Shown here: positions 1 through 57,592 of the stretch, piece after piece
How the letters are laid out: each line of letters begins with the position of its first letter
Numbering within the stretch: position 1 is the first letter of the stretch
Assembly (NCBI GenBank): GCA_913774845.1
Contig: CAJYJO010000045.1
Span: 1-57,592, forward strand
DNA from: an uncultured Microbacterium sp.
GTDB taxonomy: Bacteria; Actinomycetota; Actinomycetes; Actinomycetales; Microbacteriaceae
Direction of reading: 5' to 3'
Length of the DNA: 57,592 nucleotides
Program-made: the position numbers and the translations under genes
The notes under the pieces: generated by a model
What the model was told of the DNA's origin: nothing
The model's database searches: none
Seen by the model: the letters and a program-made list of their open reading frames with translations, nothing else

Positions 1-86
1 ACGAAAACCGTGAGGAACGGCAGGCTCGCGACGAGCGCCGACGTCACGATGCTGGCGCCGATCGGCGCGAGTTCGGGGGTGTACAT
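1..86 (-). CDS. lctP: L-lactate permease, N-terminal fragment
   Basis: Only the first 28 codons are inside the window. The reverse strand reads ATG at 86 after a good ribosome site (GAAGGAAGG), and the peptide begins MYTPELAPIGASIVTSALV, which resembles the start of actinobacterial LctP-type lactate permeases: a short extracytoplasmic lead followed by a first membrane helix. The family imports lactate with protons. Divergent from it lies a FadR-type regulator of the LldR kind, and the PEP synthase genes follow, which fits lactate use as carbon source. The assignment rests on a short N-terminus plus context, so another permease is possible. Confidence 0.65.
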   Translation of the reverse strand, partial: MYTPELAPIGASIVTSALVASLPFLTVF

Positions 87-119
87 GCGGGCCTTCCTTC
101 GAACGTCGTTGTTGCGAAG

Positions 120-144
120 CGTCCGACCATTCAGAGGTCAGACC
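120..144. promoter_or_regulatory. FadR/LldR-type operator pair between permease and regulator
   Basis: GGTCAGACC at 136-144 is a near-palindrome of the GGTC-N-GACC type bound by FadR-subfamily GntR regulators. A related half-perfect copy, CGTCCGACC, is at 120-128. The 14-mer TCAGAGGTCAGACC (131-144) recurs, inverted, at 4387-4400 upstream of ppsR. Placement between the divergent permease and regulator genes suggests autoregulation and control of lactate uptake; this is inference. Confidence 0.6.
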
Positions 145-207
145 GCTAACGCACGGTAACGGCTCGACCGGTACGCTGTCAACACTCTCTTCCGAAGGCG
201 GCAGCGC

Positions 208-957
208 ATGGCATCCCCCTCTCCCTCCGACGAGGCCGCGGACGGCCTCTGGCTCCCCGTCAAAAGGGCGCGCGCGCACGAGCTCGTCATCGAGGTGATC
301 GAGGACCGGATCCTCTCGGGAGCACTCAAGGTGGGCGATGCCCTGCCCCCGGAGCGGGAGCTGGCCGCCAGTCTCGAAGTGAGTCGCGCGGGCGTTCGCG
401 AAGCGGTGCGCGTCCTCGAGAGCCAGGGCGTCCTGCGCTCGCAGCCGGGTGCCGGCGCCGCCGCCGGCACCTTCGTCGCCGCGCTGCCGCGCGAGGCGCT
501 CAGCCGCTTCCTGCGTCTGCACGTCGCCCTCTCGAACTTCACCGTGCAGGACGTCACCGAGGCGCGCGTCGTGCTGGAGCGCGCGAGCGCTGCGTCGGCC
601 GCCGCTCAGCTCGACGAGTCCGGACGTGCGCGCATCGCCGAGGCGCTCGCCGCGGGCGATGCCGCGATCGGTGACCGGCAGGCGTTCAACGAGGCGGACA
701 CCCGCTTCCACCTCGCGATCGCGGATGCATCGGGCAGCAGCCTGTCCGCCGCCCTGACCGGCGCCATCCGCGAGGCCGTGCGCGTGCCGCTGCTGCACGC
801 GATCGAGCGCAACGCCGCATGGGGAGACCAGTCGGCGCTGCTGCAGAAGGAGCATCGCGCGATCTTCGACGCCATCGTGGCGCGAGACGGCGATCGGGCC
901 GCCGCCGCGACCGAGGCCCACATCCGCCGGGCGTCATCGGTTCTCTTCGTCGACTGA
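208..957 (+). CDS. lldR: FadR-subfamily GntR transcriptional regulator, LldR-like
   Basis: A 249-residue regulator. The N-terminal winged helix-turn-helix (about residues 20-90) contains LPPERELAASLEVSRAGVRE, the GntR signature. The C-terminal all-helical FCD effector domain (about 105-240) keeps the metal/ligand residues in DTRFHLAIADAS, KEHRAIFDAI and TEAHIRR. The start ATG at 208 follows GAAGGCGG. It is divergent from the lactate permease with GGTCAGACC-type sites between them, so lactate-responsive control (LldR) is the best guess. Any other FadR-type effector (gluconate, pyruvate, fatty acyl) cannot be excluded from sequence alone. It converges on ppsA over a strong shared hairpin. Confidence 0.8.
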   Translation: MASPSPSDEAADGLWLPVKRARAHELVIEVIEDRILSGALKVGDALPPERELAASLEVSRAGVREAVRVLESQGVLRSQPGAGAAAGTFVAALPREALSRFLRLHVALSNFTVQDVTEARVVLERASAASAAAQLDESGRARIAEALAAGDAAIGDRQAFNEADTRFHLAIADASGSSLSAALTGAIREAVRVPLLHAIERNAAWGDQSALLQKEHRAIFDAIVARDGDRAAAATEAHIRRASSVLFVD

Positions 958-994
958 ACGTCGGCCGGGCCGGTGGGGGCGACCCGGCCGACGT
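958..994. terminator. bidirectional hairpin between lldR and ppsA
   Basis: A 12-bp perfect stem (ACGTCGGCCGGG at 958-969 with CCCGGCCGACGT at 983-994) with a 13-nt loop fills the 42-bp gap between two convergent genes. No T-run follows, as is common for GC-rich actinobacterial terminators. Confidence 0.7.
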
Positions 995-999
995 CGGCC

Positions 1000-3413
<2,414 letters not shown>

Positions 3414-3417
<4 letters not shown>

Positions 3418-4295
3418 GTGAGGGGCCTTTCGTTCGGTCGGTCCCGCAGCGTCATCGACTGCAGGATCACGGCGGACATCTCCTCGACGCTCCGGGTCGC
3501 GGAGCTGAGGAAGGGAATGCGGTTGCGGCGGTAGAGGTCTTCGGCGCGGCGGATCTCGAGGGTGCACTGCGCGAGGCTGGCGTAGGTGGAGTTCGGACGG
3601 CGCTCGTGCCGCACCTGGCTGAGACGCAGGGCGGTGGTGGTGAGCCCGAAGCACCGCTCGGCGTGCGGGGCGACGGTCGGCGGCAGGGCGTCGGTGGGGA
3701 AGTCGTCGTCGGTCAGCGGATAGTTCGCCACCAGCAGTCCGTAGTGCAGGGCGAGGTACATGGTGGTCGGCGTCTTGCCGCACCGAGACGGCGCCACGAT
3801 GATGACATCGGCGCTGTCGAGGGCGCGGCGACTCTGCCCGTCGTCGTGCTCGATCGCGAACTCGACCGCGCGCATACGGGCGAAGTATTGCTCGAGGTCG
3901 CCCAGGCCGTGATACTGCCCGGCGCGCGTCTCGGCGGCCGTGTCGAGGGCGGTCTCGAGCTCGGTGAGGTGGCCGGCGAGCAGATCGATGACCACCGCGG
4001 CGCCCTCGGCGAGGCGTCGACGGATGCCGGCGTCCTTGATCGTGGCGAAGACGATGGGCCCCTCGCCCGTCCGGGCGGTCTTCCGAAGCGATTCGATCAC
4101 CGCCTCGACCGGGGTCACCGTTCCGACGAACGGCACCGTGCGCCGCTCGAAGGCTGTGCCGGGGAAGTTGGCCAGCAGGGCACTGCCGAGGGTCTCAGCG
4201 GTGATGCCCGTGCTGTCCGAGACGAAGAACACCGCGCGCCGGGGGCCCGGCAGAGCGGAAGCGCTCGCGGGGAACGAAGGGGAAGAACCGGCCAT
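3414..4295 (-). CDS. ppsR: PEP synthase regulatory protein (ADP-dependent kinase/phosphorylase)
   Basis: A 293-residue member of the DUF299 family. It inactivates PEP synthase by ADP-dependent phosphorylation of the Thr beside the catalytic His and reactivates it by phosphate-dependent removal. The N-terminus [16 protein letters not shown] is the family hallmark; the P-loop-like [15 protein letters not shown] is near residue 175; the C-terminus has the [13 protein letters not shown] segment. The stop codon overlaps the ppsA start, placing modifier and target in one transcription unit. The start ATG at 4295 lacks a ribosome site but lies six bases after TAGCGT (-10 like), which fits a leaderless mRNA. 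An operator-like site lies about 90 bp upstream. Confidence 0.93.
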
Positions 4296-4301
4296 GACCC
4301 G

Positions 4302-4307
4302 ACGCTA
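4302..4307 (-). promoter_or_regulatory. -10 box for leaderless ppsR transcript
   Basis: TAGCGT on the minus strand is followed by exactly six bases and the ppsR ATG. The same spacing occurs before hisC, the E1alpha gene and the GntR gene at 33611. Confidence 0.45.
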
Positions 4308-4386
4308 GGGGGTCGGCAGGCGAGAATTACGCCGTTCTCCCGCGAAAGAAACGCCGAAAATATCACTTAGGTAAGACCTGTTCAGT

Positions 4387-4400
4387 GGTCTGACCTCTGA
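4387..4400 (-). promoter_or_regulatory. FadR/LldR-type operator upstream of ppsR-ppsA
   Basis: On the minus strand this reads TCAGAGGTCAGACC, identical over 14 bases to 131-144 upstream of the lactate permease. The core GGTCAGACC is an interrupted palindrome. It suggests one regulator co-controls lactate uptake and PEP synthase. Confidence 0.55.
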
Positions 4401-4498
4401 CTGCCTCTGTCGTTCGCCCCTCGTTACCCGGACGGATGTCCGGCGTCGGGCGGGCGGCCACTCACTCCGACGACAGTGCACAGGGGAGGTGGTGTCTC

Positions 4499-4849
4499 GT
4501 GTCCGTCGCGGTGGTCATGGCAGTCGTGCTCGCTCTCGCACCCTCGGCGATTCCCCCCGACGACGCATCCGACGCGCAGACCATCGTCGTCACCGTTCCG
4601 GGGCGCACGGCGTCGCCGACCCCCACCGCGAGCCCCTCGCGGACGACCGTCGCCCCGTCGCCTCCCGTGACCCCGACGCCGGAGGCCACCACCCCGACGC
4701 TTTCGTCGACCCCCGCCCGCCCGCCCGCCGCCGGCTCCCTCGCCGTCACCGGAGTCGACCCCACCGTGCTCGTCGCCGCGGCGGGCGCCGGAGTCGCCGC
4801 AGCGGGGCTGGGGATCGTCGCCGTGCGCCGCCGTCGTCGCCGCGCCTGA
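4499..4849 (+). CDS. small LAXTG-anchored surface protein, function unknown
   Basis: A 116-residue protein if GTG at 4499 is used. That start sits nine bases after GGGGAGG and opens directly into a signal-peptide helix (SVAVVMAVVLALA); an in-frame ATG at 4436 would add 21 hydrophilic residues and has no ribosome site. The middle is a Thr/Pro/Ser-rich stalk (about 30-75). The end has LAVTG at about residue 81, a hydrophobic helix, and a tail of arginines: a complete sortase E-type sorting signal. There is no recognisable functional domain, so the exposed part is only about 50 residues, a cell-wall stalk. It converges on the lipoprotein gene that follows. Confidence 0.65.
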   Translation: MSVAVVMAVVLALAPSAIPPDDASDAQTIVVTVPGRTASPTPTASPSRTTVAPSPPVTPTPEATTPTLSSTPARPPAAGSLAVTGVDPTVLVAAAGAGVAAAGLGIVAVRRRRRRA

Positions 4850-4955
4850 CGATCGCCGCCGCGGCGCCTGACGCTGCCGCGCGCGTACCCGCCGCACCTG
4901 TCGCCCTCGCGCTCCCGCGCGCGTTCCCGCCGCGCCGGGCACCCGGCATCCTGGA

Positions 4956-5612
4956 TCAGTCGATCCAGAGCACCACGCCGCGCGGCCCCGTGAGTACCGC
5001 CGCCACCCCCGCCCGCACCGCGGCCCCCGTGCGCTCGGGCGTGAAGGTCGCGGGGTCGTAGGCGGCCGCGCTGCCCAGACCCTCGCCGCGGTAGGCGGCG
5101 CCGGTCCAATCGGCGGCGGTGACGTTCTCGGTCGGCTCGGCGAGCTCGGCGCCGACGATGAGGAACTGCCGGTCGAGGTGGTTCGCGGTCACCGTCGCCA
5201 GCGGGTCGACGAGGGCGTCTCCCGCGCTGATGATGAGGTCGGGGTTGAGCTCCATCGCGCGGACGGCGCCGTCGATCATGTCGTCATCGGCGTGCACGAT
5301 CCGCAGATCCGCGTGGGTCTCCTCGGCCCAGTCCTGCACCGCGGCGACGAGCGCCGCGGTCGGGGCGTCGTCGCCCACGGTGAGCAGCACGACCCGGTAG
5401 CCGGCGGGCGCGCTCACGCTGTTCCATGAACCCGGGGCGGGCGCGTACGTCGACTCGGGGGCGGGCGCCGGGGCGGGGGAGAAGCCCGCGGACGGAGTGC
5501 CGACCGCCTCGGGAGCGGGACGCATCGTCGACCAGCCCTCGGCGCTCGTGCATCCGGCCAGGAGCATCACCACCGCTGTCGCCGCCACCGCGGTAAGGAC
5601 CCGTCGTTTCAC
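4956..5612 (-). CDS. secreted lipoprotein resembling BMP/periplasmic-binding fold
   Basis: A 218-residue protein from GTG at 5612, which opens VKRRVLTAV; ATG codons further upstream would add 35 residues unlike a signal peptide. The lipobox is LLAGC near residue 20, so the mature protein is lipid-anchored outside the membrane. After a Pro/Ala-rich linker (to about 65) comes an alternating beta/alpha region with YRVVLLTVGDD, DLRIVHADDD and NPDLIISAGDALVD, like one lobe of BMP-type binding proteins. It is much shorter than a full binding protein (~330), so it may be a one-lobe or degenerate member. It is divergent from the HupE-like gene. The ligand is unknown. Confidence 0.6.
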   Translation of the reverse strand: MKRRVLTAVAATAVVMLLAGCTSAEGWSTMRPAPEAVGTPSAGFSPAPAPAPESTYAPAPGSWNSVSAPAGYRVVLLTVGDDAPTAALVAAVQDWAEETHADLRIVHADDDMIDGAVRAMELNPDLIISAGDALVDPLATVTANHLDRQFLIVGAELAEPTENVTAADWTGAAYRGEGLGSAAAYDPATFTPERTGAAVRAGVAAVLTGPRGVVLWID

Positions 5613-5737
5613 CCCCTCACCCTGGACGGTGCAGGTGACCCGGAGGAGAACGCCGCCCGCACGTTTCGTTTCCGTTCGCCCCACCGCGGGCAGGCGTTCA
5701 CGAGCGGGGCGCACCATCTCATCCCGGAAAGGTGCAC

Positions 5738-6955
5738 ATGTCTGTCTTCATTCGACGCGTTCTCTCGCGCGTCCTGCTCGTGGCCGCGGGGATCGCGGCG
5801 GTGCTGTCGCTCGCGACGCCGGCCTCGGCCCACGGCCTCCTGTCGGTCGTCTACGCGAATCTCGAGAGCGGCGGCACCGGTGTCGTACGCGCCGAGCTGC
5901 AGCTCGAGTACGACCTGCTCGTCGTCTCGGCCGCCGACGCCGAGAAGGACGACCCGCTCTACCGGGCGGGGATGGCCGCGTTCGAGGACGGCGATGCCAG
6001 CGCGCAGGCGGCGGTGCTGACCGCGCACCGCGACACGATCGCCCGCTACGTCACCGATCGCTTCCGCATCACGGCGGCCGGGGCCGCGTGCACCGCGCGC
6101 ATGGACGACGACATCTCGATGACTCAGCAGGACGGCGTGCCCTACGCCGTGGTCACGCTGGAGGACGCCTGCCCGCCGTCGGAGAACGGCCATGAGGTCA
6201 CGGCATCGCTGTTCCCCGACGCGGAGGGCTTCGTCACCGACACCAAGACGATCCTCACGTACGCCCTGGATCTGCACGAGGGCAGCACGGTCCTGGATGC
6301 CGAGCACCCGTCGTTCACGACCGCTCAGACGACGCTGGAGCGCTTCTGGGAGTTCTTCCGCCTCGGCGCCGAGCACCTGCTGACCGGGATCGATCACATC
6401 CTGTTCCTGCTCGCGCTCATCGTCGGCTCGCGGCGTCTGCGCGAGATCGTGATCGCGGCGACGACGTTCACGATCGCGCACTCGGTGACCTTCATCCTCG
6501 CCGCGACCGGGGTGATCGCGGCTCCGCCCGAGGTGGTCGAGCCGACCATCGCCCTCTCGATCGCGGTGGTGGCGGCCTGGTATCTCTGGCGTCTGTTCCG
6601 TCGCGACCGGGCCGGCCAGGACCTTTCGCAGGCCCACGGGTTCCTGCGTCTCGACCGCGCCGGCTGGCTGCGCGTCGCCGTCGTGTTCGTCTTCGGTCTC
6701 GTGCACGGTCTCGGCTTCGCCTCGGCGCTCGGGATCGACGAACCCTGGTCGTGGACGCTGCTGTGGTCGCTGCTGGTGTTCAACGTGGGCATCGAGGCCG
6801 TGCAGATCGGCATCATCGTGATCGTCTTCCCCCTGCTGGTGCTGCTGCGCCGGCGGGCGCCGCGCGTGGGCATGTGGGTGAGCGCGGCGATCGCGGTGGT
6901 CGTCACCGTCGCGGGCCTGGTGTGGTTCGTGCAGCGCATCCTCGGCATCGAGTGA
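5738..6955 (+). CDS. HupE/UreJ-type membrane protein with secreted N-terminal domain
   Basis: A 405-residue protein starting at ATG 5738, five bases after GGAAAGG. A signal peptide (about 1-32, cleaving near SASA-HG) precedes an extracytoplasmic domain of roughly 170 residues. The C-terminal half has about six membrane helices with the HupE/UreJ hallmarks: LTGIDHILFLLALI, TIAHSVTFILA, LVHGLGFASALG and FNVGIEAVQ. The conserved His and Asp residues within helices are those thought to handle a transition metal such as nickel; the true substrate in this group is not established. No hydrogenase or urease genes lie nearby, so a general metal-related role is an inference. The next gene is a metallophosphatase on the same strand 131 bp away. 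Confidence 0.75.
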   Translation: MSVFIRRVLSRVLLVAAGIAAVLSLATPASAHGLLSVVYANLESGGTGVVRAELQLEYDLLVVSAADAEKDDPLYRAGMAAFEDGDASAQAAVLTAHRDTIARYVTDRFRITAAGAACTARMDDDISMTQQDGVPYAVVTLEDACPPSENGHEVTASLFPDAEGFVTDTKTILTYALDLHEGSTVLDAEHPSFTTAQTTLERFWEFFRLGAEHLLTGIDHILFLLALIVGSRRLREIVIAATTFTIAHSVTFILAATGVIAAPPEVVEPTIALSIAVVAAWYLWRLFRRDRAGQDLSQAHGFLRLDRAGWLRVAVVFVFGLVHGLGFASALGIDEPWSWTLLWSLLVFNVGIEAVQIGIIVIVFPLLVLLRRRAPRVGMWVSAAIAVVVTVAGLVWFVQRILGIE

Positions 6956-7086
6956 CGGGTGTTGGCGCAGCCGATACGTGTGCTGAGTCAACAATTCACT
7001 CGGACGACACCCGGCGGGCGGAGCGTGGGATGCGCTCGCCATCGGTGAGTGCGCACCAGAGACCCCCTCGAAAGAAACGGACAACC

Positions 7087-9078
7087 ATGTTCCTCACCGC
7101 ATCGACGTCGCACGGGACGCGCACGCGTCGCCGTGTCTCGTGGATCGCAACCGCCGCGGTCGGCGCCTCCCTCGTCCTCACGGGCGTGGCGAGCGTCCCG
7201 GCGGCGATGGCCGACACCACGGCCACCCTCACCGGCGTCATCCTCGGCGTCGGTGCCGACCAGTCGCAGCGCATCGTGACCTGGTACTCCTCGGCCGACA
7301 CCGCCCAGACGGTGCAGCTCGCCCCCACCTCGGCACTGACGGGCGGCCAGTTCCCGGCGTCGGCGACGACCTTCTCGGCATCCGGAACGGCGAACATCGC
7401 CTCGAGCGGCGGCTTCAACCGTCACGCCACGATCACGGGCCTCAGCGAGAACACGGCGTACTCGTACCGCGTCGGCTCCGACGGCAACTGGTCGAACACC
7501 TACACCTTCAAGACGCAGTCGTTCGAGGGCGACTACGACTTCCTCTTCTTCGGCGACCCGCAGATCGGTTCGTCGGGCGACATCGCGAAGGACCAGGCCG
7601 GCTGGCAGGACACGATGAACGTCGCCGTCTCGGCCAACCCGAACGCCGAGATGCTCGTCTCGGGCGGCGACCAGGTCGACTCCGCGAACCGCGAGGACCA
7701 GTGGAACGCCTTCCTCGCCCCCGATGCGCTGCGCCAGATCCCGTGGGCGGCCACCATCGGAAACCACGACGTGGGCGGCAAGGCCTACGAGCAGCACCTC
7801 TACACCCCCAACACCGACCGCTCCGGCGCCTACTACCGCAAGGGCTCGGGCAGCCTCGGCACCGAGTCGGGCGGTGACTACTGGTTCATCTACAAGGACG
7901 TGCTGTACATCGATCTGAACAGCAACAGCTACGCCACCTCGCAGGGCGGCGGCGGCGACGCCGCGCACATCTCGTACGTCACCGACGTCGTCGACAAGCA
8001 TGGGGCGGATGCCAAGTACACGGTGCTCGTGTACCACCACGCGATCTACTCCCCGGCGGATCACGCGAAGGACTCCGACAACAAGGTCCGTCGCACCGAC
8101 TTCCCGACGGCGTTCTCGAAGCTCGGCGTCGACCTGGTGCTCCAGGGCCACGACCACAGCTACTCGCGCTCGTACGAGATCAAGAACGGCGCCAAGGCGA
8201 ACGCCGACGAGAAGCCCGGCCAGGACGAGGTCTTCGAGGGCCCCGGCGGCGTCGTCTACGTCACCGCCAACACGGCATCCGGATCGAAGTACTACGACAT
8301 CACCGCTCCCGACAACAGCGGCACCAGCGGAGCCGGGAACGGCGCCGACCCGCTCAACCCGGCGAACTACTGGTACAACTCCGTGCAGAACCAGGAGCAC
8401 GTGCGCTCGTACGTCAAGGTGCAGGTCAAGAAGGATCAGCTGATCGTCCAGAACATCCGCTCCGGAACCTGCGACGCGCCTAACGCGGCCGTCGAGCTGA
8501 AGAAGGTTCTGTGGTGCGGCCCCGAGAACGGCTCGAAGCCGGCCGAGGCCGTGGGCACGATCCAGGACGAGGTCACCATCCACCCCAACCACGGCGACGG
8601 CCAGGACATCCAGGTGGACGTCCCCAGCGGCGCCCCCGGTGAGTTCGGCTGGACGATCAACGGCCACAACGGCCTGGTCGACATGGGGACCGCGCAGGAG
8701 AAGAACCTGCAGTACTTCGAGGCCATCGGTCAGATCAACCCGATCACCGTCACCGACACCCGCGCGAGCAAGTCGCCGTGGTCGGTCTCGGCGTCGGTGA
8801 GCGACTTCGTCGACGACGGAAAGACCTTCAAGGGGTCGTTCCTCGGCTGGGCGCCGAAGGTCGTCACCCCGGGTGCCGGTGCCGTCGCGGGTGCCGCGGT
8901 GAACTCGGGCTACGACGGCGGCGACGGTCTGTCGGTCTCGCGTCTGCTCGGCTCGGCTCCCACCGGTCACGATCGCAGCGCCGGAGTCGTCGGCGCCGAC
9001 CTCGACCTGAAGATCCCCAACACCATCGACAAGGGAAGCTACCGCGCGACCCTGACCCTCACCGCCCTGGCCGGCTGA
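7087..9078 (+). CDS. secreted purple-acid-type metallophosphatase with WxL-like C-terminal domain
   Basis: A 663-residue secreted protein. Signal peptide 1 to about 42 (VPAAMA-DTT). Residues ~44-150 form the FN3-like N-terminal domain of purple acid phosphatases. The catalytic metallophosphoesterase domain (~155-460) has the full dinuclear metal set: FFGDPQIG, SGGDQVDS, GNHDVGG, VYHHAIY and LQGHDHSYSRS. Residues ~505-663 look like a WxL-type wall-binding domain: a PWSVSASVSDF motif, a glycine-rich middle and the closing KGSYRATLTLTAL strand. It probably releases phosphate from organic esters at the cell surface. The DUF916-like gene directly downstream supports WxL-style attachment. The ribosome site is weak (GAAAGAAACGGA). 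Confidence 0.85.
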   Translation: MFLTASTSHGTRTRRRVSWIATAAVGASLVLTGVASVPAAMADTTATLTGVILGVGADQSQRIVTWYSSADTAQTVQLAPTSALTGGQFPASATTFSASGTANIASSGGFNRHATITGLSENTAYSYRVGSDGNWSNTYTFKTQSFEGDYDFLFFGDPQIGSSGDIAKDQAGWQDTMNVAVSANPNAEMLVSGGDQVDSANREDQWNAFLAPDALRQIPWAATIGNHDVGGKAYEQHLYTPNTDRSGAYYRKGSGSLGTESGGDYWFIYKDVLYIDLNSNSYATSQGGGGDAAHISYVTDVVDKHGADAKYTVLVYHHAIYSPADHAKDSDNKVRRTDFPTAFSKLGVDLVLQGHDHSYSRSYEIKNGAKANADEKPGQDEVFEGPGGVVYVTANTASGSKYYDITAPDNSGTSGAGNGADPLNPANYWYNSVQNQEHVRSYVKVQVKKDQLIVQNIRSGTCDAPNAAVELKKVLWCGPENGSKPAEAVGTIQDEVTIHPNHGDGQDIQVDVPSGAPGEFGWTINGHNGLVDMGTAQEKNLQYFEAIGQINPITVTDTRASKSPWSVSASVSDFVDDGKTFKGSFLGWAPKVVTPGAGAVAGAAVNSGYDGGDGLSVSRLLGSAPTGHDRSAGVVGADLDLKIPNTIDKGSYRATLTLTALAG

Positions 9079-9090
9079 CCAGAGCGAACA

Positions 9091-9123
9091 GCGCCGGCGG
9101 GGAGCGTGTCTCCCCGCCGGCGC
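9091..9123 (+). terminator. strong hairpin between phosphatase and DUF916 genes
   Basis: A 13-bp perfect stem (GCGCCGGCGGGGA / TCCCCGCCGGCGC) with a 7-nt loop lies in the 64-bp gap between two same-strand genes. It could terminate or attenuate readthrough so the membrane partner is made in smaller amounts than the phosphatase, or protect the upstream mRNA 3' end. Confidence 0.6.
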
Positions 9124-9142
9124 CCGTCCCGAAGGACCCCCC

Positions 9143-10204
9143 ATGATTCGACTGCTCTCCCTCCCGCGGACCGCCGGTCTCGTTCTCGCCACCGCGCTGG
9201 TCGCCGCGGGCGCGCTGAGCGCGAGCCCCGCCCTCGCCGCGACCGACGACGTGACCTGGACCGTGCGCACCGCCTCGAACGCCCTCGGCGCCGATCGCAC
9301 GAACTACAGCTACGCGCTGAACCCCGGCGCCCACCTCGACGACGCCCTCGTGGTCGCGAACCGCGGGACCGAGGCCGTCGAGCTCGACGTCTACGCGGCC
9401 GACGGGTACACGACCTCGACCGGCGCGCTCGACCTGCGGGTCGCGGCCGAGCAGTCGGTGGGCGTCGGTGCGTGGGTCACCGTGCCGCAGCGCCACGTCA
9501 CCGTCCCCACCGGCCAGACCGTCGAGGTGCCCTTCGCCGTCGACGTGCCCCCGAACGCCACCCCCGGCGACTACGCCGGCGGGGTCGTCACCTCGCTCAC
9601 CGTCGCCGACGCCTCCGCGAACGTCAACGTCGACCGTCGCCTGGGCATCCGCACCGGCATCCGTGTCGGAGGAGACCTCGCCCCGGCGCTCGCCGTCGAC
9701 GACCTGCGGGTGGGGTGGGACGGCGGTTTCTTGCCCTTCCTCTTCGGCGACGCCACCGTCCACTACCGCCTGCACAACACCGGCAACGTCTCGCTCGCGG
9801 CCGAAGAGGCCGACGCGGTCACCGGACCGTTCGGTCTCGCGCGCGTCGAGGCCGCGCCCGACGATGCGGCCCCGATCCTGCTGCCCGGCGAGAGCTGGGA
9901 GCGCGACGTGCGGGTACCGGCGGTGGCGGCGATGGGGGTGCTGATCGCGTCGGTGTCGGCGACCCCGATCGTCACGGATGCCGCGGGCTCGATCTCGACG
10001 CTCGACCCCCTCGAAGTCTCGACCTTCGGGTGGGCGGTGCCGTGGTCGCTGCTGCTCCTGCTCGCGCTGATCGTCGCGGCGGCGGTCTTCGGCCCGCGTC
10101 TGCTGCGCGAACGTCGTCGCCGGGCCCAGCAGGCGGAGGACGCGCGCGTCGCCGCAGCGGTCGAGCGCACCCTCGCCGAGAAGGAGCGTCAGCTGGTCGA
10201 GTGA
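9143..10204 (+). CDS. DUF916/WxL-interacting-type surface protein with C-terminal membrane anchor
   Basis: A 353-residue protein with a signal peptide (~1-32, ALA-ATDD), two beta-sandwich-like regions, one membrane helix (about 296-318, PWSLLLLLALIVAAAVFG) and a basic, helical cytoplasmic tail. The first region has NYSYALNPGAHLDDALVVAN and VPFAVDVPPNATPGDYAGGV, the pattern of DUF916 proteins, known in Firmicutes as WxL-interacting proteins that bind peptidoglycan. It follows the WxL-like phosphatase, so I infer that it anchors or scaffolds that enzyme. The ribosome site is AAGGAC. Confidence 0.75.
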   Translation: MIRLLSLPRTAGLVLATALVAAGALSASPALAATDDVTWTVRTASNALGADRTNYSYALNPGAHLDDALVVANRGTEAVELDVYAADGYTTSTGALDLRVAAEQSVGVGAWVTVPQRHVTVPTGQTVEVPFAVDVPPNATPGDYAGGVVTSLTVADASANVNVDRRLGIRTGIRVGGDLAPALAVDDLRVGWDGGFLPFLFGDATVHYRLHNTGNVSLAAEEADAVTGPFGLARVEAAPDDAAPILLPGESWERDVRVPAVAAMGVLIASVSATPIVTDAAGSISTLDPLEVSTFGWAVPWSLLLLLALIVAAAVFGPRLLRERRRRAQQAEDARVAAAVERTLAEKERQLVE

Positions 10205-10287
10205 CCCGCGGACCCGGCGCCGGCGCGGGACTCGGCGGCGCTGGCGCGCTGCGCGGCGGTGCGGACGGCGTGACCCCGGCGGTCGGC

Positions 10288-10686
10288 TCAGCGGCGCAGG
10301 CGCTGCGCGGCGGTCAGGTCGAGGACGAAGAGGGCGACGCCCTGGATGACGACGGCCGCGCCGTGCCCGCGCGCCGCGTCGGGGCTCAGACGTCCTCCGA
10401 ACGAGGGGGTGCGCACGGCGAGATGCGCGCCGGCGGCGACGTACCCGACGTCGAGGACCGTGTTGATCAGCAGCAGGCGCCGCAGCGGCCGCCGCTTCGG
10501 TGCGGCACCCCGGCGGCCGGCGAGCATCGCCAAGCCGACGTCGACCGCTCCCCACATCGCCGTCTGCGCGCCGAAGGCGCGAGTGCGCGGGAACAGCGCG
10601 AGAGCGCCGCCCACGACGACGGATGCCGTGCCCCACCGCCGCAGTCGGTGCACGAGGGTGCCGGCGACGGTCTTCGCTGATGCCAT
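10288..10686 (-). CDS. small integral membrane protein, unknown
   Basis: 132 residues from ATG at 10686 (MASAKTVAG). It has about four hydrophobic segments: SVVVGGALALF, TAMWGAVDVGLAML, LLINTVLDVGYVAAGAHLAV and AAVVIQGVALFVLDLTAA. I do not recognise a characterised family. An upstream in-frame start at 10797 would overlap the neighbouring promoter and adds non-conserved-looking sequence. It is convergent with the DUF916 gene and divergent from the next membrane protein gene. No functional assignment is offered. Confidence 0.6.
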   Translation of the reverse strand: MASAKTVAGTLVHRLRRWGTASVVVGGALALFPRTRAFGAQTAMWGAVDVGLAMLAGRRGAAPKRRPLRRLLLINTVLDVGYVAAGAHLAVRTPSFGGRLSPDAARGHGAAVVIQGVALFVLDLTAAQRLRR

Positions 10687-10808
10687 GGATCCATGATGCG
10701 GGGCGCCGCGCCCGCGCGCGACTCCCTCGTCGTCGAGGTTCCCCGAGGTCCGCTCAGGTGCCGAGGAATAGACTGGATGCCATCGACACCGTCTCACCGG
10801 GACCCTCC

Positions 10809-11441
10809 GTGACCACTCCTTCTTCCGAGCGCGCCTTCGACGTTCGCCATCTCCAGGTGGCGCGCGCCCTCTTCGCAGCGCTCGCGGCCGCCATGGTCAC
10901 GTTCTCGTCGGACCACTCCGCGCCCCTGGGGCTCGGCGTGTTCAGCGGATTCGCCCTGGCGACCGGGCTCGCCTTCGCCCTCTCGGCGTGGCTGGTCTTC
11001 CCGCGCGGGCAGCGCCTCATCGTGCTGCTGCTCGCCGCGGTCAGCATCGTCGCCGGTCTCGTCGCGAGCGTCAGCGCGTGGCGCACGACGGGCGTCTTCT
11101 TCGGCGTCGTCATCGCCTGGGCCCTCATCACGGGCGCGATCGAGCTGGTCGGCGCGCTGCGTCAACGCACGACGGTGGGGGCCGCGGGCTCGCGAGACGG
11201 CGTGCTCATCGGCATCCTGAGTCTCGTTCTCGGGGTCGTGCTGTTCATCCCGAATCAGCAGTACGCGCTCGACTACAGCATCGCCGGGGCGGGTTCGTTC
11301 ACGCTGACCGGTATCACCATCGCCGTGGGACTCTTCGGCGGATACGCGGCGGTCGTCGCCGTGTTCCTCGCGATCGCCGGCTTCTCGCCGCGTCGCCCCG
11401 AGCCCGTTCCGGCCGTACCCTCCGAGGAGGCCGCGTCATGA
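10809..11441 (+). CDS. six-helix membrane protein, HdeD/DUF308-like topology
   Basis: 210 residues from GTG at 10809 (VTTPSSERAFDVRHLQ). About six membrane helices arranged as pairs (for example FSGFALATGLAFALSAWLVF, IVLLLAAVSIVAGLVASVSAW, GVVIAWALITGAIELVGAL) recall HdeD/DUF308 proteins, which have this six-helix shape and a mid-protein IxGxxEL-type segment. No catalytic motif is seen. The stop overlaps the next start in ATGA, so the two are made together. Upstream, TAGACT at 10766-10771 could be a -10 box, giving a short leader. Confidence 0.65.
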   Translation: MTTPSSERAFDVRHLQVARALFAALAAAMVTFSSDHSAPLGLGVFSGFALATGLAFALSAWLVFPRGQRLIVLLLAAVSIVAGLVASVSAWRTTGVFFGVVIAWALITGAIELVGALRQRTTVGAAGSRDGVLIGILSLVLGVVLFIPNQQYALDYSIAGAGSFTLTGITIAVGLFGGYAAVVAVFLAIAGFSPRRPEPVPAVPSEEAAS

Positions 11442-11806
11442 CCGACAAGCCCACCACCCGCCGCGACCTGATGAAGCCCGTCCAGCTTCTCGGTCTGGCC
11501 TTCATCGCCGCGCTGTTCGCCGGTTTCGTCACGCTCATGTCGATGGGCTTCTTCCAGACGCGACCCGCCGACCAGATCCAGCACGCGCTCATCGTCGCGC
11601 TCATCGCCGCGGGAGCGACGTTCATCGTCGTGCTCGTCAGCGTCTCGCTCATGCTCCTCGCCGTCGATCCCTCGAAGGTCACCGCGACGGTCGACCGTCC
11701 GCTGCTCCTGCCGAAGGACGCTCCGGATGCCGCCGCCCCCGGCGACACGACCGCGCCGGAGGCTCCGCGCACCGACGACGGCGAGCCGGGCGCGAAGCGG
11801 TCCTGA
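11438..11806 (+). CDS. small two-helix membrane protein, unknown
   Basis: 122 residues, ATG at 11438, with GAGGAGG at 11424-11430 and a 4-bp overlap with the preceding gene. Two membrane helices (about 14-36 and 47-72: LLGLAFIAALFAGFVTLMSMGFF and ALIVALIAAGATFIVVLVSVSLMLL in outline) and an acidic Pro/Ala-rich tail. I do not recognise the family. The tight coupling to the six-helix protein suggests a two-subunit membrane assembly. Confidence 0.65.
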   Translation: MTDKPTTRRDLMKPVQLLGLAFIAALFAGFVTLMSMGFFQTRPADQIQHALIVALIAAGATFIVVLVSVSLMLLAVDPSKVTATVDRPLLLPKDAPDAAAPGDTTAPEAPRTDDGEPGAKRS

Positions 11807-11814
11807 CCCCGCGC

Positions 11815-11839
11815 GGTCCCTGAGCCCGTCGAAGGGACC
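11815..11839. repeat. intergenic hairpin repeat, copy 1
   Basis: GGTCCCT / AGGGACC stem around the 11-nt loop GAGCCCGTCGA. First of six copies in the window; this pair separates the membrane-protein operon from the convergent alcohol dehydrogenase gene. Confidence 0.8.
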
Positions 11840-11880
11840 CCCGGAACCTGCCGCCCAGGTGTCCCTCGGGCGACGCGCGC

Positions 11881-11905
11881 GGTCCCTGAGCCCGTCGAAG
11901 GGATC
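11881..11905. repeat. intergenic hairpin repeat, copy 2
   Basis: GGTCCCT stem, same loop GAGCCCGTCGA, closing arm AGGGATC (one G-T pair). Lies 14 bp from the end of the alcohol dehydrogenase gene. Confidence 0.8.
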
Positions 11906-11919
11906 CCGGAACCCGCCGC

Positions 11920-12957
11920 TCAGGCCCGCCGCGGGTCGATCATCGTCATCCCCGCGGGCGACGCCGAGTCCATGCCCGGCAGCAGCGTCGCCGCCTCCTC
12001 GAGGCCGACCGTCCGCTCGATGAGCTCCTGCGGGCGCAGGGTGCCGCTCTCGATCAGCGAGAGCATCTCCGGGTAGTCGACCGCGGCCATGCCGTGGCTG
12101 CCGAGCAGGTCGAGCTCCCACGCGATCACGCGCGCCATCGGCATCGACGTCATGCCGTCGGCGGTGGGAAGCAGCCCGATCTGCACGTGCCGGCCCCGGC
12201 GGCGCAGGCTCAGCACGGCGTCGCGCGCGGTCTGCGGGCTGCCGACCGCATCGACCGAGACGTGGCTCCCGCCGGTGATCTCGTGCACCGCGGTCGGCAC
12301 GTCGGAGCCGTCGGCGACGACCGTGTGCTCCGCGCCGAGGCGCCGTGCCGCGTCGAGAGCCGCCGGCGTACGGTCGACGGCGATGACGCGGGCGCCCAGC
12401 GCGGCCGCGATCATCACGGCGCTGAGTCCCACGCCCCCGGCGCCGACCACGGTGACCCACTCGCCGGCCTGTACCCGTGCGCGTCCGGTGAGTGCGCGGT
12501 ACGCCGTGGCGAATCGGCATCCGAGGGCCGCCGCCGCCTCGAACGAGACGCCGTCGGGGATGCGCACCGCGTTGGTGTCGGCCGCCGTGAGCACGACCCG
12601 CTCGGCGAAGCTGCCCCACTGGGTGAAGCCGGGCTGCCGCTGCTGCGGGCAGACCTGCGCGTTCCCGTCGAGGCACCATTCGCACGCGCCGCAGCCCATG
12701 ACGAACGGGACGGTGACGCGGTCGCCGACGCTCCAGCGCCGCACACCCTCGCCGGCCTCGACGATCACCCCCGCGAGCTCGTGCCCGGGGACATGGGGCA
12801 GCGCGACGTCGTCATGACCCACCCACGCGTGCCAGTCGCTCTTGCACAGCCCCGTGGCGTGCACCTCCACGACGACCCCGCCGACCGGCGCGGTCGGGGC
12901 GTCGACCTCGCGGACCTCGAGCGGTTCGGCCAGGGCGTCCATGATCATCGCGCGCAT
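11920..12957 (-). CDS. zinc-dependent alcohol dehydrogenase (MDR family)
   Basis: 345 residues from ATG 12957; an ATG three codons upstream at 12966 is possible but lies too close to its GGGAG. It is a medium-chain dehydrogenase that oxidises alcohols with NAD(P). Visible are the catalytic zinc ligands in GLCKSDWHAW and PGHELAG, the four-Cys structural zinc lobe CGACEWCLDGNAQVC, and the Rossmann motif VGAGGVGLSAVMIA. It has the usual length for the family. It stands alone between hairpin repeats on its 3' side and a very strong inverted repeat upstream. The substrate cannot be told from sequence. Confidence 0.88.
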   Translation of the reverse strand: MRAMIMDALAEPLEVREVDAPTAPVGGVVVEVHATGLCKSDWHAWVGHDDVALPHVPGHELAGVIVEAGEGVRRWSVGDRVTVPFVMGCGACEWCLDGNAQVCPQQRQPGFTQWGSFAERVVLTAADTNAVRIPDGVSFEAAAALGCRFATAYRALTGRARVQAGEWVTVVGAGGVGLSAVMIAAALGARVIAVDRTPAALDAARRLGAEHTVVADGSDVPTAVHEITGGSHVSVDAVGSPQTARDAVLSLRRRGRHVQIGLLPTADGMTSMPMARVIAWELDLLGSHGMAAVDYPEMLSLIESGTLRPQELIERTVGLEEAATLLPGMDSASPAGMTMIDPRRA

Positions 12958-13044
12958 GGCATCCATTCTCCCGCGGCGCGGCGGCGGGTCGTGGCGCCCC
13001 ACGGCGGGGCGCGGCGCGGGAGAGCTCGGCGCCATCGCTCACGT

Positions 13045-13099
13045 GAATGTCCACGACACCCGGACGTCGTTCAGATCCGTCCGGGTGTCGTGGACATTC
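13045..13099. repeat. 22-bp perfect inverted repeat (hairpin)
   Basis: Arms 13045-13066 and 13078-13099 are perfectly complementary over 22 bp around an 11-nt loop; each arm contains GTCCACGACACCCGG or its complement. It lies between the 3' end of the large GH43 gene and the alcohol dehydrogenase start, both on the minus strand, so it can act as the GH43 terminator. There is no T-run. The perfection and length exceed the other terminators here. Confidence 0.8.
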
Positions 13100-13142
13100 G
13101 AGGGGCCGGCGGGCGCGCCCAGGGCCGGACGCGCCCGCGGCC

Positions 13143-16100
13143 TCAGACGCGGCGGCGGCGCAGCGTCAGGAGGCCGGCGCCGAGGCCTCCCAGGACGAGG
13201 GCCAGGATGCCGAGGGCGAACGGCGCCTCGGCACCGGTCACTGCCAGGCCGCCACCGTTGGTCGCGGAGCCGCCCTTTCCGCCGCTCACCCCGGCCGAGG
13301 AGCCGCCCGCGCCCGCGCCGGACGCAGAGCCCGGGGTACCCGCACCCGCATCGCCGCCGCCCGTGCCCGGCGTGCCGGTGCCGGGGGTGTCCGTGCCGGG
13401 GGTGCCGGTGCCGGGGGTGCCGCCGCCCGTGCCCGGGTCGGTCGCGGTCGGAACCGTCACGCTGATCGATCGGGTCTGCTCGACGTTGCCCGCCACGTCG
13501 GTCGAGCGGAACTGCACGGTGTGGTCGCCGGCATCCGTGATCGTCACGTCGTCGCCGACGGTCCACGTCGTCCCGCCGTCGAGCGAGTAGCCGGTCTCGG
13601 CGACGCCGGAGGTGGCATCCATCGCCTCGAAGACCACCGTGGCCGGCGCCGGCGCGAGGGCGTCGAACACCGCGGCGGGGGCCATCAGGCGCTGCAGGGT
13701 CGCCGGGGCCGTGGTCGAGGCCTCGGTCACCGGGGCGACGGTGTCGAGACGCACCGGCAGCGAACCGGCGACCTCGGGCACCTCGGCGCCGTTCCACAGC
13801 GCGCGGTACGACACCGTGTGGGCGCCGTCGGCGGTCACGTCGATCTCGGTGCCCTCCTGCCACGGCTGGTCGTCGATGCGGTACTGCACCTCGACGTCGG
13901 CACCGCCGTCGTGAGACAGCGACACCCGCACGGGAGCCGAGCGGTACCAGCCGGCGGCATTCGCCTCGCCCTCGATCGACGGCGTGATGGCGGCGATCCC
14001 CCCGGCCTCGGGGACGAAGATCTCGGGGATCTTCAGGTACGAACCCGGCGTCGCGAACGTCAGCCGCAGACCCGTCGCGATCACCGTCTCGAACGACAGC
14101 GTCGCCTGCGTGCCGTTCGTCACCGCGGGAGCGGTGCCGGTCGCGATGACGGGCAACCACTCGCCGGCGGGAGTGCGGTACTCGGCGGTGACTCCCGCGA
14201 TCGTGCCCTCGATGTTCGTGAACCGCACCTCGTTCAGACGGTGCTGCTCGAGCAGTTCCATCGTGAAGGTCGCGGAGTCCTTGAACCCGGCATCGGTCCA
14301 GGTCGACCACGCGGTGTCGACGCGGCCGTCGCACGCGTTCGCGGCGGGCATCGTGGCCCACTTCGTCTGGTGGAAGGATGCCGAGACCGTCGTGCCCGTG
14401 GCACGGCACACGTTCGTCCCCGACGAGGTGCCCCAGACGTCGACCTCGGCGATCGACTGCCAGGTGTTCGCCTCGCTGGTCAGGCGTAGACGCAGCGCGC
14501 TCGCCGCGGGGACCTTCGTCGCGTCGATCACGGCGACCGGCGCCGACGCCGAGGCATCCTGCTCGAGCGTGGCCGCGGCATCCGCGTCGACCCACGCGCC
14601 GGAGGCGTTGCGGGTCTGCACCTGGATCCGCGACGGCCAGGTGGCGGTGGGGCCGTCCCTGTAGGTGTGCACGACGATCGAGTCGAAGGTGCGCTCCGCG
14701 CTCCACTCGAACTGCAGCCAGCTGTCGCGCGGGTAGCCGTTGCCGGTCCAGTCGTCCCAGCCCTTGCCGCTGGCGTTGCCGTCAATGAGCGTGCCCGCGA
14801 GGTTCGACCGGCTCGAGACGGTGACCGTCGCCTCGGGCGCGATGTCGACGATGCCGGGCGCGGTGACCTCGATCGTGCGGCGGAACGTCCGCCCCTCGGT
14901 GAAGTCGGCGTCGGCCGCGAGCGTGCCGACGAGGGTCTGCGGTCCGAGGACGGTGGTGTCGATGCTCGACCACGTCACGCCGACCTGCGAGACGGTGCCG
15001 TTCGACTCGACGCCCACGGTCGAGGGCAGAGCCGGGGCGGAGCCGCGGAGGACCGTGGCGGGCACGGCGTTCGGCGTCAGCGACCACGTGCCGTGACCGA
15101 AGCCCTTGTCGTCCCAGTACGACCGGTCCCACCCGTCGCCGTAGCGCTCCGGGTCTTCGGCGGCCGGGTTGTGCATCTCGAGACGACCGTTCTCACCGAC
15201 GGTGAGCGGCAGCCAGACGTACGTCGAGTTCGCTTCGCCCTCGTTCCAGCGGTCGCCCATGTAGACGAACTTGCCCGGCTCGAGCTCGAACACGTTCGTG
15301 GTCTGGGAGCCGAACGTCGAGCGACGCGCGTCGCCGACGGAGAGCAGGCCGTCGCCCCCGTCGGGGATGCTGCTGTAGTACGTGTTCTCGTGCTCGTCAC
15401 CGGCCTGGACCCCGCGGATCCACGTGCCCATCAGGTCCTTCGTCGTGTAGTACGTCTGCGGGTTCGGCGCCCAGCCGGTCGCCCCCGAGGTGACGACGCT
15501 GTACGTGCCGTCGCGCTCGAAGATCGCGGGGGCCTCGAGGTGGCCGCACTCCTTGACGATCTGGAAGTCCTCGCCGCGCACGGGCGCCTCGGGGGTGCCG
15601 TCGGCGAAGACGTACGGGAAGCGGCCGTCCTCCGAGTACTGACGGACGTCGAGGGTGTCGCGATCGGTGGTGTGGGTGACGTTCGTGTAGCTGTCGTCGA
15701 GCTCGGCGACGTAGAGGCTGTAGTTCTCCTCCGACGAGTACGAGATGTAGGCCGTTCCGTCGTCGTCCTGGAAGACGGTCATGTCGCGCGCCTGGCCCGG
15801 AACCGCGTAGGGCGTGCAGGCCTGGTAGTCGCTGCGGTTCGGCATGCGGAACGCGCCCGTCATGCGGAAGGGCCCCGTCGGCGAATCGGACACGGCCACC
15901 GCCGCCATCGAGCGGGCGTAGGTGCTGCCGCCGGGCTCGATGCGTCCGTCGGCGTGCCACCACATGACCCACTGTCCGGTCTTGTCGTTGTGCAGCACCT
16001 TGGGACGCTCGAAGATCGCGGTGTAATCGGACTCCCTCGTGGAGTTCAAGTGGTATGCCAGCTGGTCGATCTTCTCGGTGCGCGGCTGACCGTTCTCGTC

Positions 16101-16598
16101 GACCGTGTCGTACAGCTCCTCGAAGTAGGGCGTGAGCAGGTCGTCGCGCGTGGAGATGCTGCGCAGCGCATCGCCCATGTTCGTCCAGTTCATGGCATCC
16201 GTCGACCGGTACACCGCGACGCCGGGGCTGTTCCAGTACCCCTTCGTGCGGTCTTCGCCGTACCAGTAGTAGACGGTCTGGCCGTTCTCCTCGGTCGTGA
16301 CGACCTGGCCGCCGTGCGCCTGGATGTGCCGCCCGTCGGTGTCGAACCACTTCGGCTGGAAGTAGTCCGCCGCGCCCAGCCCCGGGTCGGCGAGCGGCTG
16401 GTAGTTCGTGTAGGTGACCGGCGGGTCGACGCGGGGGACGCCGTCGCCCGGATCGGTCGGCACGCCCGTCGCAGCCGCGGCCGCATCGACGGGGGCGCCC
16501 GCTACGGCGGAGAGGGGGGATGCCAGTGCTCCGGCGAGCACGGCAGCCGTCGCCGCCGCGAGCAGGCGGCGTCGGGGCGAGGGGCGTCGAGGCGTCAT
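13143..16598 (-). CDS. wall-anchored GH43 galactanase-like multidomain glycosidase
   Basis: 1,151 residues. Signal peptide ~1-35; GH43 five-bladed domain ~60-440, beginning WFDTDGRHIQAHGGQVV and TVYYWYGEDRTKGY, a pattern typical of exo-beta-1,3-galactanase-type GH43 enzymes; an Ig-like domain ~455-540; two discoidin (F5/8C, CBM32-like) modules ~545-670 and ~690-805; two OmpL47-like beta repeats (VQYRIDDQPWQEGTEI, SGVAETGYSLDGGTTW); a Gly/Thr/Pro linker; LAVTG at ~1118, membrane helix and RRRR tail. It should cleave galactan or related plant polysaccharide at the cell wall. ATG 16598 is chosen because the signal peptide starts there. A perfect 14-bp palindrome 52 bp upstream suggests LacI-type control. 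Confidence 0.85.
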   Translation of the reverse strand: MTPRRPSPRRRLLAAATAAVLAGALASPLSAVAGAPVDAAAAATGVPTDPGDGVPRVDPPVTYTNYQPLADPGLGAADYFQPKWFDTDGRHIQAHGGQVVTTEENGQTVYYWYGEDRTKGYWNSPGVAVYRSTDAMNWTNMGDALRSISTRDDLLTPYFEELYDTVDENGQPRTEKIDQLAYHLNSTRESDYTAIFERPKVLHNDKTGQWVMWWHADGRIEPGGSTYARSMAAVAVSDSPTGPFRMTGAFRMPNRSDYQACTPYAVPGQARDMTVFQDDDGTAYISYSSEENYSLYVAELDDSYTNVTHTTDRDTLDVRQYSEDGRFPYVFADGTPEAPVRGEDFQIVKECGHLEAPAIFERDGTYSVVTSGATGWAPNPQTYYTTKDLMGTWIRGVQAGDEHENTYYSSIPDGGDGLLSVGDARRSTFGSQTTNVFELEPGKFVYMGDRWNEGEANSTYVWLPLTVGENGRLEMHNPAAEDPERYGDGWDRSYWDDKGFGHGTWSLTPNAVPATVLRGSAPALPSTVGVESNGTVSQVGVTWSSIDTTVLGPQTLVGTLAADADFTEGRTFRRTIEVTAPGIVDIAPEATVTVSSRSNLAGTLIDGNASGKGWDDWTGNGYPRDSWLQFEWSAERTFDSIVVHTYRDGPTATWPSRIQVQTRNASGAWVDADAAATLEQDASASAPVAVIDATKVPAASALRLRLTSEANTWQSIAEVDVWGTSSGTNVCRATGTTVSASFHQTKWATMPAANACDGRVDTAWSTWTDAGFKDSATFTMELLEQHRLNEVRFTNIEGTIAGVTAEYRTPAGEWLPVIATGTAPAVTNGTQATLSFETVIATGLRLTFATPGSYLKIPEIFVPEAGGIAAITPSIEGEANAAGWYRSAPVRVSLSHDGGADVEVQYRIDDQPWQEGTEIDVTADGAHTVSYRALWNGAEVPEVAGSLPVRLDTVAPVTEASTTAPATLQRLMAPAAVFDALAPAPATVVFEAMDATSGVAETGYSLDGGTTWTVGDDVTITDAGDHTVQFRSTDVAGNVEQTRSISVTVPTATDPGTGGGTPGTGTPGTDTPGTGTPGTGGGDAGAGTPGSASGAGAGGSSAGVSGGKGGSATNGGGLAVTGAEAPFALGILALVLGGLGAGLLTLRRRRV

Positions 16599-16649
16599 CG
16601 CGTCTGTTCCGATCCGCGCCGCGACGATGCGGCGCACGGGGTGGGGAGA

Positions 16650-16663
16650 TGTTGACGTCAACA
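16650..16663 (-). promoter_or_regulatory. LacI-type operator upstream of the GH43 gene
   Basis: TGTTGACGTCAACA is a perfect 14-bp palindrome with the CG centre usual for LacI-family operators. It overlaps a possible -35 (TTGACG). No LacI-type gene is in the window. Confidence 0.6.
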
Positions 16664-16731
16664 CTAGGACGCGGCCGAGGCGGCGTCCAGGGTTTTCTCG
16701 CGCCGGCCGAACGACGCGGACGCCCCGCGGC

Positions 16732-18111
16732 TTACAGCGCGTCGACCACCCGCGACGCCAGGCCGGCGTACGCGGCGGGGGTCAGCGCGAGCAGGCGCTC
16801 CTTCGCGGCGTCGCCGATGTCGAGGCCGCGCACGAACTCGGCCAGCTCGGGGCCGCCGACGCGGCGACCGCGCGTGAGGTCCTTCAGCAGGGCGTACGGG
16901 TCGGTGATCCGCGAGCGACCCGCGGCGATCTCGGCGCGCACCACGGTCTGGATCGCCTCGGCGAGCACCTCCCAGTTGCCGTCGAGGTCGGCGAGCAGCA
17001 CGTCTTCGGCGAGCGAGATCTCGGTGAGCCCGCGCTGCAGGTTGTCGAGCGCGAGGAGCGAGTGCCCGAAAGCGACGCCGATGTTGCGCTGCGTCGTGGA
17101 GTCGGTCAGGTCGCGCTGCAGACGGCTCGTCACGAGAGTGGATGCCAGGGTGCCGAAGAGCCCCGCGGCGATCTCGAGGTTCGCCTCGGCGTTCTCGAAC
17201 CGGATCGGGTTGATCTTGTGCGGCATGGTCGACGAGCCGGTGGCTCCGGCGACGGGGATCTGCGTGAAGTACCCGAGGGAGATGTACGTCCAGATGTCGG
17301 TGGCGAGGTTGTGCAGGATGCCGCCCGCGTGGCGCGCGCGGTCGTACAGCTCGACCTGCCAGTCGTGCGACTCGATCTGCGTCGTCACCTCGTTGAAGCC
17401 GAGGCCGAGGGATTCGACGAACGCCCGCGTCAGGGCGGGCCAGTCGACGTCGGGCTCGGCCGCGACGTGCGCCGACCAGGTGCCGGTCGCTCCCGAGAAC
17501 TTCGCGAGGTACTCCCCGGCATCCAGCTGACGGATGACGCGCTGGAGGCGCCACGCGAACACACCGATCTCCTTGCCCATCGTGGTGGGCGTGGCGGGCT
17601 GGCCGTGGGTGCGCGAGAGCATCGCGGCGTCGCGGTGCTGCACGGCGAGCTCGGCGAGGGCCGCGGTGACGGCGCGGAGCTTCGGCAGCCAGACCCGCTC
17701 GACCGCGCGCTGCACGGTGAGGGCGTAGGCGGTGGAGTTGATGTCCTCGCTCGTGCAGGCGAAGTGGGTGAGTTCGGCCAGAGTGGTCAGCCCCAGGCTG
17801 TCGAGGCGGTCGCGCACGAGGTACTCGACGGCCTTGACGTCGTGGCGGGTGACGGCCTCCTTCTGTTTGAGCCAGGCGATCTCGTCGGCCCCGAAGTCCT
17901 CGTAGAGCGCCCGCAGCTTCGCCCGGTCGGCGTCGGACACCGGCGAGGTGCCGAACAGCGAGCGGTCGGTGAGGGCCAGGAGCCACTCGACCTCGACCTC
18001 GACGCGAGCCCGGTTCAGGCCCGCCTCCGACAGGTAGTCGCCGAGTTCGGCGACGGCGGCGAAGTAGCGGCCGTCGAGCGGGCTGAGGGGCTGCGGAGGC
18101 AGAGAGGACAC
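16732..18111 (-). CDS. purB: adenylosuccinate lyase
   Basis: 459 residues from GTG 18111 with GGGAG just upstream. It splits SAICAR and adenylosuccinate with fumarate release in purine synthesis. The fumarase-superfamily signature SSTMPHKINPIRFEN is present, as are MLSRTHGQPATPTTMGKE with the catalytic His and TSEDINSTAYAL. Length and start (PLSPLDGRY) match bacterial PurB. It is the last gene of a probable three-gene unit with the phosphatase (27-bp gap) and the holin-like protein. Confidence 0.95.
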   Translation of the reverse strand: MSSLPPQPLSPLDGRYFAAVAELGDYLSEAGLNRARVEVEVEWLLALTDRSLFGTSPVSDADRAKLRALYEDFGADEIAWLKQKEAVTRHDVKAVEYLVRDRLDSLGLTTLAELTHFACTSEDINSTAYALTVQRAVERVWLPKLRAVTAALAELAVQHRDAAMLSRTHGQPATPTTMGKEIGVFAWRLQRVIRQLDAGEYLAKFSGATGTWSAHVAAEPDVDWPALTRAFVESLGLGFNEVTTQIESHDWQVELYDRARHAGGILHNLATDIWTYISLGYFTQIPVAGATGSSTMPHKINPIRFENAEANLEIAAGLFGTLASTLVTSRLQRDLTDSTTQRNIGVAFGHSLLALDNLQRGLTEISLAEDVLLADLDGNWEVLAEAIQTVVRAEIAAGRSRITDPYALLKDLTRGRRVGGPELAEFVRGLDIGDAAKERLLALTPAAYAGLASRVVDAL

Positions 18112-18138
18112 GGGTCTCCCGGGGGTCGCGCGGACGGG

Positions 18139-18645
18139 TCAGCCCGCGGATCGGATGGCGGGCTCGAGCTGCCGGAACAGGGCGCGGCTGGCCCGTTCGA
18201 TCATACCGAGCACCTCGTCGAACATCGGGGGGCCGGCGTAGTACGGGTCGGGGACGTCGAGGGTCTCGGCATCCGGGAGGAACGACTGCAGCAGGGCGAT
18301 CTTGTCGGCGTCGTCGTCGTCACGGGCCCAGCCGCGCAGAACCCGTTCGTGGCTGCGGTCGAGGGCGACGACGAGGTCGTTGCGTTCGAAGTCGGCGTAC
18401 TGGAACTGGCGGGCACGATGCGCGGCGCCGTCGTAGCCGAGCCGGTCGAGGGCGGCGAGGGTGCGATGGTCGGCCCGTTCGCCCACGTGCCAGTCGCCCG
18501 TGCCCGCCGACGACGAGGCGACGTGCGCGCCGAGGCCCGCCTGCTCCGCCATACGCCGGAACACCACATCGGCCATCGGCGACCGGCAGATGTTGCCGCT
18601 GCAGACGAACACGACGCGGAAGGGCGCGTCGGCACTCGCGGTCAT
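18139..18645 (-). CDS. low-molecular-weight protein tyrosine phosphatase
   Basis: 168 residues. The active-site loop VCSGNICRSPMA (CX5R-S) is near residue 15 and the catalytic acid loop DVPDPYYAG near residue 130, the order and length of the LMW-PTP family. These cytosolic enzymes remove phosphate from tyrosine in proteins; in actinobacteria they often act on surface polysaccharide kinases or signalling proteins. The start ATG 18645 is immediately after GGAGGG, so spacing is tight. It is sandwiched between a small membrane protein and purB on one strand. Confidence 0.93.
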   Translation of the reverse strand: MTASADAPFRVVFVCSGNICRSPMADVVFRRMAEQAGLGAHVASSSAGTGDWHVGERADHRTLAALDRLGYDGAAHRARQFQYADFERNDLVVALDRSHERVLRGWARDDDDADKIALLQSFLPDAETLDVPDPYYAGPPMFDEVLGMIERASRALFRQLEPAIRSAG

Positions 18646-18679
18646 CCCTCCATCATGGCGGGGAAGCGCCGTCGGCGCA

Positions 18680-19084
18680 TCAGCGGCGTCGCGTCTCCTC
18701 GCGGCGCGGGCGCAGGATGCCGCCGAGCACGGCGTTGATGACCGCGATGAGCAGAGCGGCGACCACCGTCAGCCAGAACTCGCCGGTGCGCAGACCCCAG
18801 TCCCCGTTCTCGGTGATGATCGCCGTCAGCCATAGCAGGAACCCGTTGATGACGAGCGAGATGAGCCCCAGCGTGAGGATGTACAGCGGGATCGCGACGA
18901 TCTTCACGACGGTACCGATGATCGTGTTCACGAGGGCGAAGATGAGCCCCACGAGAAGCAGCGTGAGCAGCACCTGCAGCGGCTCGCCGGGTGCGAACGG
19001 GATGAGTCGTACCTGCAGGGCGGGCAGCAGGGTCACGATCCAGATGGCGAAGGCGTTGACGGCCACGCGGACGATGAAGCGCAT
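18680..19084 (-). CDS. phage-holin-4-type small membrane protein
   Basis: 134 residues, four membrane helices, with PLYILTLGLISLVINGFLLW and FALVNTIIGTVVKIVAIPLY characteristic of the widespread Phage_holin_4_2 family (PF04020). Despite the name these are chromosomal proteins of unknown function, not lysis genes; no phage genes surround it. It leads the unit followed by the tyrosine phosphatase 34 bp later. Confidence 0.85.
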   Translation of the reverse strand: MRFIVRVAVNAFAIWIVTLLPALQVRLIPFAPGEPLQVLLTLLLVGLIFALVNTIIGTVVKIVAIPLYILTLGLISLVINGFLLWLTAIITENGDWGLRTGEFWLTVVAALLIAVINAVLGGILRPRREETRRR

Positions 19085-19395
19085 GCGCCCATCGTGGCAT
19101 CCGTCTGCTTGCGCGCCACGGGGTTGCGGTCGGCTGTGGACTCGCGCACGGCTGGGGAGAAGCCGTGGCTCCGATCGCCGAAGTCGGGCCCGTGCAGGGA
19201 TAGCGCGGTGGTCCCGGTCACCGGAATCGGATCGGCGCAACGGATTCGGATGCCGGTGGCTCGTCGGTCCGATTCTGGTGCGCGGCTCCGCATCCGCGCA
19301 CCGCGCGACGAGCTCGTGCCCGCCGCGCACGGCTGGGGAGGACCCGTCACGAACAAGGACTGACGCGCGCACCCGCCCCCGGTTAGGCTCGCGGG
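19085..19395. other. 311-bp intergenic region with a 17-nt direct repeat and hisC promoter
   Basis: Between divergent genes. CGCGCACGGCTGGGGAG occurs at 19143-19159 and again at 19324-19340. TAGGCT at 19384-19389 lies six bases before the hisC GTG, a leaderless-type promoter. An open frame from 19094 to 19363 runs through the region, but its translation is low-complexity Arg/Ser/Pro without ribosome site, so I do not call a gene. Confidence 0.5.
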
Positions 19396-20472
19396 GTGAG
19401 TGAAGACCCGGTCCTGCCCCGTATCCGCCCCGAGATCGCCGCGCTGCCCGCGTACCGGCAGGGACGACAGGCCAGCCCCGACGCTTTCAAGCTCTCGAGC
19501 AACGAGAACCCCTTCGAGCCGCTCCCCGGCGTCCTCGACGCGGTCGCCGCGGCGGGAGCCTTCAACAGATACCCGGATGCCACGGCCGCCCGCCTGCGCG
19601 AACGCCTGGCCGCGCGGTACGGCGTCTCGCCCGACGAGGTGCACGTCGGCGCGGGCAGCGTCTCGGTGCTGGCGCAGCTCCTGTTGGCGACCTCGGGCCC
19701 CGGCGACGAGGTCGTCTACGCGTGGCGTTCGTTCGAGGCGTATCCCTCCCTGGTGGCCGTCGCGGGAGCCACGAGCGTGCAGGTGCCGCTGACCGCCGAG
19801 GCGCGACACGATCTGCCGGCGATGGCCGCGGCCATCACCGAGCGCACGCGCCTGGTGATCGTCTGCAGCCCCAACAACCCCACCGGCCCGACCGTCGGCT
19901 ACGACGAGTTCGCCGCCTTCGTCGACGCCGTGCCGCGCGACGTCCTCATCGTCCTCGACGAGGCCTACGCCGAATTCGTCACCGACCCGAGCTCGGTCGA
20001 GGGAGGCCGCGTGCGCGCCGTGCTCGCGCGTCCGAACGTCGTGGTGCTCCGCACCTTCTCGAAGGCGTACGGTCTCGCGGGTCTGCGCATCGGCTACGCG
20101 ATCGGTCACACCGGGGTGCTCGACGCGGCTCGCAGCACCGCCATCCCGCTGTCGGTTACGGCGGCCGGGGAGTCCGCGGCGATCGCGAGCCTCGATGCCG
20201 AGAGCGAGCTGCTGCAGCGGGTGAGGGTCATCGCCGAGCGCCGCGACCGCCTCGTCGACCGCCTCCGCGAGGCCGGGTGGGACGTCCCCGATGCCCAGGG
20301 CAACTTCGTGTGGCTCGCCGCGGGCGATCGCACGGTCGAGGTCGCCACCGCTTTCGAGGAGGCCGGGCTCATCGTGCGTCCGTTCCCGGGCGACGGCATC
20401 CGCATCTCCATCGGTGAAGAGGAGTCGCTCGACCGCATCGTCGAGGTCGCCGCGGCGACCGCCGCCCGCTGA
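19396..20472 (+). CDS. hisC: histidinol-phosphate (or aromatic) aminotransferase
   Basis: 358 residues of the PLP fold-type I HisC group. Motifs: [15 protein letters not shown] at the N-terminus, [10 protein letters not shown], the VLDEAYAEF Asp/Tyr, and [17 protein letters not shown] with the PLP lysine. It transaminates histidinol phosphate in histidine synthesis, or aromatic 2-oxo acids; actinobacterial genomes often hold a second HisC-like enzyme (Pat) that this resembles, and it is not among his genes here. The GTG start at 19396 has no ribosome site but follows TAGGCT by six bases. Four intergenic hairpins separate it from the next operon. Confidence 0.85.
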
Positions 20473-20497
20473 CCCCGTCGACGTTCCGCCGGGTCCC

Positions 20498-20522
20498 GGT
20501 GGCTTCGACGGGCTCAGCCACC
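20498..20522. repeat. intergenic hairpin repeat, copy 3
   Basis: GGTGGCT / AGCCACC stem around the loop TCGACGGGCTC. The loop is the reverse complement of copies 1-2; the two central stem pairs are changed on both arms. Confidence 0.8.
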
Positions 20523-20604
20523 TCCTTCCGCGCTCAGCTGGCCGCTGCCGTGGAGGCCGCCGCCCGCTGAGCCCGCGGACCCTTTCGACGGTCCGCCGGG
20601 TCCC

Positions 20605-20629
20605 GGTGGCTTCGACGGGCTCAGCCACC
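20605..20629. repeat. intergenic hairpin repeat, copy 4
   Basis: Identical to copy 3: GGTGGCT, TCGACGGGCTC, AGCCACC. Preceded by the same CCGGGTCCC flank as copy 3, so copy 3 and 4 probably arose by local duplication. Confidence 0.8.
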
Positions 20630-20668
20630 TCCGTCCGCGCTCGACCGGGCGCGGCTGCAACGCATCCC

Positions 20669-20693
20669 GGTGGCTTCGACGGGCTCAGCCACC
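20669..20693. repeat. intergenic hairpin repeat, copy 5
   Basis: Identical core to copies 3 and 4, with the TCCC-GGTGGCT junction retained. Confidence 0.8.
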
Positions 20694-20722
20694 TCCGCCG
20701 GGAGCATCACGTCGCCTCCCGA

Positions 20723-20747
20723 GGTCCCTGAGCCTGTCGAAGGGACC
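20723..20747. repeat. intergenic hairpin repeat, copy 6
   Basis: GGTCCCT / AGGGACC stem, loop GAGCCTGTCGA (one C to T change from copies 1-2). It is in the opposite orientation to copies 3-5. Confidence 0.8.
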
Positions 20748-20834
20748 GGTACCGCCACGGCGTTTGTCGCACATCGACGCCGGATCCCGGCATCCGTTGT
20801 GTACCTCATGCGGTCTCGCGCATGGGCCGCGCGT

Positions 20835-20840
20835 TAGCGT
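20835..20840 (+). promoter_or_regulatory. -10 box of the bkd operon (leaderless)
   Basis: TAGCGT six bases before the ATG at 20847; no ribosome site precedes the start. Confidence 0.45.
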
Positions 20841-20846
20841 GGACGC

Positions 20847-21977
20847 ATGACCCCGCTCGACGACCCCGCTCTCGTGCGCGTTCTGGCAGCCGACGGCACG
20901 ATGGCGCCCACGCCCGCGGCCGAGCGCTACCTGCCGCTCATCGACGCCCTCACCGACGCCGAACTCGAGACGTTCTACCGCGACATGGTCTCGATCCGCG
21001 CGTTCGACGTGCAGGCGACCAACCTCCAGCGCCAGGGTCAGCTCGCCCTGTGGCCACCGTCCTTCGGGCAGGAGGCCGCCCAGGTCGGCTCGGCCCGCGC
21101 CGCCCGCGCGCAGGACCACATCTTCCCCTCGTATCGCGAGCACGTCGTGACCCGCATCCGCGGCGTCGACCCGCTCGACATCATCCGGCTCATGCGCGGA
21201 CTCACCCACGGCGGCTGGGATCCGACCGACCCGAAGAACGGCAACACCCACATCTACACGCTCGTGCTCGGCGCGCAGACGCTGCACGCCACGGGCCTGG
21301 GCATGGGTCTCGTGTTCGACGGCAAGTGCGGCACCGGCGACCCCGAGCGCGACGAGGCCGTGATCGTCTACTACGGCGACGGCGCCTCCAGCCAGGGCGA
21401 CGTGCACGAGGCCATGGTCTTCGCCGCGAGCTTCCAGACCCCCGAGGTCTTCTTCCTGCAGAACAACCAGTGGGCCATCTCCGTCCCCGTCGCCACGCAG
21501 TCGCGCTCGCCGCTGTACAAGCGCGGTGAGGGCTACGGCATCCCGAGCCTTCAGGTCGACGGCAACGACGTGCTCGCCAGCTACGCCGTGTCGAAGACCG
21601 CCCTCGACGAGGCGCGTGCAGGCCTCGGCCCGCGCGCGATCGAGGCGATGACGTACCGCATGGGTGCGCACACCACGAGCGACGACCCCACGAAGTACCG
21701 CACGTCCGACGAAGAGAAGGCGTGGGCCGGGCGCGACCCGATCGCCCGCATGCGTGCGTTCCTCGAGGCACGCGGCGCTTCGCAGCAGTTCTTCGACGAC
21801 GCGGATGCCGAGGGTGCGGCCCTCGCCGACGACGTCCGTGTGCGCACGAACGAGCTCGGCGCGATCCCGCGCGCGCACATGTTCGAGAGCGTCTACTCCG
21901 AGGCCCACGCGCTGATCGCCGAGGAGCAGCGCTGGCTCGACGACTACGAGGCGTCGATGGAAGGGAGCGCGCAGTGA
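20847..21977 (+). CDS. bkdA: branched-chain 2-oxoacid dehydrogenase E1 alpha subunit
   Basis: 376 residues. This thiamine-diphosphate subunit decarboxylates 2-oxo acids derived from Val, Leu and Ile. The TPP/Mg motif GDGASSQGDVHEAMVFA to LQNNQWAIS is clear, together with IFPSYREHVVTR and YRMGAHTTSDDPTKYR. Actinobacteria normally use homodimeric AceE for pyruvate, so an alpha-beta E1 with its own E2 points to the branched-chain complex, which supplies precursors for branched fatty acids. Its stop overlaps the E1beta start. A leaderless promoter appears to drive the operon. Confidence 0.88.
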   Translation: MTPLDDPALVRVLAADGTMAPTPAAERYLPLIDALTDAELETFYRDMVSIRAFDVQATNLQRQGQLALWPPSFGQEAAQVGSARAARAQDHIFPSYREHVVTRIRGVDPLDIIRLMRGLTHGGWDPTDPKNGNTHIYTLVLGAQTLHATGLGMGLVFDGKCGTGDPERDEAVIVYYGDGASSQGDVHEAMVFAASFQTPEVFFLQNNQWAISVPVATQSRSPLYKRGEGYGIPSLQVDGNDVLASYAVSKTALDEARAGLGPRAIEAMTYRMGAHTTSDDPTKYRTSDEEKAWAGRDPIARMRAFLEARGASQQFFDDADAEGAALADDVRVRTNELGAIPRAHMFESVYSEAHALIAEEQRWLDDYEASMEGSAQ

Positions 21978-22951
21978 CCGAGAATCTCCCGATCAGCCGG
22001 GCTCTCAACGCCGGCCTGCGTCGCGCGCTCGGGACGAACGACCGCGTCCTGCTCATGGGTGAGGACATCGGCCCGCTCGGCGGCGTCTTCCGCGTCACCG
22101 AGGGCCTGCAGAAGGAATTCGGTCCCCGGCGCGTCATCGACTCGCCGCTGGCCGAGTCGGGCATCGTCGGCACCGCGATCGGACTCGCGATGGGCGGGTT
22201 CCGCCCCGTGCTCGAGATCCAGTTCGACGGCTTCGTCTTCCCGGCGTTCGACCAGATCACCTCGCAGCTGGCGAAGATCACGAACCGCCACGAGGGCGCG
22301 GTGCGCATGCCCGTCGTCATCCGCATCCCCTACGGCGGACACATCGGTGCGGTCGAGCACCACCAGGAGAGCCCCGAGGCGTACTTCACGCACACGGCCG
22401 GCCTGCGCGTGGTGAGCCCCTCGAACGCGAACGACGCCTACTGGATGATCCAGCAGGCGATCGACTCGCCCGACCCGGTGGTCTTCCTCGAGCCCAAGGC
22501 CAAGTACTGGCAGAAGGGCGAGGTCGACCTCGAGGCCCCCGCCCTTCCGCTGCACGCAAGCCGCATCGTGCGTCGCGGTACCGACGTGACCCTCGTCGGC
22601 CACGGCGCGATGGTCACGACCCTGCTCCAGGCCGCAGCCCTCGCCGAGAGCGAGGGGACGAGCTGCGAGGTCATCGACCTGCGTTCCCTCTCTCCGGTGG
22701 ACTACGGCCCGCTGCTGGACTCGGTGCGCCGCACCGGCCGCATGGTCTACGCGCAGGAGGCGCCGGGCTTCACCTCGCTCGGCTCCGAGATCGCCGCGAC
22801 CGTCATGGAGAAGGCGTTCTTCGCGCTCGAGGCGCCCGTGCTGCGGGTGTCGGGCTTCGACGTTCCCTTCCCGCCCGCGAAGCTCGAGGGCACCTACCTG
22901 CCCGACGCCGATCGCATCCTCGAGGCCGTCGACCGGTCTCTCGCCTACTGA
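21974..22951 (+). CDS. bkdB: branched-chain 2-oxoacid dehydrogenase E1 beta subunit
   Basis: 325 residues from GTG 21974, overlapping the E1alpha stop (GTGA) with AAGGGAG upstream. It has the transketolase pyrimidine-binding domain (about 5-185; VLLMGEDIGPLGGVFRVTEG with the catalytic Glu) and transketolase C-terminal domain (~195-315; GHGAMVTTLLQAA, VIDLRSLSPVDY). It forms the E1 alpha2-beta2 tetramer with its neighbour. Confidence 0.92.
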   Translation: MTENLPISRALNAGLRRALGTNDRVLLMGEDIGPLGGVFRVTEGLQKEFGPRRVIDSPLAESGIVGTAIGLAMGGFRPVLEIQFDGFVFPAFDQITSQLAKITNRHEGAVRMPVVIRIPYGGHIGAVEHHQESPEAYFTHTAGLRVVSPSNANDAYWMIQQAIDSPDPVVFLEPKAKYWQKGEVDLEAPALPLHASRIVRRGTDVTLVGHGAMVTTLLQAAALAESEGTSCEVIDLRSLSPVDYGPLLDSVRRTGRMVYAQEAPGFTSLGSEIAATVMEKAFFALEAPVLRVSGFDVPFPPAKLEGTYLPDADRILEAVDRSLAY

Positions 22952-23011
22952 CCGTTTCCGTGACGGCGGACAGCGTCGATGAGATGCTGTTCGCGAGCAA
23001 AGGACACCATC

Positions 23012-24325
23012 GTGACCGATCAGACGTTCGTCCTCCCCGATGTCGGAGAAGGCCTCACCGAGGCCGAGATCGTGCAGTGGCGCGTCGCGCCGGGTGACAC
23101 CGTCGCTGTCAACGACGTGATCGTCGAGATCGAGACGGCCAAGTCGCTCGTCGAGCTGCCCTCGCCGTACGCGGGCACGGTGGGCGAGTTGCTGGCATCC
23201 GAGGGGTCCACGGTCGAGGTCGGTGCGCCGATCATCACGATCGGGTCGACGGATGCCGGCACCCCCGCGCCCGCGCAGCCGGCCACCGTTCCCGAGCCCA
23301 GCGACCCCGGCGGGGCGGTGCTCGTCGGCTACGGCACGGGCGGCGCGGTGTCGTCGCGACGCCGCAAGCCCGCGGAGCGCCCGGTCAAGGCGTCGGTCGG
23401 TGTCGTGGCGAAGCCCCCGATCCGCAAGCTCGCGCGCGATCTCGGCGTCGACCTCTCGGACGTGACGCCGAGCGGTCCCGCGGGCGAGGTGACCCGCGAC
23501 GACGTCGTCAAGCACGCGGAGCAGGCGAGCGTCTTCCGCAACATCGAGACGCCCGCGTGGGGCGAGGTGCGCGAGGAGACCATTCCGGTCGCCGCCCCGG
23601 CCGCCCCGGCCCGGGTCGCCGACGCCCGCGAGGAGTCGATCCCTGTCCGCGGCGTCCGCAAGGCCACCGCCAACGCGATGACCTCGAGCGCGTACTCGGC
23701 CCCGCACGTGTCGGTGTGGGTCGACGTCGATGCCTCGCGCACCATGGAGCTCGTCAAGCGCCTCAAGGCATCGCCCGACTTCGCCGACGTGAGGATCTCG
23801 CCGCTGCTGATCATGGCGCGCGCCGTGATCTGGGCCCTGCGCCGCACGCCGATGATCAACGCCGCGTGGGTCGACACCGACGACGGCGCGCAGATCTCGG
23901 TGCGCCACTACGTCAACCTCGGCATCGCCGCGGCGACGCCCCGTGGCCTGCTCGTGCCGAACATCAAGGACGCGCAGACCATGAACACGCGCGAGCTGGC
24001 CAAGGCGCTCGAGAGCCTCACGCTGACCGCGCGCGAGGGCAAGACGAGCCCGGCCGACCAGACCGGCGGCACGTTCACCATCACGAACATCGGCGTGTTC
24101 GGAGTGGATGCAGGCACCCCGATCATCAACCCCGGCGAGGCCGGGATCATCGCCCTCGGCGCGATCCGGCAGAAGCCGTGGGTCGTCGACGGTGAGGTGC
24201 GCCCCCGCTGGGTGACGACGGTGTCGGGCTCGTTCGATCACCGCGTCGTCGACGGCGACGGGATCTCCCGCTTCATCGCCGACGTGGCCTCCGTGCTCGA
24301 GGAGCCGGCGCTGCTGCTCGATTGA
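23012..24325 (+). CDS. bkdC: dihydrolipoamide acyltransferase (E2) of the branched-chain complex
   Basis: 437 residues from GTG 23012 after AAAGGAC. Domains: one lipoyl domain (~4-78) with the lipoylated Lys in [16 protein letters not shown]; a linker; an E3/E1-binding domain (~135-170, [20 protein letters not shown]); and the catalytic acyltransferase domain (~205-435) ending with [16 protein letters not shown], where the HxxxDG residues lie. It passes the acyl group from lipoate to CoA. No lipoamide dehydrogenase follows, so E3 is supplied from elsewhere. Confidence 0.92.
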
Positions 24326-24356
24326 CGCTCGCTCCCATACCAGTGCCGTAATCGTT

Positions 24357-24372
24357 ATGTGAACCCTCACAT
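24357..24372. promoter_or_regulatory. inverted repeat upstream of arabinofuranosidase
   Basis: ATGTGA-ACCC-TCACAT, perfect 6-bp arms with a 4-nt spacer. It resembles a CRP half-site pair but the spacer is two bases short of the TGTGA-N6-TCACA rule. It lies about 285 bp before the gene, near a TGATACT -10-like element at 24388-24394. Confidence 0.4.
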
Positions 24373-24654
24373 GTCGCCTCCGCAGTGGGTGATACTGGTC
24401 CCGCAAGTCGAGTGACACGCGGAGAACGCGGCATCCGTTCGATCGTCGAAGACGACGTCGAACCCCTGCCTCGCTCGCCGGTCATGGCGACTCACGGCTC
24501 ACCCCGCCGTGGGTTCCATTGCTTCTCTCACGGTCGCTCCCTTGTCCCCCTTACACACCCGACGACGACGTCCCGGTGCTCGTTCCAGCGAGTCGAGGAC
24601 GAGAGGTGCAGCCTCCCCCGCTCACCTCGACGTCGTCTCCGATCGAGAGTCGAC
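24373..24654 (+). other. long leader/upstream region of the arabinofuranosidase gene
   Basis: About 280 bp without a credible gene. TGATACT (24388-24394) may be the -10; the remaining ~250 nt would then be an untranslated leader. An open frame passes through in register with the glycosidase, but the signal peptide begins only at ATG 24655, so I treat this as leader. No riboswitch or clear hairpin recognised. Confidence 0.35.
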
Positions 24655-26094
24655 ATGAGAAGCACACTCCGACGTGTCCTGGCGAGCGCGCTCGCCTTCG
24701 TCATCGCCCTCACGGGCCTCACTCTGGCCGGGGCGCAGTCCGCCTCCGCCGCCGATCCGTACTCCGCCTACCTGCTCGTCCATTTCACCGGCGAGTCGTC
24801 GCAGGGGGAGCAGATCTACCTGTCCGCCAGCACCGACGGGAAGTACTGGAACGACCTGAACAACGGCCAGCCCACGCTGCTGTCGACCGTCGGAACGAAG
24901 GGTGTCCGCGACCCTTCGATCGTGCGGTCGCCCGACGGCAGCAAGTTCTGGATCGTCGCCACCGACCTCCGCATCGCGAGCGGGAGCGGGTGGGGCAACG
25001 CCATCGACAACGGCAGCCGCAACATCGTCGTCTGGGAATCGACCGACCTCGTCAACTGGTCGGCACCGTGGCTGCTGAACGTCGCCGGAGCCATCCCCGA
25101 CGGTCGCAACGCGTGGGCGCCGGAGGCCATCTGGAACCCCGCCACCAACTCGTACTTCCTCTACTGGGCCACCAACTCCAACCGCAACGGCGTGGTGACG
25201 CACCGCATCTGGGGCGCGAACACGAACGACTTCCGCTCCATCTCGACGCCGCAGCTGTACATCGATCGCGGGAGCCAGAGCATCATCGACACCCAGATCG
25301 TCGAGCGCGACAACTCGACCGGGGGCTTCAAGTACTACCGCGCCTCCGGTGACGGACAGATCACGATTGAGGGCAGCAACTCCATCCTCGGCTCGTGGAC
25401 CTACGTGGGCGACCTGCGCGGCCAGGGTCTGACCGGCTCGGACGTCGAGGGACCCATCCTCTTCCGCTACAACGGCACGACCCAGACCTTCGGCATGTTC
25501 GTCGACCAGTACGCCACGGGTCGCGGCTACCTTCCCCTCGTCACGACCGACATCACCTCGGCCGCGAACTGGAAGATCCGTCCGCAGGGCACCTACAGCA
25601 TGGGGGCGACGACGAAGCGTCACGGCTCCGTGCTGCAGATCACCTCTGCCGAACTCGATCGGCTCTCCGCCAAGTGGCCTTCGGCAGCCAAGCGCATCCA
25701 GTCGTACAACTTCGAGGATCGGTTCGTCCGGCACACGAACTTCACCGCTCGTATCGACCAGGGCGTCGCGCCGTACGCGGACTCGCAGTGGGTCCTGCGT
25801 TCGGGCCTGGCCGACGGTTCGAGCGGAACGGTCTCGTTCGAGTCCGTCAACTACCCCGGGTATTTCCTCCGCCACTACGGATTCGAGGTGCGTCTCGAGA
25901 AGAACGACGGCAGTGCGGCGTTCGCCGGTGACGCGACCTTCCGACGGGTCGCGGGGCTGAAGGACTCGACGGCGACGTCGTTCCAGTCCTTCAACTTCCC
26001 CGACCGGTACCTGCGGCACTCGGCCTTCGCGCTGCGCATCGACCCGATCTCCACGGACACCGACCGCCAGGACGCGACCTTCCGCGTCGGGTGA
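24655..26094 (+). CDS. secreted GH43 glycosidase with AbfB (CBM42) domain, probable alpha-L-arabinofuranosidase
   Basis: 479 residues. Signal peptide ~1-36 (ASA-ADPYSAYLL). GH43 domain ~37-325 with the acidic residues in GVRDPSIVRSPDG, AWAPEAIWNPATNSYFLYWA and DVEGPILFRYNG. C-terminal AbfB-type beta-trefoil ~340-479, three related repeats with SYNFEDRFVRHTNF, SVNYPGYFLRHYGF and SFNFPDRYLRHSAF, which binds arabinofuranose side chains. It lacks a LAXTG signal, so it should be released. ATG 24655 follows GAGAG and opens the signal peptide. Two good hairpins follow the stop. Confidence 0.88.
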   Translation: MRSTLRRVLASALAFVIALTGLTLAGAQSASAADPYSAYLLVHFTGESSQGEQIYLSASTDGKYWNDLNNGQPTLLSTVGTKGVRDPSIVRSPDGSKFWIVATDLRIASGSGWGNAIDNGSRNIVVWESTDLVNWSAPWLLNVAGAIPDGRNAWAPEAIWNPATNSYFLYWATNSNRNGVVTHRIWGANTNDFRSISTPQLYIDRGSQSIIDTQIVERDNSTGGFKYYRASGDGQITIEGSNSILGSWTYVGDLRGQGLTGSDVEGPILFRYNGTTQTFGMFVDQYATGRGYLPLVTTDITSAANWKIRPQGTYSMGATTKRHGSVLQITSAELDRLSAKWPSAAKRIQSYNFEDRFVRHTNFTARIDQGVAPYADSQWVLRSGLADGSSGTVSFESVNYPGYFLRHYGFEVRLEKNDGSAAFAGDATFRRVAGLKDSTATSFQSFNFPDRYLRHSAFALRIDPISTDTDRQDATFRVG

Positions 26095-26099
26095 TCGGG

Positions 26100-26130
26100 C
26101 GCGGGGGAGGTCGGGAAGACCTCCCCCGCG
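26100..26130 (+). terminator. terminator after the arabinofuranosidase
   Basis: 13-bp perfect stem (CGCGGGGGAGGTC / GACCTCCCCCGCG) with loop GGGAA, six bases after the stop codon. Confidence 0.75.
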
Positions 26131-26173
26131 TCGACGCCGGAGACCCCTGACCGGGGTGCCGGAGCGAACGACC

Positions 26174-26210
26174 GGACCCGTGATCGAGGAACCCCCTCGG
26201 TCACGGGTCC
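26174..26210 (+). terminator. second hairpin, convergent region
   Basis: GGACCCGTGA / TCACGGGTCC, one T-G pair, then CGAGG / CCTCG around AACCC. It is followed by TTGG. Backup terminator for the upstream gene. Confidence 0.65.
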
Positions 26211-26303
26211 TTGGCGTTCCGCGACGGATCGATTCCCCGAGAGGACTCCGCGCGGCGGAGCGCCCCCGACCGGCGACCGGTCCCCCTGTGGTTTCGCCCC
26301 ACG

Positions 26304-26341
26304 GCGAACGGCCCCCACCCTGTCGGGTGGAGGCCGTTCGC
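26304..26341 (-). terminator. terminator of the GH27 gene
   Basis: GCGAACGGCC pairs with GGCCGTTCGC, extended inside by CCACCC / GGGTGG with one mismatch and loop TGTC. It lies 10 bp after the GH27 stop on the minus strand. Confidence 0.7.
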
Positions 26342-26350
26342 GTCTCTGAG

Positions 26351-28579
26351 TTATGCGGTGCGGCGACGGAGGGCGAAGACGAGACCGCCGCCGGCCAGCA
26401 GCACGCCGGCCGCCAGGGCCAGGCCCCACGGACCTTGGGCGCCGGTGGCCGCCAGGGTGCCCTTGCGCTCCACCTCGATCGCGAGGGCGGGCAGCACCGA
26501 ACCGTCGGCGCGCGTGACGACCACCGTGTGAGTGCCGGGAGCAAGAGCCGCCGGAACGGCGACGCGGAAGCTCACCGTGCCCGAGGCGTCAGCCGCCGGG
26601 ATGCCGGTGATGACCGTCGGCGTGCTGTTCAGCGTCGCCGTGACCTGCTCCCGGGGGTTCAACCCCGTGACGGTGACGGTGAACGATCCGCCCTGCTCCA
26701 CCCGCGCAGCGCTGGCCGAGACGCGGACCGTCGCGGGCTGGACCGTCGGGGTGACAGCCGTCGGCCCCGTGGTGGGCTGCCCGGTCGGCGCCGCGGTCGG
26801 CTCCGCCGTCGCCGTCGGCTGAGACGTCGGGCCGACGGTCGGCTCCGCCGTCGGGGTCGCGGTCGGTTCAGTGGTGGGAGTCGTGGTCGGCGTGGCGGTG
26901 GGCGTGGCCGTGGGGGTCGGCACCACGGGGGCTGCGGCGATCACCCGCGTCCACTGCTGATTGGTCTGGCCGTTGCACTCCCAGATCAGCAGCGAGGTGC
27001 CGGCGGCGGTGCCGTTGCGGTCGACGTCGAGGCACTTGCCCGAGGAGACGCTCTTGAGGCTTCCGTCGTCCTGCTGCTGCCACTTCTGGTTCGGCTGACC
27101 GTTGCACTCCCAGTAGATGACGGCCGTTCCGTTGGCGGTGCCGTTGCGGTCGACGTCGAGGCACTTGCCGCCGACGATGAGCGCATCGTCGTTCTCGGCG
27201 AACTGCTGGCTGAGCTTCTGCGGGTCGCAGTCGGCGATCACGGCGAGGGCTCCGTAATCGAGCCCCCCGTCGACGTCGAGACACCTCTGCGACTGCTCGC
27301 CCCGCAGCACGAACCCGGTGTTCTGTGCGACTCCGGGCGTGACACGGAACACCGCGAGGCCGTGCCGCGGCACCGAGGCCGTGATCACACCGGTCGTGTT
27401 CGACACCGCCGTGGAATAGAGCTCCTTCGCCGTGTAGTTCGCCGCCGCGGGCAGGCCGATCTCGGCCGCGGTGGTCGAGATCGTGGCGGCGGGCGTCTCC
27501 CCACGGTTGAGGAGTCCGACCGCGACCGAACCGTCCGACAGTGGCTTGGCCCACACCTCGATGTCGCCGTCGTCGCGCACGCGGGAGGCCTGGATGCCGT
27601 TGGCATCCTGATTCACCGCGATGAGGTCGCGATTGGTGAGGATCGACCGGGTGTCGGGCGTCATGCTCGTGATGTCGTTCCCGGCGATGAGCGGCGAGGC
27701 CATGAGGGCCCACATGCCGAAGTGCGCGCGGTTCTCGGTGGCGTTGAGGATGTTGTTCTTGCCGACCTCGAGCATGTCGGGATCGTTCCAGTGGCCGGGG
27801 CCGTTCCACGCGGTCAGCCCGGCCTGCACGTCGAGGATCTCGGTGACGCCCATGAAGCAGTCGGCGGTGCAGCCCGACGACCAGGCGGCGGTGATGTCCT
27901 CCGTGGTGCGCCACATGTCGGCGATGTCGCCCCAGTCGTACTCGGCTCCGCGGTTGGGGCGGATGCTGTTCGGGTTGATCGAGTAGACGATGTCGCGACC
28001 GGTGTCGCGCAGGGCGTCGCGCATCAGAGTGAAGGCGTCGATCTGCTCCTGCAGCGTGCCCTCATCGGAGCACCAGTCGTACTTGAGGTAGTCGACGCCC
28101 CACGACGCGAAGGTGTCGGCATCCTGGATCTCGTGGCCCTGTGCACCGGTGGCTCCCGTGGTCGCGCCGAAGAACTGGGCGCAGGTCTTGGCGCGCGGCG
28201 CCTGATAGATGCCGAACTTCAGTCCCTTGGAGTGGATGTAGTCACCGAGAGCCTTCATGCCGCTGGGAAAGCGGTCGGGGTCGGCCTGCAGGCTGCCGTC
28301 GGAGGCTCGTTGCGGGGCCTGCCAGCAGTCGTCGACGACGACGTACTGGTAGCCGGCGTCCTTCATGCCGGACGAGACCATGGCGTCGGCGGCGCCCTTG
28401 ATCTTGTTCTCGTCGATGTTGCAGTAGAAGGTGTTCCAGCTGTTCCACCCCATCGGTGGGGTCAGCGCGGGGCTGTCCGCCGCGGCCTGGGCGGGGGCAA
28501 CGGATGCCGCGACCGTTCCGGACGCGATGAGACCGATGGCGACGGCGCTCGCACCGAGAACTTTCCACAGTGAACGCAT
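26351..28579 (-). CDS. wall-anchored GH27 alpha-galactosidase (or beta-L-arabinopyranosidase) with ricin lectin
   Basis: 742 residues. Signal peptide ~1-33; GH27 barrel ~38-310, opening PPMGWNSWNTF, with nucleophile Asp in VDYLKYDWCSDEG and acid/base Asp in GHWNDPDMLEVG; beta domain ~315-400; ricin-B trefoil (CBM13) ~405-535 with repeated KCLDVDRNGTANGT and ECNGQPNQKWQ; Thr/Pro linker; Ig-like domain ~605-695; LAATG at ~709, helix and RRR tail. It should remove alpha-galactose; actinomycete GH27-CBM13 proteins include beta-L-arabinopyranosidases, so specificity is open. ATG 28579 follows GAGGAGGAG. A LacI-type operator overlaps its promoter. Confidence 0.9.
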   Translation of the reverse strand: MRSLWKVLGASAVAIGLIASGTVAASVAPAQAAADSPALTPPMGWNSWNTFYCNIDENKIKGAADAMVSSGMKDAGYQYVVVDDCWQAPQRASDGSLQADPDRFPSGMKALGDYIHSKGLKFGIYQAPRAKTCAQFFGATTGATGAQGHEIQDADTFASWGVDYLKYDWCSDEGTLQEQIDAFTLMRDALRDTGRDIVYSINPNSIRPNRGAEYDWGDIADMWRTTEDITAAWSSGCTADCFMGVTEILDVQAGLTAWNGPGHWNDPDMLEVGKNNILNATENRAHFGMWALMASPLIAGNDITSMTPDTRSILTNRDLIAVNQDANGIQASRVRDDGDIEVWAKPLSDGSVAVGLLNRGETPAATISTTAAEIGLPAAANYTAKELYSTAVSNTTGVITASVPRHGLAVFRVTPGVAQNTGFVLRGEQSQRCLDVDGGLDYGALAVIADCDPQKLSQQFAENDDALIVGGKCLDVDRNGTANGTAVIYWECNGQPNQKWQQQDDGSLKSVSSGKCLDVDRNGTAAGTSLLIWECNGQTNQQWTRVIAAAPVVPTPTATPTATPTTTPTTEPTATPTAEPTVGPTSQPTATAEPTAAPTGQPTTGPTAVTPTVQPATVRVSASAARVEQGGSFTVTVTGLNPREQVTATLNSTPTVITGIPAADASGTVSFRVAVPAALAPGTHTVVVTRADGSVLPALAIEVERKGTLAATGAQGPWGLALAAGVLLAGGGLVFALRRRTA

Positions 28580-28652
28580 TCATCTCCTCCTCGAGATGGC
28601 ATGACGCCGTCGACGCGGCTGCCGAGGGGTCGAGTCGACCTTAGCGGGAAAG

Positions 28653-28666
28653 TGTGAGCGCTAACA
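28653..28666 (-). promoter_or_regulatory. LacI-type operator and promoter of the GH27 gene
   Basis: TGTTAGCGCTCACA on the minus strand fits the LacI-family consensus TGTNAGCGCTNACA exactly (one mismatch to perfect symmetry). It overlaps a plausible promoter: -35 TTGTTA (28663-28668), 18-bp spacer, -10 TAAGGT (28639-28644). Binding would block transcription. Confidence 0.7.
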
Positions 28667-28787
28667 AGATGACCGAGCGAATCGTGGCCCGAGGCCGCGG
28701 GCTTCGCCGTCACTCGTTCAAGCATTGGCGACTAGTCATATGAATCGCAATCGTCACCCACCTCTAGTGCTTTTCAGGCGCGATTCC

Positions 28788-28793
28788 TATGAT
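28788..28793 (+). promoter_or_regulatory. -10 box of the fucosidase gene
   Basis: TATGAT in a locally AT-richer stretch, flanked by CGATTC and GAATCG arms. No good -35 is seen 17 bp upstream. The leader would be about 105 nt. Confidence 0.45.
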
Positions 28794-28818
28794 GAATCGA
28801 GGTCGCCGCTGCGCCCGT

Positions 28819-28834
28819 GTCACGACGTCGTGAC
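28819..28834. promoter_or_regulatory. 16-bp perfect palindrome upstream of the fucosidase
   Basis: GTCACGACGTCGTGAC is perfectly symmetric and lies about 26 bp after the presumed -10, where a bound repressor would act as a roadblock. It differs from the LacI sites near the other glycosidases, so another regulator may act here. Confidence 0.5.
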
Positions 28835-28906
28835 TTCTCGGTTCCCCTGCGCAGGCCTCAGGCATGACGGCCTCCCGCGTGCGCGCGGTTCGAGAGGGAT
28901 ACATTC

Positions 28907-31900
28907 ATGAGCAACGAAGCAACCCGGTCGGCGCGAGAGGGCTGCGACTCCCCGCCGGCTCGCTCGCTCGCCGTCCGCCGGAGCGGGTGGTCTCGAGCAG
29001 GTGCCGTCGGCGCCGCGGGTGCCGCCATCGTGGCGATGCTGTTGGGGTCGGTCGCTCCGGCTGCCGCAGCCGACTCCGACGTCCTGCCCGGCCAGACCTA
29101 CCCGGGCGACCCGGCAGGTGACGGCCCGTACGAGGCCAGCTGGGACTCGGTCGACCAGCACACGCCGTCGCCCGAGTGGTTCAAGGATGCGAAGTTCGGC
29201 GTCTACTGGCACTGGGGTGCGTTCGGTGTGCCCGAGACGGGCAGCGAGTGGTACGGGCGTTACGCCTATCTCGGTGGAGGGCTCGAAGATTTCCACAACC
29301 GTACCTTCGGCAACCTGCGCGACACGGGTCCCGACGGATACGGCTACGAGAAGTTCATCACCGGCGGCACGGACAAGAACGGCAACTGGCGTCAGTTCGC
29401 TCCCAAGCTGACTTCGGAGGGTGGACAGTTCGACCCGAAGGCGTGGATGGACGTCGTCGCGAAGTCGGGCGCGAAGTTCGCCGGTCCCGTGGCGGAGCAC
29501 CACGACGGGTTCTCCATGTGGGACAGCCAGGTGAACGAGTGGAACTCGGTCGACATGGGTCCGAAGCTCGACCTGGTGAAGATCTGGGGCGACGAGGTCC
29601 GCAGCCACGACATGAAGTACCTCGTGGCGATGCACCACGCCTTCAACATGAACGGCTTCTTCAGCGGAGCCCCCACGATGCCCGACGACTCGCGCAAGAA
29701 GCTGTTCGGGCAGCTCCCGCGCGACGAGGAGAACCAGCTCTGGTACGACAAGCTCCGTGAGGTGGTCGACCAGTCCGAGCCCGACATCGTGTGGCAGGAC
29801 TTCGGCCTCGCGCTCGACGACCCGAACTGCAACGTCTACCTGGGTCGTCCCCGGTGCGAGGTCGACGAACAGCAGCGCCTCAACTTCTTCTCGTACTACT
29901 TCAATCAGGCGGAGAAGCTGAACAAGGAGGTCGTCACCACCTACAAGCACTTCGACCGGGGTGCGAACGATCTCGGCGAGGTCGCGGACTTCGAGCGCGG
30001 TGGCCCCGCCGACCTCACCTACCCGTACTGGCTCACCGACGACTCCGTCGGCACGGGGAGCTGGTCGTGGGAGCAGGGCATGGGGTACTACAACTCCACC
30101 CAGATGATCCACTCGCTGCTCGACCGCGTGAGCAAGAACGGCAACATGCTGCTCAACATCGCTCCCCGTCTGGACGGTACGATCCCGGCCGAGCAGCAGC
30201 AGATCCTGCTCGACATGGGCCAGTACCTCGAGCGCAACGGTGAAGCCGTGTACAACACCCGCGCGTGGGACGTCTACGGAGAGGGGCCGACCAAGATGGG
30301 CGGCGGCTCCTTCGTCCGCCCGGTCGCGGGTAACGCGAAAGACATCCGCTACACCGCGTCCAAGGACGACTCGAAGCTCTACGCGACCGTCCTCGGCTGG
30401 CCCGGGGACGACAGCACCGTCGCGCTGACCTCGCTCGGCGGCTCCTCCGTCGACCTGTCGGGTCTGACCGACGTCACGCTGTTCGGCGAGAACGCGGGCG
30501 ATCGCATCCCCCTCGACTGGTCGCAGGATCAGGGCGCTCTTCGCGTGCAGATGCCGTCGTCGGCGCCCGCGCAGGAGCAGGCGTATGTGATCGAGCTCGG
30601 CTTCGCCGACGGCGTGCCGGTCGTGAACGGCGACGACCGCGTCGCCCTGTACTCCGCTGAGAACGGCAAGGGCTCGGGCATCTCCATCCCCACGGGTGAC
30701 CAGGAGGGTCGCATCCTGAAGGACCGCGGCCTGGAGGGCTCCGCCATCGAGTCGCTGCGCATCGGTGCGGGCGTGAAGGTCTCGACCTTCGCCTCCGACG
30801 ACATGACCGGCGAGGCGACGGTGTACGAGGGCGTCGACGGGGTCGTGACCCCGAAGGCTCCGATCGGCTCGATCCGCGTCGAGAAGGTGGCGACCACCAC
30901 GGTCAATGCCGTCTCGGCCAACGCGAACGGCCTGCGCTGGGACACCAACGGCGCTACCACTCCCGGCTCCCCGGTCGTGCAGAAGACCGCCTCGGGCTCA
31001 GCCGAGCAGACGTGGGAGTTCGTCCCCACCTCCGACGGTTACGTCCGACTGGTCAACCCCGCCACGGGACTCGCGATCACGAGCCCCCAGGATCAGCGCG
31101 ACATCGCCGTCACCCTCGCCGAGGTCGACGCCGACGACCCCGCACAGGAATGGATGCCGACCGGCTCGAACACGTCGCTCATCTTCGTCAACCGCGCGCA
31201 CGACACGAAGGCGCTCGACAGCGGCGGAAACGTCCCGTCGGGCTCGAACCTGAAGCAGTGGGACAACACCGGTCATCCCAACCTGGCCTTCAGCACCGTC
31301 CCCGCCGGGAACCCGCTCGCGGGCACCTGGCGGATCACCGCCGATGCCAACGGGCTGGCCTGGGATTCCAACGGCTCGACCACCTCGGGTACCGATGTCC
31401 TGCAGAACACGGCGTCCCTGGACGATGCTCAGGAATGGACGTTCCAGGCGACCAGCGACGGTTACTACCGCCTCGTCAACGCGGCCTCGGGCCGCGTCAT
31501 CGAGAGCGTGACCACTCAGGCTGGTTCCGCGGTTCAGCTCAAGGACGTCTCCGACACGGCCTCGCAGCAGTGGAAGCCGGTCCCGGTGGGTTCGAGCTGG
31601 GTCTTCCAGAACCGTACTGACGCCTCGATCGTGCTCGACAGCGGCGGGTCGGTGCCCTCCGGCTCCCCGTTGAAGCAGTGGAACGACAACGGCAGTACCA
31701 ATTTCCGCTTCTCGCTGACAGAGGTCACCGCGCAGGTGGATCTCACGGTCGAGACCCCCGCCGAGCGCGCGTTCGGCACCGCCGGATCGGTGAAGGTCAC
31801 CGTCGCCGGTACCGACGGCACCCCGTCGGGTTCGGTGTCGGTCTGGAACGGGGACGCACGTCTGGCCGGCCCGGTCGCCCTTGCCGGCGGAGCGGCCACG

Positions 31901-32608
31901 CTCACCCTCGCCGGGGATGCTCTACCCGTGGGCAGCCATTCCTTGCGTGTGCAGTATGACGCCGACGCGCCGTACAGCGATGTGATCACCGCGAAGCGCG
32001 TCACGATCACGAAGGCGACGACCCCGACCCCGACGCCGACCCCGTCCCCGACGGTCACGCCGGGGCCGACCACGACCCCGTCCCCGACGGTCACGCCGGA
32101 CCCGACCACGACCCCGTCCCCGACGGTCACGCCGGAGCCGACCGCGTCGCCGGACCCGACGCTCACTCCCGCCCCGACGACGTCGCCGACGATCGCGCCG
32201 GCCCCCACCGAAAGTGCGCTGACCGACGCCCTGCGCGGCGGTATCACCGCGCCGGACGTGGCCGATGCCGGGTCGACGATCACCGTCAAGGTGGGCCCGG
32301 CGCGGTCGGGTCAGAGCGTGACCGGGTGGCTGTTCTCCCAGCCGCGCACGCTCGGCACAGCGACGGTGGCCGCAAACGGAGACATCCGTCTGACGATTCC
32401 GGCGGACGCGCCGGCGGGATCGCATCGGATCGCCGTGACCGACGCGGCAGGCGTCCTGATCGGGTGGGAACCCATCGAGATCCGGCAGCCCGGCGGAGCG
32501 CTGGCCAGCACCGGTAGCGTCCTCCCCGTGGGCGCCCTGCTGCTCGGTGCGGGCCTGATCGCCGCGGGGGCCTGGAGCATTCGCCGCCGCCGGGCATTGC
32601 GAGACTGA
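28907..32608 (+). CDS. wall-anchored GH29 alpha-L-fucosidase with lectin-like modules
   Basis: 1,233 residues. Signal region ~1-55; GH29 barrel ~75-440 with FKDAKFGVYWHWGAFGVP, AEHHDGFSMWDS and the presumed nucleophile Asp in EPDIVWQDFG; a C-terminal beta domain to ~560; a beta/gamma-crystallin-like stretch ~575-650 (RVALYSAENGKGSGISI); two related ricin-like lectin modules ~665-940 (NANGLRWDTNGATTPG and NANGLAWDSNGSTTSG); an Ig-like domain ~945-1030; a Thr/Pro repeat linker; a last beta domain; LASTG at ~1199, helix, RRRR tail. It releases L-fucose from glycans at the cell surface. ATG 28907 follows GAGAGGGA. Confidence 0.88.
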   Translation: MSNEATRSAREGCDSPPARSLAVRRSGWSRAGAVGAAGAAIVAMLLGSVAPAAAADSDVLPGQTYPGDPAGDGPYEASWDSVDQHTPSPEWFKDAKFGVYWHWGAFGVPETGSEWYGRYAYLGGGLEDFHNRTFGNLRDTGPDGYGYEKFITGGTDKNGNWRQFAPKLTSEGGQFDPKAWMDVVAKSGAKFAGPVAEHHDGFSMWDSQVNEWNSVDMGPKLDLVKIWGDEVRSHDMKYLVAMHHAFNMNGFFSGAPTMPDDSRKKLFGQLPRDEENQLWYDKLREVVDQSEPDIVWQDFGLALDDPNCNVYLGRPRCEVDEQQRLNFFSYYFNQAEKLNKEVVTTYKHFDRGANDLGEVADFERGGPADLTYPYWLTDDSVGTGSWSWEQGMGYYNSTQMIHSLLDRVSKNGNMLLNIAPRLDGTIPAEQQQILLDMGQYLERNGEAVYNTRAWDVYGEGPTKMGGGSFVRPVAGNAKDIRYTASKDDSKLYATVLGWPGDDSTVALTSLGGSSVDLSGLTDVTLFGENAGDRIPLDWSQDQGALRVQMPSSAPAQEQAYVIELGFADGVPVVNGDDRVALYSAENGKGSGISIPTGDQEGRILKDRGLEGSAIESLRIGAGVKVSTFASDDMTGEATVYEGVDGVVTPKAPIGSIRVEKVATTTVNAVSANANGLRWDTNGATTPGSPVVQKTASGSAEQTWEFVPTSDGYVRLVNPATGLAITSPQDQRDIAVTLAEVDADDPAQEWMPTGSNTSLIFVNRAHDTKALDSGGNVPSGSNLKQWDNTGHPNLAFSTVPAGNPLAGTWRITADANGLAWDSNGSTTSGTDVLQNTASLDDAQEWTFQATSDGYYRLVNAASGRVIESVTTQAGSAVQLKDVSDTASQQWKPVPVGSSWVFQNRTDASIVLDSGGSVPSGSPLKQWNDNGSTNFRFSLTEVTAQVDLTVETPAERAFGTAGSVKVTVAGTDGTPSGSVSVWNGDARLAGPVALAGGAATLTLAGDALPVGSHSLRVQYDADAPYSDVITAKRVTITKATTPTPTPTPSPTVTPGPTTTPSPTVTPDPTTTPSPTVTPEPTASPDPTLTPAPTTSPTIAPAPTESALTDALRGGITAPDVADAGSTITVKVGPARSGQSVTGWLFSQPRTLGTATVAANGDIRLTIPADAPAGSHRIAVTDAAGVLIGWEPIEIRQPGGALASTGSVLPVGALLLGAGLIAAGAWSIRRRRALRD
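32039..32146 (+). repeat. 36-bp tandem repeat encoding the Thr/Pro linker
   Basis: Three copies (32039, 32075, 32111) encoding TPSPTVTPxPTT, differing mainly in the codon for x (Gly, Asp, Glu). It forms the extended stalk before the terminal domain of the fucosidase. Confidence 0.85.
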
Positions 32609-32632
32609 GTCCTCGAGGACCAGCCCCCGGGG

Positions 32633-32667
32633 AAGGGCCCGTGCCGTTCGAGCGGTACGGGCCCTTT
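32633..32667 (+). terminator. terminator of the fucosidase gene
   Basis: AAGGGCCCGT-GCCG pairs with CGGT-ACGGGCCCTT around TTCGAG, followed by TC; a strong stem 25 bp after the stop. Confidence 0.8.
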
Positions 32668-32759
32668 CGGTGCAGCCTCTTCGTCGCCCACCTCCACGAG
32701 CACTTCGTCGACCCGTGCATCGTCGTCGACGGCACGTACGTGCTGCCGACCCGCCCGGA

Positions 32760-33611
32760 TTACAGCGCAGAGGTGTTCGCGTCCACGCTCGCCGAGTACT
32801 CGTTTCCCGACGGTTCCTCCTGGATCGGGGCGTCGGCGTCTTCGGCGTCCGTCTCGGACGGGGTGGTGTCGAGCCGGTGAGTCGCGGCGAAGTCCTCGAC
32901 CGCGAGCAGGTGCAGGTGCATGCGCATCCGCGCGCGGTCGGGGTCGCGTCGCTCGATCTCGGCGAGGATACCGCGGTGCTCGCCCTGGGTCGCGGCCGTG
33001 ACGCCACGCTCCTCGAGAGCGCGCCAGACGCGGCTGCGGTACGTGCGTCCGGCGAGCGAGTCGACCAGCGCGGCGAGCAGGGGGTTGCCCCCGGCCTGCG
33101 CGATCCGGCCGTGGAACTCGGTGTCGACGTCGATGATCGCGCTGATGTCGCTCTGCTCGGCGCCCGCTTCGAGGAGGGCGTCCAGCCGGTCGAGCAGGGC
33201 GGTCATCGCGGCGATCTGCTCGTCGGTGGCCAGCCGTGCCGCCAGAGCGGCGCTCTCGGCCTCGAGGACGCGGCGCACGTGCAGCAGCTGTGCCGGCTCG
33301 GCATTCATCTGCCGGTCGGCGAAGAGCGTCAGCGGACCCAGGAGCTTGGTGGCATCGAGCGCCGTGACGTACGTTCCGTCGCCCTGTCGGGTCTCGACGA
33401 CGCCGAGGACGGCAAGGGCACGGATTCCTTCGCGCAGCGAGCCGCGGGACACCCCGAGCTGCTCGGCCAGATCCTTCTCGATCGGGAGGCGGTCGCCGGG
33501 GCTCAAGCGGCCCGCTTCGACCATCGACAGGATGGACGCGACGACGATGTCGGTCTGCGATCGACGCGGCGGCGGGACCGTCGGATCCGATGGAGGATCG
33601 AGCGGAATCAT
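32760..33611 (-). CDS. FadR-subfamily GntR transcriptional regulator
   Basis: 283 residues from ATG 33611 (MIPLDPPSD); upstream in-frame codons would run into the DyP intergenic region. Winged helix-turn-helix ~15-85 with LPIEKDLAEQLGVSRGSLRE; FCD ligand domain ~95-235 with DVDTEFHGRIAQAGGNP and GEHRGILAEIERRD; an acidic disordered tail after 245. It probably senses a sugar acid or organic acid. It sits convergent to the fucosidase and downstream of the DyP gene, so its targets are not evident. TACCAT six bases before the start gives a leaderless-type promoter. Confidence 0.85.
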   Translation of the reverse strand: MIPLDPPSDPTVPPPRRSQTDIVVASILSMVEAGRLSPGDRLPIEKDLAEQLGVSRGSLREGIRALAVLGVVETRQGDGTYVTALDATKLLGPLTLFADRQMNAEPAQLLHVRRVLEAESAALAARLATDEQIAAMTALLDRLDALLEAGAEQSDISAIIDVDTEFHGRIAQAGGNPLLAALVDSLAGRTYRSRVWRALEERGVTAATQGEHRGILAEIERRDPDRARMRMHLHLLAVEDFAATHRLDTTPSETDAEDADAPIQEEPSGNEYSASVDANTSAL

Positions 33612-33617
33612 TCCCCA

Positions 33618-33623
33618 ATGGTA
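33618..33623 (-). promoter_or_regulatory. -10 box of the GntR gene (leaderless)
   Basis: TACCAT on the minus strand, six bases before the ATG at 33611. Confidence 0.45.
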
Positions 33624-33708
33624 GAGGAGCGCCCGTGATCGACGACGCTCACCTGCCCGTGTGGGATCGCTCCCGCCCACGGTACGACTGGCTCGGCGAT
33701 GTCTGCCA

Positions 33709-34875
33709 TCAGAACAGGCCCGCTCCCAACCCCGACGCCGCGGAGTGTCCGGGGAGGATCGCGAAGGCCGCGGTGGCGGTGGGGGTGACGAACGTTCTCA
33801 TCGCGTCGACCTCGTCGAGACGCAGCTGCGTGCGGGAGAAGGTCTCGACCTCGCGCTGGTAGCTGATGAACACGTGTCCGTGGTCGTCGACGGAGTCGTG
33901 GTACGAGAAGCTGCGCCGCAGCATGAGCGCGCTGCCGGTGAACGACGGGTGCGCCGCGCGCGCGTGCGCGTCGCTCGGCACCTTGAGCTCACCCGCCTCG
34001 GTCTTGGCCCGCAGATCGATGTTGCTGTCGCGCGTCCCTCCCGAGAGGGGGATGCCGTCGGCCTGGCGCCGACCGATGACGGCGTCGCGACGTTCGGCGG
34101 GCAGGGCGCGGAAGGCGGAGGTGTCGAGCCGGAAGCGCCGCAGAACGCAGATCGTTCCGCCGGCGAGGGGGCCGTCGGCGATCCAGGTGTTCTCGGCCAG
34201 CTCGTCGGCGGAGCGCGGGACGATGATGCCGTCGTGGTAGCCGAACGGGTTGCGGATCACCCCGTCGGTGCTCGGCCCGCGGAACGCGTATTGGTTCCAC
34301 CGCGGCTGCCAGTCGGTCAGCGTCGCCGTGAGGGCGGCGGCCACCGGCTCCAGGATCGACGGGTCGGACGCGTTGACGTTGATCAGCAGGTCGCCGCCGC
34401 GCCGCGCCGCCGGGAGCTCGGCATCCCCCAGGAATTCCGGAAGCGACACGAGGGCCGCCGTCTCGGGGGAGCGACTCGCGGCGAGCACGCGCTCGCCGAC
34501 CCCGACGGTGACGGTCAGGTCGCCGGGGCCGTCGGGGGTGATCTCGGGCGCCTCTCCCCGGGTGAGGCGCAGGATCGTCTCGCCGAGGGTCGTCAGGGTC
34601 TCCGCGGCGCGCTGGGGGTCGATGTCGCCGATCAGCAGGAACGCGTGCCCGGGGGCGATGGCGGGGCGATCGACGCCGGCCTGCGTGGTGCCCTCGGCGA
34701 CGATCGTCGAGCCGTTCGGGGGTACTGCGGCGGAGAGTCCCGCCTCCTCGGGCTGGTCGAGCAGGCGACCGCCGAGGAGGCCGCCCAGCGCGCCGGCGGC
34801 CCCCGCCGACAGGCCGGTGCCGACGAGGAGGGCGCGGCGGGTGACGCCGGGACGGGAGGGGGAGTCGTTGGTCAT
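33709..34875 (-). CDS. Tat-exported DyP-type heme peroxidase
   Basis: 388 residues. The N-terminus has a twin-arginine signal (VTRRALLVGTGLSAGAAGAL). The catalytic domain (~65-375) shows the DyP distal motif GxxDG as FGYHDG in NPFGYHDGIIVPRS, the presumed proximal heme His in SDAHARAAHPS, and the distal Arg in LMLRRSFSYHDS. It is a secreted peroxidase using H2O2, related to EfeB-type enzymes, but no efeU or efeO is present. It is third in a minus-strand unit after two lipoprotein genes (34-bp gap), so it may work with them outside the membrane. The substrate is unknown; dye, lignin-like or heme-iron roles are known for the family. Confidence 0.88.
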   Translation of the reverse strand: MTNDSPSRPGVTRRALLVGTGLSAGAAGALGGLLGGRLLDQPEEAGLSAAVPPNGSTIVAEGTTQAGVDRPAIAPGHAFLLIGDIDPQRAAETLTTLGETILRLTRGEAPEITPDGPGDLTVTVGVGERVLAASRSPETAALVSLPEFLGDAELPAARRGGDLLINVNASDPSILEPVAAALTATLTDWQPRWNQYAFRGPSTDGVIRNPFGYHDGIIVPRSADELAENTWIADGPLAGGTICVLRRFRLDTSAFRALPAERRDAVIGRRQADGIPLSGGTRDSNIDLRAKTEAGELKVPSDAHARAAHPSFTGSALMLRRSFSYHDSVDDHGHVFISYQREVETFSRTQLRLDEVDAMRTFVTPTATAAFAILPGHSAASGLGAGLF

Positions 34876-34909
34876 GCGGGTGCGTCCGGGGTCGTCCGGC
34901 CGCCGTCGG

Positions 34910-35635
34910 TCACGGCGTCGGGAGGGTGAGAGCCGGCGCGGGTGCGTCCGGGAGGTCGATGGTGATCCAGTCGCCGCGGAACTGCACGTCGGCGCGACGC
35001 AGCAGTCCCTTGTCGTCGACGGCGAGACGGAGCTTGGCGGAGTCGGGGGTCAGCGGCGGGTCGGCGGGGGAGCGCGCCTCGTCGGTCGGGGGAGCGGCGA
35101 AGAGCGTCACGGCCACCCCGTCCACCTCGTCGCGCCCGAGCCACAGCGTCCCGCTCTGCTGCACGAGCAGCGGGTTGTCGGGGCGGTCCGAGCCGAGGCC
35201 GCTGAGCACGGCGAGCACGGCGTCGAGCGCGTAGTCGGAGGGCGCGAGGGCCGCGGTCTGCCAGGTGTCGTCGAACGGGGGGATCGGCAGCACCGGGTTG
35301 CCGTCGGCGTCGGGGTCGGCCGGGAGGAAGCCCACGCTGTCGGCCGTCCACAGCACCGCCTGCGGCTGCTCGGGGTCGGACGCGGCCGCGTACCCGACCT
35401 GGGACGAGTAGTCGACCCACCCCTGCACGTGCTGCATCTTGTCGCCCTCGCCGACCTCCGTGACGAAGGGGCGCGAGCCGGCGTCGAAGTTGTTGAAGCG
35501 CGCGACGGCGAGGATCTGCGCCTCTTCGCCCGTCACCGGACGCCAGGTCGGCTCGGGTTCCGGGGCCGCGGTGCAGCCCGAGAGGAGCAGAGCGAGGGCG
35601 AGTCCGGCGACGCCGAGACGACGGAGCCGGGTCAC
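34910..35635 (-). CDS. lipoprotein, unknown
   Basis: 241 residues from GTG 35635, which overlaps the stop of the preceding gene (GTGA). Lipobox LLLSGC at about residue 21. The mature part is beta-rich with WRPVTGEEAQILAVARFNNFDAGSRP-like, PEQPQAVLWTADSVGFLP and LRLAVDDKGLLRRADVQFRG segments; the last resembles the end of LppX/LprG-like or outer-lipoprotein folds but the match is only in style. Translation coupling to the beta-helix protein and closeness to the DyP gene suggest one extracytoplasmic assembly. Confidence 0.7.
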   Translation of the reverse strand: MTRLRRLGVAGLALALLLSGCTAAPEPEPTWRPVTGEEAQILAVARFNNFDAGSRPFVTEVGEGDKMQHVQGWVDYSSQVGYAAASDPEQPQAVLWTADSVGFLPADPDADGNPVLPIPPFDDTWQTAALAPSDYALDAVLAVLSGLGSDRPDNPLLVQQSGTLWLGRDEVDGVAVTLFAAPPTDEARSPADPPLTPDSAKLRLAVDDKGLLRRADVQFRGDWITIDLPDAPAPALTLPTP

Positions 35636-36951
35636 CGGATGCCGGTCCACTCGGCGAGGAGCTGCGCGTCGGGGAGGGGGATGGATGCCACGTCGGGCAT
35701 CTCCACCGTGTCGGGGAGACGGGGGTAGCTCGACCGCTGCGGCAGGTCGGGCTGCGCCCGCGGCGCGGGCACGCGCAGGTAGCTCAGGCCCGGGGGCGCC
35801 GTCGGTCCGCTCACCTCGGTCGCCGCGGCCTGCGGGTCGGAGCCGCCCGCGCAGGCCGCCGACAGCTGCGCCGCCAGGTCGGCGGGCACGGTCGACAGGC
35901 CGTCCGAGGCGCAGTTGCCCGCGGCGGGGGTGCGGGATGCCGAGAGGTTGGCGACGTCGACGCCGTTGCCGACGAAGGAGTTGTCGAGCAGACGCGTCCC
36001 GCGCGTGGGGAGGTCTTCCGTGTTGCTCAGGAGGACACCCGCCCGGGCATGGCCCGAGATGAGGTTGCGCTGGAGCAGGTTGTCGACGCCGCCGCTGATG
36101 CCGACGCCGGTCGCGAACGCGCCGTCGGCCTGGGCGGGCGTCTGCTCCCCGGCGTTGTCGACGATGACGTTCCCGACGACCGTGTTCGAGCGCTGCGGCG
36201 TGAACGCCTCCTGGTAGCTGGAGAGCAGAGTCATCCCGATGCGGTTGCCCGAGAAACGGTTGCCGGTAATCACGACGGAATCGCTCGCGTTCGCATTCTC
36301 GAAACCCACCGCGCTGCGTTCTCCGACATTCCCGGTGACGAGGATGCCGCAGTTCTGGCATTGCCCCACGTAAAAGCCGCTGTCCGCCGACCCGGATGCG
36401 TAGGAATCGCGGATCACGCCATTCTGCGAGTTGAAGGCGTAGATGCCGTATAGGCCGTTGTCGTACGCGGTGACGTGATCGACGAGAAAGCGCTGCAGCG
36501 GGGGGAACTTCTCCGGGTCCCACTTCTCGTAGCCGTCGACGGTGGGGGCCGAGGGCCCGTTCTCGTCGTGCAGACCCGTGAAGAGGACGCCGTAGAACGT
36601 CGCCCCCGTCACGGTGAGGTTCTCGACCCGCACGCCGTCGGCGATCGAGACGACGCCGAACGGGCGCACGCCGCCGCCGTCGATGACCGTGTCGTTGCGC
36701 GCCGCGCCGCGCAGGGTGACGTCCGGCTTGTCGATGATGATCTGCTCCTCGTACACGCCGGCGCCGACGATCACGAGGCCGCCGGGGGCGACGCGATCGA
36801 TCGCTTCGCCGATCGTGGAGGCGTCTTCGGGCACGCGCACCAGGTCGGATCCGGTGGATATCGAGTCGTTTCCGGCGGGCGCGCACGCGCTGAGCGCGAG
36901 CAGCGTGGAAACCGCGACGAGCGCGGCGATCAGGCGACGGGGAACGGGCAC
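35632..36951 (-). CDS. beta-helix (NosD/CASH-like) lipoprotein
   Basis: 439 residues from GTG 36951 (VPVPRRLIAALVAV); AGGGAGGG lies about 20 bp upstream, so the start is a little uncertain. Lipobox ALSAC at ~residue 22. The body is a right-handed parallel beta-helix: VRVPEDASTIGEAIDRVAPG, then repeated rungs such as VRVENLTVTGATFYGV, GVIRDSYASGSADSGFYVG, SVVITGNRFSGNRIGMTL and NTVVGNVIVDNAG. Such folds bind or process carbohydrate, or scaffold proteins; no lyase active site was identified. First gene of the unit with the second lipoprotein and DyP peroxidase, divergent from the giant surface protein. Confidence 0.8.
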   Translation of the reverse strand: MPVPRRLIAALVAVSTLLALSACAPAGNDSISTGSDLVRVPEDASTIGEAIDRVAPGGLVIVGAGVYEEQIIIDKPDVTLRGAARNDTVIDGGGVRPFGVVSIADGVRVENLTVTGATFYGVLFTGLHDENGPSAPTVDGYEKWDPEKFPPLQRFLVDHVTAYDNGLYGIYAFNSQNGVIRDSYASGSADSGFYVGQCQNCGILVTGNVGERSAVGFENANASDSVVITGNRFSGNRIGMTLLSSYQEAFTPQRSNTVVGNVIVDNAGEQTPAQADGAFATGVGISGGVDNLLQRNLISGHARAGVLLSNTEDLPTRGTRLLDNSFVGNGVDVANLSASRTPAAGNCASDGLSTVPADLAAQLSAACAGGSDPQAAATEVSGPTAPPGLSYLRVPAPRAQPDLPQRSSYPRLPDTVEMPDVASIPLPDAQLLAEWTGIR

Positions 36952-37023
36952 CGGGACATCGTAACCGCCGCCCTCCCTAGCCAGATTGTGACGCAGTGTT
37001 TCCTCAACGGGACCGCAAGATTT

Positions 37024-37047
37024 ACGCAATGCGCCTGAACATTGCGT
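37024..37047. promoter_or_regulatory. inverted repeat between beta-helix operon and giant surface gene
   Basis: ACGCAATG and CATTGCGT, perfect 8-bp arms with 8-nt spacer, in a 209-bp divergent intergenic stretch of lower GC. Candidate operator for either side. Confidence 0.45.
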
Positions 37048-37160
37048 GTGAAGGCCATATGTTTGCTCCGCGGTTTCGTTTCCGCGCCTGCGTCCTGCCG
37101 TCCAGTGAGATCTCGCGGAAACCGCGATTCTTCCGGCGCGCACACCCCGAAGGAATCACA

Positions 37161-40100
37161 TTGTCGTCGAACACTCCTGCCCCTGCGCTCACGCGTCGGG
37201 CACGTGCTGAACACACGAAGAACGCCCGTCGCCGGGGGATCGCGATCGCGACCGTCTCGGCGCTGGCCGCGGGGCTGCTGGTCGCCGGTGGCGTCGTCAC
37301 CGCCGCCAACGCGCAGAGCGGCAAGGTGAACGGTGTCGCGTTCCGCGATTACAACCAGAACGGTCAGTTCGACCCGACCGGCACGGACGGGCTCTCCGAC
37401 GTCGGCGTGGTCGGCGTGCGCGCGCAGGCCTTCGCCGCCGACGGCACGCTGGTCGGTACGGCGACCACGAGCGCGACGGGCGCCTACAGCATTCCGATCT
37501 CGGCATCCCTCGCCGACGGCAGCCCCGTGCGCGTGCAGTTCGATCAGTTCCCGACGGGCTTCTTCGACTCGTTCGCGCTGAGCACCGCCGGCGCGAACGG
37601 CTCCTCGGTGCAGTTCACGACGGTCGGCGCCGAGAACGTCAACGTCGGTCTGCACACCCTGAACGACTTCTCCCGCGGCACCGCGACGCCGGTCGTCACC
37701 GCGGTGATGGCGAACGGCGCGTCGACCACGTCGCGCGCGAGCACCGCGAGGTCGCTCTCCGCCGTGCTGCCGAGCACGACCAACGCGCTCCACACGCAGC
37801 CGCCGACGGTGGCGACGACCATCACGACGTTCAACGAGACCGGCGCCCTCTGGGCAACCGCGATCGACGACCTCGGCAACAACCGCTTCCGCATCTACGC
37901 CGCGGCCACGGTCAAGCGCCACTCGGGCTTCGGACCGCGCGGTATTGCCGGTCTGTACTCGGTCGTGGTGACCACGAACAACGCCGGCCAGGTCACCCGT
38001 GAGGCGAACAGCTTCCAGTCGTACGACCTGGCGAGCACCGGCGTCTCGTTCGGCTCGGTCACGCGCGACCTCGCCGAGCAGGGTGCCAACGACACCGGCA
38101 CGGCCGACTACGCGGCCTACGCCGCCGCGGGCAAGGCGGGCATCGGCGGTATCGCGCTGGTCGACGGGCGCCTGTACGTCGTCAACCTGCAGGACCGGAA
38201 GATCTACTCGTACGACACGGCGAACCTCGCGGCGGCGCCCACGGCGATCGACATCACGGGTCTCGGCGCGAACGAGCGTCCGTGGGCCGTGACCGCTCGC
38301 GACGGCGCCCTGTACGTCGGCGTGACCGACACCACCGACGTGAGCAAGGGTGCGCGCGTGCTGCGCGCCGCTCTCGGCACCTCCACCCCGGCCTTCGCCG
38401 AGGTGCTGCAGGTTCCGCTGACCTACAACCGCGGCGTCGCGTGGCACCGGGACAACCCGGTGGCCACGGCCGGTCAGGCCGTCACCAAGTGGCACGCGTG
38501 GACCGACGACCCCACCGTGGTCTACAACTCGGGTGACTTCACCTCGGAGCAGGCGACCGGTTTCCGCATCGCGTCGTTCCGCGCGTGGGCGCAGCCGATC
38601 CTGAGTTCGCTCGCGTTCGACGACGGCGGGAACGTCGTCCTCAGCCTGACCGACCGTCTCAGCATCCAGGGCGGGCAGAACAACCTCTGGCAGGGACGCC
38701 CGACCAGCGACCGCATCACGGCGATCTCGGCGGGCGACACGCTGTACGCCGGCCGCGGCGACGACGGCCGGTTCGTGCTCGAGTCCAACGGCACCGTGCA
38801 GCTGCGCGACGCCGGCAACAACGCCGTCACCCGCGTGCGCAGCCTCGGCTCCACGGTCGCCGCGGGTCAGACCGCGCGCGAGAACACCCAGGGCCCCGGC
38901 GGACGCGAGTTCTTCGAGGACTCCGTCGGCTGGGACGGCCGCGGCGGCCTCCAGAGCGGTGAGGGCGTCGTGCACGACGAGACCTCCCTCGGTGCGGCGG
39001 TGTCGCTGCCCGGTCAGAACCTGCTCGCGAGCGTCGCGTACGACCCGGCCACCCAGTACAACGTCGGCGGTAACCGCTTCTCCCGTCTGAGCACGGGTGA
39101 GAGCCTCGACGGCTTCAACCAGTACCCGGCCTTCAGCGCCACCTACTTCGAGAAGGCCGGTGGCATCGGCTCGGTGGCCGCCGTACTGCCAGACCCGCCG
39201 GTGCAGATCGGTAACCGTGTCTGGCTCGACGCCGACCGCGACGGCATCCAGGATGCCAACGAGCCCGCCATCGCGGGCGTGACGGTGCGGCTGCTCAACG
39301 CGGCCGGCAACACGGTCCTCGCGACCACGACCACCAACGCCGCGGGCGAGTGGTACTTCAGCTCGACCACGACGTCGGCGCTGGCGCCGAACACCGACTA
39401 CGTGATCGAGGTGGTCCGCCCGAGCGGTGCGCTGACCCTCGCGGGCAATGGCGCGAACGCCTTCCCCGGCATCCAGGGCGCCGAACTGCTCTTCACGAAG
39501 CCGAACGTCTCGGGCTCCTCGGACCTCGTCGACTCCGATGTGACGGCGACCAACGGCGGCTCCTCCGCCCGCACGTCGATCCGCACGGGCGCCGCCGGTG
39601 TGAACGACCACTCCATCGACGCCGGCTTCATCCGCAAGACCTACGCCCTCGGCGACCGGGTCTGGCTCGACGAGAACCCCTCCGTCCCCGGCATCCAGTC
39701 CACCGACAAGAACGGCATCCAGGACCCGGGCGAGCCGGGACTCGCGGGGGTGACGGTCACGCTGCGCAACGCTTCGGGCACGGTCGTGGGCACGCGGACG
39801 ACGGATGCCAACGGGCTCTACGTCTTCGACGAGCTCCCCGCCGGCAGCTACACCCTCGAGTTCGCGACCCCCAACGGGTACTACCGCACGACCGCGGACG
39901 CCGGCAACAACGGCTCCGACACCACGGACTCCGACGCGGCGACCTCCGGCGCGAACCCGGGTCGCACGACGACCATCGTCCTCGGCGACGGCTCGGTCGA
40001 CGCCTCCTACACCCCGGGCGTGAGCTTCACGGCGACGCAGGGCATCGACCCCCGCTGGGACGCCGGCTTCGTCACCTACACGCCGTCGCTGACGGTGAAG

Positions 40101-43100
40101 AAGACGGATGCCGCGGGCGCCGACGCCGACACCGCTGACACGGCCGTCGACCTCGCCGCCTCGAACGGCTCCACGCAGATCCGCGCGACGCTGACGAACA
40201 CCGGCGACGAGCCGCTCGTCGACATCCGTCTGACCGACGCGCAGGGCCAGAACTCGAGCGGGACGGTGACCGCCTTCACCTGCACCCCGACCGGTGGCTC
40301 CGCCGTGACCCTGCCCTGGGCCGGTCCGCTGGCTCCCGGTGCGACCGTCGACTGCGTCGCGACCCTGAGCGGCGTGACCCCCGGCTCGGCGCACCTCGAC
40401 ACCGTCACGGTCACCGCGACCGGAGCGGTCTCGGGCAAGAAGGTCTCGGACGACGACCCGTTCAACGCGACCTCGCGCACCTACGCCGTCGGTGACCGTG
40501 TCTGGCGCGATGTCAACGGCAACGGCCGTCAGGACGACGCCGCAGCCGAGTCGGGCGTCGCGGGTGCGACCGTGACCCTGCTGGGCGCCAACGGCGCACA
40601 GATCGCTCAGACGACGACCGACGCGGACGGCCGCTACCTGTTCGACGGTCTCCCGGCCGGCGACTACCGCGTGCGCTTCACGCTGCCCGCGGGTATGACC
40701 TTCACCACCGCCGACGCGAACGGCGTCGAGACCGACCGCAACAGCGACGCGGTCCGCGACGCGCAGAACCGTCTCGTCGGTCTCACGAAGCAGTTCCGCC
40801 TCGACTCCTCGTCGACGCTCACCCCGAGCGGTGACTACACGGGTCTCCCGGCCACCGCCTCCGAGGGCGTGGACGGGACGTGGGACGCGGGCGTGATCGC
40901 CGACAGCGTCTCGGTCGGAGACTTCGTCTGGCTCGACGCCAACCGCAACGGCATCCAGGATGCCGGAGAGCTCGGCATCCCGGGCGTGCAGCTGACGATC
41001 GTCGGGCCGAACGGCGCGGCCGTCACCGGGACGAACGGTGAGCCCGTCGGTCCCGCGACGACCGACGGCAGCGGCAAGTACCTCTTCGAGCGCCTCCCCC
41101 TGCTCGCGGACGGTCAGAGCTACACGGTCCGCCTCGACGCCTCGGGGCAGACCGCGCTCGCCGGCTACCGTCCGACGGCCAGCGGCCGCGGTGACGCCGA
41201 CGTCGACTCCTCGACGGGTTCGGCGAAGACCATCGCACCGCTCACCACGGACGGCGCGAGCGACCTCACCCTCGACTTCGGTTTCGTGGGGCGCACCTAC
41301 GCCCTGGGCGACGAGGTGTGGCGTGACGCCGACAAGGACGGCATCCGGGATGCCGACGAGTTGCCGCTCGCCGGCGTGACCGTCACGCTGCTCGACGCGG
41401 ACGGCGAGCCGGTGACGGGCGTCGACCCCCAGGTCACCGGGACCGACGGTCGCTACCTGTTCGACAACCTGCCCGCGGGCACCTACGCGGTGCGCTTCGA
41501 GTTGTCGGCGGCCGACGCCGTGACCTCGCAGTTCACTCGCGCGGTCGCCGGATCGGACGCATCGGTCGACTCCGACGCGCGGGTCGGGACCAACCCGGCC
41601 ATCGCCGAGACCGCGCCGATCACGCTGAACGACAGCAACACCGCGATCACGACCGCCTACACCCCCGCGGTGTCGGCGACCGAGGGCATCGACCCCACGT
41701 GGGACGCCGGTGTGATCGTCAAGAGCGTGTCGGTGGGCGACCGCGTCTGGCGCGACGACGACCGCGACGGCATCCAGGATGCCGGTGAGCCCGGCATCCA
41801 GGGCGTCGTGATCGAGCTGCTCGGTGCCGACGGCCAGCCCGTCCTCGGCGCCGACGGTGCCCCCCTCACCCGCACGACCGACGCGGACGGCGCCTACCTG
41901 TTCGACGGTCTCGCCGCCCTCCCCGCCGGCTCGCACTACACGGTGCGCGTCGACGAGAAGGCCTCGGCGACCGTGCTCGCCGGGTTCGTCCCCGCGCCGA
42001 GCGGGCAGGGCGGAGACCGCGGTGCGGACTCGAGCACCGGCTCGGCCGAGTCGGGCGACCTGACGACCGACGGCGCGAGCGATCGCACCCTCGACTTCGG
42101 CTTCATGGTGAAGACCTACGCGATCGGCGACGTGGTCTGGATCGACCGTGACGGCGACGGCCTGTTCGGTGCCGGAGAGCAGACGCTCCCCGGAGTCACC
42201 GTCTCGCTGACCGACGCCGGCGGCGCACCCGTGAAGGACGCTCTCGGCTCCGAGGTGCAGCCTCGTACGACGGGCGCGGACGGCCGTTACGTGTTCGACC
42301 AGCTGCCCGCGGGTCAGTACATCGTGCAGTTCACGCTGTCGGACGCGCAGAAGCTGCAGTACCGCTTCACCGTGCGCGACGCCGGCGACGCCGACGACCG
42401 CGACTCCGACGTCTCGGCGAACGGTCGCACCGGTGTGATCACGCTCTCGGACGCGAACACCGCGCTCACGACCACCTACCAGCCCGCGGTCGCCGCGTCG
42501 CAGGGCATCGACCCGACGGTCGACGCCGGTGTGATCGCCAACGCCGTGACGGTGGGCGACTTCGTGTGGGTCGACAAGGACGAGGACGGCATCCAGGATG
42601 CCGGCGAGCCCGGCCTGGGCGGCGTGGTCCTCACGATCGAGGGTCCCGACGGCAAGCCCGTCACCGACGTGCGCGGCGCCACCGTCGCTCCCGTGGTGAC
42701 GAACGCCGAGGGCGCGTACTCCTTCACCGGTCTGCCGACGCTGGCCCAGGGCCAGTCGTACACCGTGCGCATCGACACCGAGGACCCCCGCACCATCGCG
42801 GCGCTCGCGGGCTACCGCCCGTCGCCCGTGGTCGGCGGCGGCACCGGGGCGAACGACTCCTCGGACGGCTCGGCCGTCTCGCAGAAGCCGCTCGACACCA
42901 ACGGCGCGAGCGACGACACGCTCGACTTCGGTTTCATCGCGAAGAGCGTCAGCGTGGGCGACCGCGTGTTCGAGGACGTCGACCGTGACGGTGTCCAGGG
43001 CGACCGCGACCGCGGCCTCCCCGGCGTCGTGGTGACCCTGACCGGACCGAACGGTGCGGCCGTGACCGACGTCTTCGGCGCCCCGGTCGGCCCCGCCACC

Positions 43101-46100
43101 TCGAACGCCGACGGCGCGTACTCCTTCGAGAACCTCCCGCCGCTGCCCGCCGGGCAGAGCTACACGGTCACGGTCGACACCGAGGCGTCGAAGGCGGCGC
43201 TCGCCGGCTACACGCCGACGAAGACCGGTGCGGGCGATGCCGCGACCGATTCCTCGACGGGATCCGCGAAGAGCGGCGACCTCACCACCGACGGCGACCG
43301 CGACGACACCCTCGACTTCGGTTTCGTCACGCGCAGCTACGCGCTGGGCGACCGGGTGTGGATCGACCGCAACGAGAACGGCATCCAGGATGCCGGCGAG
43401 CGCAGCCTCGCCGACGTCACCGTCTCGCTGCAGAAGGCGACCGGCGGCGATGTCACCGACGTGAACGGCGCCACCGTCGCCTCGGTCACCACCGACGAGG
43501 ACGGCGCGTACGTCTTCGACGCCCTCCCCGCGGGCGACTACCGCGTCGTGTTCACGCTGCCCACCGGTTACAAGTTCACCGCTGTGCAGCAGGGTTCGGC
43601 TGACGGCTCCGACTCGGACGCGGCGACCGGCGGTCGCACCCGCGCGATCACGCTGGGCGACTCCTCGCCGCTGGTGGCCCGCGACGGCCTCTCCGCGACC
43701 CAGGGCATCGACCCGACGTGGGACGCCGGTGTCGTGCCGCTGAAGGTCTCGGTGGGCGACTACGTGTGGGTCGACACCGACGGCGACGGCATCCAGGACG
43801 AGGGCGAAAAGGGCCTGCCCGGTGTCTGGCTGACGATCACCGGTCCCGACGGGGCCGCCGTCACCGACGTGTTCGGTTCGCCCGTTGGCGCGGTGCGCAC
43901 CGACGGCAACGGCGCCTACCTCTTCGAGAACCTGCCGCCGCTGCCGGCCGGGAAGTCCTACACGGTCGCGATCGACACGACGCGTTCCGCCGAGGTGCTG
44001 ACGGTCTACACCCCGAGCCCTGCCGGAGTCGGCGACGACCGCGGAGTCGACTCGTCCACGGGTTCGGCGAAGACCGGCGACCTCACGACCGACGGTGCGT
44101 CCGACAAGAGCATCGACTTCGGGTTCACCCCCTTCGGTCCGGCGATCACCGTGGTCAAGGCCGACGAGGAGGGCCGCGACGCGAACACCGCCGACACGGC
44201 CGCCGACCTCACGACCGCGAACGGCAAGACCACCCTGGTCTTCACCGTCCGCAACACCGGCAACGAGCCGCTGACGAACATCAGCCTCAGCGACGTCGTC
44301 ACCGGTTCCGCCACGGTCGGCGCGATCGACTGCGCCTTCCCCGGCGGAAGCGGGGGCAGCTCGTGGTCCGGTCCGCTCGCGGCCGGAGCGAGCGTCGAGT
44401 GCACCGCCACCCTCACGGGTGTCGAGCCCGGCCAGTCGCACCGCGACGTCGTCACCGTGACGGCCCAGGGCCGCTTCACGGGCACCCCGGTGAAGGCGAC
44501 CGACGAGTATCGTGCGACCAGCGCGCCGCGCGTCTCGGTGGGCGACTTCGTGTGGGTCGACACCGACGGCGACGGCATCCAGGATGCCGGTGAGCCCGGC
44601 CTCCCGGGTGTGTGGGTGACCCTCGAGGGCCCGAACGGCGCGGCGGTGACCGACGTGTTCGGCAAGACCGTGGGTCCCGTGCAGACGGACGCGAACGGCG
44701 CGTACAGCTTCGGCTCGCTCCCGGTGCTCGGCGCCGGCGAGGGCTACACCGTGCGCATCGACACGACCCGTTCGGCCGACGTGCTCGCGCCCTACTTCCC
44801 GACGACGGCCGGCGCGGGCGACGATCGCGCGAAGGACTCGTCGACGGGCTCGGCGACGTCGGGCGCTCTGCGCAACCAGGGCGACAGCGACACGAGTCTC
44901 GACTTCGGATGGCGTCCGCGCACCTACGCCGTGGGTGACCTCGTCTTCGTCGACGCCGACCGCGACGGCATCCAGGGAGCGGGCGACACCCCGCTCGCCG
45001 GAGTCGCCGTGTCGCTGCTGAAGGCCGACGGGACCCGCATCGCGGGCACCCGCACCGACGCCGACGGCCGCTACCTGTTCGACGAGCTGCCCGCGGGCGA
45101 GTACCGCGTGCGGGTGGAGCTGTCCGAGGCCCAGCAGGCGCTGTACCGCTTCACGGTGCGCGACGCCGGCAACGACGGCTCCGACTCCGACGTCGACCCG
45201 ACCACCGGGACGACCGACGTGTTCACGCTCGGCCGCGGCACCGTCACCACGCAGTACGAGGCGCAGAAGGTCCGCGCCACCGAGGGCATCGACCCGACGC
45301 GCGACGCGGGCGTCATCGCCCGGACGTACGCGATCGGCGACCTCGTGTGGAACGACCTCAACGGCAACGGCGTGCAGGACGCGGGAGAGCCGGCCCGGCC
45401 CGGCGTGACCGTGACCCTGTACGACGCCGACGGCAAGGTCGTGAAGACGACGACAACCGACGCGGCCGGACGCTACCTGTTCGACGACCTCGCGCCGGGC
45501 CGCTACCAGGTCGGCGTGGACGTTCCGGCCGGGTACCAGCTCAGCCCCCAGGGCACGACCGATCCCGCGCGCGACTCCAGCGTCTCGGTGACCGACGGCC
45601 GCTCGCCCGTATTCGAGCTGGGCACCGGGAACACCGCGGTCGACGGGAAGTACGCCGACCAGCCGTTCGGAGCCTCCGAGGGCGTCGACCCGACGTGGGA
45701 CATCGGCCTGGTGGCCTTGACCTACGCGATCGGCGACCAGGTCTGGTACGACACCGACAACGACGGTGTGCGCGATGCCGGCGAGCGTCCGGCGCCCGGG
45801 ATCGGTGTCATCCTCCGGGATGCCGCGGGCCTGGAGCTGCGTCGCACGACGACGGATGCCGACGGACGCTACCTGTTCGACGTGCTGCCCGCGGGCGACT
45901 ACGCGGTGCAGTTCGTGCTCCCCGCCGATGTCGCGGCCACGCACCGCTTCACGCAGCCCCTGCGCGGCGGCGACGCGGCAGTGGACTCGGATGCGACGGC
46001 GTCGGGCCTGACCCGCACGTTCACGCTCGGTGGAGGGTCGGCCTCGGTGACCACCGCGTACGACCTGCAGACCGTGAAGGCCACGGGCGGCATCGACCCG

Positions 46101-46244
46101 ACCATCGACGCGGGCCTGGTGGTCATTCCGCCGCCGCTCGCGGTGACCGGTGGAACGGTCGCCCTCCTGGCCGGTGTGCTGGGTGCGCTGATGGTCGTGC
46201 TCGGCGGGCTCATCATCGCCGTCCGCCGCCGTCGGACCGCCTGA
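37161..46244 (+). CDS. giant LAXTG-anchored surface protein with SdrD_B repeats
   Basis: 3,027 residues from TTG 37161, chosen because AAGGA lies six bases upstream and a signal peptide (RRRGIAIATVSALAAGLLVAG) follows; earlier in-frame starts give implausible N-termini. Residues ~50-160 are a first SdrD-like fold (GKVNGVAFRDYNQNG), ~160-680 a non-repeated domain of unknown fold, then about 15 SdrD_B-like modules to ~2,960, each with a calcium-loop motif such as WLDADRDGIQDANEP, and two DUF11-like inserts near 975 and 2,330. LAVTG at ~2,993, helix, RRRR tail. It is likely a long, calcium-stiffened stalk or adhesin. Two module subtypes tend to alternate. Confidence 0.88.
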   Translation: MSSNTPAPALTRRARAEHTKNARRRGIAIATVSALAAGLLVAGGVVTAANAQSGKVNGVAFRDYNQNGQFDPTGTDGLSDVGVVGVRAQAFAADGTLVGTATTSATGAYSIPISASLADGSPVRVQFDQFPTGFFDSFALSTAGANGSSVQFTTVGAENVNVGLHTLNDFSRGTATPVVTAVMANGASTTSRASTARSLSAVLPSTTNALHTQPPTVATTITTFNETGALWATAIDDLGNNRFRIYAAATVKRHSGFGPRGIAGLYSVVVTTNNAGQVTREANSFQSYDLASTGVSFGSVTRDLAEQGANDTGTADYAAYAAAGKAGIGGIALVDGRLYVVNLQDRKIYSYDTANLAAAPTAIDITGLGANERPWAVTARDGALYVGVTDTTDVSKGARVLRAALGTSTPAFAEVLQVPLTYNRGVAWHRDNPVATAGQAVTKWHAWTDDPTVVYNSGDFTSEQATGFRIASFRAWAQPILSSLAFDDGGNVVLSLTDRLSIQGGQNNLWQGRPTSDRITAISAGDTLYAGRGDDGRFVLESNGTVQLRDAGNNAVTRVRSLGSTVAAGQTARENTQGPGGREFFEDSVGWDGRGGLQSGEGVVHDETSLGAAVSLPGQNLLASVAYDPATQYNVGGNRFSRLSTGESLDGFNQYPAFSATYFEKAGGIGSVAAVLPDPPVQIGNRVWLDADRDGIQDANEPAIAGVTVRLLNAAGNTVLATTTTNAAGEWYFSSTTTSALAPNTDYVIEVVRPSGALTLAGNGANAFPGIQGAELLFTKPNVSGSSDLVDSDVTATNGGSSARTSIRTGAAGVNDHSIDAGFIRKTYALGDRVWLDENPSVPGIQSTDKNGIQDPGEPGLAGVTVTLRNASGTVVGTRTTDANGLYVFDELPAGSYTLEFATPNGYYRTTADAGNNGSDTTDSDAATSGANPGRTTTIVLGDGSVDASYTPGVSFTATQGIDPRWDAGFVTYTPSLTVKKTDAAGADADTADTAVDLAASNGSTQIRATLTNTGDEPLVDIRLTDAQGQNSSGTVTAFTCTPTGGSAVTLPWAGPLAPGATVDCVATLSGVTPGSAHLDTVTVTATGAVSGKKVSDDDPFNATSRTYAVGDRVWRDVNGNGRQDDAAAESGVAGATVTLLGANGAQIAQTTTDADGRYLFDGLPAGDYRVRFTLPAGMTFTTADANGVETDRNSDAVRDAQNRLVGLTKQFRLDSSSTLTPSGDYTGLPATASEGVDGTWDAGVIADSVSVGDFVWLDANRNGIQDAGELGIPGVQLTIVGPNGAAVTGTNGEPVGPATTDGSGKYLFERLPLLADGQSYTVRLDASGQTALAGYRPTASGRGDADVDSSTGSAKTIAPLTTDGASDLTLDFGFVGRTYALGDEVWRDADKDGIRDADELPLAGVTVTLLDADGEPVTGVDPQVTGTDGRYLFDNLPAGTYAVRFELSAADAVTSQFTRAVAGSDASVDSDARVGTNPAIAETAPITLNDSNTAITTAYTPAVSATEGIDPTWDAGVIVKSVSVGDRVWRDDDRDGIQDAGEPGIQGVVIELLGADGQPVLGADGAPLTRTTDADGAYLFDGLAALPAGSHYTVRVDEKASATVLAGFVPAPSGQGGDRGADSSTGSAESGDLTTDGASDRTLDFGFMVKTYAIGDVVWIDRDGDGLFGAGEQTLPGVTVSLTDAGGAPVKDALGSEVQPRTTGADGRYVFDQLPAGQYIVQFTLSDAQKLQYRFTVRDAGDADDRDSDVSANGRTGVITLSDANTALTTTYQPAVAASQGIDPTVDAGVIANAVTVGDFVWVDKDEDGIQDAGEPGLGGVVLTIEGPDGKPVTDVRGATVAPVVTNAEGAYSFTGLPTLAQGQSYTVRIDTEDPRTIAALAGYRPSPVVGGGTGANDSSDGSAVSQKPLDTNGASDDTLDFGFIAKSVSVGDRVFEDVDRDGVQGDRDRGLPGVVVTLTGPNGAAVTDVFGAPVGPATSNADGAYSFENLPPLPAGQSYTVTVDTEASKAALAGYTPTKTGAGDAATDSSTGSAKSGDLTTDGDRDDTLDFGFVTRSYALGDRVWIDRNENGIQDAGERSLADVTVSLQKATGGDVTDVNGATVASVTTDEDGAYVFDALPAGDYRVVFTLPTGYKFTAVQQGSADGSDSDAATGGRTRAITLGDSSPLVARDGLSATQGIDPTWDAGVVPLKVSVGDYVWVDTDGDGIQDEGEKGLPGVWLTITGPDGAAVTDVFGSPVGAVRTDGNGAYLFENLPPLPAGKSYTVAIDTTRSAEVLTVYTPSPAGVGDDRGVDSSTGSAKTGDLTTDGASDKSIDFGFTPFGPAITVVKADEEGRDANTADTAADLTTANGKTTLVFTVRNTGNEPLTNISLSDVVTGSATVGAIDCAFPGGSGGSSWSGPLAAGASVECTATLTGVEPGQSHRDVVTVTAQGRFTGTPVKATDEYRATSAPRVSVGDFVWVDTDGDGIQDAGEPGLPGVWVTLEGPNGAAVTDVFGKTVGPVQTDANGAYSFGSLPVLGAGEGYTVRIDTTRSADVLAPYFPTTAGAGDDRAKDSSTGSATSGALRNQGDSDTSLDFGWRPRTYAVGDLVFVDADRDGIQGAGDTPLAGVAVSLLKADGTRIAGTRTDADGRYLFDELPAGEYRVRVELSEAQQALYRFTVRDAGNDGSDSDVDPTTGTTDVFTLGRGTVTTQYEAQKVRATEGIDPTRDAGVIARTYAIGDLVWNDLNGNGVQDAGEPARPGVTVTLYDADGKVVKTTTTDAAGRYLFDDLAPGRYQVGVDVPAGYQLSPQGTTDPARDSSVSVTDGRSPVFELGTGNTAVDGKYADQPFGASEGVDPTWDIGLVALTYAIGDQVWYDTDNDGVRDAGERPAPGIGVILRDAAGLELRRTTTDADGRYLFDVLPAGDYAVQFVLPADVAATHRFTQPLRGGDAAVDSDATASGLTRTFTLGGGSASVTTAYDLQTVKATGGIDPTIDAGLVVIPPPLAVTGGTVALLAGVLGALMVVLGGLIIAVRRRRTA

Positions 46245-46245
46245 G

Positions 46246-46283
46246 TCGGGAGCGGGGAGCGTTCCGACGCTCCTCGCTCCCGA
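46246..46283. terminator. terminator of the giant surface protein gene
   Basis: 17-bp stem (46246-46262 with 46267-46283) with one G-T pair and loop TCCG, directly after the stop. Confidence 0.8.
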
Positions 46284-46325
46284 AGCGGGTGGGATCACGC
46301 GAGCTGCGCGATCCCACCCGCTTCG
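46281..46325 (-). terminator. hairpin overlapping the end of the LuxR gene
   Basis: 16-bp perfect arms, 46281-46296 and 46310-46325 (GATCCCACCCGCTTCG). One arm lies inside the last codons of the LuxR-type gene and the loop spans the stop-proximal codons. It shares three bases with the neighbouring terminator, so only one can fully form. Confidence 0.65.
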
Positions 46326-47818
46326 GCGTTCGCCCCGGCGGTGCCGACGCTCCCCGAGAGACGCAGTGCCTCCTCGCGGGAGTGGGCGCCGAGCTTGCGG
46401 TACAGCGCGCGCACGTGCGACTTCGCCGTGTTGACCGAGACGTGCAGGGCGGCCGCGACGTCGCCGAGGGTGTCGTGCATCGCCAGCGCGTCGAGCACCT
46501 GGCGTTCCCGCCGGGTGAGCTGGGCGTTCTCGCGGTACACCCACGGGGTGGGGGCCTCCGCCTTGGCGGGCAGGAGCGCGCGCAATGCGGGTGTGGCCTC
46601 GATCAGCGCCCAGGTCGAGCCGTGGTGCGCGACGATCGACGCCGCCTGGTGCAGCGTCGGGGCGGAGAGCGTCCCGGATGCCGCGAGCTCCGCCGCCGCG
46701 GCGAGCACGGCGCCCGAGGCGGTCAGCCGCGCGGGGACCGAGGAGCGCGTCGGTTCCTCGCACCGGAGGAGGGCGAGCGCGCGGTCGGGGCGACCGAGCA
46801 GGAACGCGTGGCGCGCGCGGGGGAGGAGCAGCGCGGGATCCTCCTCGCGCAGTCCCGGGGCCGCGAGTACGTCCTGCGCTGCGCGCAGGTCGTCGACGCC
46901 GTGGTACAGGCTGACGAGGTCGCCGCGCAGCACCGCCCCGGGGGCGGAGGTCGGCGAGAACAGTGCCGCCTGGGTGACGAGGGCGCCGGTGAGACGGTGG
47001 ATCATCTCGCAGGCCGTCCCGTCGACGAGCGCGGCCCGGGCCCGGATGTGCAGCTCGATCCACGACAGCGCCTCGCCCGTCGGCGAGCGGTCGATGCTGC
47101 TCAGCGCCGCCCGGGCGCCCCTGAGGTCGAGCGCGTTCAGGGCGACGAGCGCTCGCGCGAAGGCCCCGGCCCGCGCGCCTGTGCGCGTCGGCGGCCCCGG
47201 CTCGCTGTCGAGCACGGCGCGCGCCTCCGCGAAGCGATCGGCGAGGGCGTGTGCCAGGGCGAGGTGCTCCGCGGCATCCCTCGCGGAGGGGTGCTCGTCG
47301 GTGCGGGTGGCCCAGTGCAGCGCTTCCGCGAAGAGGATCGCCGCGGCGTCCACGTCGCCGACCAGCAGCTTCGCGATCCCGCAGCGGATCGCCGCCGAGG
47401 GCACCGCGTCGGCCATCTCGAGTGCGCGCGGAGAGCGAAGGGATGCCAGGACCCGGTCGCTCAGGCTCGACGCCTCCTCGTACCACCCGTGCGCGAGCAG
47501 GTCCCGCAGCCGGGCGTCCTGCAGCAGCAGGAAATCCCGCGGATGCGGTGCCGGCTGCGCTTCCACCCAGGCGCGGAACCGGCCGCGGGCGTTCGCGTCG
47601 ACGAGGTCGTGGGGGCGCCGGGCGGCGTGGAAGAGCGCGCGCCACATCTCGTGGCGCGGGTGCTGCCGATACCAGTCGGCGGGAGCCGCGGCGAACAGCT
47701 TCTTGAGCAGGTCCGGCGCCGCGATGAGGCATCGGAAGAAGTGGTCGTCGAGGGTATCGGCGATGTTGTTCCACGATCCGCGGGTGAGATCGCGGGTGAG
47801 ACGTAGGATGACCGACAT
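46295..47818 (-). CDS. LuxR-type transcriptional regulator with helical sensory region (paralogue 1)
   Basis: 507 residues from ATG 47818 with GAAGGAGC upstream. A C-terminal LuxR/GerE helix-turn-helix (~435-490: LTRRERQVLDALAMHDTLGD, then VAAALHVSVNTAKSHVRALY) follows about 430 residues of helical, TPR-like sequence without a P-loop, as in the sensory part of MalT-like regulators. It is homologous end to end to the gene at 48903-50417. It converges on the giant surface gene and is divergent from the AraC-type gene with a 101-bp shared promoter region. Probably controls surface proteins; effector unknown. Confidence 0.82.
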   Translation of the reverse strand: MSVILRLTRDLTRGSWNNIADTLDDHFFRCLIAAPDLLKKLFAAAPADWYRQHPRHEMWRALFHAARRPHDLVDANARGRFRAWVEAQPAPHPRDFLLLQDARLRDLLAHGWYEEASSLSDRVLASLRSPRALEMADAVPSAAIRCGIAKLLVGDVDAAAILFAEALHWATRTDEHPSARDAAEHLALAHALADRFAEARAVLDSEPGPPTRTGARAGAFARALVALNALDLRGARAALSSIDRSPTGEALSWIELHIRARAALVDGTACEMIHRLTGALVTQAALFSPTSAPGAVLRGDLVSLYHGVDDLRAAQDVLAAPGLREEDPALLLPRARHAFLLGRPDRALALLRCEEPTRSSVPARLTASGAVLAAAAELAASGTLSAPTLHQAASIVAHHGSTWALIEATPALRALLPAKAEAPTPWVYRENAQLTRRERQVLDALAMHDTLGDVAAALHVSVNTAKSHVRALYRKLGAHSREEALRLSGSVGTAGANAEAGGIAQLA

Positions 47819-47919
47819 AGTGCTCCTTCGGGAGGGGGAGCGCACCCAGAGCTGGGCGGCGAGCGACGGGCGAGTCGTCTCGGCTGAGGGGGTGGTCCGC
47901 GATGCGGGGAGGGGGGCGC

Positions 47920-48732
47920 GTGGACGAAGAACTGCGCGCGCTGGGATGTCAGAACCTCGGTGATACCCGGGGCCTCCGGATGGAGGGCGTCGGGTCGTTC
48001 GACAACTACGTGGGGCGGTTATGGTCGCCGACGGGGACGTACCGCGGTGTGTCTTCGCCCGGCGGGATGTACGTCCTTCTCGGCGTGGAGGGCGGCGCCG
48101 ACGTCTCGTACGGGGGCGAGACGCTCGACCTTCGGCCCGACCATCTGGTGTTCCTCGATTCCGAGGCCGAGATCGACGTGCAGCTCACGGCCGCGACGGC
48201 CCGCTACCTGTGGAAGCTCCGCCCGACAGCTCTGGCGAACCCGCTCGTGCGCGAGCGCATGGGCGAGCCGATCCCGGTCGCGCGCGACGCGTGGCAGGTC
48301 GTGGCCGCGCTGACGAACAGCGCCCTCAAGGCGCCGCCGGGAGTCGCGCAGTCGCCCTACCTGCTGCGAGCCTCGGAACTGCTCCTGGCCGCCCTGTTCG
48401 AAGAGAGCGACGGGGTGGCCCGGGTGAAGACCTCGACGCGCCCCGACCAGGTCTTCGGCGAGGCGGTCGCCGTCATCGAGGCCACGTTCCGCACCGTGGA
48501 CACGCGGCCGGCGACGGTGGCATCCGATGTCTGCGTCTCGGAGCGGACGCTGCGCCGGGCGTTCGCCCTGATGGGCACCACGCCGCGTCGCGAGATCGAG
48601 CTCCGACGCACGCGCGAGCTGCGCGCCCTGCTCGAGACCCACGGCTCCACGATCGCCTTTGAGACGCTGTGCGAGATGTCCGGTTTCGCCAGCGCGCGTC
48701 TGGCGCGCGAGGCCCTGCGACGCGTCGGCTGA
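47920..48732 (+). CDS. AraC-family transcriptional regulator
   Basis: 270 residues from GTG 47920, placed after GGGGAGGGGGG; ATG 47902 is also in frame but lies before that ribosome site. The N-terminal half is cupin-like (GGMYVLLGVEGGADVSYGGE and TLDLRPDHLVFLDSEAEIDV) and may bind a small ligand. The C-terminal half (~175-268) has two helix-turn-helices, SDVCVSERTLRRAFALMG and ETLCEMSGFASARLAREALR, the AraC/XylS arrangement. It lies between two LuxR-type paralogues, forming a three-regulator cluster. Confidence 0.8.
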   Translation: MDEELRALGCQNLGDTRGLRMEGVGSFDNYVGRLWSPTGTYRGVSSPGGMYVLLGVEGGADVSYGGETLDLRPDHLVFLDSEAEIDVQLTAATARYLWKLRPTALANPLVRERMGEPIPVARDAWQVVAALTNSALKAPPGVAQSPYLLRASELLLAALFEESDGVARVKTSTRPDQVFGEAVAVIEATFRTVDTRPATVASDVCVSERTLRRAFALMGTTPRREIELRRTRELRALLETHGSTIAFETLCEMSGFASARLAREALRRVG

Positions 48733-48902
48733 CGCGGGGGGCGTGGGGCGGGGCGGTCGGGCCACGGGGACTCCTCGGGACGGGTGTCCTTTCGTTTTAC
48801 GGCTCGGCGCGATCCGGCCATTCGAATTCGCCCGGATGCGGCCGGAACCCGTCGCGTCGGTGGCCGGTTCCCGTTATCCGGCCGTCCGGCCCCGGCCGCG
48901 AC

Positions 48903-50417
48903 TCACAACTGCCCGAGCCACAGCACCTCCTCGCGACTGTGTGCGCCGAGCTTGCGATAAAGCGCGCGCACGTGCGTCTTGGCGGTGTTGGGGGAGACGT
49001 GCAGCGCAGCCGCGACGTCGTTGATCGTCGCGTGCGCGTGCAGCGCCGCGAGCACCTCGCGCTCGCGCGGGGTGAGCTTCGCGCGGTCGCGGTACGACCA
49101 CGGCTCGGGGATCGCGGCGGAATCGAGTGACGTCAACGGCAGGATGCGCTCGCGCAGCCCTCGCGACGCGTGGGTGAGCGCGCTGTACGCACCGTGGTGG
49201 TTGACGGCGGTGGCGGCGAGCTGCAGCGTGGTGGGCGAGACGTCTCCGGATGCCGCGAGCTCGGCCGTCGCGTAGAGCACGGCGCCCGTGGGGAGGTGGC
49301 GTGACGGCGTGGTCTCGGGGCGCGTGTGCTCGTTCTGGCGCAGGAGCGACAGCGCCTGCTTGGGCTTTCCGCGAAGAAGCGCCTGCCGCGCCAGGGGGAT
49401 GACGAGGCTTCCGGGCCGATCGAGCAGACCGGCCGAGCCGAGCACGCTGTCGGCCGCACGAAGATCGTCGACCGATTGGTACAGCCCCGCGAGGTCGGCG
49501 CGAAGGACCGACCCGGCGATCGTCTCGGGGGAGGTGCGGTTCGAGCCGGTCGCGAGCAGCGTGTTGATGCGATGGATGAGGTCCCACTGCCCTCCGCGCA
49601 TGAGTGCCACGCGGGTGCGGGTGTGCATGGCCACCCAGCCGAGGTCGCCCTCGACGATCGCGTCGTCGATGTGCTGGAGCTGTTCAGCGGCGGCATCCAC
49701 GTCGAGGGCGGCGGTGCTGATGAGCACGCGCGCCAGGATGCCGGCCGGTTCGTAGTGGTACTGCAGGGTGCCGGGACGGCGCAGGGCGGGAGTCTCGGGA
49801 GAGAGCAGCGCGACCGCGTCGGTGTAGCGCTCCTCGAGCGCGTGGACGAGCGCGAGGTGCTCGCGGGCGTAGGGGGCGAGCGGGTGCTCCTCGGTGAGCG
49901 TTCCCCAGCGGACCGCGTCGGCGAAGCACTCGGCCGCGGCCGTGAGGTTTGCCGCGAGCAGCTTCGCGAGACCGCATCGCAGCAGCACGGACGGCATGAC
50001 GTCGCCGAGCCCCTGCGGGCACTGCGGACCGGTGCGGATGGTGTGGAGGATGCCGTCGACCAGGCGCGAGGCGTTCTGGTACCAGCCGTGGGCGAGCAGC
50101 TCGCGCAGTTCGGCCTGCTGCACGCCGAGCACATCGCGGGCGGCCGGGGTCGGCTGGCTCTCGACCCAGCGCCGGAACGCCGTGACGCTCTCGCGTTTCA
50201 GCACCATCCCCGGCCGGTCGACCGCGGCGGCGATCGCCGCCGACATCGCGTGCCGGGGATGCGCGTCGAACCACTCCTCCGGCAGGGCGTCGAAGACCCG
50301 GTTGAGCACGGCGGGCTCCGTGGCGAGGTAGCGGTAGAAATTGGCATCGAGGAGTTCGTCGACACGCTCCCACTCTTCGTGGTCGAGCGCATGCTGGAGG
50401 GCGCGCGTGCGGTGCAT
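48903..50417 (-). CDS. LuxR-type transcriptional regulator (paralogue 2)
   Basis: 504 residues from ATG 50417 with GAGGAG upstream; earlier in-frame codons to 50477 lack one. Same layout as paralogue 1: helical region with shared blocks (HPRHAM, LLAHGWYQNASRL, RCGLAKLL, EHLALVHAL, SVDDLRAADSVL) and C-terminal helix-turn-helix LTPREREVLAALHAHATIND, VAAALHVSPNTAKTHVRALY. It is divergent from a DUF11-repeat surface protein across 572 bp that holds direct-repeat boxes GGGTGA-N6-GGGTGA, one copy facing this gene, so autoregulation and control of the surface genes are likely. Confidence 0.82.
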   Translation of the reverse strand: MHRTRALQHALDHEEWERVDELLDANFYRYLATEPAVLNRVFDALPEEWFDAHPRHAMSAAIAAAVDRPGMVLKRESVTAFRRWVESQPTPAARDVLGVQQAELRELLAHGWYQNASRLVDGILHTIRTGPQCPQGLGDVMPSVLLRCGLAKLLAANLTAAAECFADAVRWGTLTEEHPLAPYAREHLALVHALEERYTDAVALLSPETPALRRPGTLQYHYEPAGILARVLISTAALDVDAAAEQLQHIDDAIVEGDLGWVAMHTRTRVALMRGGQWDLIHRINTLLATGSNRTSPETIAGSVLRADLAGLYQSVDDLRAADSVLGSAGLLDRPGSLVIPLARQALLRGKPKQALSLLRQNEHTRPETTPSRHLPTGAVLYATAELAASGDVSPTTLQLAATAVNHHGAYSALTHASRGLRERILPLTSLDSAAIPEPWSYRDRAKLTPREREVLAALHAHATINDVAAALHVSPNTAKTHVRALYRKLGAHSREEVLWLGQL

Positions 50418-50527
50418 CGGTACTCCTCGGATCGGATTCCCCGCCGCGTCGGGCGCGCGGACGACGAAGCTGGTCATCAGTCATTCGATGCCGGGGTGGA
50501 CGCGAAGCGAAAACGCCACACGCAATA

Positions 50528-50545
50528 TCACCCGAAACATCACCC
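50528..50545 (-). promoter_or_regulatory. GGGTGA direct-repeat box facing the LuxR paralogue 2 gene
   Basis: On the minus strand GGGTGA-TGTTTC-GGGTGA, 111 bp before the LuxR start. It matches the box at 54289-54306 in 17 of 18 bases, and flanking TATT is shared. Confidence 0.6.
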
Positions 50546-50679
50546 GCTGAGACGCCCGCGGCGCGAGGGAGCGGCACCCGTTCGAGGCATCGGGACGATG
50601 CGTCGCTCGCGGGCTCCGCGCGCTCGCCGCCGCGGCTCTCGACCACCCAGATGCGCGAACGCCTCGGATATGACGCGAG

Positions 50680-50697
50680 GGGTGAGCATTCGGGTGA
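50680..50697 (+). promoter_or_regulatory. GGGTGA direct-repeat box, distal to DUF11 gene 1
   Basis: GGGTGA-GCATTC-GGGTGA, same 12-bp period as the other boxes; about 290 bp before the start. Confidence 0.5.
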
Positions 50698-50814
50698 GGC
50701 CGTCTTGTTCCGGCGGCCGTCGACCGTGCCGGGCGCACCCTTCCGACGCTGTCGGTGATGGATGCCGGCTCCGCGGCCGAGTTCGCCGGAGGTTCCCTGT
50801 CGATGTCAGCGCAG

Positions 50815-50833
50815 GGGTGAGGCGAACGGGTGA
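50815..50833 (+). promoter_or_regulatory. GGGTGA direct-repeat box, proximal to DUF11 gene 1
   Basis: GGGTGA-GGCGAAC-GGGTGA, spacer 7 rather than 6; a further half-like GAGGTGAGATTCC follows at 50851. Confidence 0.45.
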
Positions 50834-50930
50834 GAGAGCGAACGACTTCGGAGGTGAGATTCCTGGATCGGCTCGTCAATCGGGCATGCGTACGTGTTTC
50901 GTGGCTCTGGCAACCGTCTCAGACGGGCTG

Positions 50931-50944
50931 CGGGGGTACCCCCG
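50931..50944 (+). promoter_or_regulatory. palindrome in the leader of DUF11 gene 1
   Basis: CGGGGGTACCCCCG, perfect 14-bp palindrome 46 bp before the start. The equivalent place upstream of gene 2 (about 54378) has only an imperfect version. Confidence 0.4.
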
Positions 50945-50989
50945 GATCCCTGCTCATCTCTGCACGTTCGACAGCAAGAAGGAGCCCTC

Positions 50990-53503
50990 GTGCGTCCCAC
51001 TTCCGCGCGCCGACAAGACGGCGCACCACCCAGAAAGAGAGCGTTGCTCTCGAGCCTGCTCGCCTTCGGCCTCGTCGCGGCAACGCTGTCGGCGGGCCTC
51101 GTTTCGGCGGACGTATCGCCGGCCGTGGCTGCGCCGGGGAACCCGGGTACGCCGTCAGCGCCGAGCACGCTTTACAACGAGACGTTCGAGAACGGGGTGG
51201 GGGCCGATCCGATCCTGCTCACCGATTACACCGGCGCGACGGGCACCCGCTACACGGCGGATCAAGCGTGGCTCGAGAACTGCAACGGTGCCATCGTCGA
51301 GTTCAACAGTCCGGATTCCGGGATCGACTCGCCCGCTGTCAACCGTTGTCGCCCGAACTCATCAGGGGACGACCCGCGAATCAGCTACGGGGCGATCAGA
51401 CAGTTGGCTTATGCCCTCGGGTCGTACGCGGGCACGGACCCAGCGACGAACCACGCCGTGGCTGCTTACACGAACGGCAACCCGGGCCCGAATCGGGTTG
51501 AGATCCAAACGGTAAATACGATTCCCCTCAATGCATCGGGTCGTTACGTGTCTTTCAGCGTTGACACGGCCGCATTCAACTGCGAGTACTCGGCGCCCTC
51601 CTACGACTTCTACCTCGTGCAGTCGGACGGTACGCAAGTGTTTGCGGGTTCAGCAAACGCATGCACCTCAGGTAGGACGACCAGCGTGCCCGCAATCGAT
51701 GGTGGACGTGCGCGATCCGATGTCAGCGTCGGCACGTACACGTCCGACGGTGCTGTGAAAGTCACCGGGAACAGTCTCGGTCTGATCATGCGCAACTCCA
51801 ACGGCAGCGGTCTGGGGAACGACGCCGCGTTCGACAACCTCAAGATCCTCGACGTCACGCCGCAGATGGACAAGTCATTCAGCCCCGCGCTGCAGCGCAC
51901 GGGCGACGTGGCGACCCTCACCTTCACGGTGACGAACACCAGTGAGCTCGGAGCCAAGGGCGGGTGGGGGTTCACCGACAACCTGCCCAACGGGCTCGTG
52001 CTCGCCAACGGCAACGTGGGCGGCACGTGTGACGCGGTCACCTCGGCACCTGCCGGTGGACGCACCATCCGCGTCGCCGACGGCAACCTCTCCAAGGGAG
52101 AATCGTCCTGCACCATCACCGTCGAGGTCACCTCGACGCAGGCGGGCACGTACGACAACTGTCCGACGACCAACGTCACAACGAACGGTCTCAATCAGCC
52201 CGACTGCGCGCGCATCGAATTCAGCGACCCGACCTTCACGACCTCCAAGACGGTCGACAAGGAATTCGCGCGCCCGGGCGACGTCGTCACGTACACCATC
52301 ACGGTGAAGAACACGGGGCGCGTGCCGTACAGCGAACAGCGCCCGGCTGCCTTGACCGACGACCTGTCGAAGGTCCTCGATGACGCCACCTACAACGATG
52401 ACGCCTCGAACGGGGCTGTCGTGTCCGGTGACACGCTCTCGTGGTCGAGTGCGTTGGCGGTCGGCGAGACGAAGACGATCACGTATTCGGTCACGGTCAA
52501 CGACCCCGACAAGGGCGACAAGGTGCTCGACAACGTCGTGACGCCGAAGGGTGACGGCGGCACCTGCGACCCCGAGGGCGACTGCAAGACATCGACTCCG
52601 GTGCAGACGTACAAGGTCGACAAGACGTCCGACAAGTCGACGGTCTCCCCCGGCGACACGGTGACTTACACGATCACCGTCACCAACACCGGCAAGGTCG
52701 CCTATTCCGAGAAGGAGCCGGCGTCGTTCGACGACGACCTCTCGAAGGTGACCGACGACGCGACCTACAACAACGACGCCACCAACGGTGCGACCGTCTC
52801 GGGTAACACGCTGTCGTGGGCGGGAACACTCGCCGTCGGCGAGACCAAGACGATCGTCTACTCGGTCACGGTCAACAAGCCCGATACGGGCGACAAGGTG
52901 CTTGAGAACGCCGTTGTGCTGACGGGCCCCGGGCCCACCCCGCCCCCGCCGCCGATCATCACCAAGGTCGGCACGTACACGGTCGAGAAGGCCGTCGACA
53001 AGACGACGGCCAAGTCGGGCGACAAGGTGACGTACACGGTCACGGTGAAGAACACCGGTCAGACGGACTACACGACCGATGAGCCCGCGTCCTTCACCGA
53101 CGATCTGTCGAAGGTCACCGACGACGCGACGTACAACAAGGACGCCACGAACGGCGCGACGGTCGACGGCAACACGCTGTCGTGGTCGGGTGCCCTAGCG
53201 AAGGGCGAGACGAAGACCATCGTCTACTCCTTCACCATCAACAACCCGGATCTCGGCGACCGCGTGCTGCACAACGTGGTGACTCCGACGGGACCCGGTG
53301 GCGACTGCGGCGGCGTCTGCGAGACGACCACGAAGAACACCACCCCGCCGCCGGGCCCGCTGGCCGCGACCGGCGGAATGATCCTCGCCACCGCTCCCGC
53401 GTGGCCGTGGATCGGGCTGGGAGCGCTCGGGTTCGCTGTGCTGATCGCTCTCGGTGTGGCCCGGGTGCGCCGCGTCCACCTGGACGACGGCTCGCAGGGC
53501 TGA
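50990..53503 (+). CDS. LAXTG-anchored DUF11-repeat surface protein 1
   Basis: 837 residues from GTG 50990 with AAGGAG six bases upstream. Signal peptide ~1-45; an N-terminal beta-sandwich-like domain ~50-290 (NETFENGVGADPI, SLGLIMRNSNGSGLGNDAAF); a divergent DUF11-like module ~290-415; three closely similar DUF11 modules starting about 416, 541 and 663 with the pattern PGDTVTYTITVTNTG and DDATYNNDATNGATVSGNTL; LAATG at ~791, helix, short basic tail ending DDGSQG. It is probably a surface stalk or adhesin. It is paralogous to the gene at 54439, sharing leader, signal peptide and modules. Confidence 0.85.
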   Translation: MRPTSARRQDGAPPRKRALLSSLLAFGLVAATLSAGLVSADVSPAVAAPGNPGTPSAPSTLYNETFENGVGADPILLTDYTGATGTRYTADQAWLENCNGAIVEFNSPDSGIDSPAVNRCRPNSSGDDPRISYGAIRQLAYALGSYAGTDPATNHAVAAYTNGNPGPNRVEIQTVNTIPLNASGRYVSFSVDTAAFNCEYSAPSYDFYLVQSDGTQVFAGSANACTSGRTTSVPAIDGGRARSDVSVGTYTSDGAVKVTGNSLGLIMRNSNGSGLGNDAAFDNLKILDVTPQMDKSFSPALQRTGDVATLTFTVTNTSELGAKGGWGFTDNLPNGLVLANGNVGGTCDAVTSAPAGGRTIRVADGNLSKGESSCTITVEVTSTQAGTYDNCPTTNVTTNGLNQPDCARIEFSDPTFTTSKTVDKEFARPGDVVTYTITVKNTGRVPYSEQRPAALTDDLSKVLDDATYNDDASNGAVVSGDTLSWSSALAVGETKTITYSVTVNDPDKGDKVLDNVVTPKGDGGTCDPEGDCKTSTPVQTYKVDKTSDKSTVSPGDTVTYTITVTNTGKVAYSEKEPASFDDDLSKVTDDATYNNDATNGATVSGNTLSWAGTLAVGETKTIVYSVTVNKPDTGDKVLENAVVLTGPGPTPPPPPIITKVGTYTVEKAVDKTTAKSGDKVTYTVTVKNTGQTDYTTDEPASFTDDLSKVTDDATYNKDATNGATVDGNTLSWSGALAKGETKTIVYSFTINNPDLGDRVLHNVVTPTGPGGDCGGVCETTTKNTTPPPGPLAATGGMILATAPAWPWIGLGALGFAVLIALGVARVRRVHLDDGSQG

Positions 53504-53511
53504 CGCCGAGA

Positions 53512-53542
53512 GGGTGGGAGCGACCGACGGTCGCTCCCACCC
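53512..53542 (+). terminator. terminator of DUF11 gene 1
   Basis: 14-bp perfect stem (GGGTGGGAGCGACC / GGTCGCTCCCACCC) with a 3-nt loop, eight bases after the stop. Confidence 0.8.
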
Positions 53543-53671
53543 CCCTCCCTCGTTTGACCTCAGCCCCCGGACGAGGGACGGTGCCGCTGCGTGCGAACCG
53601 GCGGCACCAGGCGGGGCCGGTCGCGCCAGACCGGCCCCGCGCTCACGACTTCTGCCTTCGAGGAATGACAA

Positions 53672-54238
53672 GTGACGACAGAGGCCCAACCCGTGGCGAC
53701 CGCCCGGACAGCCCCGCCCCGGCGGGTGTGGAGGCTCGCCTCCGCCCGGTTCTCGGACCACCGAGAAGACTTCCGCGAGGCGACCATGAATGACATCCCC
53801 GCCGAATCGTCCGAGCGGCGTACTCCTCGAACACACGACGCGAACATTCAGCCCGCGGAAGAGCTGCATCCCGCTGTCGGGGCCGTTCTACTGGCCGCGG
53901 CTCAGGACTCGGTCACGGCCCGCGGTGCGCGGCGACGCGAGGCCTTCCGCACGGCGCGCTTCCTGCTGGCTGGATGCCGACTTCTCGGTCAACCGAGGTC
54001 GTCGATCGCCGAGCTTCTCGGGGTGCGTATGGACACCATTTCGTCCCGGAGCAGTGTCGAGGGCGACATCCACGTCGGGACGTTCGCCCGCTTGGCCGGC
54101 GTAGACGTCGCTGTGGTCGAAGAGTGGCGACATCGTGGCGACCTCCCAGCTCCCACCTTCGACCTGTCAGGACGGGTCGTCTACCCGGCTGCCGACCTGC
54201 TGGCCGCTCTCATTCGGAATCACGGGCAGCGGTGGTGA
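53672..54238 (+). CDS. small protein with possible HTH segments, unrecognised
   Basis: 188 residues from GTG 53672, with GAGGAAT upstream; an internal ATG at residue 39 is an alternative. The first 60 residues look disordered. The rest is helical: RTARFLLAGCRLLGQPRSSI, then IAELLGVRMDTISSRSS, which reads like a helix-turn-helix, and ARLAGVDVAVVEEWRHRGDL followed by FDLSGRVVYPAADLLAALI, which resembles a MerR-like or excisionase-type DNA reading element. No family recognised. It sits between the two DUF11 surface genes and may be a local regulator. Confidence 0.55.
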   Translation: MTTEAQPVATARTAPPRRVWRLASARFSDHREDFREATMNDIPAESSERRTPRTHDANIQPAEELHPAVGAVLLAAAQDSVTARGARRREAFRTARFLLAGCRLLGQPRSSIAELLGVRMDTISSRSSVEGDIHVGTFARLAGVDVAVVEEWRHRGDLPAPTFDLSGRVVYPAADLLAALIRNHGQRW

Positions 54239-54288
54239 CAACGCTCTGCGGCGGCTTGTGCACCGGAGGTCACAGCGGACGAGAAAGC

Positions 54289-54306
54289 GGGTGATGTTTG
54301 GGGTGA
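54289..54306 (+). promoter_or_regulatory. GGGTGA direct-repeat box upstream of DUF11 gene 2
   Basis: GGGTGA-TGTTTG-GGGTGA, 133 bp before the GTG at 54439; nearly identical to the box at 50528-50545. The downstream ATATTCCCGAATCGGCTCGTT aligns with the region before DUF11 gene 1. Confidence 0.6.
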
Positions 54307-54438
54307 TATTCCCGAATCGGCTCGTTGCTGCGGAGTGTCGCGGTGTTTTCTGACTCTCGCACCCGTCCCCGACGGTTCGCGGGGGTTCTACCCGGCCCCT
54401 GGTCATCACTGCCTGTTCCGACAGCAAAAGGAGCCCTC

Positions 54439-57400
54439 GTGCGTCCATTCACGCCGCGCCGCCCAGACGGCGCGCCCCCCATAAAGAGGGCCGTTCTCTC
54501 GACCCTGCTCGCCTTCGGGCTCGTCGCAGCACCGCTGTCGGCGAGCCTCGTCACCCCGCTGGCGGCAAGCGCGGCGCAGTCGCCGTCGGAGGTGTGGATC
54601 ACCGGCTCTCGCGGCTCGACCGCGAATGGCGGGACGGCGCAAGCGAGCTTCGGCAATGTGAACTCCGTCGACGTCCGTGCGTCAGGGAACGGCGGGCTGG
54701 CCCCTCAGATCTTCGCCGGGGATCTCACCGCCACAGGAGCCAACGCATTCTGGTCACCGGACGCGCCGCAGGGCACGCCCGGCTTCACCCAGCAGGTGGG
54801 CAGTGGCCAAACGTGGACATCGCAGATCACCTTCGCGAAACCGGTCATCGCGCCGAAGGTCCACATGGTGAATGTGGATGCCAGCGCCATCCGCATCTAC
54901 GGCAACAACACCGCGGGCGCCCCGATCTCGGTCACGCGTGTCTCCGGCAACAACATTTTCACCATCAACGGAAACGGCGTCATCAATGCCGATCGCCGCG
55001 TGGCCGCGAACAACGGCTGCCAGAACAACGACGGATCCAACCCGTCGGGCGCCTGCGGATCCGTCTCCCTCGGGTCCGGCGTCATCAAGACGTTCGAGAT
55101 GTACAACGAAGGCGCCTTCAACGGCGACGGGTGGGCGTGGACGATGTCCTACCCGACTGCCCCGCTGACGAAGCAGTTCTCCCCGAACCAGATCGAGCCC
55201 GGCCAGACGAGCACGCTGACCTTCACGATCGCGAACCCCGCGAACGAAGCGCAGCCGACACTCACGCCGCTCGACTTCACCGACAACCTGCCCAGCGGCG
55301 TCACGCTCAAGGACACCGCGACGACGAACAACGGTCAGTGCGGATCGCCGACCTATTCGGGTCTCGCCGCCGGGGGATCGACGATCCAGGCGGGGAACAT
55401 CACGGTCGCCGCCGGGGCGACGTGCCAGATCACGGTCAACGTGACCGCGATCACTCCCGGCACCTACGTCAACGACAACTCGAACCTGTCCACCTCCGTC
55501 GCGAACCTCATCCCTAACGCCAACACGTCGTTGAAGGTCGCTCCTCGCTCTTACACGGTTTCCAAGACGTCGGACAAGGCGACGGCGAAGCAGGGCGACA
55601 ACGTGACCTACACCGTCACCGTGAAGAACACCGGCGGTCTTGATTACACCTCGGCGAACCCGGCGTCGTTCACCGACGACCTCTCCGCGGTGCTCGATGA
55701 CGCGACGTACAACAACGACGCATCGAATGGCGCGACGGTTTCCGGGAACACTCTGTCGTGGTCCGGTCCGCTTGCGGCCGGGCAGACGCAGACAATCACA
55801 TATTCGGTGAAGGTGAACAACCCCGACAACGGCGACAAGGTTCTCACCAACAAGGTCACACCCACCGGACAGAACGGGTCCTGCGACCCCAACGGCACCT
55901 GCGCCACCTCGACCCCCGTGCAGTCCTACACGATCGAGAAGAGCGTGGACCGCACCAAGGTCATCCCCGGGCAGAAGGTCACCTACACGGTGAAGCTGAC
56001 CAACACGGGCAAGGTCGACTACACGGCGCAGAATCCGGCCGCGTTCACCGACGACCTCTCGGCCGTGACCGACGACGCGACGTACAACAACGACGCCACC
56101 AACGGCGCCGTCGTGAACGGCAACACGCTGTCGTGGTCGGGCGCTCTCGCGCAGGGGGCGACGCAGACCATCACGTACTCGTTCACCGTCAACGACCCCG
56201 ACACGGGAGATCAGCAGCTGACCAACGCGGTCACGCCGAACGACCCGTCCGCGTGTCAGGGCAAGTGCACGACGACCGTTCCGAACGAGGGCTACACGGT
56301 CGCCAAGAGCGTCGACAAGACCTCTGCGCGTCCTGGCGACACGGTGACGTACACGGTCACGGTGCGCAACACCGGCAAGGTCGCCTTCACCGCGCAGAAC
56401 CCGGCCTCGTTCACCGACGACTTGTCGAAGGTGACCGACGACGCGACGTACAACAACGACGCCACCAACGGCGCGACCGTCTCGGGCAACACGTTGTCGT
56501 GGTCGGGGGCCCTGGCCATCGGTGAGACGAAGACGATCGTCTACTCGTTCACCGTGAACACGCCCGACACCGGCGACAAGAAGCTCGACAACGCCGTGAC
56601 CCCGACCAACCCCGCGGGCGACTGCGTGGGGTCGTGCACCACGTCGACTCCGGTGCAGACGTACGACGTCGAGAAGACCGGTGACAAGACCGTGGCCAAC
56701 CCCGGCGACGTCGTCACCTACACGGTCACCGTGAAGAATACGGGCAACGTCGCGTACACCGACCAGGAGCCGGCGTCGTTCACCGACGACCTGTCGAAGG
56801 TCACCGACGACGCGACGTACAACAACGACGCCACCAACGGTGCGACCGTCTCGGGCAACACCCTGTCGTGGGCGGGAACGCTCGCCATCGGGGAGACGAA
56901 GACCATCGTCTACTCCGTCACGGTGAACAACCCCGACACCGGCGACAAGGTGCTGACCAACTCCGTGGTCCCCACCGGCCCCGGACCCGACGACCCCACG
57001 CCGAAGACGTTCACCACGGACGTGCAGACGTACAAGGTCGAGAAGTCGGCCGACAAATCTCCGGTCAACCCGGGCGACAAGGTCACGTACACGATCACCG
57101 TCACCAACACGGGAGAGGCGGACTACACCGCCGACAAGCCGGCATCCTTCACCGATGACCTGTCCAAGGTGACCGACGACGCGACGTACAACGACGACGC
57201 CACCAACGGTGCCGTCGTGAACGGCAACACGCTGTCGTGGTCGGGCGCCCTGGCGAAGGGCGAGTCGAAGACAATCGTGTACTCGTTCACCGTCAACACC
57301 CCCGACACGGGTGACAAGGTGCTCGAGAACGCGGTCGTCCCCGACGGCCCCGGCAACGAGGGTCCGCCGCCGCCGACCGTGGTCCCGGTGCAGACGTACA

Positions 57401-57592
57401 AGACCGAGAAGACCGCCGACAAGTCGTCGGTGACCCCGGGCGACACGGTCACGTACACGATCACCGTCACCAACACGGGAGAGGCGGACTACACCGCCGA
57501 GAAGCCGGCATCCTTCACCGACGACCTGTCGAAGGTGACCGATGACGCGACCTACAACAACGACGCCACCAACGGCGCCGTCGTGAACGGCA
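54439..57592 (+). CDS. DUF11-repeat surface protein 2 (3' end outside window)
   Basis: At least 1,051 codons, open to the window edge, from GTG 54439 with AAAAGGAG upstream. The start (VRPFTPRRPDGAPPIKRAVL, then a signal helix LLAFGLVAAPLSASLV) matches gene 1. An N-terminal domain ~45-245 (EVWITGSRGSTANGGTA, INGNGVINADRRVAANNGC) is followed by a DUF11-like module ~245-370 (FTDNLPSGVTLKDT) and regular DUF11 modules starting near residues 372, 497, 619, 742, 865 and 987, every 122-125 residues. The C-terminus, presumably LAXTG-type as in gene 1, is not seen. The modules are nearly identical at DNA level, so length variation between strains is likely. Confidence 0.85.
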   Translation, partial: MRPFTPRRPDGAPPIKRAVLSTLLAFGLVAAPLSASLVTPLAASAAQSPSEVWITGSRGSTANGGTAQASFGNVNSVDVRASGNGGLAPQIFAGDLTATGANAFWSPDAPQGTPGFTQQVGSGQTWTSQITFAKPVIAPKVHMVNVDASAIRIYGNNTAGAPISVTRVSGNNIFTINGNGVINADRRVAANNGCQNNDGSNPSGACGSVSLGSGVIKTFEMYNEGAFNGDGWAWTMSYPTAPLTKQFSPNQIEPGQTSTLTFTIANPANEAQPTLTPLDFTDNLPSGVTLKDTATTNNGQCGSPTYSGLAAGGSTIQAGNITVAAGATCQITVNVTAITPGTYVNDNSNLSTSVANLIPNANTSLKVAPRSYTVSKTSDKATAKQGDNVTYTVTVKNTGGLDYTSANPASFTDDLSAVLDDATYNNDASNGATVSGNTLSWSGPLAAGQTQTITYSVKVNNPDNGDKVLTNKVTPTGQNGSCDPNGTCATSTPVQSYTIEKSVDRTKVIPGQKVTYTVKLTNTGKVDYTAQNPAAFTDDLSAVTDDATYNNDATNGAVVNGNTLSWSGALAQGATQTITYSFTVNDPDTGDQQLTNAVTPNDPSACQGKCTTTVPNEGYTVAKSVDKTSARPGDTVTYTVTVRNTGKVAFTAQNPASFTDDLSKVTDDATYNNDATNGATVSGNTLSWSGALAIGETKTIVYSFTVNTPDTGDKKLDNAVTPTNPAGDCVGSCTTSTPVQTYDVEKTGDKTVANPGDVVTYTVTVKNTGNVAYTDQEPASFTDDLSKVTDDATYNNDATNGATVSGNTLSWAGTLAIGETKTIVYSVTVNNPDTGDKVLTNSVVPTGPGPDDPTPKTFTTDVQTYKVEKSADKSPVNPGDKVTYTITVTNTGEADYTADKPASFTDDLSKVTDDATYNDDATNGAVVNGNTLSWSGALAKGESKTIVYSFTVNTPDTGDKVLENAVVPDGPGNEGPPPPTVVPVQTYKTEKTADKSSVTPGDTVTYTITVTNTGEADYTAEKPASFTDDLSKVTDDATYNNDATNGAVVNG
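55546..57592 (+). repeat. ~368-bp tandem DNA repeat encoding DUF11 modules
   Basis: Six units beginning about 55552, 55927, 56293, 56662, 57031 and 57397. The core GACGCGACGTACAACAACGA recurs nearly unchanged in each, and also in gene 1 (52753, 53119). The last two units share a stretch of more than 60 bases from about 57087 and 57453 with a single change. Confidence 0.85.

Follow-up and report, generated by a model that had tools for sequence, protein, structure and literature searches.

The GGGTGA direct repeats found near a LuxR-type regulator gene and two surface-protein genes, in a stretch of 57,592 nt (the window), raise the question of whether they serve as shared operators and, if so, which protein would bind them. 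An earlier note had listed four such repeats and proposed that the regulator controls its own gene and both surface-protein genes.

Genes and paired boxes at the locus

The regulator, LuxR2 (48903..50417, minus strand; the start may lie earlier, at 50477), is a 504-aa protein with an all-helical N-terminal part and a C-terminal GerE helix-turn-helix (HTH) domain (E 1.3e-12). Its paralogue LuxR1 (46295..47815, minus strand) lies 1.1 kb away, is 48% identical to it and carries a GerE HTH (E 1.4e-11) and a weak TPR_12 match. Between the two is an AraC-like regulator gene (47902..48732, plus strand), whose product matches HTH_18 and AraC_binding_2, each under the curated cut-off. DUF11-1 (50990..53503, plus strand) encodes an 837-aa surface protein with DUF7933, DUF7927 and DUF11 repeats, in which we recognized by eye a signal-peptide-like start and a C-terminal LAATGG-like sorting signal. 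It is followed by a gene for a 188-aa HTH_17/MerR-like protein (53672..54238, plus strand; Pfam matches under cut-off), copies of which come after both other DUF11 genes found in the source genome. DUF11-2 (54439..57592, plus strand) encodes a giant surface protein and runs off the contig; its end is probably on contig C41, which opens with the last 117 bases of the window.

Family profile searches at E 0.01 returned no ATPase family in LuxR2 or LuxR1, no autoinducer-binding domain of quorum-sensing LuxR proteins and no receiver domain of NarL-type response regulators; because neither of the latter two domains was found at that threshold, we dropped both identities. Against the NCBIfam MalT equivalog LuxR2 scored 32.9 bits, compared with a cut-off of 537, and matched in the HTH part only. 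Its predicted structure, built from 3 sequences, is all-helical with a mean pLDDT of 70.8, and among its Foldseek matches, none of which reached E 0.001, domain III of MalT (1hz4) ranked sixth (E 4.3e-3) amid generic TPR matches. LuxR2 is MalT-like, not MalT. A further regulator, C17 LAL, is a MalT-like, ATP-binding LuxR protein on another contig, with a P-loop-like GPSGIGKTALL in its translation (by eye).

The putative LuxR2 operator, GGGTGA-N6-GGGTGA GGGTGATGTTTCGGGTGA (50528..50545, minus strand), has its second hexamer 116 nt 5' of the ATG at 50417 and is flanked by degenerate units at 50516-50521 and 50552-50557. In the distal part of the DUF11-1 upstream region lies a second N6 pair, GGGTGAGCATTCGGGTGA (50680..50697, plus strand), which scored 18.1 bits (E 0.009) with a model that had this very site in its training set. 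The same region holds a pair with spacer 7, GGGTGA-N7-GGGTGA (50815..50833, plus strand), and, by reading the sequence, three units with a 12-bp period, GGGTGA, gaacga and aGGTGA (50828..50857, plus strand). The putative DUF11-2 operator likewise has three units, GGACGA, GGGTGA and GGGTGA (54277..54306, plus strand), and includes the exact N6 pair GGGTGATGTTTGGGGTGA (54289..54306, plus strand). The four repeats of the earlier note, including the spacer 7 of the pair at 50815, are correct in sequence and position.

The promoters of DUF11-1 and DUF11-2 are paralogous: the units at 50828, 50840 and 50852 align with those at 54277, 54289 and 54301, and in both the last hexamer lies 138 nt 5' of the GTG start (50990 and 54439, respectively). 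Given this alignment and the equal distance, the spacer-7 pair at 50815 may lie outside the working register. The LuxR2 and DUF11-2 pairs (50528 and 54289) do match in 17 of 18 bases, as had been claimed, and TATT continues both; a visual comparison of the LuxR2 promoter with the DUF11 promoters shows likeness in nothing but the boxes and a few bases 3' of them. One more exact pair (47782..47799, plus strand), absent from the earlier list, falls within the first LuxR1 codons, 103 bp before the AraC-like gene, and could be real or due to chance. In the direction of LuxR1's own promoter there was no box match with up to 2 mismatches. An SdrD-like gene at 36996 of the window is boxless, whereas its counterpart in genome G031 has a box.

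Non-random spacing, conservation and association with LuxR genes

The paired boxes are spaced non-randomly, conserved, and linked to one class of regulator and to regulator and surface-protein genes. Within the window we counted 26 matches with up to 2 mismatches against 8.25 expected, a number reached in none of 100 shuffles. The whole source genome contains 13 exact GGGTGA-N6-GGGTGA pairs and none of the reversed pattern. Over spacers of 0 to 30 there are 77 pairs, 13 of them with spacer 6, compared with 2.1 per other spacer (Poisson P ~4e-7). Spacer 16 is the second commonest, with 9 pairs. Of the 13 exact pairs, at least 3 fall within coding sequence and are compatible with chance: in an adenosine deaminase gene (C28) and a probable glycosyltransferase gene (C24), both named by eye, and at 47782 in the LuxR1 codons. 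We rejected the C24:19528 box as a glycosyltransferase promoter element, since it sits within the coding frame (GDVWGDT).

Among 198 genomes of the genus, the tight form GGGTGANNTTTSGGGTGA occurs in two, the source genome (G000, 4 copies) and a related lake genome (G044, 1 copy), and close full-length homologues of LuxR2 were found in the same two genomes only, with at most 7 candidates scored per genome. Those in G044 are 40-54% identical (best E 2e-104), compared with 4e-14 for the best of the next genome. The second hexamer stands 98 nt 5' of the ATG of the G044 LuxR2 homologue, and the LAL pair lies 149 nt 5' of the start codon at the G044 orthologue and 164 nt 5' of it at C17 LAL. G044 has 13 exact pairs, of which only the two at regulators are clearly placed; most others are coding or near unrelated genes. 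Across 59 genomes of the genus we found 283 N5-6 pairs versus 215 N8-9 pairs, an excess so modest that most pairs elsewhere are background, and we rejected the wide N5/6 pattern as a genome-wide marker in the genus. Several weak matches of the model search in other genomes fell within coding frames (L072, L074, L076). A contig scan for relatives gave, beyond G044, a weak GerE match in Mycolicibacterium.

A looser form, with a period of 11 or 12 bp, shows an 8- to 22-fold enrichment near LuxR genes of the TPR/LAL type, both within the genus and outside it. Apart from L095 and L096, which were chosen after a nearby model match, neighbourhoods were selected by protein similarity, frame size and score before the box search; genes around boxes were called by a simple ORF and codon-position filter, without a gene finder. 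TPR-type loci of the genus yielded 18 exact N5/N6 pairs in 13 of 20 loci, against 13 pairs over 29 other spacers (20-fold), or 15 pairs in 11 of 18 without L095 and L096. Best homologues in other genera, picked blind, gave 12 pairs in 10 of 20 loci (22-fold), further TPR-type loci there 5 pairs in 4 of 20 (9-fold), and LAL loci of the genus 5 pairs in 3 of 10 (8-fold). The exact pair was therefore missing from 7 of 20 TPR-type and 7 of 10 LAL loci of the genus and, in other genera, from 10 of the 20 loci of best homologues and from 16 of the 20 additional TPR-type loci; the 10 short LuxR loci had none. The period is 12 bp in 10 of the 12 pairs at best homologues of other genera, and 11 bp at some relatives' sites.

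Scanning 150 genomes by sequence only for GGGTGAN{5,6}GGGTGAARTY returned 23 matches and none for the reversed control; 7 of the 23 were known from the neighbourhood search and had been used in shaping the pattern. Six of the 16 new matches precede a secreted giant-protein gene or lie beside a LuxR/LAL gene (L205, L207, L215, L216, L222, L226), and the other 10 are in coding sequence or near unrelated or unclear genes. Many copies of the looser form stand before regulator or giant secreted-protein genes. In another genus, a homologue of DUF11-1 (41% identical over 428 columns, E 4e-76) has a box 142 bp upstream. The refuting conditions named in the earlier note did not refute its proposal where they were checked: relatives have kept the boxes, and these are not placed at random, with pairs before the G044 LuxR2 homologue and before this DUF11-1 homologue, and with enrichment at loci of this regulator type.

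Site anatomy was read from 35 hand-picked sites, which leave out those of doubtful place (L097 8684 and 8695, L098, L108 2256, L120, L122, L124 8678, L165 13408, L169 11780, L193 10849, L201, L204) and the unassigned own-genome pairs L001, L003 and L006 to L010. The third base 3' of the second hexamer is T in 25 of the 35, T not being a selection criterion. At exactly 40 nt 3' of the second hexamer, 5 of the 35 sites, two of them from one genus, have a TANNNT, whereas no other offset has more than 1. At an exopolysaccharide-type promoter, TACTGT follows the second hexamer by 11 nt.

Known operators and rival readings

Extracts of PMC7567727 describe MalT boxes of E. coli and Klebsiella as GGA(T/G)GA in direct repeats overlapping the -35, and those of Actinoplanes MalT as an inverted pair, TCATCC-5nt-GGATGA. 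As in those extracts, the regulators here have a C-terminal LuxR/GerE HTH, which may stand behind an alpha-solenoid, and the hexamer is in a direct repeat at or upstream of the -35. GGGTGA is one base away from GGATGA, and GGA(T/G)GA itself is not matched; the arrangement also differs from the inverted pair of Actinoplanes as given there. Unlike MalT, LuxR2 and LuxR1 have no detected ATPase domain, the regulators probably act on surface proteins and on themselves, and the period is 11-12 bp. Among other actinobacterial LuxR-family activators, TpdR, a LAL, has 15-bp direct repeats at its promoter (extracts of PMC6099782), and for MilO three 11-bp repeats 2 nt apart, with monomer binding suggested, are given in extracts of PMC11784345. 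As far as these extracts go, both resemble our case in direct repeats upstream of the promoter and differ in repeat sequence and in their catabolic or antibiotic targets; TpdR further differs from LuxR2 in its N-terminal ATPase. The boxes at surface-protein genes have a possible parallel in function: in Corynebacterium glutamicum, by the title of a paper, a LuxR-type regulator reportedly likewise switches on a dominant surface protein, activating the S-layer gene cspB.

A GerE domain by itself is insufficient to name the binder, and LuxR1 and C17 LAL, which has its own box, are candidates as good as LuxR2. The boxes could even be operators of the ATPase-bearing C17 LAL or of LuxR1, with LuxR2 merely one target, which we consider rather unlikely. 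C17 LAL and its G044 orthologue each have their own box, most boxes in other genera are at loci whose regulator frame is LAL-size, and LuxR1 is close kin to LuxR2. However, the tight 12-bp form is found together with close homologues of LuxR2, boxes also precede regulators with TPR-size frames (L099, L103, L108, L113), and most LAL loci of the genus lack an exact pair. That the repeats are PHO boxes is very unlikely. PHO boxes are 11-bp direct repeats of GTTCACC bound by PhoP, an OmpR-type response regulator, and they share with our boxes the GGTGA core and, at some relatives' sites, the 11-bp period. A PHO box nevertheless needs a C two bases past GGGTGA (GGTGAAC), and after the second hexamer this C is present in 0 of the 35 chosen sites, on which ground we rejected this identity; nor does PhoP fit the prevailing 12-bp period in the source genome and at best homologues, or explain the clustering at LuxR genes.

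The boxes, on or next to the promoter, might also silence the surface proteins. The TACTGT only 11 nt past the second hexamer at the exopolysaccharide-type promoter is a place suiting a repressor, and SCO6993, a LuxR-family LAL, is able to repress according to extracts of PMC9628970. The TANNNT at 40 nt argues the other way, since it places the boxes upstream of the -35, as at activator promoters, and we regard repression as unlikely. Least credible of all is that a codon-rich hexamer recurs by chance in a G+C-rich genome, helped by promoter duplication: coding sequence accounts for about 3 of the 13 exact pairs, and the promoters of DUF11-1 and DUF11-2 are duplicates of each other, but the spacer, co-occurrence, footprint and neighbourhood tests contradict chance, as does the likeness of the LuxR2 and DUF11 promoters being confined to the boxes and the bases just after them. 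We rejected a chance origin.

A putative surface-display circuit

We think it probable that a MalT-like clan of LuxR regulators uses the GGGTGA direct repeats as operators, regulating itself and, most likely, activating giant surface-protein genes. Its members would combine an alpha-solenoid sensor part and a C-terminal GerE HTH, with or without an N-terminal ATPase, and recognize operators with a period of 12 bp in the source genome and of 11 or 12 bp in relatives. LuxR2, its paralogues LuxR1 and C17 LAL, or several of them would bind head to tail, each hexamer taking up a single monomer on the same face of the helix, just 5' of the core promoter. They would govern their own expression and most likely activate, rather than repress, DUF11-1, DUF11-2 and perhaps a third copy, whose giant products are probably sortase-anchored; the exopolysaccharide-type glycosyltransferase gene would be a further target. 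Conservation and non-random placing support the earlier proposal of a regulator that may control itself and both DUF11 genes, and the circuit looks wider than was then held, taking in the LAL, the exopolysaccharide-type glycosyltransferase gene and perhaps a third DUF11 gene.

That paired boxes recur in relatives next to regulators of this kind points to a so far undescribed system controlling surface display. In the open-licence literature we found no relevant report tying LuxR regulators to GGGTGA/TCACCC direct repeats, and nothing on LuxR regulators with sortase in Microbacteriaceae or with exopolysaccharide and direct repeats in Microbacterium. Tentatively, the system may be family-wide: a MalT-like LuxR clan with or without ATPase would share an operator code (GGGTGA in an 11-12 bp direct repeat, often with an ARTY tail) and drive cassettes of box, giant DUF11-type protein and small HTH protein, three of them in the source genome; expression would be switchable through long homopolymer runs of C or G with which some of these genes open, and regulators and operators would co-evolve at each locus. 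Homopolymer tracts lie at the ends of contigs C8 and C18. If the operator reading is true, regulator/target pairs could be predicted for many of the family's genomes, and the signal controlling surface display could be found. Altogether, these data offer an operator that can be put to the test for a large class of LuxR regulators in actinobacteria, most of it uncharacterised, make giant surface proteins of unknown function predictable from sequence as LuxR targets, and suggest that MalT-like direct-repeat recognition, with or without an ATPase switch, has been re-used for cell-surface display.

GGGTGA boxes in the window and the genome

On re-reading the sequence, we found all four GGGTGA direct repeats described in the earlier note: one at 50528 (minus strand) before the LuxR2 regulator gene (48903–50417, minus strand), two, at 50680 and 50815/50828, in the upstream region of the surface-protein gene DUF11-1 (50990–53503), and one at 54289 before DUF11-2 (54439–57592). 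With up to two mismatches, GGGTGA-N6-GGGTGA occurred 26 times in the window against 8.25 expected, and none of 100 shuffles reached this number. The genome-wide count proposed in that note likewise showed non-random occurrence: the genome (3.37 Mb, 55 contigs) holds 13 exact N6 pairs and none of the reversed pattern. Across spacers 0–30 there were 77 exact pairs, with 13 at spacer 6 versus 2.1 per other spacer. Spacer 16 was the second commonest, with nine pairs. At least 3 of the 13 N6 pairs lie inside coding frames, consistent with background, and the exact pairs in stretches L001, L003, L007 and L009 lie outside coding frames, near unrelated genes.

On contig C17, boxes were also found before a MalT-like LAL (ATP-binding LuxR) gene (51098; 164 nt before its start) and a gene named from its translation as an exopolysaccharide-type glycosyltransferase (43910), and on contig C8 at a gene starting at the broken contig end (58522). 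The LAL promoter, read by eye, contains four tandem units with periods of 12, 11 and 12. The DUF11-1 and DUF11-2 promoters are duplicates, each with its final unit 138 nt before the GTG, reading GGGTGA / gaacga / aGGTGA in the former versus GGACGA / GGGTGA / GGGTGA in the latter. Within the first codons of the paralogous regulator LuxR1, facing the AraC-like gene, GGGTGA, GGGTGA and GGATGA follow one another with a 12-bp period (47782–47811). Weaker or reversed boxes precede genes that we named by eye as Lsr2-like and WXG100-like (L090 ~2947, L091 ~2255, L001 1501).

Boxes and regulators in other genomes

Close LuxR2 homologues were found in 2 of 198 genus genomes, this one (LuxR2 and LuxR1) and G044 (best 2e-104), the next-best genome scoring 4e-14 in a survey with at most seven candidates scored per genome in most rows. 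The tight pattern GGGTGANNTTTSGGGTGA occurred in the same two of 198, with four copies and one copy, respectively. The G044 copy has its second hexamer 98 nt before the ATG of the LuxR homologue, at a contig end. At the G044 orthologue of the C17 LAL, an assignment made by eye on the N-termini, a pair precedes the start by 149 nt. G044 has 13 exact pairs in all, most of the others within coding frames or by unrelated genes; upstream of its second close LuxR homologue (C228) the contig contains no pair, even when up to two mismatches are allowed. A gene that looks sigma-factor-like by eye diverges from the G044 LuxR homologue, with extra GGGTGA units on its strand (L067 5405–5470 and 3646–5265); a similar gene in G012 is also boxed (L097 15996).

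Regulators were selected by protein similarity, and pairs were counted in the sequence surrounding them, up to 20 kb per locus. The 20 genus loci with TPR-type regulators (389 kb) contained 11 N5 and 7 N6 pairs, in 13 of 20 loci, against 13 pairs altogether at the remaining 29 spacers; removing L095 and L096, which were chosen owing to model hits near them, left 18 loci with 15 pairs (in 11 loci) and 10 pairs at the other spacers. In one of the 13 box-bearing loci (L098) the pair falls within coding sequence, while 15 of the 18 pairs lie 7–308 bp before a correctly oriented gene by a simple ORF filter. Pairs precede regulator genes in L099, L103, L108 and L113, large secreted-protein genes in L095, L096 (two), L100, L106, L107 and L109, a sigma-factor-like gene in L097, and four other genes. 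Ten genus LAL loci had five pairs in three loci, and ten short LuxR loci had no N5 or N6 pairs. In other genera, blind selection of the 20 best L107-regulator homologues gave 12 pairs in 10 loci; 20 further TPR-type loci had five in four.

A search of 150 family genomes with GGGTGAN{5,6}GGGTGAARTY gave 23 matches in 20 genomes and none for the reversed control. Seven (L206, L208, L209, L213, L219, L224, L227) are earlier neighbourhood sites, which shaped the ARTY tail; each of the seven either precedes a giant-protein gene or neighbours a LuxR/LAL gene. Among the 16 new matches, L205, L215, L216 and L226 precede predicted secreted proteins, L207 and L222 lie beside LuxR/LAL genes, and ten are in coding sequence, by unrelated genes or of unclear place. 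At least 10 of the 23, at least three of them new, are within 11 kb of a regulator among the homologues listed. The L226 box, in another genus, lies 142 bp upstream of the start of a 1059-aa protein 41% identical to DUF11-1 (4e-76). A sequence model built from seven sites and run on ten chosen genomes returned its own training sites as top matches and beyond these weak ones (E 0.09 and above): before an SdrD-like gene (G031) and a surface-protein gene (G098), both with a LuxR homologue 7–8 kb away, within coding frames in G034, G012 and G159, and in our genome before one Lsr2-like gene and one WXG100-like gene.

Predicted surface-protein genes behind the boxes

A Pfam scan of ten proteins behind boxes, several of them partial, found families in five, including DUF7933, DUF7927, CshA_NR2, DUF11, DUF7507 and DUF5979. 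The other five had no family at 1e-5 and are predicted to be surface proteins from their size and signal-peptide-like starts. No box was found at the SdrD-like giant surface-protein gene adjoining LuxR1 (36996–46244); three GGGTGA units are present at its G031 counterpart (L095 12161–16369), which adjoins a similar beta-helix gene.

The 22 DUF11 matches in the genome are confined to contigs C45, C41 and C18. All three DUF11 genes found there are followed by a small HTH_17/MerR-like gene (window 53672–54238; L257 3015–3443; L258 3263–3628), with copies 49 and 54% identical, and we read the surface-protein gene plus the small HTH gene as a repeated cassette. In another genus, a boxed regulator has a neighbouring small HTH gene (L165/L213) that looks alike by eye but gave no tblastn match at 1e-3. 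The window's last 117 bases (57476–57592) are identical to the start of C41 (L258 1–6000); the remainder of DUF11-2 probably lies on that contig, followed by the HTH copy and an ORF that looks sortase-like by eye (L258 3625–4281).

In 2.24 Mb of locus sequence, overlaps included, there were four distinct G/C runs of at least 10: G15 in the boxed C8 gene, just past its start (L002, contig end), C23 in the C18 DUF11 gene, within its N-terminal portion (L257/L242, contig start), C13 between box and large ORF in another genus (L168 3540) and G16 close to where a LuxR frame begins (L110 9072). These runs could reflect slipped-strand phase variation, and the contig ends at the C8 and C18 runs may be assembly artefacts.

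Nature of the regulator and the proposed circuit

Pairs with spacer 15 or 16 in this genome include C3:137834 and C43:65218; the spacer-15 pairs that begin GGGTGAACTTT resemble PHO boxes. The extended motif over 35 hand-picked sites is GGGTGA-N5/6-GGGTGA-RRTY. Counting from the end of the second hexamer, position 3 is T in 25 of them and position 2 is C in none, an argument against the PHO box. TANNNT occurs exactly 40 nt downstream at five of the 35 sites, two of them from one genus, no other offset having more than one, and at 40 nt in none of our genome's own promoters. Such spacing would place the boxes upstream of the -35 region, as for an activator.

MalT boxes have been described as GGA(T/G)GA repeated directly at the -35 region, with TCATCC-5nt-GGATGA used by one actinobacterial MalT (PMC7567727); published work also gives other direct repeats for actinobacterial LuxR-family activators. 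In LuxR2 (504 aa), the C-terminal GerE domain (1.3e-12) is the sole Pfam family above the curated cut-off; LuxR1 has a weak TPR_12 besides. The LuxR2 AlphaFold model (three sequences) is all-helical, with a mean pLDDT of 70.8; its Foldseek matches, none of which reached E 0.001, are generic TPR solenoids. MalT domain III (1hz4) ranked sixth (E 4.3e-3), the single bacterial transcription factor among the best 50 of 1026 rows. A sequence search of solved structures matched the HTH alone (VpsT, NarL, GerE and others). We propose that LuxR2 works in a MalT-like way, yet, judged from its sequence, it is not a MalT, because the domain search found no ATPase and the protein falls below the MalT model's cut-off.

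Open-licence literature listings yielded no publication that treats GGGTGA repeats together with LuxR regulators or that links this regulator class to surface proteins in the family. The boxes themselves are real. The earlier note's proposal that the regulator controls itself and both DUF11 genes is supported by box conservation and regulator neighbourhoods, and we consider this circuit likely, allowing for the sequence-only scan not being fully independent. The circuit is probably wider than that note envisaged.
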